This document shows positions 1 to 46,899 of a DNA stretch of 46,899 nt, in pieces. The position numbers and the translations under genes are program-made. Below the pieces are notes generated by a model that searched no databases, was not told the origin of the DNA, and saw only the letters and a list, made by a program, of their open reading frames with translations. The DNA comes from Legionellaceae bacterium (GTDB taxonomy: Bacteria > Pseudomonadota > Gammaproteobacteria > Legionellales > Legionellaceae). Each line of letters opens with the position of its first letter. Within the stretch, counting starts at the first letter, position 1. Location: positions 1 to 46,899 of the forward strand of contig JAUYSP010000019.1 in assembly GCA_030696305.1 (NCBI GenBank), given 5' to 3'.

Positions 1-1
1 A

Positions 2-1363
2 GCAGGCACAAACGGTGCTACTGGCTCTACTGGGGCAACAGGTGCAGCAGGTACTAATGGTGTCACCGGTTCTACTGGGGCCACAGGTACAGCAGGTACA
101 AACGGCGCCACTGGCTCTACTGGAGCAACAGGTACAGCAGGTACTAATGGTTCCACCGGTTCTACTGGAGCGACAGGTACAGCAGGTACTAATGGTGTAA
201 CTGGTTCTACAGGGGCCACAGGTACAGCAGGCACAAACGGCGCTACTGGTTCTACTGGAGCAACAGGTATAGCAGGTACTAATGGTGTAACCGGTTCTAC
301 TGGGGCAACAGGTGCTGCTGGTACTAATGGTTCCACCGGTTCTACTGGAGCAACAGGTACAGCAGGTACTAATGGTGTCACCGGTTCTACTGGAGCAACG
401 GGTACAGCAGGTACTAATGGTGTAACTGGCTCTACTGGAGCAACAGGTTCAGCAGGCACAAACGGTGCCACTGGCTCTACAGGGGCAACAGGTGCTGCTG
501 GTACTAATGGTGTCACCGGTTCTACTGGTTCTACTGGAGCAACAGGAAATACAGGTATTAAAGGAACGACTGGGGCGACAGGAAATACAGGCAGTAAAGG
601 TGCTACAGGCGCAACAGGTCCGACAGGTCCGACAGGTGCTACGGGTCGTACAGGCGCTACAGGTGCTACAGGCCGGTTATGGATATGGAAAGATTCTGAT
701 TTAACAAAGCTGACACAGAGTTCCGATCAGGATAATTTGCAGGTGACAGATAACGTTGATCTGAATTCAACGCAAAGTGAAACTACGACTACGACAGCTA
801 ACTACTTAAGTCGTAATTCAACGGATCTTAAAAGTAATGAAATTGGACAATTAGCAACCGCTTACGACATAACAGATTGGCAAAAAGCTTGTGTTCCCGG
901 TGAAAGCGCATTGGATTTTGCAGGGTGTCTAGTTGATACAGCCTCTCCTGCATATAAGCAGTTAGACTCCGCTCTTGGTGGTGCATCGAGCTATTTGAAC
1001 GTAGTTCGTGGAGTTACACACGGTGGATTTATTAAAGTTTTTGGACCGAATGCTAATGCAGTGGGTTCTACTCCAGAAATTACATTATTAACTACAAATC
1101 CAGCGCGCTGTGCAATTTATCAAATTTCGGGGCGGTTTTTATCGAAAGTCACAAGCTTGAAAGAGCCTGGCTATAAATCTGCGCTGTCATTACCGACCAA
1201 TATTCCATTTGGAGTGGCAACACCGTTACGAGTTAATATTAAGAATACCTCAACGTTAACTTATGGTTTGAATGACGGCCTGGTTATTTTGTGTCTTGGT
1301 GTTTCGAGATTAGAAGACTCAACTGGGGCTCCGTTGGATGGCACGGATGCAGCTTGGTCGTAA
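2..1363 (+). CDS. Collagen-like Gly-X-Thr repeat protein, 5' partial
   Basis: The reading frame is open from the left edge to a TAA at 1361-1363 (453 residues seen; the start lies outside the window). The first 225 residues are uninterrupted Gly-X-Y triplets, mostly [14 protein letters not shown] and G-T-A, with Thr dominating the Y position and Pro almost absent until the last triplets (G-P-T twice). Two lysine-bearing triplets, G-I-K and G-S-K, precede the end of the collagen region. The last 228 residues are non-repetitive, beginning L-W-I-W-K, then a Thr-rich linker, then a probable beta-rich C-terminal domain with two Cys pairs, which I do not recognise. Bacterial collagen-like proteins (BclA, Lcl, Scl) are surface-exposed trimers. 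A start at TTG 737 would cut the gene artificially, because the same frame runs through the repeats. The Thr-rich repeat is a plausible O-glycosylation substrate for the adjacent glycosyltransferases (inference). Confidence 0.85.
5..544 (+). repeat. 45-bp in-frame tandem repeat array, 12 units
   Basis: Units begin with a GGT/GGC codon at 5, 50, 95, 140, 185, 230, 275, 320, 365, 410, 455 and 500. Each encodes a 15-residue period, G-T-N-G[11 protein letters not shown], where x is A, V or S and then T, A or I. Most differences between units are synonymous or fall at the x positions, so copies are kept in phase and similar, as expected from slippage or recombination. The array probably extends left of the window. 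The last unit grades into shorter, diverged Gly-X-Y triplets ending near 676. Confidence 0.9.
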
Positions 1364-1410
1364 TACGTTAACAAACGGGGAACCGGTTTCTTAACATATT
1401 ACTATAAGGA

Positions 1411-1498
1411 ATTTCGACGTCCCGCGACTTGTTCGCGGGATCCAGTGTTTGTGTTTCTGCGGGACTTGGGCCTCTGATAATGAATTGTCAACAGACCC
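1411..1498. repeat. Palindromic repeat element, copy A (composite)
   Basis: The right end, TGAATTGTCAACAGACCC (1481-1498), is the same end seen in copies at 3285-3344 and 30725-30800. The left part, beginning ATTTCGACGTCCCGCG, matches the interior of the 30.7-kb copy. A perfect 7-bp hairpin, CCCGCGA (1421-1427) with TCGCGGG (1433-1439), looks like a second repeat nested in the first. The left terminal inverted repeat is not visible, so this copy is truncated or rearranged. It fills most of the gap between the collagen-like gene and the GT2 gene and may also act as a transcription stop for the former. Confidence 0.65.
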
Positions 1499-1518
1499 TA
1501 TATTAAGAGAACATATTT

Positions 1519-2652
1519 ATGATTAAATCAGAAACTCCTCTGATTGTTGTTGTCATGATGGTTAGAGACGAATCTATCTCACTGCAATCGACGTTATCTT
1601 CTTTTATGGCAGGCGGATTAACGCATTTTTTTATATTTGATACTGGTTCAAGTGATAATACCTTGCAACTTGCACAGGATTTTTTTCGGAACAATGCCGT
1701 TATTGGTTATGCGAAACAAGAAGCATTTATTGATTTTTCAACCTCACGTAACAGAGCCTTAACACTCGCAGAACAGCATTTTAATGATGCGTGTTTCTTC
1801 GTTATGCCTGATGCAGAATGGCATCTATCTAATCCGCAGGCATTAATTGCTTTTTGTGAGCAAGAAAAAAATAATGATACGCCTCTTTATTTGATGAACA
1901 TTCGAATGAATGCTACAGAATTTACTACTGCTCGTTTATTTCGAGTTGCTAGTCATATTCAATTTCAAGGCGCTGTCCACGAAGTTCCAGACGTAGTTGC
2001 TGATATTAAATGCCCTGATGACGTATATTTTGAAGTGAATGCGACAAGTCATGGAATTGAAAAAAGTAAAAGGCGTTGGCAACGTGACCTACTGCTATTA
2101 TCGGATGCGTTTCATCAGGATAAAAGTGATCCTCGCACGGCTTTTTATTTGGCTCAAACCTATGAATGTTTAGGTCTGCTCGAAAATGCTTATCAAATTT
2201 ATCAACATCGCGAAACCTTACCCGGTTGGGATGAGGAAAATTTTATTACCTGTTTGCGGTTGGGGTATATCGCTCAGCAACTTGCTGAATTCAATATGAA
2301 TTATTCATGGGATCATGCTATGAATCATTTCTTAAAAGCGTTTTCTCTGAGACCCCACCGCATAGAACCACTTGTAAAAATCGCGGATTATTTTTGGCCT
2401 CATAATATTCATGCATGTTATTTATTTATCAAACACGCATACGATATGCCATATCCAAAAAATGATACATTATTTATAGAGAAAGGCATGTATTATTTTG
2501 ATCGGTATGAAATTATGAGTCGTTGCGCTTGGCATGTTGGAGAATATGCCTTAGGAGAGCAGGCGACGTTAATTGCATTGAAGACATATCCAGAAGTCCC
2601 TCATTTGCATAGTAATTTGAAGTTATATCAAGATAAATTGAATGGTGGTTAA
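1519..2652 (+). CDS. GT2 glycosyltransferase with C-terminal TPR-like region
   Basis: 377 residues. The N-terminal half shows the GT-A signature of family 2: an opening strand ending in M-V-R-D-E (14-18), D-T-G-S-S-D-N-T (41-48), and P-D-A-E-W (97-101) in the place of the DAD/E metal-binding motif. Residues from about 190 to the end are helical and TPR-like (A-F-Y-L-A-Q-T-Y-E-C-L-G near 204-215, and later repeats). GT2-TPR proteins usually glycosylate proteins or small glycans in the cytosol. It follows the collagen-like gene by 155 bp and is 5 bp upstream of a membrane mannosyltransferase-like gene. That context suggests, but does not prove, glycosylation of the collagen-like protein. The acceptor and donor cannot be read from sequence. 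Confidence 0.8.
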   Translation: MIKSETPLIVVVMMVRDESISLQSTLSSFMAGGLTHFFIFDTGSSDNTLQLAQDFFRNNAVIGYAKQEAFIDFSTSRNRALTLAEQHFNDACFFVMPDAEWHLSNPQALIAFCEQEKNNDTPLYLMNIRMNATEFTTARLFRVASHIQFQGAVHEVPDVVADIKCPDDVYFEVNATSHGIEKSKRRWQRDLLLLSDAFHQDKSDPRTAFYLAQTYECLGLLENAYQIYQHRETLPGWDEENFITCLRLGYIAQQLAEFNMNYSWDHAMNHFLKAFSLRPHRIEPLVKIADYFWPHNIHACYLFIKHAYDMPYPKNDTLFIEKGMYYFDRYEIMSRCAWHVGEYALGEQATLIALKTYPEVPHLHSNLKLYQDKLNGG

Positions 2653-2657
2653 GCGGT

Positions 2658-3989
2658 ATGAAAGTCATTTTTCGTCATCCATTGTTCATCGGAAGTTTTT
2701 TTTTCCTAATGCAACTAGGGCTTATTTTACTAATTTGCCCAGAAAAAACATGGCTCCAGTCATGGTTAAGTTTAGCAACTCATTGGGATTCTGAATGGTA
2801 TGAAGCAATCGCAACCTATGGCTATATCAATATTGATGGCCCAGAGCATACAGGGCTTTTAAATGCCAATGTAGTATTTTTCCCTGGATATCCCTACCTA
2901 GTACGATTGTGTATTCTGTTTTTTGGCGTGAAGGCTAAAATCGCTTTACTGGTTGTTTCACAAACAGCAGCCTTGTTGTTTTGGTGGCTATTTTTTCACA
3001 TTGTGCGACATGCTCAGTGGTTCAAACAACTTGCGGCAGCTGTATTAGTTATGTCATTTCCAACAAGCTGGTTTTTTTATACAGCTTATGCGGAATCTTT
3101 TTTTATGCTTACGTGTTGTCTCATGTTATGGCTGGCCACGGAAAGGCGCTGGTTTGCTTCAGGTTTTACAGGTGTGCTGCTGACTGCGACTCGGATTATA
3201 GGTCTTCCTGCACTCATGGCTCCCCTAATATCAACGATGTATATGCAATCCAGAGCCTATTTTCAAAATAAGAAACAAAGAGTATCTGTTGACGATTCAT
3301 TTCCACAAGCCGCGGGACCTCGAAATATGAATTGTCAACAGACCTTACACACACTATTAAAAGAATGGATTAATCCCGGCTTTATTTTGATAGTCGGATC
3401 CTTTGGCTGCCTTGGGTTTCTAATTTATTGCGCAATTCAATTTGATTCATGGCATTTGTATTTTGATATGGAGCGTATCGGTTGGAAAGGCACAGCGGAT
3501 CCTATGTTTCTGTTTAAGCTTCCTACTTGGGTTCCCCCACCTTTTGGTTATAGTCTTGATTGGGCACCGCCACTGCCGAACAATCATGCTCCTTTTTTTG
3601 TATTTAAATTTTTTAGAATGGCTGCTTACAGTTTTTCTGAAATGTTAGTACCACTATTTCTTTGGTATTGTATATTTTATTCAATACGTATGTGTAAAAA
3701 AAGTACGGAGTTAGATTTAACTAGTTTAACTTGGTATTTCGCTGCCATATTAATTTTTTTATTTAACTGCTTTTCTCTGTCCACGCGGCATTACGAATCA
3801 ATGAGTAGATGCTTGTATCCTGTTTGGGTATTGTTAATTATTAGCGATATAACTCATCCGCAAAATGTATGTCTTTTCCGTTTAAGTCCAACAAAATTAT
3901 GTTGCGCACTAGTTCCTATTCTACTCATTCTAGTTGGATTTTGGCTTCAGTTGTTAGATCGGTTTTTTCTTGGATGGTGGGTTGCATAG
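2658..3989 (+). CDS. PIG-V-like integral membrane mannosyltransferase, with in-frame repeat insertion
   Basis: 443 residues with about nine hydrophobic segments. The first loop carries H-W-D-S-E-W-Y (42-48) and later F-F-P-G-Y-P (74-79), Y-A-E-S-F-F and T-R-I-I-G, the conserved landmarks of the PIG-V/GT76-type family, which takes sugar from polyprenyl- or dolichyl-phosphate mannose. It starts 5 bp after the GT2 stop, so the two are likely co-transcribed. Residues 210-229 are encoded by a palindromic element (3285-3344) that did not disturb the frame; they lie in a hydrophilic loop after K-K-Q-R. The last 36 bp overlap the 3' end of gmd on the opposite strand. Family assignment is fairly sure; substrate is inference. 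Confidence 0.75.
   Translation: MKVIFRHPLFIGSFFFLMQLGLILLICPEKTWLQSWLSLATHWDSEWYEAIATYGYINIDGPEHTGLLNANVVFFPGYPYLVRLCILFFGVKAKIALLVVSQTAALLFWWLFFHIVRHAQWFKQLAAAVLVMSFPTSWFFYTAYAESFFMLTCCLMLWLATERRWFASGFTGVLLTATRIIGLPALMAPLISTMYMQSRAYFQNKKQRVSVDDSFPQAAGPRNMNCQQTLHTLLKEWINPGFILIVGSFGCLGFLIYCAIQFDSWHLYFDMERIGWKGTADPMFLFKLPTWVPPPFGYSLDWAPPLPNNHAPFFVFKFFRMAAYSFSEMLVPLFLWYCIFYSIRMCKKSTELDLTSLTWYFAAILIFLFNCFSLSTRHYESMSRCLYPVWVLLIISDITHPQNVCLFRLSPTKLCCALVPILLILVGFWLQLLDRFFLGWWVA
3285..3344. repeat. Palindromic repeat element, copy B, inside a coding sequence
   Basis: Terminal inverted repeat TCTGTTGACGATTCAT (3285-3300) pairs with ATGAATTGTCAACAGA (3327-3342) with one mismatch. TA dinucleotides lie just outside (3283-3284 and 3346-3347), compatible with TA target duplication. 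The centre contains CCGCGGG. The element is read in frame as part of the PIG-V-like protein (S-V-D-D-S-F-P-Q-A-A-G-P-R-N-M-N-C-Q-Q-T). The same right end occurs in the copies at 1411-1498 and 30725-30800. Confidence 0.8.
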
Positions 3990-4988
3990 TTCGAGTGATT
4001 CAATTTGGGCATGAACCATAGTCGCAATCATTTGCTCAAAACTAATCGATGGTTTCCAATTTAATACACGAGCGGCTTTGGATGGATCTGCTACGGTTCG
4101 CGTTGCATCTAAAGGACGGATTAGTGCGGGGTCACTGATGACATAATCCTGCCAGTCTTTATCAACTACTTTATATGCTATTTCACACAATTCTTTTAAT
4201 GTATGTAATTGTCCAGTGCCAATGACGAAATCGCTTGGTTCTTCTTGCTGTAAAATACACCACATGGCTCGAACAAAATCTTTGGCATATCCCCAATCTC
4301 TTGAAATATCCAGGTTGCCTAAGGCTAACCTTCCATTTTGAACGATTGGAAGACCGCGTTCATTCATATGGGGAGAGTTGTTGATATTCAATGCCGCACA
4401 TGCGGCCCCATAAGCAATTTTCTGCGTGACGAAATGCAAAGGACGGCGTTCACTTTCATGATTGAATAGAATGCCATTTGCAATAAATAGATTATAACTT
4501 TCACGATAAATACGCGCCATTTGATGCGCATATACTTTTGATGCAGCATAAGGGCTTGCCGGATCAAAGGCTGTCTCTTCATTTTGAGGAGATACTTTTG
4601 TGCGACCAAACATTTCTGAAGAGGAGGCATGATACACTTTAGCTGAGGGACACATAACCCGAACAGCTTCAAATAAATGAATCGCTCCTATGCCATTAAT
4701 AATTACTGTTTCTGCAGCTCGAGCCCATGATTCACTCGGACGAGATTGAGAAGCTAAATTATATATTTCATTGGGTAGGGTGTTAGATATGGCTGTTACA
4801 ATATCAATACCATTAGACATGTCACCATACATGATTTGAATTTGAGATTTTAAGTGGGCAGGCAGGTTGCATTTCAACCAACTATCTTGGCGAGCTAATC
4901 CATATACTTGGTAGTTTTTTTCCAATAAGTATTCAGCCATAAAAGAGCCATCTTGGCCTGTAATTCCTGTAATTAAAGCTCTTTTCAT
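3954..4988 (-). CDS. gmd: GDP-mannose 4,6-dehydratase
   Basis: 344 residues, full length for the family. It is an extended SDR with the N-terminal G-I-T-G-Q-D-G-S motif (8-15), the S-S-E-M-F-G active-site loop (123-128), Y147-x3-K151, the substrate-loop landmark F-N-H-E-S-x-R-R, and R-D-W-G-Y-A-K-D-F-V, all typical of Gmd. It converts GDP-mannose to GDP-4-keto-6-deoxymannose, precursor of fucose, rhamnose, perosamine or branched 6-deoxyhexoses. ATG start with AAAGGG about 8 nt upstream. It is divergent from the GT4 gene at 5158 and overlaps the end of the PIG-V-like gene by 36 bp. The ketosugar reductase that follows it could be one of the SDRs elsewhere in the island (for example 42055-42939). 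Confidence 0.92.
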   Translation of the reverse strand: MKRALITGITGQDGSFMAEYLLEKNYQVYGLARQDSWLKCNLPAHLKSQIQIMYGDMSNGIDIVTAISNTLPNEIYNLASQSRPSESWARAAETVIINGIGAIHLFEAVRVMCPSAKVYHASSSEMFGRTKVSPQNEETAFDPASPYAASKVYAHQMARIYRESYNLFIANGILFNHESERRPLHFVTQKIAYGAACAALNINNSPHMNERGLPIVQNGRLALGNLDISRDWGYAKDFVRAMWCILQQEEPSDFVIGTGQLHTLKELCEIAYKVVDKDWQDYVISDPALIRPLDATRTVADPSKAARVLNWKPSISFEQMIATMVHAQIESLELCNPPSKKKPI

Positions 4989-5027
4989 GTTTACCCTTTA
5001 TTTAACCCGAATAATTTGAACTTGGGC

Positions 5028-5056
5028 AGCGTACTTATTTTGCTAAAAAATGTCAA
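5028..5056 (-). promoter_or_regulatory. Possible promoter for gmd
   Basis: Read on the minus strand, TTGACA (5056-5051) is followed after 17 nt by TACGCT (5033-5028), 40 nt before the gmd start. The -35 is a perfect consensus but the -10 matches only three of six positions. Nearby, a perfect 10-bp palindrome TCTCGCGAGA (5114-5123) followed by five T lies between this site and the divergent GT4 gene. Confidence 0.35.
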
Positions 5057-5157
5057 TTTGTATAGGTGGTCCAACACGTGGAAATAATTGTAATTGAAAA
5101 TATATCATGATAGTCTCGCGAGATTTTTAAGCAATATTTTGATCAAAAGGATAAGCA

Positions 5158-6324
5158 ATGTTTTCTAAGCAATCGCCTCCTGCTATGCATGTTGGTTTCG
5201 ATGTGTCACAAACAGGTTCTCACAAAGCTGGATGTGGATTTTTTGCTTATGCCCTGATTCAAGCCATGCTTGATTTGAGTGCTCAAACACGCTTTTCGCT
5301 TTATCCTTCTTTTGGTGATTTTTATTTTGATCGATTTATGCCAGTCAAAAACCCTTATAAAAAAGGAAAATACGGGCCGCGCCATGTTACCCGCGAAAAA
5401 GCCAGTATTTTTTGGAAAAATAATGAGTTAGAAGCGAAATTAAATAATCCTAATATTATCCATGCGAATAACTTTTGGTGTCCGACACAATTAACAACTA
5501 GTCGGTTAATTTATACATTTTATGATATGGGATTTGTTGTCGATCCCAGTTGGTCTACCGAAGCAAACCGTATAGGCTGCTTCAATGGTGTTTATCGTGC
5601 ATCAATTGCTGCGGATTGGATTGTCGCTATTTCCGAAGCTTCTCGGGCACACTTTTTGACTATTTTTCCCTATTTTCCAGAAGATCGTATACGGGTTATT
5701 TACCCCTGTTCTCGCTTTTCTGATCCTAATCTTTTAGGTGTACGTCCTAAGGCTTTAGAATCATTAGAAGGTGATTTCTGGTTATCAGTGGGAACTATTG
5801 AACCAAGAAAAAACCAACTTCGCTTAGCGGAAGCCTATGCCCGTTATCTTGCTCTGGGTGGTAAGCCAATGCCTTTAGTGTTTGCCGGTGGTAATGGTTG
5901 GTTGATGGATGATTTTCAAAAACAGTTACAGTCGTTGGGCATTGAGGAACATGTTATTTTAACCGGGTATATTTCAGATGATGAGTTGATCTGGCTTTAT
6001 CGCTCGTGTTATGCAAATCTTTACCCCTCATTGTTTGAAGGATTTGGTTTGCCAGTTCTGGAAGGCATGCAATTCGGTGCTCCGACTATAACATCGCAAT
6101 CAACATCTATTCCTGAGGTAGCTGGTAAAGCCGCTTTGTTATTGAAGCCTGAAGATACCGAAAGTTGGGCGCAGGCGATGTTTTCATTAGCGAATGACCC
6201 TGCAAAACGGCAACAAATGCGTGTTGATTCAAAAGAACAAGCGCTGCGATTTGATTGGAAACACAGTGCAAGTATGCTGTTAGAATTATATGCTGAGGCG
6301 TTGGCTAGCCCTAAAAGATATTAA
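5158..6324 (+). CDS. GT4-family glycosyltransferase (GT-B fold)
   Basis: 388 residues. The C-terminal half has the GT4 landmarks: S-V-G-T-I-E-P-R-K-N at the start of the donor domain, the V-I-L-T-G-Y-I-S-D-D-E-L segment, and the E-G-F-G-L-P-V-L-E-G-M donor-binding motif (E-x7-E), closest in style to mannosyltransferases of O-antigen loci. The N-terminal G-F-D-V-S-Q-T-G and H-A-N-N-F-W-C-P match the acceptor domain. ATG start with AAAAGGA upstream. It is a single gene divergent from gmd, and its stop overlaps by 4 bp the stop of the opposite-strand AlgJ-like gene. Use of GDP-mannose or a GDP-deoxysugar is suggested by gmd next door but is inference. Confidence 0.85.
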   Translation: MFSKQSPPAMHVGFDVSQTGSHKAGCGFFAYALIQAMLDLSAQTRFSLYPSFGDFYFDRFMPVKNPYKKGKYGPRHVTREKASIFWKNNELEAKLNNPNIIHANNFWCPTQLTTSRLIYTFYDMGFVVDPSWSTEANRIGCFNGVYRASIAADWIVAISEASRAHFLTIFPYFPEDRIRVIYPCSRFSDPNLLGVRPKALESLEGDFWLSVGTIEPRKNQLRLAEAYARYLALGGKPMPLVFAGGNGWLMDDFQKQLQSLGIEEHVILTGYISDDELIWLYRSCYANLYPSLFEGFGLPVLEGMQFGAPTITSQSTSIPEVAGKAALLLKPEDTESWAQAMFSLANDPAKRQQMRVDSKEQALRFDWKHSASMLLELYAEALASPKRY

Positions 6325-7505
6325 GCGTGCTTCAAATAATAATCAGCAAAACCATATAGATTGCGAGATATATTATAATCGACCATTTCTAAGATAATAA
6401 TATCACTCGCGGCAATATCAGCGAGTACCTTACGCTTAATGGATTTATCATCATCCGATGTAATAATATCCTGTGGATTATCTACTTCCCGTTGTTTGAA
6501 ATAACTCGACATAACCATCCGCGAATAAATGCCCGCCTCTTTGAAAGCAGAACGAATTTGATCAGAGAAGCTGTCTCCAATAAAAACAATATTAGGTCGC
6601 CAATGAGTTGCTGGATGTGTGGCAGGTTCAATCGTGGGATAAGTAGTTTCTTGAATAAGACCGGCGTGTGACCAAATATTCAAAAGTAAGTAACCATCCA
6701 CGTCAACAGCATTCATTACTGGCACCATGCGTTGAGACGGACCGCAATTAATCTCTGTAATCGAAGGAAACTTGGTTTGTGCGTTTGCCAGGATCTTATT
6801 TGCAATTAAACAACCTGAATAATAATTCCAATGGACTCCAGAAGTCGGATGGGTTTCTATTTTTAAAGTATGAGCGATCTTATTTAGAAGCGGCCTGGAA
6901 TCAATCACATGAACGCCTGCTCGTTTTAAGATTGCTCCAAAATTTGCTTTTCGATTAAAAATATTGGTACTTCCTCCTACTAAAAATCGACTCCCTAATT
7001 CGTCTGGATAAACGTAAGCTTTACTCGTTGCAATGACCACGGCAAAGTATTTACCCTGAGCAGCGAGGTTATTTTGAATTTTAATTAATTGTTTGGCTTG
7101 TTTGGTATATATTTTTTCCAATACTTGTTTGCGCATGACTTCATCATTCAGACAGTCGATGCTTAAATTACTATATAAACCATGTTGCTTCGTCACCATC
7201 AATTTGAGATATGTACTATCAGCCTCGCGAAATAATCGGAAATTTAACTCATTAAACGAGCGAACCAAAAAGGGATGAAACCCTAATCTCGCATTAAATT
7301 TTTTTTCAACCCACTCCTGCAATGATTTATTAAAAAAACTAGCGACATAGTTTTTGGGTTTTTCTGGAAGTGGATCGGTATAACCATACAAAGGTGTGCT
7401 TTCACGACATATTTTTAAAATACTCTGCACGGTCGGTGCCATTAAAATAACAATTAGAAAAATAGACAAAAACACACCAGCTTTTTTATATATAGCAGAT
7501 ATCAT
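6321..7505 (-). CDS. AlgJ/AlgX-like SGNH-fold acetyltransferase partner
   Basis: 394 residues with one N-terminal membrane anchor (about 9-26), the rest periplasmic. It shows the SGNH nucleophile block F-I-G-D-S-F-S at about residue 310 and the G-V-H-W-N-Y-Y-S-G block at about 224, the Ser and His pattern of the AlgX/AlgJ/DHHW family. These proteins take acetyl groups passed across the membrane by an MBOAT partner and put them on polysaccharide hydroxyls. The MBOAT gene lies 2 bp upstream in the same orientation. A V/A-T-S-K segment and L-G-S-R-F landmark also fit. The role, O-acetylation of the polymer made by this locus, is inferred from context. Confidence 0.82.
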   Translation of the reverse strand: MISAIYKKAGVFLSIFLIVILMAPTVQSILKICRESTPLYGYTDPLPEKPKNYVASFFNKSLQEWVEKKFNARLGFHPFLVRSFNELNFRLFREADSTYLKLMVTKQHGLYSNLSIDCLNDEVMRKQVLEKIYTKQAKQLIKIQNNLAAQGKYFAVVIATSKAYVYPDELGSRFLVGGSTNIFNRKANFGAILKRAGVHVIDSRPLLNKIAHTLKIETHPTSGVHWNYYSGCLIANKILANAQTKFPSITEINCGPSQRMVPVMNAVDVDGYLLLNIWSHAGLIQETTYPTIEPATHPATHWRPNIVFIGDSFSDQIRSAFKEAGIYSRMVMSSYFKQREVDNPQDIITSDDDKSIKRKVLADIAASDIIILEMVDYNISRNLYGFADYYLKHA

Positions 7506-7507
7506 TG

Positions 7508-8956
7508 TTAAAACCTGAAATAAAGAAAAGGAGTATAGCCCGAGCTTAGCATTGCACCAGTTGCTAAAACTAAGAAGACAAAAGCCATCAAAAACTGCAG
7601 GGTTATGACAAGAGCATTACCGGTAAAACGCGTATCGAACCACGTTGATTTAAGTTTTTGAAAATAAATCAGCGTTTTTTGAGGTATAACAGTAGTCGCA
7701 AAAATGGAACCAATGAATAATGCTGTTATAGCATGATTGCTAAAAATAAGCCCCCATGGAATCACCGCTGTAGGAGGAACCGAGTGCATGCCAAATAGGA
7801 CCAAAATATAATCTAATGCATACGTTAATGTTGGTGAGCGAAAAAATACCCATCCGATGATGACAATTAACAGCGTCATCGAGCGGCACAATACATTAGG
7901 CAACTTAATATTTTTAGATAACCTACTGGCAGAAAATGCACGCTCAAGAGAAAGAAATAATCCATAATAAGCTCCCCAAGCAATAAAATTCCAACTTGAG
8001 CCATGCCAAAGACCTGATATTAAAAATACGATCCACAAATTGAGATAAGTTCTTAATGCTGTACCTCGATTGCCACCCAGAGGAATGTATAGGTACAACC
8101 GCATCCAATTGGATAGCGAAATATGCCAGCGCTGCCAAAATTCAGTAATACTTCGTGCTATATAAGGGCGATTAAAGTTTTCAGGGAAACGAAATCCAAT
8201 CATACGGGCAAGACCAATTGCCATATCAGAGTAGCCAGAAAAATCGAAATAAATTTGCAAGGTATAGGCGATAATACCACCCCAAGCAAATAAGGGCGAA
8301 AGCATGCTTGGAGGATAGTTAAATACTTTGTCAGACAACATTCCCAACGTATCTGCAAGGAGTAATTTTTTAATTAATCCAATCGTAAATCGGAGAAAGC
8401 CCAATATAAAATCTTGCGAGGTGTGTTGTCGTGTATGAATTTGATGACCAATATCGTGGTACCGAATAATAGGACCCGCAATAAGCTGTGGAAAGAGAAA
8501 AATATACAAAGCACAATCAAAGAAATGACGCGGCGGTAAGGCACGTCCATTATAACTATCTACTAAGTAACTTACTTTATGAAAAGTAATAAATGAAATA
8601 CCTAAAATAAGCGGTAAATTGGGGGTGAATGTCGGCATTAATTCAGAGCAAATAAAATTTAAATATTTTGAAATAATTAAGATCAACACATTTAAAGAAA
8701 TTGCCAGAGCCAGCAACAGTTTCTTATAAGTTAGTTTGAGTTGGCTTTCAGGAGTGATGTACGTCGAAATACGATAATCAAAATAGGTTCCCAAAAACAG
8801 AGCGAATACAAATACTGGTTCGCCCCAGGCAAAAAAAACAATGCTGGCAATTAATGCAACTGCATTTTTTGCGGAAATAGTATTAGGGACCAAATAATAG
8901 CTACTTAAAAATAATGGTAAAAAAACAAATAGGAATAGTGGCGTGGTAAATAACAT
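7508..8956 (-). CDS. MBOAT O-acyltransferase, AlgI-like
   Basis: 482 residues from the chosen ATG; about 10-12 membrane segments. It carries the family core: R-Y-H-D-I-G, Q-I-Y-F-D-F-S-G-Y-S-D-M-A, the H-I-S-L-S-N-W-M-R-L-Y-L-Y-I-P-L-G-G-N segment, and the catalytic-histidine block S-G-L-W-H-G-S-S-W-N-F near residue 315. It transfers acyl groups from cytosolic donor to the periplasmic side. I chose ATG 8956 because the resulting M-L-F-x-x-P-L-F-L-F start matches AlgI-type proteins; a GTG five codons upstream (8971) is possible. It precedes the AlgJ-like gene by 2 bp, forming a two-gene O-acetylation operon. Confidence 0.87.
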   Translation of the reverse strand: MLFTTPLFLFVFLPLFLSSYYLVPNTISAKNAVALIASIVFFAWGEPVFVFALFLGTYFDYRISTYITPESQLKLTYKKLLLALAISLNVLILIISKYLNFICSELMPTFTPNLPLILGISFITFHKVSYLVDSYNGRALPPRHFFDCALYIFLFPQLIAGPIIRYHDIGHQIHTRQHTSQDFILGFLRFTIGLIKKLLLADTLGMLSDKVFNYPPSMLSPLFAWGGIIAYTLQIYFDFSGYSDMAIGLARMIGFRFPENFNRPYIARSITEFWQRWHISLSNWMRLYLYIPLGGNRGTALRTYLNLWIVFLISGLWHGSSWNFIAWGAYYGLFLSLERAFSASRLSKNIKLPNVLCRSMTLLIVIIGWVFFRSPTLTYALDYILVLFGMHSVPPTAVIPWGLIFSNHAITALFIGSIFATTVIPQKTLIYFQKLKSTWFDTRFTGNALVITLQFLMAFVFLVLATGAMLSSGYTPFLYFRF

Positions 8957-9206
8957 AGGAGAGCATCTCACATAATCTAGAATCTAATTTGTTCAAATTG
9001 CCGAGGGAGATTAATCTAAAGTAATTTTTGAGTCAACGAAGGGATATTTTTTGAAGTAAAATATTCCATTTCGAATGGTAGCGTGATATAAAATGTTCAC
9101 ACATAGTCTGAGTAGACAGCATAGTAGGGCTGGTTCTCAATCAGTTGCAGTATTCAATAGATTGATGACTGCTTAGGATAGTTAATTTAAATTAAGGATA
9201 ATAGCA

Positions 9207-10208
9207 ATGGATCATGTTCTTATTACAGGTGGTGCTGGGTATGTTGGTAGTTTATTAACGCCTCAGCTTCTAGCTTTAGGTTACAAAGTAACGGTATATG
9301 ACACCCTATTTTTCGGTGACGATTTCTTACCAAAAAACAATCCCAAGTTAACAATTATCGAAGGTGATATTCGTGATACTGCTCATTTAAGCCAAGCGTT
9401 TAAAGGAGTGGATACAGTAATTAGTCTTGCTTGTATTTCAAATGATGCCAGCTTTGTTTTAGATGAGGCTCTGAGTACCTCCATCAACTTAGAAGCGTTT
9501 GAGCCGATGGTCATTGCGGCTAAAAAAGCAGGTGTTAAGCGCTTTGTTTATGCTTCATCAAGCTCTGTATATGGTGTATCTGATCAACCTAATGTAACAG
9601 AAGAGCATCCATTAATTCCTTTAACGTTATACAATAAATATAAAGGCATGTGCGAACCCGTATTATTCAAACACATGGATGACAATTTCACTTGTGTGAC
9701 TATTCGACCTGCTACAATCTGCGGTTATGCACCGAGATTGCGTCTTGATTTAAGTGTTAATATTTTAACGAACCATGCGATTACCAATAACAAAATCATG
9801 GTATTTGGTGGTGATCAATTGCGCCCGAACTTACACGTTCAAGATATGTGTGATCTTTACACTTTATTATTAACTGTACCAAAGGAAAAAATTGCCGGGC
9901 AAATATTTAATGCTGGTTATGAAAATATGTCGATTCGAGATATCGCGCATGTGGTCAAACGTGTGGTTGAGCAAGAATTCCCTGAAAAAGCACCTTTGGC
10001 GATGGAAGTAACAGAGTCAAATGATAATCGTTCATACCATATTAATTCAGACAAAATTTATCGTTGTTTAGGATTCAAACCTAGCTTAAGCGTGGAGGAT
10101 GCTGTTCGTGATCTATGCCATGCGTTTCGTGACGGGAAAGTTGTTGATAGTATGACCGATGATAAATATTTTAATGTGAAGCGTATCCAAGCATTAGAAG
10201 TGGCATAA
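9207..10208 (+). CDS. NAD-dependent epimerase/dehydratase (extended SDR)
   Basis: 333 residues. Rossmann motif G-G-A-G-Y-V-G (8-14), S-S-S-S-V-Y-G (117-123) and Y142-x3-K146 are intact, so it should be catalytically active on a nucleotide sugar. Y-N-K-Y-K-G-M-C-E and R-P-A-T-I-C-G-Y-A-P resemble SDRs of heptose or 6-deoxysugar pathways, but the exact reaction is not readable. ATG preceded by AAGGAT. It is the first gene of a long plus-strand run; the next SDR starts 2 bp after its stop. The 250 bp upstream, up to the divergent MBOAT gene, must hold the operon promoter, though no convincing -35/-10 pair was found. Confidence 0.85.
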   Translation: MDHVLITGGAGYVGSLLTPQLLALGYKVTVYDTLFFGDDFLPKNNPKLTIIEGDIRDTAHLSQAFKGVDTVISLACISNDASFVLDEALSTSINLEAFEPMVIAAKKAGVKRFVYASSSSVYGVSDQPNVTEEHPLIPLTLYNKYKGMCEPVLFKHMDDNFTCVTIRPATICGYAPRLRLDLSVNILTNHAITNNKIMVFGGDQLRPNLHVQDMCDLYTLLLTVPKEKIAGQIFNAGYENMSIRDIAHVVKRVVEQEFPEKAPLAMEVTESNDNRSYHINSDKIYRCLGFKPSLSVEDAVRDLCHAFRDGKVVDSMTDDKYFNVKRIQALEVA

Positions 10209-10210
10209 TC

Positions 10211-11203
10211 ATGAGTAAACCAATAGCAGTAGTTACCGGCGGTGCTGGGTTTATTGGTAGTCATATGGTCGATTTGCTACTTAATAGGGGCTATCAAGTT
10301 CGACTGATTGATAATTTAGTTGGTGGGCATATGCGAAATATTGCCCATCATCGCGATAACCCTGATTTTGCGTTTGAGCAAATCGATATTATGACCCTGC
10401 AACCTGAGGCGCCATTTTTCAAAGATGCACAGTTTGTTTTTCATTTTGCAGGAATTGGCGACATCGTTCCTTCTATTGAGCAGCCTGTTCAGTATATGGA
10501 AACAAACGTACTGGGTACAGTGCGTGTATTACAAGCTGCGCGTGCTGCAGGGGTCAAGAAGTTTGTGTATGCCGCATCCTCTTCCTGCTATGGTTTAGCT
10601 GCCACGCCGACTACCGAACAGCATCCAATCGATCCACAATATCCCTATGCATTGTCTAAATATCAGGGCGAATGCGCAGCATTTCATTGGCAACAAGTTT
10701 ATAAATTGCCGGTGAATTCAGTGCGAATTTTTAATGCCTATGGCACAAGAGTACGGACTACTGGAGCATACGGTGCTGTTTTTGGTGTATTTTTCAAACA
10801 AAAACTATTAGGGAAACCATATACCGTTGTTGGTGATGGTACTCAGACGCGTGATTTTTTATATGTGACCGACGTGGCCAAAGCATTCTTGGCTGCAGCT
10901 GAAACAGACCTAGTTGGTGAAGTTTGGAATATTGGTGCTGGCAAACCACAATCAGTTAATTATTTGGTTGAATTATTAGGTGGTGGAGCAATCGATTACA
11001 TCCCTAAACGACCTGGAGAACCTGATTGTACTTGGGCTGATATTAGCAAAATTACAACAGAGTTAGGTTGGCAGCCTCATGTTTCGTTTGCTGATGGTGT
11101 CGAGATGATGATGGCTGAAATTGAACATTGGCGAGATGCGCCTTTATGGGATAAAGGCTCGATTGCTACCGCAACCAAAACATGGTTTGAATATTTAAGT
11201 TAA
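10211..11203 (+). CDS. NAD-dependent epimerase (GalE/WbpP-like SDR)
   Basis: 330 residues. G-G-A-G-F-I-G (10-16), the A-S-S-S-C-Y-G active-site loop (122-128), Y146-x3-K150, R-I-F-N-A-Y-G-T-R and the G-D-G-T-Q-T-R-D-F-L-Y-V-T-D-V segment place it with UDP-hexose 4-epimerases and related decarboxylases/epimerases. It follows the previous SDR by 2 bp. A C-terminal tail of about 25 residues continues past the usual domain end. Substrate is unknown. It is paralogous to several other SDRs in the island (9207, 18693, 42055, 43695) but not close to any of them. Confidence 0.85.
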   Translation: MSKPIAVVTGGAGFIGSHMVDLLLNRGYQVRLIDNLVGGHMRNIAHHRDNPDFAFEQIDIMTLQPEAPFFKDAQFVFHFAGIGDIVPSIEQPVQYMETNVLGTVRVLQAARAAGVKKFVYAASSSCYGLAATPTTEQHPIDPQYPYALSKYQGECAAFHWQQVYKLPVNSVRIFNAYGTRVRTTGAYGAVFGVFFKQKLLGKPYTVVGDGTQTRDFLYVTDVAKAFLAAAETDLVGEVWNIGAGKPQSVNYLVELLGGGAIDYIPKRPGEPDCTWADISKITTELGWQPHVSFADGVEMMMAEIEHWRDAPLWDKGSIATATKTWFEYLS

Positions 11204-11225
11204 ACGGTTTATCTAGCGTATCATT

Positions 11226-11242
11226 CGCCCCCTTGGGGGGCG
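11226..11242. other. GC-rich hairpin between operon genes
   Basis: CGCCCCC (11226-11232) and GGGGGCG (11236-11242) form a perfect 7-bp stem with a 3-nt loop in the 81-bp gap after the SDR at 11203. There is no following T-run, so it is not a standard terminator. It could attenuate or protect the upstream part of the transcript. Confidence 0.5.
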
Positions 11243-11284
11243 CAATAGCATAAAAATGGATAATAAAAAAATGGAGCTTTAAAT

Positions 11285-12901
11285 ATGTTTCTAAGTCGCT
11301 ACCAGCATAAAATTAAAACAGTAGAAGAATTGGCTGAAATCATTGGTTCATTTCCAAGAGAGAACAAAACAGTGATGTGCCATGGCGTTTTTGACGTTGT
11401 TCATCCTGGCCACATGCGCCACTTAATGTATGCAAAAGGTAAAGCGGATATATTAATTGCGAGTTTGACTGCTGATCGTCACATTAGTAAAGGTCATTAC
11501 CGTCCTCATATTCCTCAGACTATTCGAGCAGCAAATTTAGCAGCATTTGAGATGGTCGATTATGTGATTATCGATAAAAATCCGACACCGCTAGAAAATA
11601 TTGAAAGACTAAAACCCGATTTTTTTGCCAAAGGGTATGAGTATTCAGCCAAAGCCAAACCTAAAAAAACACAAGAAGAAGAACAACTCATAGCAAGTTA
11701 TGGTGGTGAAATGCTATTCACACCAGGCGATGTCGTGTATTCCTCTTCTAAATTGATTAACCTTGAAGAGCCCATGATTCGCTTAGAAAAACTAGCCGCG
11801 GTTATGGAAATGGATGGCATCTCTCTTGATGATCTAATGGCCAGTTTAAATACTGATAAACCGATTACAGTTCATGTCGTTGGCGATACGATTGTGGATG
11901 GTATTACTTACACGAACGTTATTGGCGGACAAACCAAAACACCAACTTTAAGTGTTCGATTAGAGTCTCAAGAAAATTTTGTTGGCGGAGCCGGTATCGT
12001 TGCTAAACATTTGCAAGCAGCTGGCGCGAATGTCATTTTTACTACCGTTTTGGGCGAAGACCCATTAGCAGAGTTTGTATTGAATGATTTACAGGAAGCG
12101 GGCGTTATTGTTCAGTTGATAGTAGATAAAAATCGTCCCACAACTTATAAAAATGCCATCGTTGCAAATAATTATCGTTTAGTAAAAATCGACACGCTAG
12201 ATAATTCATCTATCTCCGATACGATCGTAGAGCAATTTATTGAAAAAATTAGTTCGACAGATGCTGATGCCGTTATTTTCAGTGATTTTAGGCATGGTAT
12301 TTTCAACAAACGAACAATCGACCAACTCGTTGCTGCTATTCCTGAGGGTTGCTATAAAGTAGCGGATAGTCAAGTCGCCAGTCGTTGGGGAAACATTATT
12401 GAGTTCCAAGGATTTGATTTGATTACTCCTAATGAACGCGAAGCGCGTTTTGCGTTAGGTGATCAGGACTCAGGAATTAGACCTTTAGCGGCTCGTTTGT
12501 ACGATGAAGCAAAATGTAAAACGTTAATTTTAAAATTAGGTGAACGCGGATCGATAACTTGTTGTAACAACAACCATGAATCCATGGATTCTTACGTATT
12601 TGTTGATAGCTTTGTCGATCATTTAATCGATGCAGTTGGCTCAGGTGATGCATTACTTGCCTATGCTACGTTAGCTTTAACCAAAGGTTATTCGCCTGCA
12701 ATAGCAAGCATAGTCGGCTCTATGGCAGCTGCTTGCGAATGTGAAGTTGATGGCAATATTCCAATTGCTAAAGATGACGTCATTAAAAAAATTCAACAAG
12801 TAATGGCTCATTCACAATATCAGTTTGAACCCATTTCAGCATTGGTTGAAAAAGAGTGCCTGGTAAATGCAAGCTATATTGAGGCAGTGGTGGAAGTATG
12901 A
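11285..12901 (+). CDS. Nucleotidyltransferase-PfkB kinase fusion, HldE-like with swapped domain order
   Basis: 538 residues. Residues about 27-175 are a cytidylyltransferase-type domain with G-V-F-D-V-V-H-P-G-H (34-43, the HxGH motif). Residues about 190-515 are a ribokinase/PfkB sugar kinase: G-G-A-G-I-V-A near 234, T-P-N-E-R-E-A-R, and D-A-V-G-S-G-D-A (449-456), where the last Asp is the catalytic base. In E. coli HldE the kinase comes first and the nucleotidyltransferase second; here the order is reversed. The likely role is phosphorylation and nucleotide activation of a heptose or related sugar for the polysaccharide. ATG with TGGAG upstream; its end overlaps the next gene by 4 bp. Confidence 0.85.
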   Translation: MFLSRYQHKIKTVEELAEIIGSFPRENKTVMCHGVFDVVHPGHMRHLMYAKGKADILIASLTADRHISKGHYRPHIPQTIRAANLAAFEMVDYVIIDKNPTPLENIERLKPDFFAKGYEYSAKAKPKKTQEEEQLIASYGGEMLFTPGDVVYSSSKLINLEEPMIRLEKLAAVMEMDGISLDDLMASLNTDKPITVHVVGDTIVDGITYTNVIGGQTKTPTLSVRLESQENFVGGAGIVAKHLQAAGANVIFTTVLGEDPLAEFVLNDLQEAGVIVQLIVDKNRPTTYKNAIVANNYRLVKIDTLDNSSISDTIVEQFIEKISSTDADAVIFSDFRHGIFNKRTIDQLVAAIPEGCYKVADSQVASRWGNIIEFQGFDLITPNEREARFALGDQDSGIRPLAARLYDEAKCKTLILKLGERGSITCCNNNHESMDSYVFVDSFVDHLIDAVGSGDALLAYATLALTKGYSPAIASIVGSMAAACECEVDGNIPIAKDDVIKKIQQVMAHSQYQFEPISALVEKECLVNASYIEAVVEV

Positions 12902-13860
12902 AAGCTATTGTAATCGGATTAGGTATTCAAGGTAAAAAGCGCCAACATCACGCTGGGAGTGATTACGTTTGCAGTGTCGACCCAGTGAAGTCTGAAGCAG
13001 ATTATTGCGATATCAACGAAGTGTCTCTTAATCAATATGATGCTGCTTTGGTTTGCTTACCGGACGAACCTAAATATCAAGTACTCAAATACTTACTTGA
13101 AAATGGTAAACATGTGTTGGTGGAAAAACCGTTATGGACCGAATCCGATGAGCAAATCCTTGAGTTACAGGATATAGCCCACCGTAACAATCTAGTGTGT
13201 TACACAGCCTATAACCACCGTTTCGAACCCCATTTTATTCGAATGAAAGAATTACTCGATTCAGGCGTTTTGGGTTCGATTCGTTATTGCCGTATGTTTT
13301 ATGGAAATGGCACTGCGCGTTTAGTTCGTGATTCTGCATGGCGAGATCAAGGAGCGGGGGTGTTACCTGATTTGGGTTCTCATTTACTTGATACCAGTAA
13401 TTTTTGGTTTGGTAATCAGCCCAAGCATTTTGAAATTGTTACGATGAACAATTTTGAAAATCAAGCGCCGGATCATACTGTCATTATGAATAAAAAGGCC
13501 TCGCCACAACTCATGTTTGAAATGAGTTTGTTATCGTGGCGCAATCATTTTGTATGTGAAATGGTAGGGGAAAAAGGATCTGCATTTATTGAATCACTCT
13601 GTAAATGGGGCCCCAGTCGATTTACCTATCAAGAACGTATTTTACCCAGTGGTAGACCACCAGAAGAAAGTGTAACGTTGGTTCAAGATGACCCTACATG
13701 GGCTTTAGAGTATGCACATTTTAAAAATTTAATAGCAAATGGCGTTCCTACTAATTTAATGACGGATCTTTGGATTCAACAAGAATTGAATCAACTCAGT
13801 GAACGTTATTTTAAAGCAATTGCCTCACATGCAGAGCGTCAATCGGAGATAAACCTATGA
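12898..13860 (+). CDS. Gfo/Idh/MocA-family oxidoreductase
   Basis: 320 residues. N-terminal Rossmann domain opening with V-I-G-L-G-I-Q-G, the family hallmark E-K-P near residue 79 (V-L-V-E-K-P-L), the Y-N-H-R-F segment, and a later G-S-H-L-L-D motif that holds the catalytic His of this family. Members reduce or oxidise sugars, including WlbA/WbpB-type 3-dehydrogenation of UDP-sugars and reduction of ketosugars. ATGA overlaps at both ends (12898-12901 and 13857-13860) imply translational coupling with the kinase fusion upstream and the dehydrogenase-like gene downstream. Substrate not determinable. Confidence 0.85.
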   Translation: MKAIVIGLGIQGKKRQHHAGSDYVCSVDPVKSEADYCDINEVSLNQYDAALVCLPDEPKYQVLKYLLENGKHVLVEKPLWTESDEQILELQDIAHRNNLVCYTAYNHRFEPHFIRMKELLDSGVLGSIRYCRMFYGNGTARLVRDSAWRDQGAGVLPDLGSHLLDTSNFWFGNQPKHFEIVTMNNFENQAPDHTVIMNKKASPQLMFEMSLLSWRNHFVCEMVGEKGSAFIESLCKWGPSRFTYQERILPSGRPPEESVTLVQDDPTWALEYAHFKNLIANGVPTNLMTDLWIQQELNQLSERYFKAIASHAERQSEINL

Positions 13861-15233
13861 CAAACAGAACTCAAATAACGATTGGTTGCGTAGGCATGAC
13901 TCATCTCGGTTTGGTCCACGCTGTAGCCTTTGCTGAAAAGGGATTTGATTTAATTTGCTATGATGAAAACACACAATTAATCAATCAGTTACAAAATAAG
14001 CAATTACCTGTTAATGAACCTCAACTTGATGATTTAGTTGCAAAAAATGCAGCGTATTTGCATTTTACTGATGATTTAAATCAACTGAAACAATGCGCCG
14101 CCGTGTTTATCGCCTATGATGTTCCAACAGATGATCATGGTAATAGTAATCTCGACGTTATTCATCGATTATTAGAAACCGTGAAGCCAGTGCTTACAAA
14201 TACAACGAGTTTAGTCTTATTGTGTCAAGTTCCTCCTGGGTTTACTCGCGAAATACAATTTCCAAAAGATCGTTTATTTTATCAAGTTGAAACTCTTGTA
14301 TTTGGACGCGCAGTTGAACGGGCTTTATATCCAGAACGTTATATTGTCGGCGCATTTGAACCGAATCAAAATCTGCCTGAAGCATATGCACAACTATTAG
14401 CGACATTTGATTGTCCAATTCTAAAAATGCGTTACGAAAGTGCTGAGTTAGCAAAAATATCAATTAACATGTTTTTAGTCGCTTCTGTAACGACAACCAA
14501 TACACTAGCTGAAATTTGTGAAAACATTGGGGCCGATTGGAATGACATTGCCCCCACATTGCGATTAGATAAACGAATTGGCCAACATGCTTACCTTACT
14601 CCTGGCTTGGGCATTGCTGGGGGTAATTTAGAACGCGATTTAAATACTATTATTAAATTAGGACAAACGCATGCGACTGAAACAGCAACTGTCAGTGCAT
14701 GGCTAAAAAATTCAACATACCGACGCGACTGGGTGTTACGCTGCTTAAATGACCACGTCATTTCGAAAAATTCCGTCATCCCGAGCGAAGCGAGGGATCT
14801 CCCATCAATGACCAGCGCTTCCACCCCAACCACAGTATCAAAAGCATTATCAATCTGCATCCTTGGTCTTGCATACAAACCCAACACACATAGTGTAAAA
14901 AATTCACCATCGGTAGCTTTGATTAATCAACTAAAAAATTACAGAATTAAAGCACACGATCCGATTGTAAGAGACCAGCATTTAACTCACGCAATTCGCA
15001 AAGACGAGATTTTTGATGCAGTCCAAGATGCCGATGTCGTTATCATTATGACGCCTTGCGCAGAGTATCAAAATTTATCGATTGAATTACTGTTAAAGCA
15101 CATGAAGGGTAACACCATTATTGACCCCCATCGTTTGTTACAAGTTGATCGTAATCAATCAAACGACGTCAATTATTTCAGTTTAGGACAAAGTTCCATT
15201 CGGAGCGATAAAAAGGAATTAGAACATGCTTAA
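13857..15233 (+). CDS. UDP-glucose/GDP-mannose dehydrogenase homologue lacking the catalytic Cys
   Basis: 458 residues with the three-domain layout: N-terminal Rossmann (G-C-V-G-M-T-H-L-G, 10-18), V-P-P-G-F-T-R at 125-131, the central helical region with the conserved E-x2-K-x3-N pattern (K200, N204), and C-terminal domain (I-L-G-L-A-Y-K-P-N from 335). The family active-site motif G-G-S-C-F-P-K-D is replaced by G-G-N-L-E-R-D (255-261), so the thiohemiacetal-forming Cys is absent. Residues 306 to about 325 (S-V-I-P-S-E-A-R-D-L...) come from a dispersed repeat inserted in frame between the central and C-terminal domains. Overlaps by 4 bp upstream and 8 bp downstream. It may catalyse something other than the usual four-electron oxidation, or be inactive. 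Confidence 0.85.
   Translation: MTNRTQITIGCVGMTHLGLVHAVAFAEKGFDLICYDENTQLINQLQNKQLPVNEPQLDDLVAKNAAYLHFTDDLNQLKQCAAVFIAYDVPTDDHGNSNLDVIHRLLETVKPVLTNTTSLVLLCQVPPGFTREIQFPKDRLFYQVETLVFGRAVERALYPERYIVGAFEPNQNLPEAYAQLLATFDCPILKMRYESAELAKISINMFLVASVTTTNTLAEICENIGADWNDIAPTLRLDKRIGQHAYLTPGLGIAGGNLERDLNTIIKLGQTHATETATVSAWLKNSTYRRDWVLRCLNDHVISKNSVIPSEARDLPSMTSASTPTTVSKALSICILGLAYKPNTHSVKNSPSVALINQLKNYRIKAHDPIVRDQHLTHAIRKDEIFDAVQDADVVIIMTPCAEYQNLSIELLLKHMKGNTIIDPHRLLQVDRNQSNDVNYFSLGQSSIRSDKKELEHA
14772..14804 (+). repeat. Dispersed palindromic repeat inserted in frame (VIPSEARDL type)
   Basis: The sequence around GTCATCCCGAGCGAAGCGAG (14775-14794) followed by GGATCTCC is the widespread bacterial intergenic repeat whose translation gives V-I-P-S-E-A-R-D-L. 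Here it is read in frame within the dehydrogenase-like gene, in an interdomain linker that has no counterpart in typical family members. The inner GAGCGAAGCGAG is partly palindromic. The 83-bp intergenic element at 25895-25977 belongs to a related type (GTCATCC ends). Confidence 0.8.
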
Positions 15234-16119
15234 TCATTTTAATCATACATCGGTAAAACCAAAACGAGTTGTTGTTTTAGGTGCAAAAGGTTTTGTTGGC
15301 GCAACAACAATAAAAAAACTTTCTAAAGAACACATTGACTATGTTGCAATTGGCCGTGAAGACATTGATTTAACTCATCCCAATGCAGCAAATCAACTAG
15401 CAGACCAACTAAAGGCAGAGGACGCGTTAGTAGTGATTTCAGCAAAAGCTCCCTGCAAAAACTACGACATGCTATTGGAAAATATCCAAATGATGAAAGC
15501 GGTTTGTGATGCGCTTAACAAACAACCGGTACAACATGTTATTTATATCAGTTCTGATGCCGTTTACACCGACTCTATGGATAAACTCCACGAACGATCG
15601 CCCGCAGCCCCCACATCACTCCACGGCGTTATGCACCTTGCTCGCGAACAAATGCTGCAATCAATACTGAGCAAAGAATCCTTTGCTATTTTAAGACCCA
15701 GTTTATTATACGGAGCAAACGATCCTCACAACGGCTACGGACCAAACAGTTTCTATCGTTTAGCTATGGCAGATAAACCAGTTGAATTATTTGGTTTTGG
15801 CGAAGAGCAACGTGATCATGTTTATATAGAAGATGTTGCTGAAATTATTTACTTATGTTTGATGCATCGAAGTTATGGCATTTTAAATATTACGTCAGGA
15901 GAAGTGACCTCGTTTTCTGATGTGGTTCGTTTGCTAAATAACTCTTTGGATAAAGCGATCGAAGTTAAGTATCGACAACGAAATGGTGCTATGCCGCATA
16001 ATGGGTATAGAGCGTTTAGCAATGCAACATGTCAACAAGCATTTACTTCATTCGCCTATACCTCACTAACTGACGGATTGCGAAAAATGCATCAAGAAGA
16101 TATAGCCAAACCGAATTAA
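15226..16119 (+). CDS. NAD-dependent epimerase/dehydratase-like SDR with altered active site
   Basis: 297 residues. The Rossmann fold is intact (G-A-K-G-F-V-G, 19-25), as are Y-I-S-S-D-A-V-Y (107-114) and R-P-S-L-L-Y-G-A. At the position of the family Y-G-x-S-K motif it has H-G-V-M-H (133-137), so both the catalytic Tyr and Lys appear as His. The G-F-G-E-E-Q-R-D-H-V-Y-I-E-D-V segment is typical of RmlD/epimerase proteins. It may bind NAD(P) and a nucleotide sugar without the normal chemistry, or use a different mechanism. ATG with AAGGA upstream; it overlaps the dehydrogenase-like gene by 8 bp. Confidence 0.8.
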   Translation: MLNHFNHTSVKPKRVVVLGAKGFVGATTIKKLSKEHIDYVAIGREDIDLTHPNAANQLADQLKAEDALVVISAKAPCKNYDMLLENIQMMKAVCDALNKQPVQHVIYISSDAVYTDSMDKLHERSPAAPTSLHGVMHLAREQMLQSILSKESFAILRPSLLYGANDPHNGYGPNSFYRLAMADKPVELFGFGEEQRDHVYIEDVAEIIYLCLMHRSYGILNITSGEVTSFSDVVRLLNNSLDKAIEVKYRQRNGAMPHNGYRAFSNATCQQAFTSFAYTSLTDGLRKMHQEDIAKPN

Positions 16120-16140
16120 ATGAGAGAAGAGAGAATAGTT

Positions 16141-16800
16141 ATGCAGGAAATTAATTTACTTCGGTCACTACCTAATGCTAAACGCAATATTCAAGCGAGG
16201 CAGGAAGCTAAAGATCCTGAGGTCGTTCGAATAGCAAAACAATTTGGTGAAATGTATTTTGATGGCCCTCGTACTCATGGATATGGTGGTTATTATTACG
16301 ATGGTCGTTGGGTTCCCGTTGCTAAAGACATCATTCAGCACTTTAATTTAAAAGCAGGTCATCGGGTCTTAGATGTTGGGTGTGCCAAAGGATTTTTGGT
16401 TAAAGATCTTATGAATGCTTGCCCAGGCCTGGAAGTCTATGGATTGGATATTTCTGAATATGCTTTAAAAAATTGTGAGCCGGAGGTAATTGGCAGGCTT
16501 CATTTAGGCAGTGCGGATGACTTACCCTTTCCTGACAATAGCTTCGATGCAGTGATTTCTTTAAATACAATACATAATTTTTCACGCGATAAAGCTGTAA
16601 ATGCTTTAAGTGAAGTGCAGCGTGTTACAAAAGAACAATCTTTTATTCAAGTTGACAGTTATTACACACCTGAGCAAAAAGCATTGTTTGAAGATTGGGT
16701 ACTCACTGCTGAATTCCATGATTATCCAGAAAAATGGTTAGATGCATTCAAAGAGGCCGGATACAAAGGTGATTACTATTGGACAGTTTTAGAAAATTAA
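16141..16800 (+). CDS. Class I SAM-dependent methyltransferase
   Basis: 219 residues from ATG 16141, chosen because AGAGAAGAGAG sits about 7 nt upstream; an ATG at 16120, directly after the previous stop, lacks a ribosome binding site. Motif I is L-D-V-G-C-A-K-G-F-L, followed by Y-G-L-D-I-S (acidic end of strand 2) and D-N-S-F-D-A-V-I-S-L-N-T-I-H-N (motifs II/III). The N-terminal aromatic stretch G-Y-G-G-Y-Y-Y-D-G-R-W is unusual and may form the substrate pocket. It probably methylates a sugar or a nucleotide sugar in this pathway; C-, N- or O-methylation cannot be told apart from sequence. Confidence 0.82.
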   Translation: MQEINLLRSLPNAKRNIQARQEAKDPEVVRIAKQFGEMYFDGPRTHGYGGYYYDGRWVPVAKDIIQHFNLKAGHRVLDVGCAKGFLVKDLMNACPGLEVYGLDISEYALKNCEPEVIGRLHLGSADDLPFPDNSFDAVISLNTIHNFSRDKAVNALSEVQRVTKEQSFIQVDSYYTPEQKALFEDWVLTAEFHDYPEKWLDAFKEAGYKGDYYWTVLEN

Positions 16801-16816
16801 ACTAAGAGAGAACATT

Positions 16817-17494
16817 ATGGAAGAAATTCAACTTTTTGATTCGGCTAACAATATGATGCTTGATGCAAAGAACGATATTGGCATTCAACGTTTTGGCTTA
16901 ATGTCCAATTTTGCGTGGTATGACGATCCTAAGCGCATGGCATTTCACTTCGCTCGCTATAAATTTGTCAGTAAAATGCTTTCTGGTAAAGATAGCGTTT
17001 TAGAAATTGGTTGTGCAGACGCCTTTGGAACCCGAGTTGTTGTTCAAGAGGTTAAAAACTTGTTAGCTATTGATATTGAACCAGCCTTTATCGATGACGT
17101 AAATGAACGCATGTGTAGTAAATGGCATTTTAATACCAAAGTACATGATATTATCCAGTCACCTGTTCCAGGTCAATTTGATGGTGCTTATTCGTTGGAT
17201 GTTTTAGAGCATATTCCAGCAAGTGCTGAAGATGCTTTTGTACAAAATATTTGTTCTTCGCTATCGGATAACGGTGTTCTTATTATTGGTATGCCATCAT
17301 TGGAATCACAAGCATATGCATCACCAACAAGCAAAGAGGGCCATATCAATTGTAAAAGTGGCTCAGATCTAAAATGCTTTTTAGAAAAATACTTTCATAA
17401 TGTATTCTTATTTTCAATGAATGATGAAGTAGTCCATACAGGCTACAGTAAAATGGCTCATTATTTAATTGGTGTTTGTTGCATGAAAAAATAA
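16817..17494 (+). CDS. Class I SAM-dependent methyltransferase
   Basis: 225 residues. Motif I is V-L-E-I-G-C-A-D-A-F-G; I-D-I-E-P closes strand 2; F-D-G-A-Y-S-L-D-V-L-E-H-I-P is the UbiE/Methyltransf_11-23 type post-II motif. Downstream I-I-G-M-P-S-L-E-S and the S-K-E-G-H-I-N region resemble methyltransferases found in lipopolysaccharide and capsule loci. ATG with GAGAG upstream, 16 bp after the previous methyltransferase, from which it is clearly distinct in sequence. Its target is presumably a sugar residue of the glycan (inference). Confidence 0.82.
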   Translation: MEEIQLFDSANNMMLDAKNDIGIQRFGLMSNFAWYDDPKRMAFHFARYKFVSKMLSGKDSVLEIGCADAFGTRVVVQEVKNLLAIDIEPAFIDDVNERMCSKWHFNTKVHDIIQSPVPGQFDGAYSLDVLEHIPASAEDAFVQNICSSLSDNGVLIIGMPSLESQAYASPTSKEGHINCKSGSDLKCFLEKYFHNVFLFSMNDEVVHTGYSKMAHYLIGVCCMKK

Positions 17495-17507
17495 CTGAGC
17501 TATTAAG

Positions 17508-18683
17508 ATGAAGCAACAAGAACCAAAAATACCTTTTTACTTTATAGTCGTCGTCTGGGGCGACGGCTATGTTGATATGTTGCTGCAGATTGCTTTGCGT
17601 TGTTATTTATCGCCAAAAAACATTCCTAATTTAATGCATTTAGATGTTTCAAAGTTTATTTTTGTAACGACCCCAAATGATTTTTTGAAAATTTCTCAAG
17701 CGCCAATTTATAAAACATTGGAGCAATACCTCGAACCAGTTTTTATCGAATTAGATGCGCCTTTAGAAGACAATGTTTATTGTAGAATGACTCGAGGTTA
17801 TGAATTAGCCACCAAATTGGCTAGTGAAAAAAACGCGTATGCTGTTTATCTTTTACCGGACGGCATTGTTTCTGATGGTACATTTACTCAATTAGAGCGT
17901 TATGCAAAAGCCGGTCGAGACGTTATTTTATTGCCTGGTCCACGGGTTATAAAAGAAAAATTTATATCGCATGTGCGCGAAATGAATATTGATGATAACG
18001 AGCCATTATGTTTTGAATCGCGAAAGCTTGTAACACTCGGATTATCTTGTTTTCACAATGAATTTAAACATTATAATTTTTCAGGCAAACAATTTACAAA
18101 ATGGCCCCATATGGTAACGTGGGATATTCCTGGACAAGAAGGATTGTTACTGCGAGCGTTCCATTTACATCCGCTTATGGTGAATTGTTCTAGTCACAAG
18201 AGGCTTGTATCTTTTAACAAGTTCGATACAATCGATGCCAGTTTTATTCAAAAAAACTTTTTTGATTTGAATAAATTTTTGTGGGAAACCGATTCGGATA
18301 ATATGATTTTGTACTCCATGACACAGGAGAATGATCGAATCGAAGAGGGACTTTTGTGGAATGCCACAGAAAAGAAAAAAGCGATTGTTGATATATCGCA
18401 AAGTTCACTTGTGAACGAACTACAAAAAATCCATTTTTATAATGTATATAAATTACATCCCAATGAGTTAACAGCTGAGTGGGATGAGGTTCAACAACAC
18501 AGTTTTGAAATGGTAAAAAGTGTTATAACTGCAAAAGCTCAAGATAATCATGATGTTGTTCATCGAGTGATGGCTAAACGATTACTGAAATTTTTGCCAT
18601 TAGTTTCTCAAGAGCCACTAAAACGGTTTTATTGGAAAACTAAGGGTGCGGTAAGTTGGTGTAAAGCAAAATTGTATTCATAA
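17508..18683 (+). CDS. Unknown protein, paralogue of the gene at 21813
   Basis: 391 residues; no family recognised. It opens with a buried strand ending V-V-V-W-G-D-G-Y (14-21), then N-I-P-N-L, F-I-F-V-T-T-P-N-D, L-L-P-D-G-I-V-S-D-G-T-F, and F-E-S-R-K-L-V-T-L-G. The 21813-23063 protein has the same landmarks in the same order (S-V-W-G, N-I-P-A-L, F-I-I-Y-T-T, I-I-P-D-S-I-Y-S-N-G, I-E-S-R-D-L-V), so the two form one family at low identity. The alternating strand/helix look and the Asp-containing P-D motif would suit a glycosyltransferase-like enzyme, but this is a guess. Neither a signal peptide nor membrane segments are seen. Confidence 0.75.
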   Translation: MKQQEPKIPFYFIVVVWGDGYVDMLLQIALRCYLSPKNIPNLMHLDVSKFIFVTTPNDFLKISQAPIYKTLEQYLEPVFIELDAPLEDNVYCRMTRGYELATKLASEKNAYAVYLLPDGIVSDGTFTQLERYAKAGRDVILLPGPRVIKEKFISHVREMNIDDNEPLCFESRKLVTLGLSCFHNEFKHYNFSGKQFTKWPHMVTWDIPGQEGLLLRAFHLHPLMVNCSSHKRLVSFNKFDTIDASFIQKNFFDLNKFLWETDSDNMILYSMTQENDRIEEGLLWNATEKKKAIVDISQSSLVNELQKIHFYNVYKLHPNELTAEWDEVQQHSFEMVKSVITAKAQDNHDVVHRVMAKRLLKFLPLVSQEPLKRFYWKTKGAVSWCKAKLYS

Positions 18684-18692
18684 GGAGATGTC

Positions 18693-19685
18693 GTGGGAAA
18701 AACGTACGCAATATTAGGAGGGGGTGGTTCATTTGGTATTCATACTGCCAAATACTTACTTGATCATGCAAACCCCAAAAAAGTGATTGGTATTGGAAGA
18801 AATCTATTACGAGAAGAAGCTTTTTCTTTAGGAATTCAAAAACGAGAAAATTTTGAATACCATGCGCGACATGTTACACATGAGCTTGATTTGTTATTAG
18901 AGCTACTCGATAAAGAAAAACCCGAAGTCATTATTAACTTCGCAGCACAAGGCGAGGGCGCAGTTTCTTGGAAAAATAGTTGGCGCTATTTTGAAACCAA
19001 TTCAATGGCATTAGCGCGTCTTACTGAAGAATTAATGAAACGCGATTGGTTAGAGCGTTTTATTCAAATTGGTACATCTGAAATGTATGGTTCAGCGGAA
19101 CATCCATGCAATGAAGATACACCAATTAAACCATCTAGCCCGTATGCTGCTTCAAAAGTGGCTTTTGATATGCATCTTATGTCAATTTCGCGTTTTTTAA
19201 ATTTCCCGATGAATATCATTCGTCCTTCAAACGCCTATTGTTCTGGTCAATTATTACATCGTGTAATTCCTAAATCGCTCTTGTTGGGAAGAATGGGTAA
19301 AAAATTACCGCTACATGGTGGTGGGCGCGCTGAAAAATCGTACATTCATGCGCATGATTTAGCTCGAGCTATTTACTTGGTTTCTGAAAAAGCACCTTTA
19401 GGTACAACTTATAATGCCGGCTCTAAGAATCCGACTTCTATTCGAGAAGTAGTTGAGCGTTGCGCAAATACATTAAACATGCCGTTTGATGACCTGTGCG
19501 AAATGAGTGATGATCGTTTGGGGCAAGACTCACGTTATTGGTTAGATTCCTCAGCGATCAAGCGTGATGTCGGTTGGGAGCCAGAAATTACTTGGGAAGA
19601 AGGATTAAGTGAAGTAGCAGCTTGGGTTGATCGTTATTTTAATCAATTGAAAGAATGTTCTACTGACTATGTGATGCGTGCTTAA
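18693..19685 (+). CDS. Nucleotide-sugar 4,6-dehydratase-like SDR
   Basis: 330 residues starting at GTG with AAGGAGA upstream. Its dinucleotide motif is G-G-G-G-S-F-G (9-15). The active-site loop T-S-E-M-Y-G (128-133) carries the acidic residue typical of dehydratases (compare S-S-E-M-F-G in Gmd and S-T-D-E-V-Y-G in RmlB). Y151-x3-K155 is present, and the C-terminal S-D-D-R-L-G-Q-D-S-R-Y-W-L-D motif is RmlB-like. It most likely makes a 4-keto-6-deoxy nucleotide sugar. Such ketosugars are the acceptors for branched-chain formation, which makes its position directly before the E1-like pair noteworthy. RmlB proper is longer (about 350-360), and the substrate is uncertain. Confidence 0.82.
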   Translation: MGKTYAILGGGGSFGIHTAKYLLDHANPKKVIGIGRNLLREEAFSLGIQKRENFEYHARHVTHELDLLLELLDKEKPEVIINFAAQGEGAVSWKNSWRYFETNSMALARLTEELMKRDWLERFIQIGTSEMYGSAEHPCNEDTPIKPSSPYAASKVAFDMHLMSISRFLNFPMNIIRPSNAYCSGQLLHRVIPKSLLLGRMGKKLPLHGGGRAEKSYIHAHDLARAIYLVSEKAPLGTTYNAGSKNPTSIREVVERCANTLNMPFDDLCEMSDDRLGQDSRYWLDSSAIKRDVGWEPEITWEEGLSEVAAWVDRYFNQLKECSTDYVMRA

Positions 19686-19700
19686 CACAGGAGTGGTAAG

Positions 19701-20744
19701 GTGCTAAATGCAAACGGTGAAAAGAACGAATACAAAAACTTATTTTACAATATATTGCGTATTCGTCTGATTGAAGAAGAAATTGCTAAACGATATCCTG
19801 AAGGAAAGATGCGTTGTCCAACGCATCTTTCAATCGGCCAAGAAGCAATTCCTGTCGTAATTTGTGAACAACTGAGTTCGAGGGATTTGGCAGTGAGCTC
19901 GCATCGCGCTCATGCGCATTATTTAGCAAAGGGAGGAAGTCTTAAAGGCTTGATTGCTGAATTATATGGCAAAGTCACAGGATGTACTCATGGCCGCGGT
20001 GGTTCAATGAATCTGAGCGACCTTTCAGCTGGATTTGTCGCAAGTAAAGCAATTGTTGGTAATACAATTCCAGTTGGTGTTGGTTTAGCCTTTGCCCAAC
20101 AATTAAATAAGACCAAAGATATTACTTGTGTTTTTTTAGGTGATGCGGCGATTGAAGAGGGAGCATTTTACGAGTCTTTGAATTATGCTGTTTTGAAAAA
20201 GCTGCCAGTGTTATTTATCTGTGAAAATAATTTTTACTCTGTTAACTCCCATTTGAATTTGAGACAACCCAAAGACCGTTCGATTGCTGAAATGGCCAAA
20301 CATATTGGTGCTAAATCCGCGCAATTTGATGGTAATGATATTTTTTCTTATCGCGATCAAATTAAAAACATGGTCACAGACATACGAAATGGTGAAGGTC
20401 CTCAGTTTCTAGAGTTCTTTACTTATCGACATAAAGTGCATTGTGGCCATGAGGATGATTTAGATGCACGTTATCGACCTAAAGAAGAACTTGATTATTG
20501 GTTAAGTAAAGAACCTCTGATGTTATTGGAAAATAAATTGACATCAAACTCAGTTATTTCATTGGATGAAATTGTTGAATACCGGCAACGGATACAAAAT
20601 GAAGTGGATGAAGCATTTGATTTTGCTGAAAAATCGGCATTCCCTGACGCAGAAGATAGATTCAAATATCAATATGCTCATAGCGATTTATCATGGTTGC
20701 AAACGGCATTAACGCAGGAAATGGAGGGACTCTCAGTTGGATAA
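19701..20744 (+). CDS. Thiamine-diphosphate-dependent E1 alpha-like subunit, pair 1
   Basis: 347 residues from GTG 19701 (AGGAG upstream). It is homologous to pyruvate/acetoin dehydrogenase E1 alpha: S-H-R-A-H-A-H-Y-L-A-K-G-G (67-79), G-R-G-G-S-M, and the ThDP motif running from G-D-A (147-149) to E-N-N (175-177). The usual G-D-G is G-D-A here, while the second pair's alpha (30928) keeps G-D-G. No lipoyl E2 or E3 gene occurs in the window, so a dehydrogenase complex is unlikely. AviB1/AviB2 of avilamycin biosynthesis are E1 alpha/beta homologues involved in attaching a two-carbon branch to a sugar. A similar job on the product of 18693-19685 is my inference. It overlaps the beta gene by 8 bp. 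Confidence 0.85.
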   Translation: MLNANGEKNEYKNLFYNILRIRLIEEEIAKRYPEGKMRCPTHLSIGQEAIPVVICEQLSSRDLAVSSHRAHAHYLAKGGSLKGLIAELYGKVTGCTHGRGGSMNLSDLSAGFVASKAIVGNTIPVGVGLAFAQQLNKTKDITCVFLGDAAIEEGAFYESLNYAVLKKLPVLFICENNFYSVNSHLNLRQPKDRSIAEMAKHIGAKSAQFDGNDIFSYRDQIKNMVTDIRNGEGPQFLEFFTYRHKVHCGHEDDLDARYRPKEELDYWLSKEPLMLLENKLTSNSVISLDEIVEYRQRIQNEVDEAFDFAEKSAFPDAEDRFKYQYAHSDLSWLQTALTQEMEGLSVG

Positions 20745-21795
20745 TAAATTTATTAATTTAGTCAATGCAGCGTTTAAAAAAGCAATGCAACTGGATGACA
20801 AAGTTCTTTCGTATGGTCAGGGAATGAATGATCGGGTCCGTATGTTTGGTGCAACGGTTGGATTGGTTGAAGAATTTGGCGACGATCGCGCATTTGATGT
20901 ACCCACAGCTGAAAATGCTATGACTGGTGTTGGTATTGGCTTATGCATTCAAGGTTTTCGACCGGTGATTTCACATAATCGGTTAGATTTTATTTTGCTA
21001 GCTATGGATCAACTGATAAATGGTGCAGCAAAATGGAATAACGTATTTGCAGGTACTATGCCAATCAATCTCACTACACGCGTTATAGTTGGGCGTGGTT
21101 GGGGACAAGGGCCTACACATTGTCAGAGTTTACAATCGTGTTTCGCACAAATACCGGGACTAAAGGTCGTGATGCCATCGCTGGCGGAAGATGTGTATGG
21201 TTTGTTGTTATCTAGTATTTTTGACGATAACCCAGTGATTTTTATCGAACATCGTTGGTTGCATAACATCAACGCGAATCCATTACATGACCCATATCAA
21301 TTCGTTCCGTTGGGTAAAGCGCGCACCGTAACTAAAGGCACTGATATTACAATTGTATCCATGTCATACATGACAATTGAAGCACTGCACGCCGTTGAAT
21401 TCTTAAAAGAACATGGCGTTTCTTGTGACTTAATAGATTTAAGAACCATTAAGCCACTTGATTGGGATGCGATTTATTCTTCAGTTAGAAAAACCGGGAA
21501 ATTATTGGTATTAGATACCGGGTTTGAATTTTGTTCCGTAGCCAGTGAAATTGTTGCCAAAGTCTCTATGGATTGTTTCGATGACTTGACCATGGCTCCT
21601 CGGCGGCTAGCACTATCTGATCATTCTGTTTTGACATCCCCTACATTAGCTAATCCAGCCTATATCTATAGTGATGATATAGCTGACGAAGTATGTAACA
21701 TGTTGTGTTTGTCGATAGATATTCAACCGATGAGAGATAATCGAAATAAATATCTCAAAGATGTTCCAGGCAATTGGTTTGCAGGGCCATTTTAA
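20737..21795 (+). CDS. Thiamine-diphosphate-dependent E1 beta-like subunit, pair 1
   Basis: 352 residues from TTG 20737; GGAGGGA 7 nt upstream decides this start. E1 beta/transketolase C-terminal-type architecture: P-T-A-E-N-A-M with the conserved Glu that activates ThDP, A-M-D-Q-L-I-N-G-A-A-K-W, G-R-G-W-G-Q-G-P-T-H-C-Q-S, then the transketolase C-terminal domain (I-T-I-V-S-M-S-Y, I-D-L-R-T-I-K-P-L-D). It pairs with the overlapping alpha subunit. Canonical E1 beta has a run G-x-x-H-S-Q; here H-C-Q. It is clearly homologous to the beta at 31925, so the island contains two diverged pairs. Confidence 0.87.
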   Translation: MDNKFINLVNAAFKKAMQLDDKVLSYGQGMNDRVRMFGATVGLVEEFGDDRAFDVPTAENAMTGVGIGLCIQGFRPVISHNRLDFILLAMDQLINGAAKWNNVFAGTMPINLTTRVIVGRGWGQGPTHCQSLQSCFAQIPGLKVVMPSLAEDVYGLLLSSIFDDNPVIFIEHRWLHNINANPLHDPYQFVPLGKARTVTKGTDITIVSMSYMTIEALHAVEFLKEHGVSCDLIDLRTIKPLDWDAIYSSVRKTGKLLVLDTGFEFCSVASEIVAKVSMDCFDDLTMAPRRLALSDHSVLTSPTLANPAYIYSDDIADEVCNMLCLSIDIQPMRDNRNKYLKDVPGNWFAGPF

Positions 21796-21812
21796 GCATT
21801 AATGGAGATGAT

Positions 21813-23063
21813 GTGAAAAAAACAAGTGAAGTCAAATCAATTTATTTTGGCGTATCCGTATGGGGCCGAGCATTTTGTGAGTCCTTTATTAATTGTGCGT
21901 TGGCTTCACTATTAGCAGAAGGAAACATTCCCGCGCTTGGTAATTCCTCTAAAGCAAATCGCTTTATTATTTATACAACTAGAGAGGATTGGGACTGGTT
22001 AATAGTGCAACCTCTAGTTACCCTGTTACAACAACATATGGATATTGAGTTCATAGAAATGTCTCAATTATCTGAAATGGAGTATAAAAACCTTAATAAT
22101 GCACTGAATTCTCGCAAGTTGTACTTGATGACATTAGGCCATCGTCAGATTCTTGAAAAAATGTTTGCCGATAAAGCGGTTGGCAGTGTGATTATTCCGG
22201 ATTCGATCTACTCTAATGGCTCCATTCCTGCTGCTTATCAACACATTGTTAATGGAAAAACTGGCGTGTTGGTTTTTTGTCCTCGTTTTGCTACAACGGA
22301 TATCGTTGATGAGTTACGAAATAAAAACTATTTACAGATTAATCAGCCTTTAGTTATCGAATCCCGAGATTTAGTCGCAGCCGCAATGCGTCATCTCCAT
22401 ATTGATATGCAAATGCAGAAATGGGAGTCTGATTCTTTACCTGAGTTTATGTTAGAAACGAGTTGGACCTTGCCTGACAAATCAGGCATGTTATTTCATA
22501 CCTGGACGTGCTGGTGTGCATTTATTGATTATAATAAATTACCGGAGCATGATGTATCATCATTAGGTCGAAACACCATCGATGGTATTTATTTTGGCAA
22601 TAATTTAACACAAGAAACGTCTCATTTTATTACGGATTCGGACGAGTTTACTTTAATTAGCTTTAGCCCAAACCTTGAAAGAAAACAAACGCCACTTCAT
22701 TGGCTTTTGCGAAGTAACAAAGGTAAATTAATTAGCAAAATTGCTTTCGCTAAAAAAACGCTTCAAGGTACGTTCAACATGCAAACCGATGCATTTAAAT
22801 TGCAATTCGCTAAGCAGCCTATTTATATGCATACCGCTGACTTAACCCTTGCGGATATAAAATTAAAGACTCAAACACTCCCTTTAATTGACGAAATTTT
22901 AAAAAGCCAACTTACTTTTTTCGAAAAAATCTCATTGTATTTAAATGATCCCTTGTTATGGAAAAAAATAAAAAGGCGTTTAACTCATCATAAAATACTT
23001 TTTCCTATTATTTTTTCTATGGGATTCGTTGTTGGGGCCGCTGTCATGACAGCGTTGAGATAA
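21813..23063 (+). CDS. Unknown protein with C-terminal membrane segment, paralogue of 17508
   Basis: 416 residues from GTG 21813, chosen because GGAGATGAT lies just upstream; a longer reading from 21774 would overlap the E1 beta gene. It shares ordered landmarks with the 17508 protein (S-V-W-G, F-I-I-Y-T-T, I-I-P-D-S, I-E-S-R-D-L-V, and D-S-D-E-F-T-L near the middle). Unlike its relative it ends in a hydrophobic stretch (I-L-F-P-I-I-F-S-M-G-F-V-V-G-A-A-V-M) that should be a transmembrane helix or tail anchor. Function unknown; its position right after the E1-like pair suggests a role in making or transferring the modified sugar. Confidence 0.75.
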   Translation: MKKTSEVKSIYFGVSVWGRAFCESFINCALASLLAEGNIPALGNSSKANRFIIYTTREDWDWLIVQPLVTLLQQHMDIEFIEMSQLSEMEYKNLNNALNSRKLYLMTLGHRQILEKMFADKAVGSVIIPDSIYSNGSIPAAYQHIVNGKTGVLVFCPRFATTDIVDELRNKNYLQINQPLVIESRDLVAAAMRHLHIDMQMQKWESDSLPEFMLETSWTLPDKSGMLFHTWTCWCAFIDYNKLPEHDVSSLGRNTIDGIYFGNNLTQETSHFITDSDEFTLISFSPNLERKQTPLHWLLRSNKGKLISKIAFAKKTLQGTFNMQTDAFKLQFAKQPIYMHTADLTLADIKLKTQTLPLIDEILKSQLTFFEKISLYLNDPLLWKKIKRRLTHHKILFPIIFSMGFVVGAAVMTALR

Positions 23064-23073
23064 TAGAGGACTT

Positions 23074-24216
23074 ATGTATTTAATACAAAAGTTGCAAGAA
23101 CATGGATTGATGTGGTTTGTTCGTCGCGCTGTCAGTGAGTTGATTAAGCCAACCACATCACTGGGCAAATACTTCCGACCCTTTTCTTTGCTAATCTACG
23201 TGACAATCAGTAAGCCCATTAATTATTTTTCGAGTTTTCGCTTCACCGCCACGAAATCAAAAAGTAGTTTATATTTTTTCTATGATTTGGATATCGAACC
23301 TATTACCTACGATTTTGTCTGGGCACTATGTATTGCTAACGCAAAACGCGAGGAATTAGGTTTGACTTCTTTGCATGTGGTTTTTGTCCCGGGTAAAGTC
23401 CAGGGATTGCGAAAAGAATCATCAGATTACGAGCGCGCGGTAAGCAGTGATGCCAGGCATTGGCGCATATATTCTATTCTTATTCCTGCATTAAAATTAT
23501 TGCCTTGTAAGTTTGGCATTACGTTTTGTAATTCACGCGAAGACGCACGATTTATAAGACAAAAGCAAGCAAAGTTTGTATACCCTGATAAATATAACGT
23601 CACCTTTCCTATACCCTATGCTCCTGAGCAGGCAATGCAGTATTATCAAAACATGTTGCCTCTAAGAGCGGATAATCAAGCGCTACGCTATGTTTTAGAA
23701 TGGCTAAACCAACATGCACCGCATAAAAAAACGATTGTAATTACGCTTCGTCAATATGCATTTGCTCCTGATCGAAACAGCAATATAAATGCATGGGCTA
23801 AATTTGCAAAAACCTTAGATAACAATGAATTTTTTGTAGTTTTCGTTCCAGATATGGATCAGGCCTTAAACGAGCAGCCAAAGGCGTTAAGCGAGTTCCA
23901 CTTATTTACCCCAGCATGCTGGAATTTGAATTTACGTGCCGCACTCTATGAATCCGCCTATTTAAACTTAGGCGTAAATACAGGCCCTATGGCATTATGT
24001 TGGCTGAATGCACGTTGCAATTATATTACATTTAAAGCTTTTTCGACTACGGTACCTCAAGCTTCCATGGAAGTTATGATTGACAGAGGATTCATACCAA
24101 GCGAGAATCCCAAGTTCGCCACACCTTTTCAAAAATGGGTATGGCAAGAGGATGATTTTGAAATCATTCTTGAAGAATTTAAGTGGATGTGTGATTCATT
24201 AGAAAAAAGGATTTAA
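23074..24216 (+). CDS. Putative GT-B-like protein of unknown function
   Basis: 380 residues, ATG with AGAGGA upstream. Not recognised as a named family. The C-terminal half looks like the donor half of a GT-B enzyme: I-V-I-T-L-R-Q-Y-A-F-A-P-D-R-N-S-N near 220-240, F-V-V-F-V-P-D-M-D, then L-Y-E-S-A-Y-L-N-L-G-V-N-T-G-P-M-A-L, which resembles the substrate loop of heptosyltransferase-like and fucosyltransferase-like folds. The N-terminus has a basic amphipathic stretch (F-V-R-R-A-V-S-E-L) that could associate with membrane. It immediately precedes the exporter genes (1 bp gap), consistent with a late glycosyltransferase. Confidence 0.65.
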   Translation: MYLIQKLQEHGLMWFVRRAVSELIKPTTSLGKYFRPFSLLIYVTISKPINYFSSFRFTATKSKSSLYFFYDLDIEPITYDFVWALCIANAKREELGLTSLHVVFVPGKVQGLRKESSDYERAVSSDARHWRIYSILIPALKLLPCKFGITFCNSREDARFIRQKQAKFVYPDKYNVTFPIPYAPEQAMQYYQNMLPLRADNQALRYVLEWLNQHAPHKKTIVITLRQYAFAPDRNSNINAWAKFAKTLDNNEFFVVFVPDMDQALNEQPKALSEFHLFTPACWNLNLRAALYESAYLNLGVNTGPMALCWLNARCNYITFKAFSTTVPQASMEVMIDRGFIPSENPKFATPFQKWVWQEDDFEIILEEFKWMCDSLEKRI

Positions 24217-24217
24217 T

Positions 24218-25078
24218 GTGACGGAATTACAAGTAAATTCTACAGATTTCAATCAAATACTAACCAGCGACGATGCGATTGATAATGAAGTTATGACAGG
24301 TTGTCGCATGTATGCTCAAAGCTTTGTTCATTGGCGAATCTGGTTATACATGGCTGTATCAGAAATACGTCGACGTTATAGACGTACGCTTTTGGGGCCA
24401 TTTTGGGCTACGCTGAGTGTTGCCATTTTTATTGGATGCATGGGCATGGTATTTCCGATGTTGTGGCACACCGATGTTCAATCCTTTTTACCCTTTTTCT
24501 CGGCAGGTTTTATTGTTTGGACTTTTGTTTCCACTACTATAAATGATGCGTGTGGAACATTCATCGATGCAGGTAACTTAATCAAACAAGTTAATTTACC
24601 TTATCCCACTTATGCCTTCAGTGCAGTCACGCGCAATTTTTTAACCATGCTCCACCATTTAGCAGTGTATGTACCGATTATGCTGATTTTTCATGTGCCA
24701 ATTAATCTAAATACATTACTGTTTTTACCCGCTATGATTATTCTCTGTTTAACTTCAAGTTGGGTTTGCGTTTTATTGGGATTTTTGACCGCTCGTTTCC
24801 GAGATATGAAGCAAATTATTTCAAGTTTATTGCAGATTTCTATTTTTGTTACGCCCATATTTTGGCGGCCTTCACAACTTGGATCAAGCTTATATGCCCA
24901 AATCCTAGTTGCAATCAACCCATTGTATCATTTCGTAGAGATTGTGAGAGCGCCACTATTAGGCCAACAACCAGCGAGCATTGACTGGATTGCATCTATT
25001 GGTTTTTGTCTTCTTGGATGGCTTCTTACCATGAAAGTGGTTGGCAAATATTATAAACATCTAGTTTTTTGGTTGTAG
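24218..25078 (+). CDS. wzm: ABC-2 polysaccharide exporter permease (Wzm-type)
   Basis: 286 residues from GTG 24218 with AAGGA upstream. After a hydrophilic N-terminus comes the family segment V-S-E-I-R-R-R-Y-R-R-T-L-L-G-P-F-W, then six predicted membrane helices and the cytoplasmic-side L-T-A-R-F-R-D-M-K-Q-I coupling region; I-F-V-T-P-I-F-W-R-P is also typical. It forms a homodimeric channel with the Wzt ATPase and moves polyprenyl-linked polysaccharide across the inner membrane. The ATPase gene starts 13 bp downstream. This marks the locus as ABC-transporter dependent rather than Wzx/Wzy dependent; no Wzy-like polymerase was identified. Confidence 0.92.
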   Translation: MTELQVNSTDFNQILTSDDAIDNEVMTGCRMYAQSFVHWRIWLYMAVSEIRRRYRRTLLGPFWATLSVAIFIGCMGMVFPMLWHTDVQSFLPFFSAGFIVWTFVSTTINDACGTFIDAGNLIKQVNLPYPTYAFSAVTRNFLTMLHHLAVYVPIMLIFHVPINLNTLLFLPAMIILCLTSSWVCVLLGFLTARFRDMKQIISSLLQISIFVTPIFWRPSQLGSSLYAQILVAINPLYHFVEIVRAPLLGQQPASIDWIASIGFCLLGWLLTMKVVGKYYKHLVFWL

Positions 25079-25091
25079 GAAGGTGATGACA

Positions 25092-25838
25092 ATGAAATAT
25101 TTAGATGTTCGAAATGTAACAGTCGATATTCCAGTTTTTGATTCTAGTCGCAGTTTGCGTAAATCATTATATAACCGATTAGGTGGCACCATTAAACAAA
25201 CCACAGGGAAACACGTTTGTGTGCGTGCTTTAGATAATATCAGCTTTAGATTAGAAGAAGGTGATCGCGTAGGGCTGGTGGGGCACAACGGAGCTGGCAA
25301 ATCCACCTTGCTTAATGTACTTGCTGGTATTTATTTACCTCATACAGGTTCGATTAAAACTTCCGGAAAGGTAACGCCACTATTTAATATTAGCTTAGGT
25401 TTAGATATTGATGATACTGGATACGAAAACATATACACGATTGGTATGTATCTAGGTTTAACCCGACAAATCATTGATTCAAAACGAGATGACATTATTG
25501 CATTCAGTGAGCTAGGCGATTTTATTCATTTACCAGCCAGAACTTATTCTAGTGGTATGTTATTACGACTTAGTTTTGCAATTGTTACCTCTTTAGAAAC
25601 AGATATTTTATTAATGGACGAAGGAATTGGTGTAGGTGATGCCAATTTTGCAAAGAAAGCCACAGAACGGCTTGAGTCTTTTTATGAAAAAATAGGGATA
25701 TTAGTCATTGCCTCTCATTCGGATGATCTGATAAAAAAAATGTGTAATAAAGCAATATTGCTCGAGCATGGAAAAATTATCAAAATAGGTCCAGTGAATG
25801 ATATTTTGGAAATGTACCACCAGGAAGTGGTTTCTTAA
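25092..25838 (+). CDS. wzt: ABC polysaccharide exporter ATPase (Wzt-type, short form)
   Basis: 248 residues from ATG 25092, which has AGGAAGG 8 nt upstream; GTG 25083 and ATG 25086 are too close to that site. Walker A G-H-N-G-A-G-K-S-T (64-72), signature Y-S-S-G-M (152-156), Walker B I-L-L-M-D-E (172-177), and switch His in A-S-H-S-D-D. The protein ends shortly after the nucleotide-binding domain, so the C-terminal carbohydrate-binding domain of long Wzt proteins is absent; short forms usually do not need a chain-terminating modification for export. It closes the 9.2-25.8 kb operon. Confidence 0.92.
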   Translation: MKYLDVRNVTVDIPVFDSSRSLRKSLYNRLGGTIKQTTGKHVCVRALDNISFRLEEGDRVGLVGHNGAGKSTLLNVLAGIYLPHTGSIKTSGKVTPLFNISLGLDIDDTGYENIYTIGMYLGLTRQIIDSKRDDIIAFSELGDFIHLPARTYSSGMLLRLSFAIVTSLETDILLMDEGIGVGDANFAKKATERLESFYEKIGILVIASHSDDLIKKMCNKAILLEHGKIIKIGPVNDILEMYHQEVVS

Positions 25839-25860
25839 ATGAGAACCACCCAGATTGTAG

Positions 25861-25888
25861 GTCAGTTCAGCATCTACACTCAACTGAC
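25861..25888. terminator. Possible hairpin after wzt
   Basis: GTCAGTT (25861-25867) and AACTGAC (25882-25888) are a perfect 7-bp inverted repeat with a 14-nt spacer, 22 bp after the wzt stop. There is no T-run, so intrinsic termination is uncertain; together with the element that follows it may end the operon. Confidence 0.3.
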
Positions 25889-25894
25889 AGAGAG

Positions 25895-25977
25895 CACGTC
25901 ATCCAGAGCGCAGTCTTTTTGCGCGAAGGATCTCCTGAATGTTGCACAATCCGAGATCCTTGGCTCAGGATGACGTG
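25895..25977. repeat. 83-bp palindromic intergenic element with GTCATCC ends
   Basis: Perfect terminal inverted repeat CACGTCATCC (25895-25904) and GGATGACGTG (25968-25977), plus an inner perfect pair AAGGATCTC (25926-25934) and GAGATCCTT (25953-25961), and GAGC/GCTC between them. Transcribed RNA would fold into one long bulged hairpin. It belongs to the widespread GTCATCC...GGATCT class of dispersed bacterial repeats and is related to the in-frame copy at 14772-14804. Confidence 0.8.
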
Positions 25978-25995
25978 TCCGGGGAGTTACCTTAA

Positions 25996-26880
25996 ATGAA
26001 AAATGCATTAATCATTGGCATTGACTCCACCATTGGAAACGCGCTACGTCAAGAATTGACGACAGCTGGCTGGGCTGTTTTTGGAACAACTCGCCAAAAG
26101 CATCAAATGCAAGAAAACATCTTTTATTTAGATCTGGAGCATGTCGATGCATTCCACATAGAACTACCATTAGATGTTGTTTTTTTATGTGCAAGCGTAA
26201 CCAAAATAGCAACTTGCCGAGCTAATCCAGAATATTCACAACTTATCAATCGAGATGCACAAATTGCATTAGCACAATATTTCTTAAATAAATCAATTCA
26301 CGTGATTTTTCTATCAACAGTAGCCGTTTTTGATGGCCAAAAACCAGCTTATCGAATAGATGACATTCCAAATCCTACTACTATTTATGGAGAGCACAAA
26401 GCTGCGGCTGAACAAGCAATAATGGAAATGTCAGGAAAATGTTCTATTGTGAGATTATCTAAAGTATTAACCACCGATTACCCCCTTATTATGAATTGGC
26501 TTGATGCTCTTAAACAGGAGCGACTTATTGAGCCTTTCCATGATTTGCAGCTTTGTCCTATTTCTATTAATGTCGTAACCTATTGCTTAAAAGAAATTGC
26601 AAGACGAAGCTTATTTGGTATTATTCATCTCTCAGGAGAACAGGATGTGACTTATCTGGATGTTGCTATTTATTTAGCTGATGCTATGAATATAGGACGA
26701 AATTTAATAAAATCCAAATCGATTTTAGAGGTAGGTATGATGCCCAATGAAGTACTTCTTCACACTTCTTTAGATTATAGCGAATCGACAAAACTATTTG
26801 GAAACAAAGCGTGCTCATTGTCTGACACATTAAATGAAATGTATGGAACAACTTGGTATGAGACGAATGTATTTCAATAA
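25996..26880 (+). CDS. RmlD-like sugar-nucleotide reductase (SDR)
   Basis: 294 residues. N-terminal I-I-G-I-D-S-T-I-G (6-14) is a variant of the G-x-x-G-x-x-G dinucleotide motif with Asp in place of the second Gly. F-L-S-T-V-A-V-F-D-G and Y-G-E-H-K-A-A-A-E supply the Ser/Thr and Y-x3-K of the active site, in the style of dTDP-4-dehydrorhamnose reductase. It most likely reduces a 4-keto-deoxysugar. It stands alone between a palindromic repeat and a 354-bp gap, so it may be read through from the wzt operon or have its own promoter; GGGGAG lies upstream of the ATG. Confidence 0.78.
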   Translation: MKNALIIGIDSTIGNALRQELTTAGWAVFGTTRQKHQMQENIFYLDLEHVDAFHIELPLDVVFLCASVTKIATCRANPEYSQLINRDAQIALAQYFLNKSIHVIFLSTVAVFDGQKPAYRIDDIPNPTTIYGEHKAAAEQAIMEMSGKCSIVRLSKVLTTDYPLIMNWLDALKQERLIEPFHDLQLCPISINVVTYCLKEIARRSLFGIIHLSGEQDVTYLDVAIYLADAMNIGRNLIKSKSILEVGMMPNEVLLHTSLDYSESTKLFGNKACSLSDTLNEMYGTTWYETNVFQ

Positions 26881-27234
26881 GCTATATCGTAATTAATTTC
26901 TTGGTTTCTCATGAGATTAAGGATAGAGTGTGGATCTACTATGAGTTTTTGTATGGATTTTATCCTGCTACCTGGGGTGATCCTTGAATAAACAAGTATT
27001 CGTTTTTTATCCAACTTTAAAATAAAACTATTGCATGTAATTAATTATACATGGTATTGTTTGCTCAAAAAACGACGAATAACAAGGACGAATAACAAGA
27101 TTGTCGCGTTAACAATGAAGTTAGAAAAAAATCATAATAAATAAGAGATTTTTATGATTCACTAAAGTAACTAAAGTAATTCCATTTAAATATTGACACT
27201 ATATTCAATATAATACTTGCCTAGGGAAGGGTGT
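26881..27234. other. 354-bp intergenic region with direct repeats and an inverted repeat
   Basis: No gene seen. It holds a perfect tandem duplication GACGAATAACAAG (27075-27087, 27088-27100), a second direct repeat CTAAAGTAA (27162-27170, 27171-27179), and an inverted repeat AATCATAA (27130-27137) with TTATGATT (27152-27159). These lie within 160 bp upstream of the GT2-SDR fusion gene and could be operator sites. It also marks a shift to more AT-rich DNA. Confidence 0.7.
27186..27214 (+). promoter_or_regulatory. Possible promoter of the 27-kb gene block
   Basis: TATAAT at 27209-27214 is a perfect -10, 20 nt before the chosen ATG. At the proper distance upstream only TTAAAT (27186-27191) is found; a perfect TTGACA (27193-27198) is just 10 nt away, too close to act as its -35. 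The 12-mer ATATAATACTTG here (27208-27219) recurs exactly upstream of the second E1 alpha gene (30902-30913). Confidence 0.4.
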
Positions 27235-28998
27235 ATGCACAATAAATTAGGGATCAAAACAAAAATATCTTTGCGCGAACGATCCATTTCTGTTTTATTG
27301 CCAGCTTTAAATGAAGAGAAAAACTTAAAACCTACGGTTGAGCGTTTGCAGCAAGCTTTAAATGTTACTATGGATCAATATGAACTCATTATTATTAATG
27401 ATGGTAGTTCAGATAAAACAGGTGAAGTCGCCGATCAATTAGCAGCTCAGTTTGATAATATAAAGGTAAAGCATAATTCTTTATGCACGGGGCTGGGTAA
27501 TGTGTATGTGCAAGGTGCTGAGCTTGCTACCATGAATTATTTTTCCTATATCCCAAGTGACAATACATGGCCGTATCGCTCATTTGTTGAGCTTTTTGGG
27601 AACATGGGAAAAGCAGATATTATTACCTCATTTTCTAGTAATCCGGGAGTTAGACCCTGGAGTAGAAGAATAGTATCCAAGTCTTTCACAAAAACTATGA
27701 ACTTATTATTTGGTCTAGATCTTAAATATTTTAATGGCTTAACGATTTATCCTATAGAATATTTAAAGAGAAGGCCTATTTCAACATACGGCTTTGGATT
27801 TCAGTCTGAAGCTTTAATTAAAGCATTACAATTAGGTTACTCATTTATAGAGTTAGGCTTACCTATAGATGAACGCACAGCTGGTGGTTCTAAAGCTGTA
27901 AATATTAAGAATATTACGAGTGTTATTAGTACTATTTTTAGGATGTTTTGGAGTGTAAGAGTAAGTAAAAATTGGATTAAAAATCAAGTTGATCATAGTC
28001 CTTATAAAAAAAATACGTTGTTAGATGGAGCATTACCTCATTCAAATTTTAGTGCAGATGAAAATGGTTTTAAAAACGATGATAGTCGACCTCGTCAACA
28101 TGCTGTTAAAAATGATCCATATATAATTGTGGTAACTGGAGCAAGTTCGGGTATTGGAGCTGAACTAATTAAAAAATTAGCAGAAGATGGTCATCAGGTT
28201 TTTGCATGCGCAAGAAGTAAAACAAAACTAGAAAAAGCAACAAATAATGGTGAATTTGCTGAATTTACTGTTTGTGATGTTTCAGATGAAGAGCAAGTTT
28301 CGACTTTTGCAAAAATGTTAGAAAGTAAAGTTGATAGAGTGGATGTCTTAATTAATTGTGCTGGAAAATTTGGAGCTATTGGGAGCATTGAGGTAGCTAA
28401 TAGTGACGAATGGTTAGATACTATAAAGATAAATTTGTTTGGTCCTTATTTGACAACGAAGAAATTATTAAATCTTTTAAAGCAATCGAAACATCCGCGT
28501 GTAATTAATTTTTCCGGCGGTGGGGCATTTAATCCATTCCCAAATTTTAGTGCGTATGCTTGTTCAAAGGCTTCTTTAGTTAGGCTTACAGAAACATTGG
28601 CAATAGAATTAGCTCCATTTGGAATTATGGTTAATGCCTTGGCTCCAGGAAGAATTGCAACGCCAGCCCACGAAGCTATATTGTCTGCAGGTGCAACATT
28701 AGCAGGCTCTGCTCACTTCAAAAAGACCCAGCTCTTAATGACAGAAGGTGGGGCTTCCATGTCAAAAGTTATTGATTGTGTTCGTATGATGTTAACAGAA
28801 AAAATGTACGGTTTAACTGGTAAAACGATTAGTGCTAATTTTGATCCTTGGGATACCAGTTCATTTCAGGATAGTCTTATGGATATTTCAAGGTCGGATC
28901 TGTATACCATGTGTCGAATGAATATTGTCAATTTACCAGAGGGTAAACTTAAGGCACGAATGTCCACCGCTTGGGCGAAGCATGGTATAAAATTATGA
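27235..28998 (+). CDS. GT2 (polyprenyl-phosphate sugar synthase-like)-SDR fusion protein
   Basis: 587 residues from ATG 27235 (GGGAAGG upstream; a TTG at 27217 would overlap the -10 box). Residues about 17-245 are a GT2 domain like dolichyl/undecaprenyl-phosphate sugar synthases: V-L-L-P-A-L-N-E-E (20-28), N-D-G-S-S-D-K-T (55-62), and I-P-S-D-N-T-W (106-112) at the metal-site position. A charged linker (about 250-295) joins a classical SDR: T-G-A-S-S-G-I-G (301-308), N-C-A-G (374-377), S428 and Y441-x3-K445, then a 100-residue extension. Fusing these activities suggests that a lipid-linked sugar is made and then reduced or epimerised in place, as the separate SDR DprE2 does for decaprenyl-phosphate sugars. 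It overlaps the next gene by 4 bp. Confidence 0.85.
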   Translation: MHNKLGIKTKISLRERSISVLLPALNEEKNLKPTVERLQQALNVTMDQYELIIINDGSSDKTGEVADQLAAQFDNIKVKHNSLCTGLGNVYVQGAELATMNYFSYIPSDNTWPYRSFVELFGNMGKADIITSFSSNPGVRPWSRRIVSKSFTKTMNLLFGLDLKYFNGLTIYPIEYLKRRPISTYGFGFQSEALIKALQLGYSFIELGLPIDERTAGGSKAVNIKNITSVISTIFRMFWSVRVSKNWIKNQVDHSPYKKNTLLDGALPHSNFSADENGFKNDDSRPRQHAVKNDPYIIVVTGASSGIGAELIKKLAEDGHQVFACARSKTKLEKATNNGEFAEFTVCDVSDEEQVSTFAKMLESKVDRVDVLINCAGKFGAIGSIEVANSDEWLDTIKINLFGPYLTTKKLLNLLKQSKHPRVINFSGGGAFNPFPNFSAYACSKASLVRLTETLAIELAPFGIMVNALAPGRIATPAHEAILSAGATLAGSAHFKKTQLLMTEGGASMSKVIDCVRMMLTEKMYGLTGKTISANFDPWDTSSFQDSLMDISRSDLYTMCRMNIVNLPEGKLKARMSTAWAKHGIKL

Positions 28999-29522
28999 AT
29001 CCTTTAGTTATCGCTTTAATTGCAGGCATTTTATATTTAATTCAAATTACCTTCATTTTTAATAGGTTTAATATTCAAAATAAAGCAAAATTGATGGTTA
29101 AGTTATGGGTCGTTAATTTACCAATGGTAGTCGCAGGTTGCTTTATATTTGATAAATATGAGATTTTTGGGAAAATTTATCAAATTAATAATTTTGAAGT
29201 TAGCCTTTTTTTAACGATTTTTTTCTATTTTTCAGGGTTTTTTGGTGGAATATTACAACTATATAATTTAGCAGATCGAGGGTTTTCACTTAGAGTGCTA
29301 ATTGACATGGAGGAAAATATTCAGCAAGGTGTATCGTTAAATAATGTCATGCAGAGATATAGCCAGGGAAAAGGGATTTCTTGGATGTATGAAAAGAGAC
29401 TCAATGATTTAAGTCAAAACGACTTAATTTTTATATTCCATAATTTAGTTGAAAATACTTCACGTGGTAATTGTTTATCAAGGTTATTCATTCAATTAAG
29501 AAAAATTATTAATTTACGCTAG
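28995..29522 (+). CDS. Unknown small membrane protein
   Basis: 175 residues from ATG 28995, which overlaps the fusion gene's TGA (ATGA), so translation is probably coupled; an earlier in-frame start at 28971 lies inside the fusion gene. There are three hydrophobic segments (about 4-22, 36-54, 67-90), then a hydrophilic C-terminal half with E-E-N-I-Q-Q-G-V-S-L-N-N-V and a helical D-L-S-Q-N-D-L. Family not recognised. Its coupling suggests it may anchor or assist the GT2-SDR protein at the membrane (inference). Confidence 0.65.
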   Translation: MNPLVIALIAGILYLIQITFIFNRFNIQNKAKLMVKLWVVNLPMVVAGCFIFDKYEIFGKIYQINNFEVSLFLTIFFYFSGFFGGILQLYNLADRGFSLRVLIDMEENIQQGVSLNNVMQRYSQGKGISWMYEKRLNDLSQNDLIFIFHNLVENTSRGNCLSRLFIQLRKIINLR

Positions 29523-29538
29523 AATAGATGGATTTGTT

Positions 29539-30069
29539 ATGTGTACTACCTTATTACTAAGTTTTTTTTGGTTTCTTATATTTATAATCACGCATAATGT
29601 TGCTTTTTTCGTACTTGATAATCAGTCAAGAGCAAAGATAATCATAAATACTTTCAAGTTGTCTATTTGTGCTTTATTTATTTCAATTTGGTTATATTCA
29701 AAATATAGTCATTTTTTCAATAATCATGAATTTTATCCTGTATTTTGGAATTATTTGTATGGCTTAGTTATTTCAGTATCTTTTTTTATATTATACATGC
29801 CATTTTATTATACTGTTGCATCATCATTGTCAATCCAATCAATGATCAAAATATTTGACAATAGTTTGGCTGGAAAAAACACAGAGCTTGACTGTTTACG
29901 TGAGCAATTTACTTCCAAAGAGTTAATGCAGGATAGAATGTCTCTTATGATTGACAATGGTTATATTTATGAATTTGAAAACAAATATTATTTAACTACA
30001 AAAGGAAAGAGAACGGCGAAAATTTTTTCTCAAATTAAAAATATATGGAAATTAGGGGCTGGTGGTTAA
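29539..30069 (+). CDS. Unknown small membrane protein with winged-helix-like tail
   Basis: 176 residues with four hydrophobic segments (about 5-24, 34-53, 70-92, and a weaker one near 95) followed by a cytosolic tail. The tail, S-K-E-L-M-Q-D-R-M-S-L-M-I-D-N-G-Y-I then Y-Y-L-T-T-K-G-K-R, looks like a helix-turn-helix plus wing (compare winged-helix proteins ending in L-T-x-x-G). The membrane part is in the position and size class of the previous gene, 16 bp upstream. Function unknown; no recognised family. Confidence 0.62.
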   Translation: MCTTLLLSFFWFLIFIITHNVAFFVLDNQSRAKIIINTFKLSICALFISIWLYSKYSHFFNNHEFYPVFWNYLYGLVISVSFFILYMPFYYTVASSLSIQSMIKIFDNSLAGKNTELDCLREQFTSKELMQDRMSLMIDNGYIYEFENKYYLTTKGKRTAKIFSQIKNIWKLGAGG

Positions 30070-30111
30070 TAAGTTGTTCGGTGATATTGTAAAAATTAGT
30101 GGAGAGTTAAA

Positions 30112-30690
30112 ATGAGACAATTAGTAAATTGTGAAGAAATACCGGAAGAATATCCTTTTATGATAAAGAAATACCAAGGATTTTTTTATGTAATATGTAG
30201 CGCTTTTAATTTGGTAGAGCATGATCTTAATCTTAATGATGCTTATCTACGTGCCTCTCAGAAACGTCAAGATTTAATTATTGAATTTAAAAAGATCGGC
30301 ATGAATATACCATCTTACAATTTAGGTGATATAAAAACTATTTCTCCCATACGTCGCACGGTGAAAAAATTATTCACTTTAGGGACTATATTATTTTTGA
30401 TTTTAGGCATGTATTTTGCCTCGATTATCACAGATAAAATAATCGAGCTTCCCTCATTATTAAAAGAAAAAATAAAAGCTAGCACAGTATCTATTGTTTC
30501 AAATCCGGATGCTTTATTTCGTGCTACGCAAACAATTGCACAAAAAATTGATACTGCTAATCCTGAAACCAAAGCGCAATTTCAGAGTAATGTTCGTAAA
30601 ATAGTACAATTTTTTGAGCCTATGATAGCTGAAATGGAGCCATTAAAGACGAATAAAATTATGCTAGAAAATGAGAAAAAACAGACATAA
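30112..30690 (+). CDS. Unknown single-pass membrane protein
   Basis: 192 residues; GGAGAG upstream of the ATG. A hydrophilic N-terminal region (about 1-82) rich in Glu, Lys and Tyr precedes one strong membrane helix (about 84-106: L-F-T-L-G-T-I-L-F-L-I-L-G-M-Y-F-A). A mostly helical C-terminal part with an Ala/Thr/Gln-rich stretch ends in charged residues. Third of three small unknown membrane proteins between the GT2-SDR fusion and the second E1-like pair. No family recognised. Confidence 0.6.
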   Translation: MRQLVNCEEIPEEYPFMIKKYQGFFYVICSAFNLVEHDLNLNDAYLRASQKRQDLIIEFKKIGMNIPSYNLGDIKTISPIRRTVKKLFTLGTILFLILGMYFASIITDKIIELPSLLKEKIKASTVSIVSNPDALFRATQTIAQKIDTANPETKAQFQSNVRKIVQFFEPMIAEMEPLKTNKIMLENEKKQT

Positions 30691-30724
30691 ATAGTTTCTG
30701 GTAATGAATCAGTATTCCTTTACT

Positions 30725-30800
30725 AGGATCTGTTGGGGCAATTCATATTTCGACATCCCGCGGGACGTAGGCCTTGTGGAAATGAATTGTCAACAGACCC
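30725..30800. repeat. Palindromic repeat element, copy C (most complete)
   Basis: Ends CTAGGATCTGTTG (30723-30735) and CAACAGACCCTAG (30791-30803) form an imperfect terminal inverted repeat, extended inward by AATTCAT (30740-30746) and ATGAATT (30782-30788). The centre has a perfect CCCGCGGG (30757-30764). TA sits outside each end (30723-30725 region and 30801-30802). It is the reference copy for the elements at 1411-1498 and 3285-3344. It encodes nothing and has the size of a miniature inverted-repeat element. Confidence 0.8.
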
Positions 30801-30880
30801 TAGTAATGTTTAATTAAATGAAAATAGATTGTGGTAGCATGATCGAATGCAGGGGGTTTATACAGCTTATTGTTAAAGAA

Positions 30881-30908
30881 TTGTAGCTGAAAGAGGCCAA
30901 AATATAAT
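30881..30908 (+). promoter_or_regulatory. Likely promoter for the second E1-like pair
   Basis: TTGTAG (30881-30886), a 16-nt spacer, and a perfect TATAAT (30903-30908), 19 nt before the ATG at 30928. The -10 region shares the exact 12-mer ATATAATACTTG with the one upstream of the GT2-SDR fusion, hinting at common control of the two transcripts. Confidence 0.5.
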
Positions 30909-30927
30909 ACTTGATTTAAGGTTTTGT

Positions 30928-31911
30928 ATGTACACGGAAAATGAAAATAGATATCGAGCACTTTATAAAGAAATTCTACGTCTACGTTTAAGCGAAGAAA
31001 AATTGACTGAACTATATAAGGCTCAAGAGATGCGAACTCCTACTCATTTTGGTACGGGGCAAGAAGCAATCGCGGTTGGTGTTTGTCAAGCTTTAGCTAA
31101 TGATGATGTCGTTTATAGTCATCATCGATGTCATAATCATTATTTAGCAAAAGGTGGGAGCTTTTTTAAGCTTACTGCTGAGTTATATGGTAGAGAGGCA
31201 GGATGCTCAAATGGTCGAGGTGGTTCGGTACACTTAACAGCTCGTGATCAGGGTTTCATTATTTCTTCAGCGATTTTAGCACAAACTATAGCCGTAGCTA
31301 CAGGCAGTGCTTTAGCCTTTAAAATGGATAACAATAAAAACGTCGCTGTTACTTTTTTTGGTGATGGAGCTTGTGAGGAAGGTGCTTGTTATGAAAGCTT
31401 AAATTATGCAGCAATAAATAAATTGCCTGTTTTATATGTTTGTGAAAATAATTTATATTCAACAGAAAGCACTGTTAAAATTAGACAACCCGAAGGAACA
31501 AGTTTGGCTGAGCGTGCAGCTGCTTTCATGGTGCCTTCTGAGACAATTGATGGAAATAATGTTTTTACGGTGTTCGAGACTGTGCAAGCTTTATTGCCTC
31601 AAATTAGAAAGGGTGGTGGTCCGTTTTTTCTGGAATGTATGACATATCGCTGGCGAGAGCATGTTGGTCCCAATTTTGATTATGAAGCGGGGGGCCGTAC
31701 CTACCGAACAGAGGAAGAGCAAAAATATTGGATTCAAAATAAATGTCCTTTAAAACAAGCTGAACAATTGTTATTTGAAAAAAATCTTGTGACACATGAT
31801 GAAATCGTTCACTGGAAACAAGAGCTGCAAGCAGAAATTGATTTAAGTGTAATCCATGCGAAAGAAAGTGCTTGGCCTAATATTGCGGATATGTACGCAA
31901 ACGTTGATTAA
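30928..31911 (+). CDS. Thiamine-diphosphate-dependent E1 alpha-like subunit, pair 2
   Basis: 327 residues, ATG with AAGG upstream. It shows S-H-H-R-C-H-N-H-Y-L-A-K-G-G (64-77), G-R-G-G-S-V, and a canonical ThDP motif from G-D-G (145-147) to E-N-N (173-175). It is related to the alpha of pair 1 across its whole length (shared M-R-x-P-T-H, G-Q-E-A-I, H-Y-L-A-K-G-G-S, A-E-L-Y-G). Neighbours are membrane glycosyltransferases and a flippase-like protein, not E2/E3. The role is likely carbon-unit transfer onto a sugar, possibly a different acceptor or donor than pair 1 (inference). The beta gene follows 13 bp after the stop. Confidence 0.85.
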   Translation: MYTENENRYRALYKEILRLRLSEEKLTELYKAQEMRTPTHFGTGQEAIAVGVCQALANDDVVYSHHRCHNHYLAKGGSFFKLTAELYGREAGCSNGRGGSVHLTARDQGFIISSAILAQTIAVATGSALAFKMDNNKNVAVTFFGDGACEEGACYESLNYAAINKLPVLYVCENNLYSTESTVKIRQPEGTSLAERAAAFMVPSETIDGNNVFTVFETVQALLPQIRKGGGPFFLECMTYRWREHVGPNFDYEAGGRTYRTEEEQKYWIQNKCPLKQAEQLLFEKNLVTHDEIVHWKQELQAEIDLSVIHAKESAWPNIADMYANVD

Positions 31912-31924
31912 AATGGAGTTTTTG

Positions 31925-32956
31925 GTGAGAAAAATTAAATATACAGATGCCTTATCTGAAGGTCTTGTTCAGGCAATGGATAGAGATCTTAATCTGTTTG
32001 TTACTGGTATTTCGGTAGACTATTCAGCTGGTGCTTTCGGAACAACAACTGAAGCATTAAAAAAATTTCCTACTCGTGTGTTTGATGCTCCGTCTATGGA
32101 AAATGCATTAACTGGAATAGCTATTGGTGCTGCAGCGATGGGGAAGCGGCCAATTATTTATCATCCACGTAATGATTTTATGTTTTTAGCGCTAGATCAA
32201 ATGATTAATTTGGCTGCTAAATGGAAATATATGTATGCGGGAAACGCAGGAAATATGCCATTAGTGGTAAGAACCGTAGTTGGTAAAGGTTGGGGACAGG
32301 GGGCTACTCACTCTCAGAGTTTACATAGTATTTTAGCGCATTTCCCAGGATTACATGTAGTGATGCCAGCTACTCCTTCGGATGCAAAGGGATTGTTGAT
32401 TGCCGCAACACAAAGCACTTCCCCTGTAGTTATTATTGAGCACAGAGCTTTGTATAATATCGAGGGTGAAGTTTCTGAAGAGTATTATTCAACACCTATA
32501 GGAAAAGCAAATACTCTTCGTGAAGGTAAGGATATAACCATTGTAGCCACTTCTTTGATGGTACAGGAGGCGCTAATTGCGGCCGAAAATTTAGAAAAAG
32601 AAGGTGTAGATGTAGAGGTAGTAGATATTAGATCTATAAGACCATTAGATGAAACTGCAGTTCTTAGATCTATAGAAAAAACTGGTCATCTTTTAGTTAT
32701 TGATACCAGTTGGGAGTTGTGTGGGTTTGCCAGTGAAATTGCTGCGTTAGCTGCTGAAAAAGGCTACTACTATTTAAAAGGTCCGGTGCGTCGTATGTCT
32801 TTAGCAAATTGTCCTGCACCAGTTTCTTATCCGCTAGAGACCGCTTTTTATCCCAAACCGTCTAATATTGCCAAGACAATTTTAACAATGTTAGGGAAAA
32901 ATAGTGATAACTTTGTGACCATTGATAAAGAGGATACGTTTAAAGGTCCCTATTAA
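31925..32956 (+). CDS. Thiamine-diphosphate-dependent E1 beta-like subunit, pair 2
   Basis: 343 residues from GTG 31925, chosen because GGAG sits 5-6 nt upstream and the protein then begins V-R-K-I-K-Y-T-D-A-L like other E1 beta chains; ATG 31913 is the alternative. It has P-S-M-E-N-A-L with the ThDP-activating Glu, A-L-D-Q-M-I-N-L-A-A-K-W, and G-K-G-W-G-Q-G-A-T-H-S-Q-S (H-S-Q retained, unlike pair 1). Transketolase C-terminal domain landmarks I-T-I-V-A-T-S-L and V-D-I-R-S-I-R-P-L-D follow. The C-terminus ends G-P-Y, and the pair 1 beta ends G-P-F. Confidence 0.87.
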   Translation: MRKIKYTDALSEGLVQAMDRDLNLFVTGISVDYSAGAFGTTTEALKKFPTRVFDAPSMENALTGIAIGAAAMGKRPIIYHPRNDFMFLALDQMINLAAKWKYMYAGNAGNMPLVVRTVVGKGWGQGATHSQSLHSILAHFPGLHVVMPATPSDAKGLLIAATQSTSPVVIIEHRALYNIEGEVSEEYYSTPIGKANTLREGKDITIVATSLMVQEALIAAENLEKEGVDVEVVDIRSIRPLDETAVLRSIEKTGHLLVIDTSWELCGFASEIAALAAEKGYYYLKGPVRRMSLANCPAPVSYPLETAFYPKPSNIAKTILTMLGKNSDNFVTIDKEDTFKGPY

Positions 32957-32970
32957 GGTGTAATTTTTGT

Positions 32971-33942
32971 ATGAAATACTTAATTCAATTGGTTAAATTG
33001 TTATGTACTTGCTTGCTTCTAGGTTTGGCGTTAAAAAATATAGATTTTAGCAAAACAATGTCTATTTTATACTCAATTAATGGATTGGTTGTATTAGGAA
33101 TTGGAATAATTGTTGTTTTGTTGCAGATAACGATTGCTGGTCTCAAACTTATACCAATCCTTAATTTATTTAGTTATCAACTTAAATTAATTGATTCCAT
33201 TAAATTGTGGTTTGTAGGAAGTTTTTTTTCGCAAATTATGATTTCTTTTGTGGGTGGAGACGCCATGCGTCTCATTTCATTGGTGCGCTCCGGGGTTAAT
33301 ACTACAGCGGCAATGCGAGCTATATTATTAGATCGAGTCTTAGGTTTTATAGCTTTGCAAGTTTTATATTTAATTGCTGTATTTTTTTTGTTAGAACTAA
33401 TATTTGATGCTCTTGTTCAGTGGACTCTGCTGGCATTGGCCTGGGTTAGTATATTAATGATAGTTGGATTTATAAGTATGAGCCTAATCCCAGAAAAAAT
33501 GCTTAAAATAAAATACATTGGGAAATTATTGGATTTTTTAGCAGTAAGTAGATATCTCTTTGTGTCAAAAAGCAGTACATTTTATGTTTTTTTTCTTGGA
33601 GTTCTTATTCAATTTCTGAATGTAGTCGCCATATATTTTATAGCGATCCTACTAGGTGCAAGTTTAACTTTTTTCGAAGCATTTGTTGTTGGTGTTCCTG
33701 TAATGTTAATTTCTTTATTACCAATCTCAACAGGTGGTTGGGGGGTACGTGAAAATTCGATGGTTATTGGATTTAATTTAATTGGTATTCCATCAGAAAT
33801 CGCATTATCAGTTTCAATAGTATTAGGAATTTCTTTATTACTGGGCTCGCTTCCTGGGGCGGTAATATTTTGGAGAAAAACTCAATATATCACTGGTTCA
33901 TCTAAATTATCTCATATTGAGAAGTCTGGAGATTATGCTTAA
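32971..33942 (+). CDS. Lysylphosphatidylglycerol synthase TM-region family protein (flippase-like)
   Basis: 323 residues, AAGGTG upstream of ATG, eight or so membrane helices. G-G-D-A-M-R-L (95-101), the L-L-D-R-V-L-G-F segment and L-P-I-S-T-G-G-W-G-V-R-E are the signature blocks of the UPF0104/LPG_synthase_TM family. Members move lipids or lipid-linked sugars across membranes. Between the E1-like pair and two polyprenyl-phosphate-type glycosyltransferases, a role in flipping the lipid-linked sugar made by the GT2-SDR fusion is plausible (inference). It overlaps the next gene by 1 nt (TAATG). Confidence 0.82.
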   Translation: MKYLIQLVKLLCTCLLLGLALKNIDFSKTMSILYSINGLVVLGIGIIVVLLQITIAGLKLIPILNLFSYQLKLIDSIKLWFVGSFFSQIMISFVGGDAMRLISLVRSGVNTTAAMRAILLDRVLGFIALQVLYLIAVFFLLELIFDALVQWTLLALAWVSILMIVGFISMSLIPEKMLKIKYIGKLLDFLAVSRYLFVSKSSTFYVFFLGVLIQFLNVVAIYFIAILLGASLTFFEAFVVGVPVMLISLLPISTGGWGVRENSMVIGFNLIGIPSEIALSVSIVLGISLLLGSLPGAVIFWRKTQYITGSSKLSHIEKSGDYA

Positions 33943-35963
33943 TGATTAGTGCAATGGTAAGTAATAGTTTGATGAATTCATATGCTTCTATTAGGGCTCA
34001 TTTTTTTGAGCGCTCCTTAAAATACAACCAATACACTATTAAAGATTGGATTTGTTTCTCTATAAACGTTTGTGCTTTATTTATGGTTATTTATATATTT
34101 GCAGTGCAGTTAAAAACCTCAATAGCAAGTCCATTGTTCACAAAGTTTACTCTCGCTGAAGAAACGGCCTATACATATACAAGTGCTTTTAATTATATTA
34201 AATATGGATTTTTGCATTCTGGGTTACTACAAGATTTTTCCAGTAGTAAAGATATTCTTGATCATCCCTATGTGTACAATCATATGCCAGCCGGGCCAGA
34301 TCTTCTCTTAGGGGTGTTGCTCTATATATCCAATAAATCAATTTTGTTTACTAAAATTTTTTATGCAATAGTTGCAAGTTTCGGGCTAATTTTTTATTAT
34401 AAATTTGCAAATCTTATATTGAAAAATGTGCGATTTCCTGCAGGTGGGTTAGCATTATTATTTGCAGGACCTTTTTTAATCATAGGTGTAATGGAGCGGC
34501 AAATATATAGCCCTTTTCCCTTTCTAATGTTTTTTCCAATGGTGTTTTTGCAAGGGTATTATAATAGCAGTAAACCAATTAAATTGTATTTAGCATTGTT
34601 TGTTGCATTTTGCTCCTCTATATATTTAGAGTATAGCATGTTATCGGGCATTATATTTTGCTGGATTTTTTTATTTGCAACGCAACTTTTACCTATAAAA
34701 GGTAAACATTTGATTTTTATATTGATTGCAATAGGTGGGGGGATTTTTTTGCACTTAATGCAAAATATGCTTTACCTTGGACCGGAGTTATTTTTTAAAG
34801 AATTATATATAACTCTTAGCAATCGTATAACTGGTTATCCTAAACAAGATGAGATTAGGCATTTCTATGAGGCAGCAGGTATAGTGCATCATGGTTCAAA
34901 ACCAGTGGTTAGAAAAGTATGGCTTTCTCAAATTTATGCAAATTTTAACTTTGAAGGTTTAAGATTTATTTTAAGCATGATGTGTGTTTCTTTGGTTTGT
35001 ATTTGTTTAAATGTAAAAAATTCAAAAGCATCAACCCGTGATATTTTTATAAAATTCAAAAAAGCATTAGTGCTCTATATCCGTATTATTGTTTGGTTAC
35101 TGGGGACTATGATATGCCCTATTATGTTATTTCCCGCTTTTGCTCAAGAAGTTAATTTGATGGGCGTAGGATTGAATAATTTTCTTAATGGTATCGGGGT
35201 AGCTTGTATATTGGGTTTCATATTTAATCTTTTAATTGAGGATAAAAATTTTATTGTGCAATATTTTCTTTCTGTTTCAAATACAAGTAAATTATTTAGG
35301 AATTTATTGTCAAACAGCTTAATTGAAATGTGGCTTTTTATTCGGCGTTATTCATTGTTGCTTTATTATTGCGCGCATAAATTATGTGTAATTTGTGTGC
35401 GACTTGTGCGGTTGACTGCATCAAAAAAAATGATTAAATTGATTGCCTGGATTTTCCTAACATCTATGCTTTTTCAGTCTTTATTTACTATTATTAACAG
35501 ATGTAAGACAAATATATATGTAATGCATGGTATCTCACAAGATAAAAATTGGGCCAGTGCACTAAATGATTTATCTCAATTTAAGGGAGAGCTGTTTATG
35601 ACGAATATAAACTCCCCCACACCAGGTTTAATTACTCAGTCTGTTGGATTCGGCGTGTGCAATCCGGATTCCATATTGGATAATGGTTCTATCAATATTG
35701 ATAAATGCAAAGTTATTTTTTCACCAAGAAGAAAATATTGGGCTGTTCAAAAACCTAAATATTTTTATTATTTTAAAAACGCGGCTTTATTTCCTGGATT
35801 TGCTGATTGTTTACCCGGTGCAACATTAACTGGACAGGAGCGTGGAGCATCCGATTGTATGGATGTTTTATTTAACCGATTAATAAACAATTATAATTTA
35901 GCATATAAAAATGATTTAGTATGGGTCTTTGATATGCAGAATAAGGAAAATAGAAGTGTTTAG
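33942..35963 (+). CDS. GT-C-fold membrane glycosyltransferase-like protein
   Basis: 673 residues with about 12 membrane helices. The first extracytoplasmic loop holds L-A-E-E-T-A-Y (71-77), in the place of the D-E/E-E catalytic motif of GT-C enzymes (GT39, GT83), and H-P-Y-V-Y-N-H-M-P-A-G-P-D (108-120), similar to the H-P-P landmark of ArnT-like proteins. A soluble periplasmic part of about 140 residues closes the protein. It would transfer sugar from a polyprenyl-phosphate donor on the periplasmic face. The start is supported by GGAGA upstream. Assignment is by fold pattern, not by a close family. Confidence 0.68.
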   Translation: MISAMVSNSLMNSYASIRAHFFERSLKYNQYTIKDWICFSINVCALFMVIYIFAVQLKTSIASPLFTKFTLAEETAYTYTSAFNYIKYGFLHSGLLQDFSSSKDILDHPYVYNHMPAGPDLLLGVLLYISNKSILFTKIFYAIVASFGLIFYYKFANLILKNVRFPAGGLALLFAGPFLIIGVMERQIYSPFPFLMFFPMVFLQGYYNSSKPIKLYLALFVAFCSSIYLEYSMLSGIIFCWIFLFATQLLPIKGKHLIFILIAIGGGIFLHLMQNMLYLGPELFFKELYITLSNRITGYPKQDEIRHFYEAAGIVHHGSKPVVRKVWLSQIYANFNFEGLRFILSMMCVSLVCICLNVKNSKASTRDIFIKFKKALVLYIRIIVWLLGTMICPIMLFPAFAQEVNLMGVGLNNFLNGIGVACILGFIFNLLIEDKNFIVQYFLSVSNTSKLFRNLLSNSLIEMWLFIRRYSLLLYYCAHKLCVICVRLVRLTASKKMIKLIAWIFLTSMLFQSLFTIINRCKTNIYVMHGISQDKNWASALNDLSQFKGELFMTNINSPTPGLITQSVGFGVCNPDSILDNGSINIDKCKVIFSPRRKYWAVQKPKYFYYFKNAALFPGFADCLPGATLTGQERGASDCMDVLFNRLINNYNLAYKNDLVWVFDMQNKENRSV

Positions 35964-35970
35964 GTTTTTG

Positions 35971-38900
35971 ATGAAAAAAAATTATAATATATACGCGATA
36001 CTTTTGCTTGCTGTGTGTTCTTGTCTGGTTTTTCAAGATTTTATTTTAAGTAATATGATCTTTATTGGTGATTCAGATAGATTGAACACATTTTTAAATA
36101 TCCGAAAGTTTCAGATTGATTCATTGCAGGAGTATGGGCATGTGCCAGTTTGGAACGAAAATATGTTTATGGGTTATAGTTTAAGTGGCTTGCATTGGAT
36201 GTTGCCTAACTTTGATGTTTTTGCATGGATTCAAAGTTTATTTAGTATTAAAAGTATATATATTGTTACGACTTATACGACATGTATACTTAATTTTTTT
36301 ACCGCATGTTCTGCTTATTTATTTATAAATTACATTATTAAGGATAAATTTTCTTCTGTTATCGGTTCAGTTTTATATGCATGCTCGGCTATTTCTTTAA
36401 TTCGTGTTTCTCAGTTAGATAATGCATCTTTTGTACTGTTGCTTACTCCTTTAGCATTATATTCTATTAGAAAATTTTTTTACGAAAGTCATTATAAGTA
36501 TTTACTATATTTAATTTTAGTTTGTGTTTGCATGCTTACTATGAGTTTTTTGCAAGAGGTGTCGTATGGGTTCATTCTTATGGGAGCGTACTCTTTATAC
36601 TTAGCCATAATCACTAAAAAATGGAAAATATTTAGCTTATTGGTTGTTGCATTTATAACTAGTATTATTATTTCATTTCCAAGAATATATACTGTTTTAC
36701 AAGAGTTAGGTACGCTAGAAAGAACTAAGACATTTCATTTGACAGATCCTAAAGAGTTATTAAGATGGGTTTTTGAAGGAATTTTTGGAAGATATCCTTC
36801 GGAATTGCCGCAGAATTATAAGTATAATATACATGAAGGATTGCAAATATATACATCTGTTTTAGCTTTTTTTAGTGTGCTGCTTTTAACTTGTATATAT
36901 ATCATTAAAAGTAAGTTTGGAAAAATAACTTTTTTTGTTTTTTTGTTATCATTAATTTATATCTTCACGTCTTTTGATGTTTCGACATTTCTCTATTGTT
37001 GTATCTTATTTAGTATTACTGTAATTATACTTTTTTGGTTAGTATCTAATAGTAGAACGCCTAATGGGGTATGGTTTAATATTAAAGATGATAATAGTGA
37101 TTTATTGTTCTTTGCAGGTTTTTTAATTGTTTGTTTACTAGTGATCCTTATGCCCTTTGCAAGGAAAATTGTATATAATTTATTTTTTAAGATGGATTTT
37201 ACCCACTCAAGATTTTCCATAGTAGCAGTTTTACCATATGCTTTATTAACTTCATATTTTATTAAATCAATTTTTGGTGAGTCAAACCTTAAAAAATGGA
37301 ATTGGCGACATATATTCACGGTAGTATTAGCAGTAATCTTTTCTTTTATTATTCTTAAAAGCTGTAATTTAATTTGGGACTATCATAAATTCGATGTTGC
37401 TTTGCAGCCTGTACTTCAAATTATTCTTAGCAAAGCTGTTATTTATATACTAATGTTGTTTATTGTATTTATGCTCCTTATGACACTAGTAATCCAAACC
37501 AGGCAAAGAAGTATTTATAGATTTTTCTTTTGTATTATGATTGGTTCTCTTATGGCGGGAGATGCGATATTTTACGCTAGAATGCAGCTCTTCGGGCAGC
37601 AAACTAAGTCCATGATCCCCTTTGCTAGTAACGATTTGTATACAACTTCAAGTAGCTCATTTAATGTTCCAAATCGTGAGGATATTCGACTTTTACGTAA
37701 AAAATTAGAAACAGATAATTTTAGAGTAGCATTTGTAGGGTCAAACCAAGAGTTTCCAGCATATTATAGTTCCCATCTTTCACAATATTGGCATTTAAGA
37801 TTAATTGAAGGGTATGGTGCTGGTGTGCCAAAACGTTTAGCAATACTTCCATGGAATGATGGAGTAAATCGCTTAAGAGCGATTAAATTTGAGAGTTGGA
37901 ACCAGGTTCAATGGGATCTACTTGCTATGTTGAATGTGAAATACATTATTAATTTAAATTATAATTTGTATTTTAATAAATTTATTAGTACTGCCCCATA
38001 TCAAGAATTAGAAATACATGAAAATCCATATGAAACAATCCCAAGAGTATTTTTTGCTAAAAAAATAGCACCTTATCACTTAACTCTTAATGTCAAGAGA
38101 GAAACATTATCTCCAATCCCACATCTGTCGATAGTTGATGGAAGAAAAGTTTTAGTATCATGGTTTAAAAATAACAATTATAATTATGAGGATTTTTTGT
38201 ACTACATTGAAAGCAAAGATGCCATCGATGGAGCATATGGATTCGTATCTGCCGTGAAAACAAATTTCTATCTAAGTGAAAATTTAGTTCCTGGCAAAAC
38301 GTATTATTTTCGTATTAGGGCCCAGAATCGTGAAGAATCTACTTTAGGAAAATTTGCTGCATATGGAGAAGAGCAGCGTGTTAAAATACCATTGAATAGT
38401 ACAAAAACTAGCTTGCCCTTGCCAGAAAATATTAAGGTAGATGTCATAGATAAGTATAGTATGTTGATAACCTGGCATAAAGCATTACCCTATATTTCGT
38501 ATAACATAGAGGTTATTACAGATGATGACAAACAATTGTTTAAAAGTGAAAGTGGTGCACATAGTCAGTTAATCACTTTAAATAAATCTATTGTGGGTCA
38601 AATAAAAGTTAAAAGTTGTTATCAAAATGAATGCTCACAGAATGCGACTCATGCTAACTTTGATTTGAGCAATGCTAAGGGGCATATTTATCCAAAGACT
38701 TCGTTAAAAATTGCGTTAGGTGATAACATATACGCTAATCCAATAGCTCTTAGTAAAGTAGAAGGAATTAAAAAAACATTAGAGTTCTTAACTGCTGGAA
38801 AAATCCATGCAAATTTTAATAATGATTATATAAAAATAAAAATAACTCCCTCTAATGAAGATAGATTTTTAGTTCTTAATGAGATGTTTCATCATACGTG

Positions 38901-39114
38901 GAAAGCGTATGCTAATGGTAAAGAGGCAAAAGTGTATCCTGTTAACGTTGTAATGCGTGGTCTAATTGTGCCGAAACATACTACCTTGGTTGAATTAAGA
39001 AGTGTTCCATTTATATCTAGTTTGTTTGGTATTTTTATCATGATCGCCGGTATAGTTATTTGCATTGGTTTGTTGTTGTATTCACGTAATTTAAATAAAA
39101 GGATGTTGAAATGA
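35971..39114 (+). CDS. YfhO-like membrane protein with two FN3-like domains
   Basis: 1047 residues from ATG 35971 (GTG 35956 with AAGGA upstream is an alternative; both start near the end of the previous gene). The first loop, F-I-G-D-S-D-R then V-P-V-W-N-E-N-M-F-M-G-Y-S, matches YfhO family proteins, which are GT-C-type membrane glycosyltransferases. About 13 helices follow, then a periplasmic part. Residues about 715-900 contain two fibronectin type III-like units (K-V-L-V-S-W, then G-K-T-Y-Y-F-R-I-R-A; and S-M-L-I-T-W-H-K, then S-C-Y-Q-N-E-C). The family C-terminal block returns as F-H-H-T-W-K-A-Y-A-N-G-K, before a final membrane helix. It probably decorates the glycan or envelope polymer. 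Confidence 0.75.
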   Translation: MKKNYNIYAILLLAVCSCLVFQDFILSNMIFIGDSDRLNTFLNIRKFQIDSLQEYGHVPVWNENMFMGYSLSGLHWMLPNFDVFAWIQSLFSIKSIYIVTTYTTCILNFFTACSAYLFINYIIKDKFSSVIGSVLYACSAISLIRVSQLDNASFVLLLTPLALYSIRKFFYESHYKYLLYLILVCVCMLTMSFLQEVSYGFILMGAYSLYLAIITKKWKIFSLLVVAFITSIIISFPRIYTVLQELGTLERTKTFHLTDPKELLRWVFEGIFGRYPSELPQNYKYNIHEGLQIYTSVLAFFSVLLLTCIYIIKSKFGKITFFVFLLSLIYIFTSFDVSTFLYCCILFSITVIILFWLVSNSRTPNGVWFNIKDDNSDLLFFAGFLIVCLLVILMPFARKIVYNLFFKMDFTHSRFSIVAVLPYALLTSYFIKSIFGESNLKKWNWRHIFTVVLAVIFSFIILKSCNLIWDYHKFDVALQPVLQIILSKAVIYILMLFIVFMLLMTLVIQTRQRSIYRFFFCIMIGSLMAGDAIFYARMQLFGQQTKSMIPFASNDLYTTSSSSFNVPNREDIRLLRKKLETDNFRVAFVGSNQEFPAYYSSHLSQYWHLRLIEGYGAGVPKRLAILPWNDGVNRLRAIKFESWNQVQWDLLAMLNVKYIINLNYNLYFNKFISTAPYQELEIHENPYETIPRVFFAKKIAPYHLTLNVKRETLSPIPHLSIVDGRKVLVSWFKNNNYNYEDFLYYIESKDAIDGAYGFVSAVKTNFYLSENLVPGKTYYFRIRAQNREESTLGKFAAYGEEQRVKIPLNSTKTSLPLPENIKVDVIDKYSMLITWHKALPYISYNIEVITDDDKQLFKSESGAHSQLITLNKSIVGQIKVKSCYQNECSQNATHANFDLSNAKGHIYPKTSLKIALGDNIYANPIALSKVEGIKKTLEFLTAGKIHANFNNDYIKIKITPSNEDRFLVLNEMFHHTWKAYANGKEAKVYPVNVVMRGLIVPKHTTLVELRSVPFISSLFGIFIMIAGIVICIGLLLYSRNLNKRMLK

Positions 39115-40007
39115 GAGAGCTGTTGGTTTGTCCAATTTGTTTAAGTGAAGATAGAAAATTAGTTTATCCCTCCACTCTGGTAAGTGAAATTTCTCATAAG
39201 AATATACCTGATCCTTATTCTGCTCATTATCAAATTAATCAATGTTCTGGATGCGATTTAAGGTTCTCTAGTCCGATATTAGATGAGCAAGGTGTAACAG
39301 CTTTATATTGTCAATCCGAGAATGGGAATATATCAGATGGCGAGTTCGATAATGTACGACGTACGATGTATAATTATTACGACTTGGCAAAACCATATAT
39401 TAAGGCTCGGGATAAAGTATTAGATATTGGCTGCGATGTTGGATATTTCTTAGAATCTGCTCTAGAGGATAATTTTAAAGAGATACATGGTTTAGAACCA
39501 ACAACACCAGCTCGAGTAATTGCTGAAAAACTACCTAACTCAAAAATTTCAGAAAAATTCTATGAAGCGATAGAGTATGAAGCTAATTATTTTGATTTAG
39601 TTTCTATGATTCATGTTTTAGATCATTTGGTTGATCCTTCTATAGCTTTAAAAAAGGCTCATCATGAATTAAAAATAGGTGGATTGTTGATTGCTGTAGT
39701 GCATAATTCTAAGTCTATTTTAGGTGTTATGATGGGAGAAAAGTTTCCCGTATACAATCTTTACCATCATTATTTTTTTACAAAATCTACGCTACGTAAA
39801 TTATTAGAGTCTCAAGGTTATGAGGTAATAAAAGTTGTATCTACGAAAAACTGTTACTCTATTGGATTTTTTATTCAAAAAATCCCTTTATTGCCTTCAT
39901 ATATAAAAGATGGAATGTTAAAACTTGCTAAATGTTTAAGTATTCATAAGATCACGTTAAATCTACCGGTTGGTAATATTGGAGTTCTTGCAAAAAAAGT
40001 AAGATAA
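39111..40007 (+). CDS. SAM-dependent methyltransferase with N-terminal zinc-ribbon-like motif
   Basis: 298 residues; ATGA overlap with the YfhO-like gene and AAGGATG upstream. C-P-I-C (7-10) and C-S-G-C (42-45) form a Cys4 zinc-binding arrangement seen at the start of many polysaccharide-locus methyltransferases. The class I core follows: V-L-D-I-G-C-D-V-G-Y-F, G-L-E-P, and F-D-L-V-S-M-I-H-V-L-D-H-L. In motif I the usual G-x-G is C-D-V-G. Last gene of the 27-40 kb block. The substrate is probably a sugar. Confidence 0.83.
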   Translation: MRELLVCPICLSEDRKLVYPSTLVSEISHKNIPDPYSAHYQINQCSGCDLRFSSPILDEQGVTALYCQSENGNISDGEFDNVRRTMYNYYDLAKPYIKARDKVLDIGCDVGYFLESALEDNFKEIHGLEPTTPARVIAEKLPNSKISEKFYEAIEYEANYFDLVSMIHVLDHLVDPSIALKKAHHELKIGGLLIAVVHNSKSILGVMMGEKFPVYNLYHHYFFTKSTLRKLLESQGYEVIKVVSTKNCYSIGFFIQKIPLLPSYIKDGMLKLAKCLSIHKITLNLPVGNIGVLAKKVR

Positions 40008-40416
40008 TGGTTTTATATAAATTTTTTAAACTATCTTGGATAACTATTTTTTGATTCAGAAAATCTATTGAATGAATAATAGGTTTTTGTTTTAAGGCGG
40101 TTTTCGAGTTAATTTTCTCTCGTTTTTTAGTAAGGATTTGCACTTAAATTTTTAAAAAATAGCGTAAAGCTGGTAATCTCCCTGATAAATAACAGATGCC
40201 AAACTAGAGTACAGGAGATTTTGACACGAGTTTCACATTTCAATAAAAATCAATTAAAATATGCGGCATAATTAACTGACATAGAAATGTTCAAATATGT
40301 CGCGACATCGTTGTACAAAGGAATTGTATAACGTTTTTTACAAGCAAGCAGTATGCGTTATTCCGGTCTTGCTTTATCAGACGTAAGTCCAATACTATTG
40401 TTATCTCATGGTAGTA
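40008..40416. other. 409-bp convergent intergenic region
   Basis: No gene recognised. It contains a perfect 12-bp palindrome ATGTCGCGACAT (40297-40308), an orphan promoter-like pair TTGACA (40221-40226) and TAAAAA (40244-40249) with 17-nt spacing reading rightward, and AATACTA (40391-40397) paired with TAGTATT (40412-40418), which overlaps the 3' end of the minus-strand methyltransferase. AT-rich elsewhere. A hydrophobic small frame on the minus strand (39952-40143) is not convincing. Confidence 0.6.
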
Positions 40417-41118
40417 TTAGTCGTTGGTTGGTCTGTGTTTATTTTCTTTTCTTGCTTGTATCCAATATTGTCCACCTAATGGTAACCAGCCAATGTACTT
40501 TTCAATTTTTGTTAAATTAGGAAATCGAGGAGGGATAAAAAGACAATAAGCATGATTTTCTATTAAGAAACCACTTTGTCGCAGTCGATTTTTCATTTCC
40601 GATGGAGCGAGCAGTACCGCATCTTCATCGTAGGGGCAATTACTAACAATTCGACGAGTAATAGGATTAAATGGATTATGCTCAAATATCATCACACTTC
40701 CTGATGGCGATAGACGGTTAAATAATGATTCTGTTACGAAGCTCCGTTCATTTGGCGAAACATGATGAAAAACTCCAGCAACAAAAATCAAATCAAAAGG
40801 GAGTTGATTGTGATCATTAATGCTTTCTTGAAAAAAATCAACTGTAGGATTAAGCGCCTTGGCCATTTCAAGACTTGTGCTTGAAATGTCTGAACCTACA
40901 ATGACGGCCTCAGGAAAAGCTGCTTGTAAAAATGGAATATTGCGCCCGATCCCACATCCATATTCAAGAACCCGACTTACCGAATGATTAGTGTGATGGC
41001 GGACAATATCTACTTTGTATTTGGCAAAATACTCTTCGTTTGATACAAAAAATTGAGTATTCACATTAAGTAGTTGGTTATAGTTTTCTGTATAATGATC
41101 AAAATTAACTTTTTTCAT
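40417..41118 (-). CDS. SAM-dependent methyltransferase
   Basis: 233 residues from ATG 41118; GAGGAAA lies upstream within the end of the GT2 gene, and an upstream TTG at 41139 is less likely. The core is V-L-E-Y-G-C-G-I-G-R-N, G-S-D-I-S-S-T-S-L, L-I-F-V-A-G-V-F-H-H-V, with L-S-P-S-G-S-V-M-I-F-E-H-N-P downstream, like the Methyltransf_11/12-type enzymes of polysaccharide loci. Last gene of the five-gene minus-strand operon, directly after the GtrB-like gene. Target unknown; possibly a lipid-linked or nucleotide sugar. Confidence 0.83.
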   Translation of the reverse strand: MKKVNFDHYTENYNQLLNVNTQFFVSNEEYFAKYKVDIVRHHTNHSVSRVLEYGCGIGRNIPFLQAAFPEAVIVGSDISSTSLEMAKALNPTVDFFQESINDHNQLPFDLIFVAGVFHHVSPNERSFVTESLFNRLSPSGSVMIFEHNPFNPITRRIVSNCPYDEDAVLLAPSEMKNRLRQSGFLIENHAYCLFIPPRFPNLTKIEKYIGWLPLGGQYWIQARKENKHRPTND

Positions 41119-41119
41119 G

Positions 41120-42058
41120 TTATGATATTTCCTCGTCAATAATATATCGAGGACGCTTTTTTACTTCCTCGTAAATTCCCCCAATATATGCGCCAATTAT
41201 CCCCAAAGTAATCAACTGCACACTGCTAAAAAATAAGAAAAGAATTGTCAAAGTTGACCAACCACTTGGAGTATTATGATTGACGAAATAACTAATAATT
41301 ACTCCAATTATTAAAATGAAAGCGATGGTTGCAAATGTAAAGCCAACTAATAGTCCTGTGTAAAGAGGTCGTGTACTGAATGAGAGTATGCCTGATATTG
41401 CCAAGCGAAACATTTGAGATAAAGAGTATTTTGACTTGCCCGCAAAGCGGGGTTCGGCACTGAATTCAATACTAACTTGTTTAAAACCAATCCAAGAAAA
41501 TAGACTTCTGAGAAACATATTGCGTTCGCTAAAATTCGTGATCAGAGTATCGGCAACCTTACGATTAATTAGACGAAAATCTGCTGCATTTGGATTGATT
41601 TTTATTTGAGAGACGATATTCAATATACGATAAAACAAACTACCAACTAGGCGACGAACTGGATTTCCTTTTTCGGTATGTCGTCTAATAGTGTAGACAA
41701 TAGCGGCACCCTTATAAAACTCCTCTAATAGTCGAGGAATTAGCTCAGGCGGATGCTGTAGGTCACTATCCATCATCACAATTATATCTGCTTTAGGTGA
41801 GTGCTCCACTCCTGCTAAAAGAGCCATTTGATGACCAAATCTTGAAGATAACGTGAGAACTCTTGATTTTGTATCGTTTGAAACAATGGATCTTAATACT
41901 TCAATCGTATTGTCAGTAGAGCGATCTACTACAAACAAAATTTCCGCGTCTAAATTTTCCAAGGTATCTAAAATAGCACGTGTTCTTTTGTGAAAGTGAG
42001 CAATCCCTTGTTCTTCGTTATAAACAGGTGTAATAACTGTTAATTTCAATTTATTCAT
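41120..42058 (-). CDS. GtrB/ArnC-like polyprenyl-phosphate glycosyltransferase (GT2)
   Basis: 312 residues. GT2 domain with V-I-T-P-V-Y-N-E-E (8-16), the D-R-S-T-D-N-T block in place of the common D-G-S-x-D-x-T, and M-M-D-S-D-L-Q-H-P-P-E-L-I-P holding the D-x-D metal site. G-K-S-K-Y-S-L-S-Q-M is the conserved amphipathic segment, followed by two C-terminal membrane helices and a basic tail. Such enzymes load a sugar from a nucleotide onto undecaprenyl phosphate. Start overlaps the upstream SDR by 4 bp (ATGA). It is a second lipid-linked sugar synthase in the island besides the GT2-SDR fusion. Confidence 0.87.
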   Translation of the reverse strand: MNKLKLTVITPVYNEEQGIAHFHKRTRAILDTLENLDAEILFVVDRSTDNTIEVLRSIVSNDTKSRVLTLSSRFGHQMALLAGVEHSPKADIIVMMDSDLQHPPELIPRLLEEFYKGAAIVYTIRRHTEKGNPVRRLVGSLFYRILNIVSQIKINPNAADFRLINRKVADTLITNFSERNMFLRSLFSWIGFKQVSIEFSAEPRFAGKSKYSLSQMFRLAISGILSFSTRPLYTGLLVGFTFATIAFILIIGVIISYFVNHNTPSGWSTLTILFLFFSSVQLITLGIIGAYIGGIYEEVKKRPRYIIDEEIS

Positions 42059-42939
42059 GATTTAATTTTGTCCGCAAAACATACTAATTGGTTGGTTTTT
42101 TTCATGCTTGCAAAGATCACGGGTACATCGAATCCTTGTCGATTGGAAAAATTTGGCGACTCCTGGATAACTGATGCGCTCATTGAGTTTTTTTCTAGTT
42201 GATTGATCAAAAAATTACGCATCGATATTCCTGCGCCACTGCCAATGTGATATGTTTGTCCGCTTAAACCTTGTTCGGCAATCAAAAGAAGTTGCTGAGC
42301 AGCATCATAGATAGATATATAATCTCTAATGGCATCTAAAGACCCAATGTTGATTGAAGATCTCCTGTTGCCCTTTAATTCTTCAATTTGTTTTTGTATC
42401 CTACCAGCAAACAATCTCTCCGAGATTCCTGGGCCAAACAGATTGAAAATACGTGCACAAACAACATCAATATTGCGTGAGGCATACAGCCCTAAAAGTT
42501 GAGTCTGCCATGCTTTACTAACTCCATAAACGGAGACGGGTTGCAATGTTTGCTCTTCATTTATTGGGTTTTCTTCAGGTTTTATAATGCCATACTCTGC
42601 AGCTGAACCAATTAAAATAAGACGAGTATGTGCTTTTCTACGCTCGATTAGATCGAGCATATGATTTGCTGGAGCAACATTCAAAAGATATGCTTCAGTG
42701 ATATTATTTGTAAAAGAGGCGCCTAAGTGCAAAATTAAATCAGGTGTTGTCAAATCCAATATGGACGTGAGCTGTTCAGGGTGACGAAAATCACAAATAA
42801 ATTGAGTCGAATCATTATCAACAGATACATTTTCTCTTGATGTTGTGGTGAAAATTCGATAATTGCCTTGTTTTTTTAATTCGGCAATCACAGCTCGACC
42901 AAGAGCCCCATTTGCACCCGTGACTAGAGTATTGATCAC
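42055..42939 (-). CDS. NAD-dependent nucleotide-sugar reductase/epimerase (SDR)
   Basis: 294 residues starting at GTG 42939, overlapping the nucleotidyltransferase stop by 4 bp. G-A-N-G-A-L-G (8-14), I-G-S-A-A-E-Y-G (110-117) and Y-G-V-S-K (138-142) are intact. R-I-F-N-L-F-G-P-G and the C-terminal layout resemble GDP-4-keto-6-deoxymannose reductases (Rmd) as well as other 4-ketosugar reductases. A substrate made by Gmd or by the LegB-like dehydratase upstream is possible. Part of the 44.7-40.4 kb operon. Confidence 0.8.
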   Translation of the reverse strand: MINTLVTGANGALGRAVIAELKKQGNYRIFTTTSRENVSVDNDSTQFICDFRHPEQLTSILDLTTPDLILHLGASFTNNITEAYLLNVAPANHMLDLIERRKAHTRLILIGSAAEYGIIKPEENPINEEQTLQPVSVYGVSKAWQTQLLGLYASRNIDVVCARIFNLFGPGISERLFAGRIQKQIEELKGNRRSSINIGSLDAIRDYISIYDAAQQLLLIAEQGLSGQTYHIGSGAGISMRNFLINQLEKNSMSASVIQESPNFSNRQGFDVPVIFASMKKTNQLVCFADKIKS

Positions 42940-43679
42940 AATGCAATTTCCAATTGTTCTAATTGTTCCAAAATTCCTAATTGATTGAATATTTTGATAA
43001 AATTGTCGTCTGCGTATTGATAGTCATCTGGTCGACCTATGTCAAGCCAATAGCCCGAAAATGGAACAATATTAGTTTGCTGTCCTGTTTTTAGGCCATC
43101 AATCATCAAGTCGTCAAAACCGTAGGGTAAGTTTGGCTGTAAATTTTTTATGACTAAACGATTCATACAGTAGATGCCCATACTGACATCAAAATCATAT
43201 GCTGGTTTTTCTTCAAAAGCATTGAGACAGCCAGCATGGTCATATTGTAAGACGCCAAAATCAATTTTTACTTGTCTTGTAAACGCCGAAACTGTTACTA
43301 GATTTTGATTTTTGACATGAGTTTCGAAAAAGACGCGATAATCAAGATTACATAAAATATCTCCATTCATAACAAGAAAATTTTCCGGAAGATCTTTGAT
43401 TAAAGTTAAAGGTCCAATAGTACCTAATTCTGTTTTTTCCAGTGAGTAGTCAAGTTTAATGCCAAAGCGTGACCCATCTCCAAAAAAAGACATAATAAGG
43501 TGCGACAAATGGTTAACAGCAAGGGTAACATGGTTAAATCCTGATTTTGCTAACTGCAACAACACAATTTCTAGAATGGAATACTTGCCTCCAATAGGGA
43601 CTAATGGCTTAGGGATAAGCGTTGTGTATGGTCGTAATCGAGTTCCTTTTCCACCGGCTAAAATAATTGCTCGCATCAT
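42936..43679 (-). CDS. Sugar-1-phosphate nucleotidyltransferase
   Basis: 247 residues. L-A-G-G-K-G-T-R-L-R-P-Y-T (7-19) and I-P-K-P-L-V-P-I-G-G form the nucleotide-binding loop; N-G-D-I-L holds the metal-binding Asp, E-E-K-P and D-I-G-R-P-D-D-Y follow. Size and motifs fit the short NTP_transferase group, which includes HddC, RfbF and Man-1-P guanylyltransferase-like proteins; the base preference cannot be set. It starts 15 bp after the LegB-like gene and probably activates the sugar used by the downstream GtrB-like enzyme. Confidence 0.87.
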   Translation of the reverse strand: MMRAIILAGGKGTRLRPYTTLIPKPLVPIGGKYSILEIVLLQLAKSGFNHVTLAVNHLSHLIMSFFGDGSRFGIKLDYSLEKTELGTIGPLTLIKDLPENFLVMNGDILCNLDYRVFFETHVKNQNLVTVSAFTRQVKIDFGVLQYDHAGCLNAFEEKPAYDFDVSMGIYCMNRLVIKNLQPNLPYGFDDLMIDGLKTGQQTNIVPFSGYWLDIGRPDDYQYADDNFIKIFNQLGILEQLEQLEIAL

Positions 43680-43694
43680 GCTTACCTATTTAGT

Positions 43695-44693
43695 TTATAT
43701 GTTATACACCCAAGCTTTATATTTTAGAATATTTTCTGTTTTTTTGAACCAAGAAATAGTCTCTCTAAGCCCAGATTCAAGATCATAAGAAGGTTGCCAG
43801 TTGGTTAGAGTTGATATTTTTTTATTATCGCCTACTAATCGAAATACTTCAGAAGTCTCGGGTCTGAGTCTTTGTTCGTCAGTGATAATAGAGGCTAGAG
43901 GATTGATTTGGGAAATAAGTTGTTGTGCCACCTCATGGATAGTATATTCCTTCCCAGTTGCGATATTGACCTCTTCACCAATTGCTGAATCAGCTTCAGC
44001 GAGAGCGATAAAGCCTTGAGCTGTGTCTTCAACATAGTTAAAATCTCTTGTGGTTGAGGTGCAACCAAGTTTTAAAATTTTCTGACCTGTTAATAATTGT
44101 GTCATCACAGTAGGTATCACGGCTCTTGCGGACTGTCGAGGTCCATAGGTATTAAAGGGGCGAGCAATAACAACTGGAGTTTGAAATGAATGATAAAATG
44201 ATTTAGCTAAGCAATCAGACGCAATTTTAGTTGCGCTATAAGGGGACTGGGCTTGGTATGGATGCTTTTCATCGATGGGCGTATATTGTGCAGTTCCATA
44301 GACTTCGGAAGTTGACGTAATAATGATTCGCTCAGTGTTATATGCACGCGCACCCTGCAACACATTTAATGTTCCTTTGATATTTGTATCTAAATAAGAG
44401 TCCGGAGAATGATATGAAAAAGGGATAGCGATTAATGCGGCTAAGTGAAAGACCACATCACAGCCAAGCATTGCTTGAGAAACACCATTAGGATCGCGGA
44501 TATCACCCATAAAAATATCGAGATTAGCTAATTTTTCTTTGGGTAATGTATCAAGCCATCCCCAACTATTAAATGAGTTATAATAAACAAAAGCACGAAC
44601 ATCGTACTCATTTTTTAGTAAAGCCTCGACAAGATGGCTGCCAATAAATCCATCTGCACCTGTGACTAAAATTTTTTTCCCTTTTAGTTTCAT
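43695..44693 (-). CDS. LegB-like NAD-dependent 4,6-dehydratase (SDR)
   Basis: 332 residues; AGGA upstream of ATG 44693. It opens G-A-D-G-F-I-G-S-H-L with Y-Y-N-S-F-N-S-W-G-W-L-D near residue 40, a hallmark of LegB-type nucleotide-sugar dehydratases. T-S-E-V-Y-G and Y-S-A-T-K hold the active site, R-P-F-N-T-Y-G-P-R and T-S-T-T-R-D-F-N-Y-V-E-D-T follow. LegB acts in legionaminic-acid synthesis, but related enzymes occur in other pathways, and no NeuB-like condensing enzyme is visible here, so the end product is open. First gene of the minus-strand operon. Confidence 0.85.
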   Translation of the reverse strand: MKLKGKKILVTGADGFIGSHLVEALLKNEYDVRAFVYYNSFNSWGWLDTLPKEKLANLDIFMGDIRDPNGVSQAMLGCDVVFHLAALIAIPFSYHSPDSYLDTNIKGTLNVLQGARAYNTERIIITSTSEVYGTAQYTPIDEKHPYQAQSPYSATKIASDCLAKSFYHSFQTPVVIARPFNTYGPRQSARAVIPTVMTQLLTGQKILKLGCTSTTRDFNYVEDTAQGFIALAEADSAIGEEVNIATGKEYTIHEVAQQLISQINPLASIITDEQRLRPETSEVFRLVGDNKKISTLTNWQPSYDLESGLRETISWFKKTENILKYKAWVYNI

Positions 44694-45312
44694 CGTTTCA
44701 TCCTAATAACAACTTGAGCCTGCAGTGAATCTATATCAGTGTACCATTGTATTTTTTTAATAATGTATTTTGAAAAACGTGCAAATCTAATAGATTGGAA
44801 CCGATAATATTAACCTTGGGGTAAGTAATAACCCTAATTTAGTAATCATGCGCTTTGACTTTAAAACAGATGCAGAATATACGTTAGTAATAATTTCGAT
44901 TCTAAAAATTAATAAATTTTGAATAATATATAGCAAACGATAATAATTTGCTAGCGTCAGTTTGGTGAAAAGAACTAAGGCAATTATTGAACAATTTAGC
45001 ACTTGTTTTTAGTCAAATAGGTTCTATGCTTCTACTGCTTTGAATTTAGAATTATCTGGCATTCTTTCATAAAAGCAAATTAGTTATGAGTAAATATTTT
45101 ACTATACTATTACATTGGATTTTAAATAATTTGACAAAACCATAGTTAGCGAGTTAGTTTATATTCAGAAACGCATCATTAGTGCTTCCTAGTTTTGGTA
45201 TAAATAATTAAGCGGTTGTTGAAGCTTTTACTGTTAATTCTAGAAGATGCTTAAAATTTATTTCCCTGCTGAATGAGTGACAGAATTGATGAATAATGTT
45301 AACGGTGTATGT
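44694..45312. other. Long AT-rich intergenic region between divergent genes
   Basis: About 619 bp with no supported gene. It should contain promoters for the minus-strand operon and the plus-strand methyltransferase; a TTGACA at 45131-45136 has no good -10 at 16-18 nt. A 71-codon hydrophobic frame on the minus strand (44787-45002) has no ribosome binding site and looks like chance in AT-rich DNA. Confidence 0.55.
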
Positions 45313-46155
45313 ATGAGTAATAGACAAGTATTTTGTACGGTGTGTAATGAAGCGCAATCAAAGTTTATATTGTATTCTGATGCCCCTATTTTAGCATGTG
45401 AGGCTTGCAGTCATGTTTTTACCGATACCTTCTCTCTTGTAGAAGAAGACTATGGTCCGGAATATTATGAGAAAACGCATAAGAAATGGTTTGACAACCC
45501 GGATACCAAGTTCTTTGGAAAGTTATTCAAATTGTTTCCTAAAGAAACGAGATCTGTTTTAGATGTCGGATGTGGTAACGGTAATTTTTTACGCTATTTA
45601 GAAAAAAAATCGGTAGCTATTGATCGTCTCGTGGGGATTGATCTTCGCCACAATAATTCGACAAATAGAATTCAGTATATCAATGGTGAGTTAAAGGAAA
45701 TGGTGGGCAATGAGCAATTTGATGTGGTTATTAGTTTGGCAGTTATTGAGCATGTCGCAGATCCGATAGAATTTGCTCTAGGATTATCTAAAAAATGCAA
45801 GCCTGGTGGTCATATTATAGTCATGACTGTAGCTAGTGATAGCTTAATATATGCTATTGCTAGAGCTGCCTATAAAGTAGGTTTGGTAACCCCAGCAAAG
45901 CGATTATATTCCGCTCATCATTTACAACATTTCACTAAAAAATCCCTTCAAACTACTTTAGAAACGTCGGGTCTAACAATTACAAAAAAATTCCTACACA
46001 CCCCTCCTCTTAAGGCTGTAGACGTGCCAATGGGAGGGTGGATTAAACAAAAAATCTTTTATATTGGGCTTATTACTTGCTATTTTTTCCAGGCTTTTTT
46101 AGGGAAGCAGTACTTACAAACACAAATATATACAAAGTCTAAATTAGAAAATTAA
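45313..46155 (+). CDS. SAM-dependent methyltransferase with N-terminal zinc ribbon
   Basis: 280 residues from ATG 45313, which begins just before the zinc ribbon; upstream in-frame GTG 45277 or ATG 45289 are possible and no start has a clear ribosome binding site. C-T-V-C then C-E-A-C give a Cys4 site, G-P-E-Y-Y-E-K-T-H-K-K-W is typical of this group, then V-L-D-V-G-C-G-N-G-N-F (motif I), V-G-I-D-L, and F-D-V-V-I-S-L-A-V-I-E-H-V. It is related in layout to the 39111 gene. Probably a sugar methyltransferase. Confidence 0.82.
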   Translation: MSNRQVFCTVCNEAQSKFILYSDAPILACEACSHVFTDTFSLVEEDYGPEYYEKTHKKWFDNPDTKFFGKLFKLFPKETRSVLDVGCGNGNFLRYLEKKSVAIDRLVGIDLRHNNSTNRIQYINGELKEMVGNEQFDVVISLAVIEHVADPIEFALGLSKKCKPGGHIIVMTVASDSLIYAIARAAYKVGLVTPAKRLYSAHHLQHFTKKSLQTTLETSGLTITKKFLHTPPLKAVDVPMGGWIKQKIFYIGLITCYFFQAFLGKQYLQTQIYTKSKLEN

Positions 46156-46293
46156 ATTGCCTGTATCTTCTTAGAAAGGTGTATTCTGATAACCTGATAC
46201 GATTCTTTATCTAATGCTATAGAAAAATTATAATTAAGATTATATACAGAATTTCGTCACACTGAGTTAATTACCCAATATAAATTTGGAAAA

Positions 46294-46899
46294 ATGATGA
46301 GTCAGATTTATAAATTATTTGAAAAACATGCAGAAGCAAAAGATTATTATTTGCAGTTTATAAAAAGCATGCTGTTTATTCGGTCAAGTATACTGAGGTG
46401 CCATTATCAAAATTTACCTACGATGCTGCTTTTATATATTTCAGCTATTGTGATATGTCTCACTTGGCATGCGGGCATTAAGCTGGGACTTGACGCAAAT
46501 CAAGTATCTTTTAGATATTATCTATACGCGATACCAATAGCTCTATCACGCATATTAGGAAATGTTAATGACTATACTCCTTTTAACGAATTAGGGGCGC
46601 TTTTTAATCACTCAGCTGGTGATTTAAATACATTAATAAAGCATGCTTTAACAATTAAACCTTTATCAAACGCGAAGCCCCTGTACTTTATATCTGGTGA
46701 TGATAAAGGGCTGGCAGATATTACTAGTTTGGCCTTCAGTATTTTTGGCCTAAAGCAGCAGAGCCTATATCATAATTTCTTTTTTATATTATCTTCAAGT
46801 GCCTTAATCTTTGCGCTTCAATTCTATAAGTCTTTCGAAAAGTGTTTGGTTTTATTTGTTATTTTAATATCATTATATGTTTGTATTTATACTTTTTCT
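46294..46899 (+). CDS. Membrane protein, 3' partial
   Basis: The frame opens at ATG 46294 (ATG 46297 is the alternative; GGAAAA upstream) and stays open to the window edge for 202 codons, so it is a gene cut by the boundary. A hydrophilic N-terminus with K-H-A-E-A-K-D-Y-Y precedes hydrophobic segments at about 47-65 and, in the last 60 residues, two more. The loop between has N-D-Y-T-P-F-N-E-L-G and Y-F-I-S-G-D-D-K-G. This organisation resembles GT-C or polymerase-like membrane proteins of glycan loci, but no family can be named from the fragment. Confidence 0.65.
   Translation, partial: MMSQIYKLFEKHAEAKDYYLQFIKSMLFIRSSILRCHYQNLPTMLLLYISAIVICLTWHAGIKLGLDANQVSFRYYLYAIPIALSRILGNVNDYTPFNELGALFNHSAGDLNTLIKHALTIKPLSNAKPLYFISGDDKGLADITSLAFSIFGLKQQSLYHNFFFILSSSALIFALQFYKSFEKCLVLFVILISLYVCIYTFS

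What the first reader, a model, noticed from the sequence alone, without database searches (positions are those of the whole stretch)
19701..32956. Two diverged E1 alpha/beta pairs in one glycan island, without E2 or E3
Seen: complete ThDP-enzyme pairs at 19701-21795 and 30928-32956, both embedded among sugar genes; no lipoyl-domain or lipoamide dehydrogenase gene in 46.9 kb. Known: AviB1/AviB2 (E1-like) take part in adding a two-carbon branch in avilamycin biosynthesis, and YerE, another ThDP enzyme, does so for yersiniose. Inference: each pair makes a different branched-chain sugar, pair 1 acting on the 4-ketosugar from the adjacent RmlB-like enzyme, pair 2 linked with the lipid-linked route. 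Two such pairs in one locus would be unusual.
Basis: partly seen in the sequence, partly recalled or inferred. Interest (0 to 1): 0.78.

Follow-up and report, generated by a model that had tools for sequence, protein, structure and literature searches.

The report
Two sugar-branching enzyme pairs, glycan island
Two pairs of genes that look like the first part of the pyruvate dehydrogenase complex most likely attach a two-carbon branch to cell-surface sugars instead, and relatives of them sit in sugar gene clusters of many unrelated bacteria.

Summary
Both E1 alpha/beta pairs are real and intact. No lipoyl, E2 or E3 gene lies on their contig, and the genome's three E2 genes can be assigned to other E1s. 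The pairs are not a recent duplication: an AU test rejects them as sisters (p 4.8e-30). Both belong to one E1 family, separate from PDH/BCKDH-type E1s, whose usual marks are an alpha loop TYRW-x-E-H-x-G-P, a WGQG motif in beta, and a beta C-terminal tail F-x-G-P-F/Y (68 of 80 relatives). Pair 2 groups (100/100) with six Streptomycetaceae pairs; in five of those six loci the genes scanned include an antibiotic-type glycosyltransferase or an NDP-hexose 2,3-dehydratase, one locus being paulomycin-like. It therefore most likely adds an acetyl branch to a ketosugar, here perhaps on a lipid-linked route. Pair 1 lies in another clade of the family; 49 of 68 tailed loci carry heptose-type isomerase or kinase genes. 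A 2025 review ties this E1 class mainly to antibiotics and branched LPS sugars to YerE. The branched-sugar reading is well supported for pair 2, plausible for pair 1. Two pairs in one locus is uncommon but recurs. No chemistry was shown.

The parts
19701..20744 (+). Pair 1 E1 alpha (ThDP-binding subunit)
   Evidence: PF00676 189.7 bits; loop TYRHKVHCGHE; relatives G018 71%, G057 63%
20737..21795 (+). Pair 1 E1 beta, WGQG motif, tail WFAGPF
   Evidence: PF02779/PF02780; trees
30928..31911 (+). Pair 2 E1 alpha
   Evidence: PF00676 198.6 bits; loop TYRWREHVGPN
31913..32956 (+). Pair 2 E1 beta, WGQG motif, tail TFKGPY (open frame from 31856)
   Evidence: AF2 model mean pLDDT 94.4
9207..10208 (+). 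SDR (epimerase-like) of the pair 1 module
   Evidence: tblastn relatives in 43 of 80 loci (SDR families may cross-match, its cluster spans 32 loci)
10211..11203 (+). SDR (GalE-like)
11285..12901 (+). HldE-like bifunctional kinase/nucleotidyltransferase with reversed domain order
   Evidence: CTP_transf_like 32-133, PfkB 197-491; relatives in 31 of 80 loci
12898..13860 (+). Gfo/Idh oxidoreductase
13857..15233 (+). UDP-glucose/GDP-mannose dehydrogenase family protein
   Evidence: in-frame insert
15226..16119 (+). SDR
16120..16800 (+). Class I methyltransferase, often next to E1 pairs
   Evidence: relatives in 28 of 80 loci
16817..17494 (+). Second methyltransferase
18693..19685 (+). RmlB-like SDR, TSE triad, directly before pair 1
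   Evidence: close relatives 66-85% in L039, L063, L082, L085, L212
24218..25838 (+). ABC exporter genes (ABC2_membrane, ABC_tran; Wzm/Wzt-like by inference), island of pair 1
25996..26880 (+). RmlD-like reductase
27217..28998 (+). GT2 fused to SDR, polyprenyl-phosphate-sugar synthase-like by inference, upstream of pair 2
   Evidence: GT2 part similar to a GT2 of L092, SDR part to the SDRs beside YerE-like enzymes
32971..33942 (+). LPG_synthase_TM protein (flippase-like guess)
33942..39114 (+). Two large multi-TM proteins (33942-35963, 35929-39114), guessed to be GT-C-type transferases
   Evidence: about 9 and 13 TM by a rough hydropathy count; no Pfam match for the first, only a weak fn3 for the second

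Best explanation
Both pairs are E2-independent E1-type carboligases for sugar building. Each enzyme (alpha2beta2 by analogy) decarboxylates pyruvate on ThDP and, instead of passing the acetyl unit to lipoamide, adds it to the carbonyl of a ketosugar, giving a two-carbon C-branch that SDR, methyl- or aminotransferase partners then modify. Pair 2 belongs to the clade of E1 pairs in Streptomycetaceae deoxysugar-type loci and works, by inference, in a lipid-linked route (GT2-SDR fusion, flippase-like and GT-C-like proteins). Pair 1 belongs to a different clade and, by inference, serves the sugar of the ABC-exported polysaccharide made by the 9207-25838 island, with a 4-ketosugar from 18693 or from an HldE-activated heptose as acceptor. 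Shown: family, fold of one beta, cofactor motifs, no E2 on the contig, the clades and the contexts. Inferred: reaction, donor, acceptor, product.
For: No lipoyl, E2 or E3 match on the contig. By tblastn (E <= 1e-12), 0 of 80 related loci match any of the genome's three E2s or its E3, while 23 of 44 control E1 loci match at least one E2 (the E3 query matched 0 of 44 controls, so it says little). Beta tree with five PDB references: the wider family (100 rows, 16 of them tail-less) is apart from PDH/BCKDH at SH-aLRT 99. Joined alpha+beta tree: pair 2 with L105 and L092 100/100, and with six Streptomycetaceae pairs 100/100; both still 100 with seven tail-less rows added. Deoxysugar-type genes in five of the six Streptomycetaceae loci, L193 paulomycin-like. 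Pau11 inactivation abolishes paulomycins (PMC4425429, passages). KbDH-alpha/beta couples pyruvate to ketones in vitro, and aldgamycin knockout/feeding is reported (PMC12247030, section 7). Tail, WGQG and loop marks.
Against: No chemistry or glycan data. Pair 1 is outside the clade that holds the Streptomycetaceae pairs. Seven of 80 loci also carry a YerE-like enzyme, so some loci already hold another branching enzyme. 49 of 68 tailed loci have heptose-type genes that simple ketosugar branching does not need. L193 was called paulomycin-like by gene content, not by name. L194 showed no antibiotic-type GT or 2,3-dehydratase among the two genes scanned, though tblastn found DegT and NTP_transferase relatives there. 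The tail is not a perfect clade mark: tail-less L124, L125, L137, L138 and L140 fall among tailed rows.
Confidence: 0.65

Rival explanations
1. Pair 1 (and its heptose-linked relatives) is a transketolase/DXS-like synthase: it moves a C2 unit onto an aldose phosphate, giving a longer ketose phosphate that the SIS isomerase, HldE/GHMP kinase, HAD phosphatase and nucleotidyltransferase turn into a nucleotide-activated higher sugar, as a transaldolase does in the lincosamide octose route (recalled).
For: HldE, SIS or GHMP in 49 of 68 tailed loci, with HAD and NTP_transferase in 11 and 26 of 80; HldE, SIS, HAD, SDR9207 and MT16120 in 0 of 44 control E1 loci; DXS and transketolase are the next fold matches after E1-beta (Z about 34 and 30-33).
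Against: KbDH, the member reported in vitro, is limited to pyruvate as donor (PMC12247030); a 1-deoxy-ketose from pyruvate could not be isomerised by SIS. Heptose genes are common in LPS loci, and the controls were short and not sugar loci.
Confidence: 0.2
2. Ordinary extra 2-oxoacid dehydrogenase E1s that borrow an E2 encoded elsewhere.
For: E1 fold and cofactor motifs; three E2 genes in the genome.
Against: Two of the three E2s lie on the contig of another E1 (C23, C78), and the third (C84, beside an E3) is assigned to the SucA-like E1 of C27 by inference; scores under the PDH cut-offs; separate group in the trees; tail beyond the E1-beta C-terminus; sugar-gene context.
Confidence: 0.07
3. 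They transfer an acetyl or other acyl unit to a non-ketone acceptor (amine, carrier or flavin) in glycan decoration.
For: Frequent DegT aminotransferases beside the pairs (36 of 80 loci).
Against: No member of the class is said to do this in the passages I read; DegT may instead aminate the new branch ketone, as the branch is transaminated in kibdelomycin (PMC12247030).
Confidence: 0.08

Closest known systems
alpha-keto acid dehydrogenase 2 (alphaKADH2) sugar-branching pairs: AviB1/AviB2, Pau11/Pau12, EvdU5/EvdS3, KbDH-alpha/beta, aldgamycin
   Same: E1 alpha/beta pair in a sugar locus, here without E2/E3; pair 2 in one clade with pairs of Streptomycetaceae deoxysugar-type loci
   Different: Found in exported or lipid-linked glycan islands; pair 1 in another clade whose relatives are tied to HldE/SIS genes; the review ties the known class mainly to antibiotics. 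The named sequences themselves were not compared
YerE (yersiniose)
   Same: ThDP enzyme that adds a C2 branch to a 4-ketosugar for LPS
   Different: Single chain with TPP_enzyme N/M/C domains (seen here in the YerE-like neighbours); such enzymes sit in the same locus as an E1 pair in 7 of 80 loci
Pyruvate / branched-chain dehydrogenase E1
   Same: Fold, ThDP motifs, alpha/beta split (beta model Z 47.0 to human PDH E1-beta)
   Different: Separate group in the trees, changed alpha loop, WGQG motif, extra C-terminal tail, no E2/E3 on the contig
Coxiella burnetii CBU0674-CBU0678 O-antigen region
   Same: By description: phosphoheptose isomerase, two SDRs and a reversed-domain HldE-like enzyme (CBU0678) of unknown function, like the window's 9207-10211-11285
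   Different: I did not compare sequences; 'pyruvate dehydrogenase' does not occur in the main text of PMC5843353

Membership tests
alphaKADH2 / AviB-type sugar-branching E1 pair | E1 alpha + beta with ThDP motif | tested here: met
alphaKADH2 / AviB-type sugar-branching E1 pair | Encoded in a sugar locus without E2/E3 | tested here: met
alphaKADH2 / AviB-type sugar-branching E1 pair | Same clade as pairs of deoxysugar-antibiotic-type loci (pair 2) | tested here: met
   100/100 with six Streptomycetaceae pairs; the loci are unnamed except L121, and the genes of each were scanned only in part
alphaKADH2 / AviB-type sugar-branching E1 pair | Same clade as pairs of deoxysugar-antibiotic-type loci (pair 1) | tested here: not met
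   Pair 1 lies in another clade of the same wider family
alphaKADH2 / AviB-type sugar-branching E1 pair | Direct grouping with AviB1/AviB2 or Pau11/Pau12 sequences | not tested
   I did not have those sequences; L193 stands in by gene content
alphaKADH2 / AviB-type sugar-branching E1 pair | Pyruvate + ketosugar gives an acetyl branch | not testable with these tools
   needs enzymology
PDH/BCKDH complex E1 | Passes NCBIfam PDH E1 cut-offs | tested here: not met
   alpha 280 (both) vs 393.85; beta 245.6 and 290.5 vs 321
PDH/BCKDH complex E1 | E2 encoded with it | tested here: not met
PDH/BCKDH complex E1 | Clusters with solved PDH/BCKDH E1-beta chains | tested here: not met
   (SH-aLRT 99 for the 100-row set without the five PDB rows)
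YerE-like decarboxylase | TPP_enzyme N/M/C domains in one chain | tested here: not met
   (only a TPP_enzyme_C match at 19.6 bits, under its 21.9 cut-off, in pair 2 alpha)
Transketolase / DXS | C2 transfer to an aldose phosphate | not testable with these tools
   Pfam gives E1_dh in alpha; DXP_synthase_N scores 22.5 and 27.5 bits, just over its 21.2 cut-off

The most novel reading that the evidence does not exclude
A cross-phylum class of E1-type enzymes (alpha loop HxGP, WGQG, FxGPF tail) is a main, so far unassigned, two-carbon branching or extending enzyme of bacterial surface glycans. The large pair-1-like part of it works on HldE-activated heptoses and makes undescribed C9-type branched sugars, while pair-2-like enzymes branch lipid-linked sugars. 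This island holds both.
Probability: 0.3. Interest if true: 0.8.

Novelty: new variant of a known kind. Interest (0 to 1): 0.62.

Why it matters
Two papers I read in part assign branched LPS sugars to YerE-like enzymes and E1-type branching mainly to antibiotics. This family puts E1-type enzymes in sugar loci of many phyla and gives sequence marks that separate them from PDH E1s, which automatic annotation would otherwise blur. It predicts a set of branched or higher sugars. It also links them to the reversed-domain HldE-like enzyme whose C. burnetii counterpart (by description) is needed for full-length LPS and has no known function.

Tried and rejected
Recent duplication: rejected by tree and AU test. 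A second AU test (pair 1 with the Streptomycetaceae pairs) did not finish and was not repeated. The tail as a strict clade mark: rejected; it needs at least 5 changes in the beta tree and 3 in the joined tree after I added back seven tail-less rows that my choice of 60 for one search had left out. L050 looked like a natural alpha-beta fusion, but the frames differ. The 'broken' C78 E2 is intact. Three paper searches found nothing or only an unrelated paper. That E2 docks at the E1-beta C-terminus is recalled; my search for it found nothing. AviB/Pau sequences were not at hand. ORF calling by longest frame hid E1 genes in high-GC loci; it was redone on all frames, and that script ended with an error after printing L142, so L143-L156 were not printed there. 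A pattern search of the window for a guessed repeat gave 0. No structural match for the tail itself was sought.
Full report
WHAT IS THERE. The window carries two complete E1 alpha/beta pairs on the + strand: 19701-21795 and 30928-32956. Both alphas match PF00676 (189.7 and 198.6 bits) and both betas match Transket_pyr and Transketolase_C. ThDP motifs are present, GDA...NN in pair 1 and GDG...NN in pair 2. NCBIfam's PDH models are missed: alpha 280 (both) against 393.85; beta 245.6 and 290.5 against 321. The pairs share 45% (alpha) and 40% (beta).

NO E2 OR E3 NEARBY. In the own genome (2,563,596 bases, 84 contigs) PF00676 finds five matches: the two here and one each on C78, C23 and C27. The names AceE-like (C23, frame 943 aa) and SucA-like (C27, 808 aa) are inferred from frame length. 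PF00198 finds three E2s, on C23, C84 and C78. Biotin_lipoyl (six) and Pyr_redox_dim (two) all lie off the window's contig. The C78 E2 reads through to its own stop, and its E1-beta is PDH-like (353 bits to G. stearothermophilus PDH). Two E2s thus share a contig with another E1; the C84 E2, beside an E3, is assigned to the C27 E1 by inference.

A FAMILY WITH THREE MARKS. 68 of 80 loci have a beta ending in [FY]-x-G-P-[FY]; 12 do not, and of these L099, L100 and L107 match only part of the query near a contig end. Over 86 betas (these loci plus window and L039-L042), WGQG and tail occur together in 73, neither in 9, one alone in 4; in the 20 lower-ranking betas L137-L156 neither occurs. One of the two scan patterns contained WGQG, so its frequency is biased; the tail and the alpha loop were not used as patterns. 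The alpha loop TYRWREHCGPN stands where the human PDH alignment has TYRYHGHSMSD; 75 of 82 alphas fit a loose H-x-G pattern and 58 of 82 a strict ThDP pattern, the rest not examined one by one. An AlphaFold2 model of pair 2 beta has mean pLDDT 94.4, with 87 for residues 331-340 and 64 for 341-347. Its best matches, fifteen solved E1-betas, align up to model residue 329 (human PDH Z 47.0, rmsd 1.2), so about 18 residues lie beyond; the aligner leaves out long stretches under pLDDT 60, so this end is weakly tested. That the E1-beta end is where E2 docks in PDH is recalled.

PHYLOGENY. In a beta tree of 123 rows with five PDB references, 100 rows (84 tailed, 16 tail-less) form a set apart from PDH, BCKDH and other E1s at SH-aLRT 99; the tail needs at least 5 changes there against 33 in shuffles. 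In a 130-row tree pair 2 joins L105, L092 and six Streptomycetaceae betas at 99. In a careful tree of joined alpha+beta (60 rows that I chose from 123 pairs, LG+C20, no PDB rows), 49 tailed rows form one clade (100/97) inside 52 rows (100/100). Pair 2 joins L105 (Rhodospirillales) and L092 (Polynucleobacter) at 100/100, and these join six Streptomycetaceae pairs at 100/100. Pair 1 joins G018 and G057 at 100/100 within a 14-row clade at 100/99. My 60 rows left out tail-less L124, L125, L137, L138, L140, L119 and L126; with them back (quick tree, 67 rows) the placements of both pairs stay at 100, the wide family (59 rows, 10 tail-less) has 100, but the tailed rows are no longer one clade (at least 3 changes). 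The AU test rejects the two window pairs as sisters (lnL difference 425, p 4.8e-30).

THE STREPTOMYCETACEAE ANCHOR. Of 297 genomes in the family of L121's genome, 74 have a match at E <= 1e-80 to a profile that includes L121; six are full-length (510-587 bits), the next best is 357 bits and stops before the tail. All six betas have WGQG and end in GF-x-GP[FY]. I scanned part of the genes of each locus. L121 has an EryCIII-like glycosyltransferase, DegT, SDR, NDP-hexose 2,3-dehydratase and Gfo/Idh. L193 has an acyltransferase of 389 aa, an aldo-keto reductase, an MFS exporter, the E1 pair, a P450-like protein, an EryCIII-like GT, a 3,5-epimerase and a 2,3-dehydratase, close to pau6, pau7, pau9, pau11/12, pau14, pau15, pau16 in PMC4425429 (passages); pau10 (EF-G) was not seen. 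L190 has a 2,3-dehydratase, SDR and DegT; L191 an EryCIII-like GT, two MFS proteins and a Zn-ADH. L192 showed an EryCIII-like GT and an acyltransferase. L194 showed an NTP_transferase and a gamma-glutamyltranspeptidase and tblastn relatives of DegT. So three of six have a 2,3-dehydratase, four an EryCIII-like GT, five at least one. [quoted passage not shown] PMC12247030 (section 7 read whole; passages) reports ketone carboligation in vitro by KbDH-alpha/beta, limited to pyruvate as donor, and knockout/feeding evidence for aldgamycin. PMC10338323 (passages) still calls EvdU5/EvdS3 a hypothesis.

CONTEXT OF PAIR 1. G018 keeps the island around the pair in the same order; G057 keeps most of it, without 16817, 17508, 18693 and with the ABC genes before the pair. 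The order SDR, SDR, HldE-like, Gfo/Idh, UGD, SDR, methyltransferase, E1 alpha also appears in L097, with one antisense frame called in between, and large parts of it in L082, L085, L105 and L212; all five of HldE, Gfo/Idh, UGD, SDR15226 and MT16120 are in 4 of 80 loci. By tblastn, of 80 loci: SDR9207 43, DegT 36, HldE 31, MT16120 28, NTP_transferase 26, SIS 24, Zn-ADH 16, UGD 13, GHMP 12, HAD 11, SDR15226 9, YerE-like 7, Gfo/Idh 6. Of the 68 tailed loci, 65 have at least one of the 15 sugar-gene markers and 55 at least two; HldE, SIS or GHMP occur in 49. Of 44 tail-less control E1 loci, 0 have HldE, SIS, HAD, SDR9207 or MT16120, 1 GHMP, 1 NTP_transferase, 5 DegT. Most controls span about 4 kb against up to 21 kb, and none was chosen as a sugar locus, so this shows a link to sugar loci, not a shared pathway. 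E2/E3 queries hit 0 of 80 related loci; 23 of 44 controls match an E2, 0 of 44 the E3. 18693 has close relatives (66-85%) with the TSE triad in L039, L063, L082, L085 and L212; 19 more of 75 loci have a looser best-hit relative (27-41%), 17 of which did not fit my triad pattern.

CONTEXT OF PAIR 2. Upstream lies a GT2-SDR fusion, downstream an LPG_synthase_TM protein and two large membrane proteins (about 9 and 13 TM by a rough count). Around L092's pair are a GT2, a GtrA_DPMS_TM protein and large membrane proteins. L105's pair has instead DegT, carbamoyltransferase and formyltransferase genes, so the setting is not constant. I read the window's setting as a lipid-linked sugar route (inference).

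HOW COMMON. Of 140 genomes of the order, alpha relatives at or above 42% are in G018, G057, G061 and G082 besides the own genome; G082's pair lies in a third clade. Of 299 Pseudomonadota genomes, 21 have a beta match at or above 465 bits to the profile's end; 6 of the 21 have two, in G000 and G922 on one contig (tail letters looked at only in G000, G922, G854 and G1063). G922 and L089 each hold two tailed pairs in one locus. The 68 tailed loci carry 21 phylum labels, 40 of the loci being Pseudomonadota and most other labels occurring once or twice; most records are MAGs, where misbinning is possible.

LITERATURE. PMC12247030 says YerE-like enzymes serve mainly cell structures such as LPS and alphaKADH2 mainly natural products (passage); PMC4753412 (passages) likewise contrasts AviB-type pairs of Gram-positives with YerE in Gram-negatives. 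My searches listed no title on E1 pairs in LPS loci; most listed papers were not opened and the library lacks most subscription journals, so this is no proof of absence. PMC5843353 (passages) describes CBU0678 as an HldE homologue with reversed domains, required for full-length LPS, function unknown. The window's 11285-12901 has the same reversed order.

VERDICT. Observation confirmed; branching interpretation partly supported, strongly for pair 2 by clade and context, moderately for pair 1, with a transketolase-like higher-sugar role as main rival. The class is known from antibiotics; its spread in glycan loci, its marks and its heptose-type partners are what looks new.

Noticed in passing
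window 13857-15233, insert from about 14772: The UGD gene carries an in-frame insert of about 22 aa (NSVIPSEARDL...) absent from the G018 and G057 relatives; its 26-base core occurs three times in the genome (C2 twice, here once).
   Followed up: partly
L048, L053, L063, L064, L067, L085, L092: A YerE-like ThDP enzyme lies in the same locus as an E1 pair in 7 of 80 loci, often with an SDR and an FkbM methyltransferase.
   Followed up: partly
window 28971-30069; L092:11037-12016; L096:17191-18317: Two adjacent small membrane proteins, several with an LTxKG(K/R)-like C-terminal motif, recur beside sugar genes; similarity to the window's is weak, 13-23%.
   Followed up: partly
window 9207-12901: SDR, SDR and reversed-domain HldE-like genes parallel CBU0676-CBU0678 of the C. 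burnetii O-antigen region, by description only (PMC5843353, PMC3539893, passages).
   Followed up: partly
window 6321-8971 (-): An MBOAT protein with a neighbour of 394 aa looks like an O-acetylation pair.
   Followed up: no
L045:9465-11474, L046:3144-5120: Other genomes of the same family carry single-chain fused alpha-beta E1s without the tail or WGQG.
   Followed up: no
L077, L102, L118, L119, L120, L123, L126: Tail-less relatives branch off near the base of the family, several in loci with B12-radical SAM or DegT genes.
   Followed up: no
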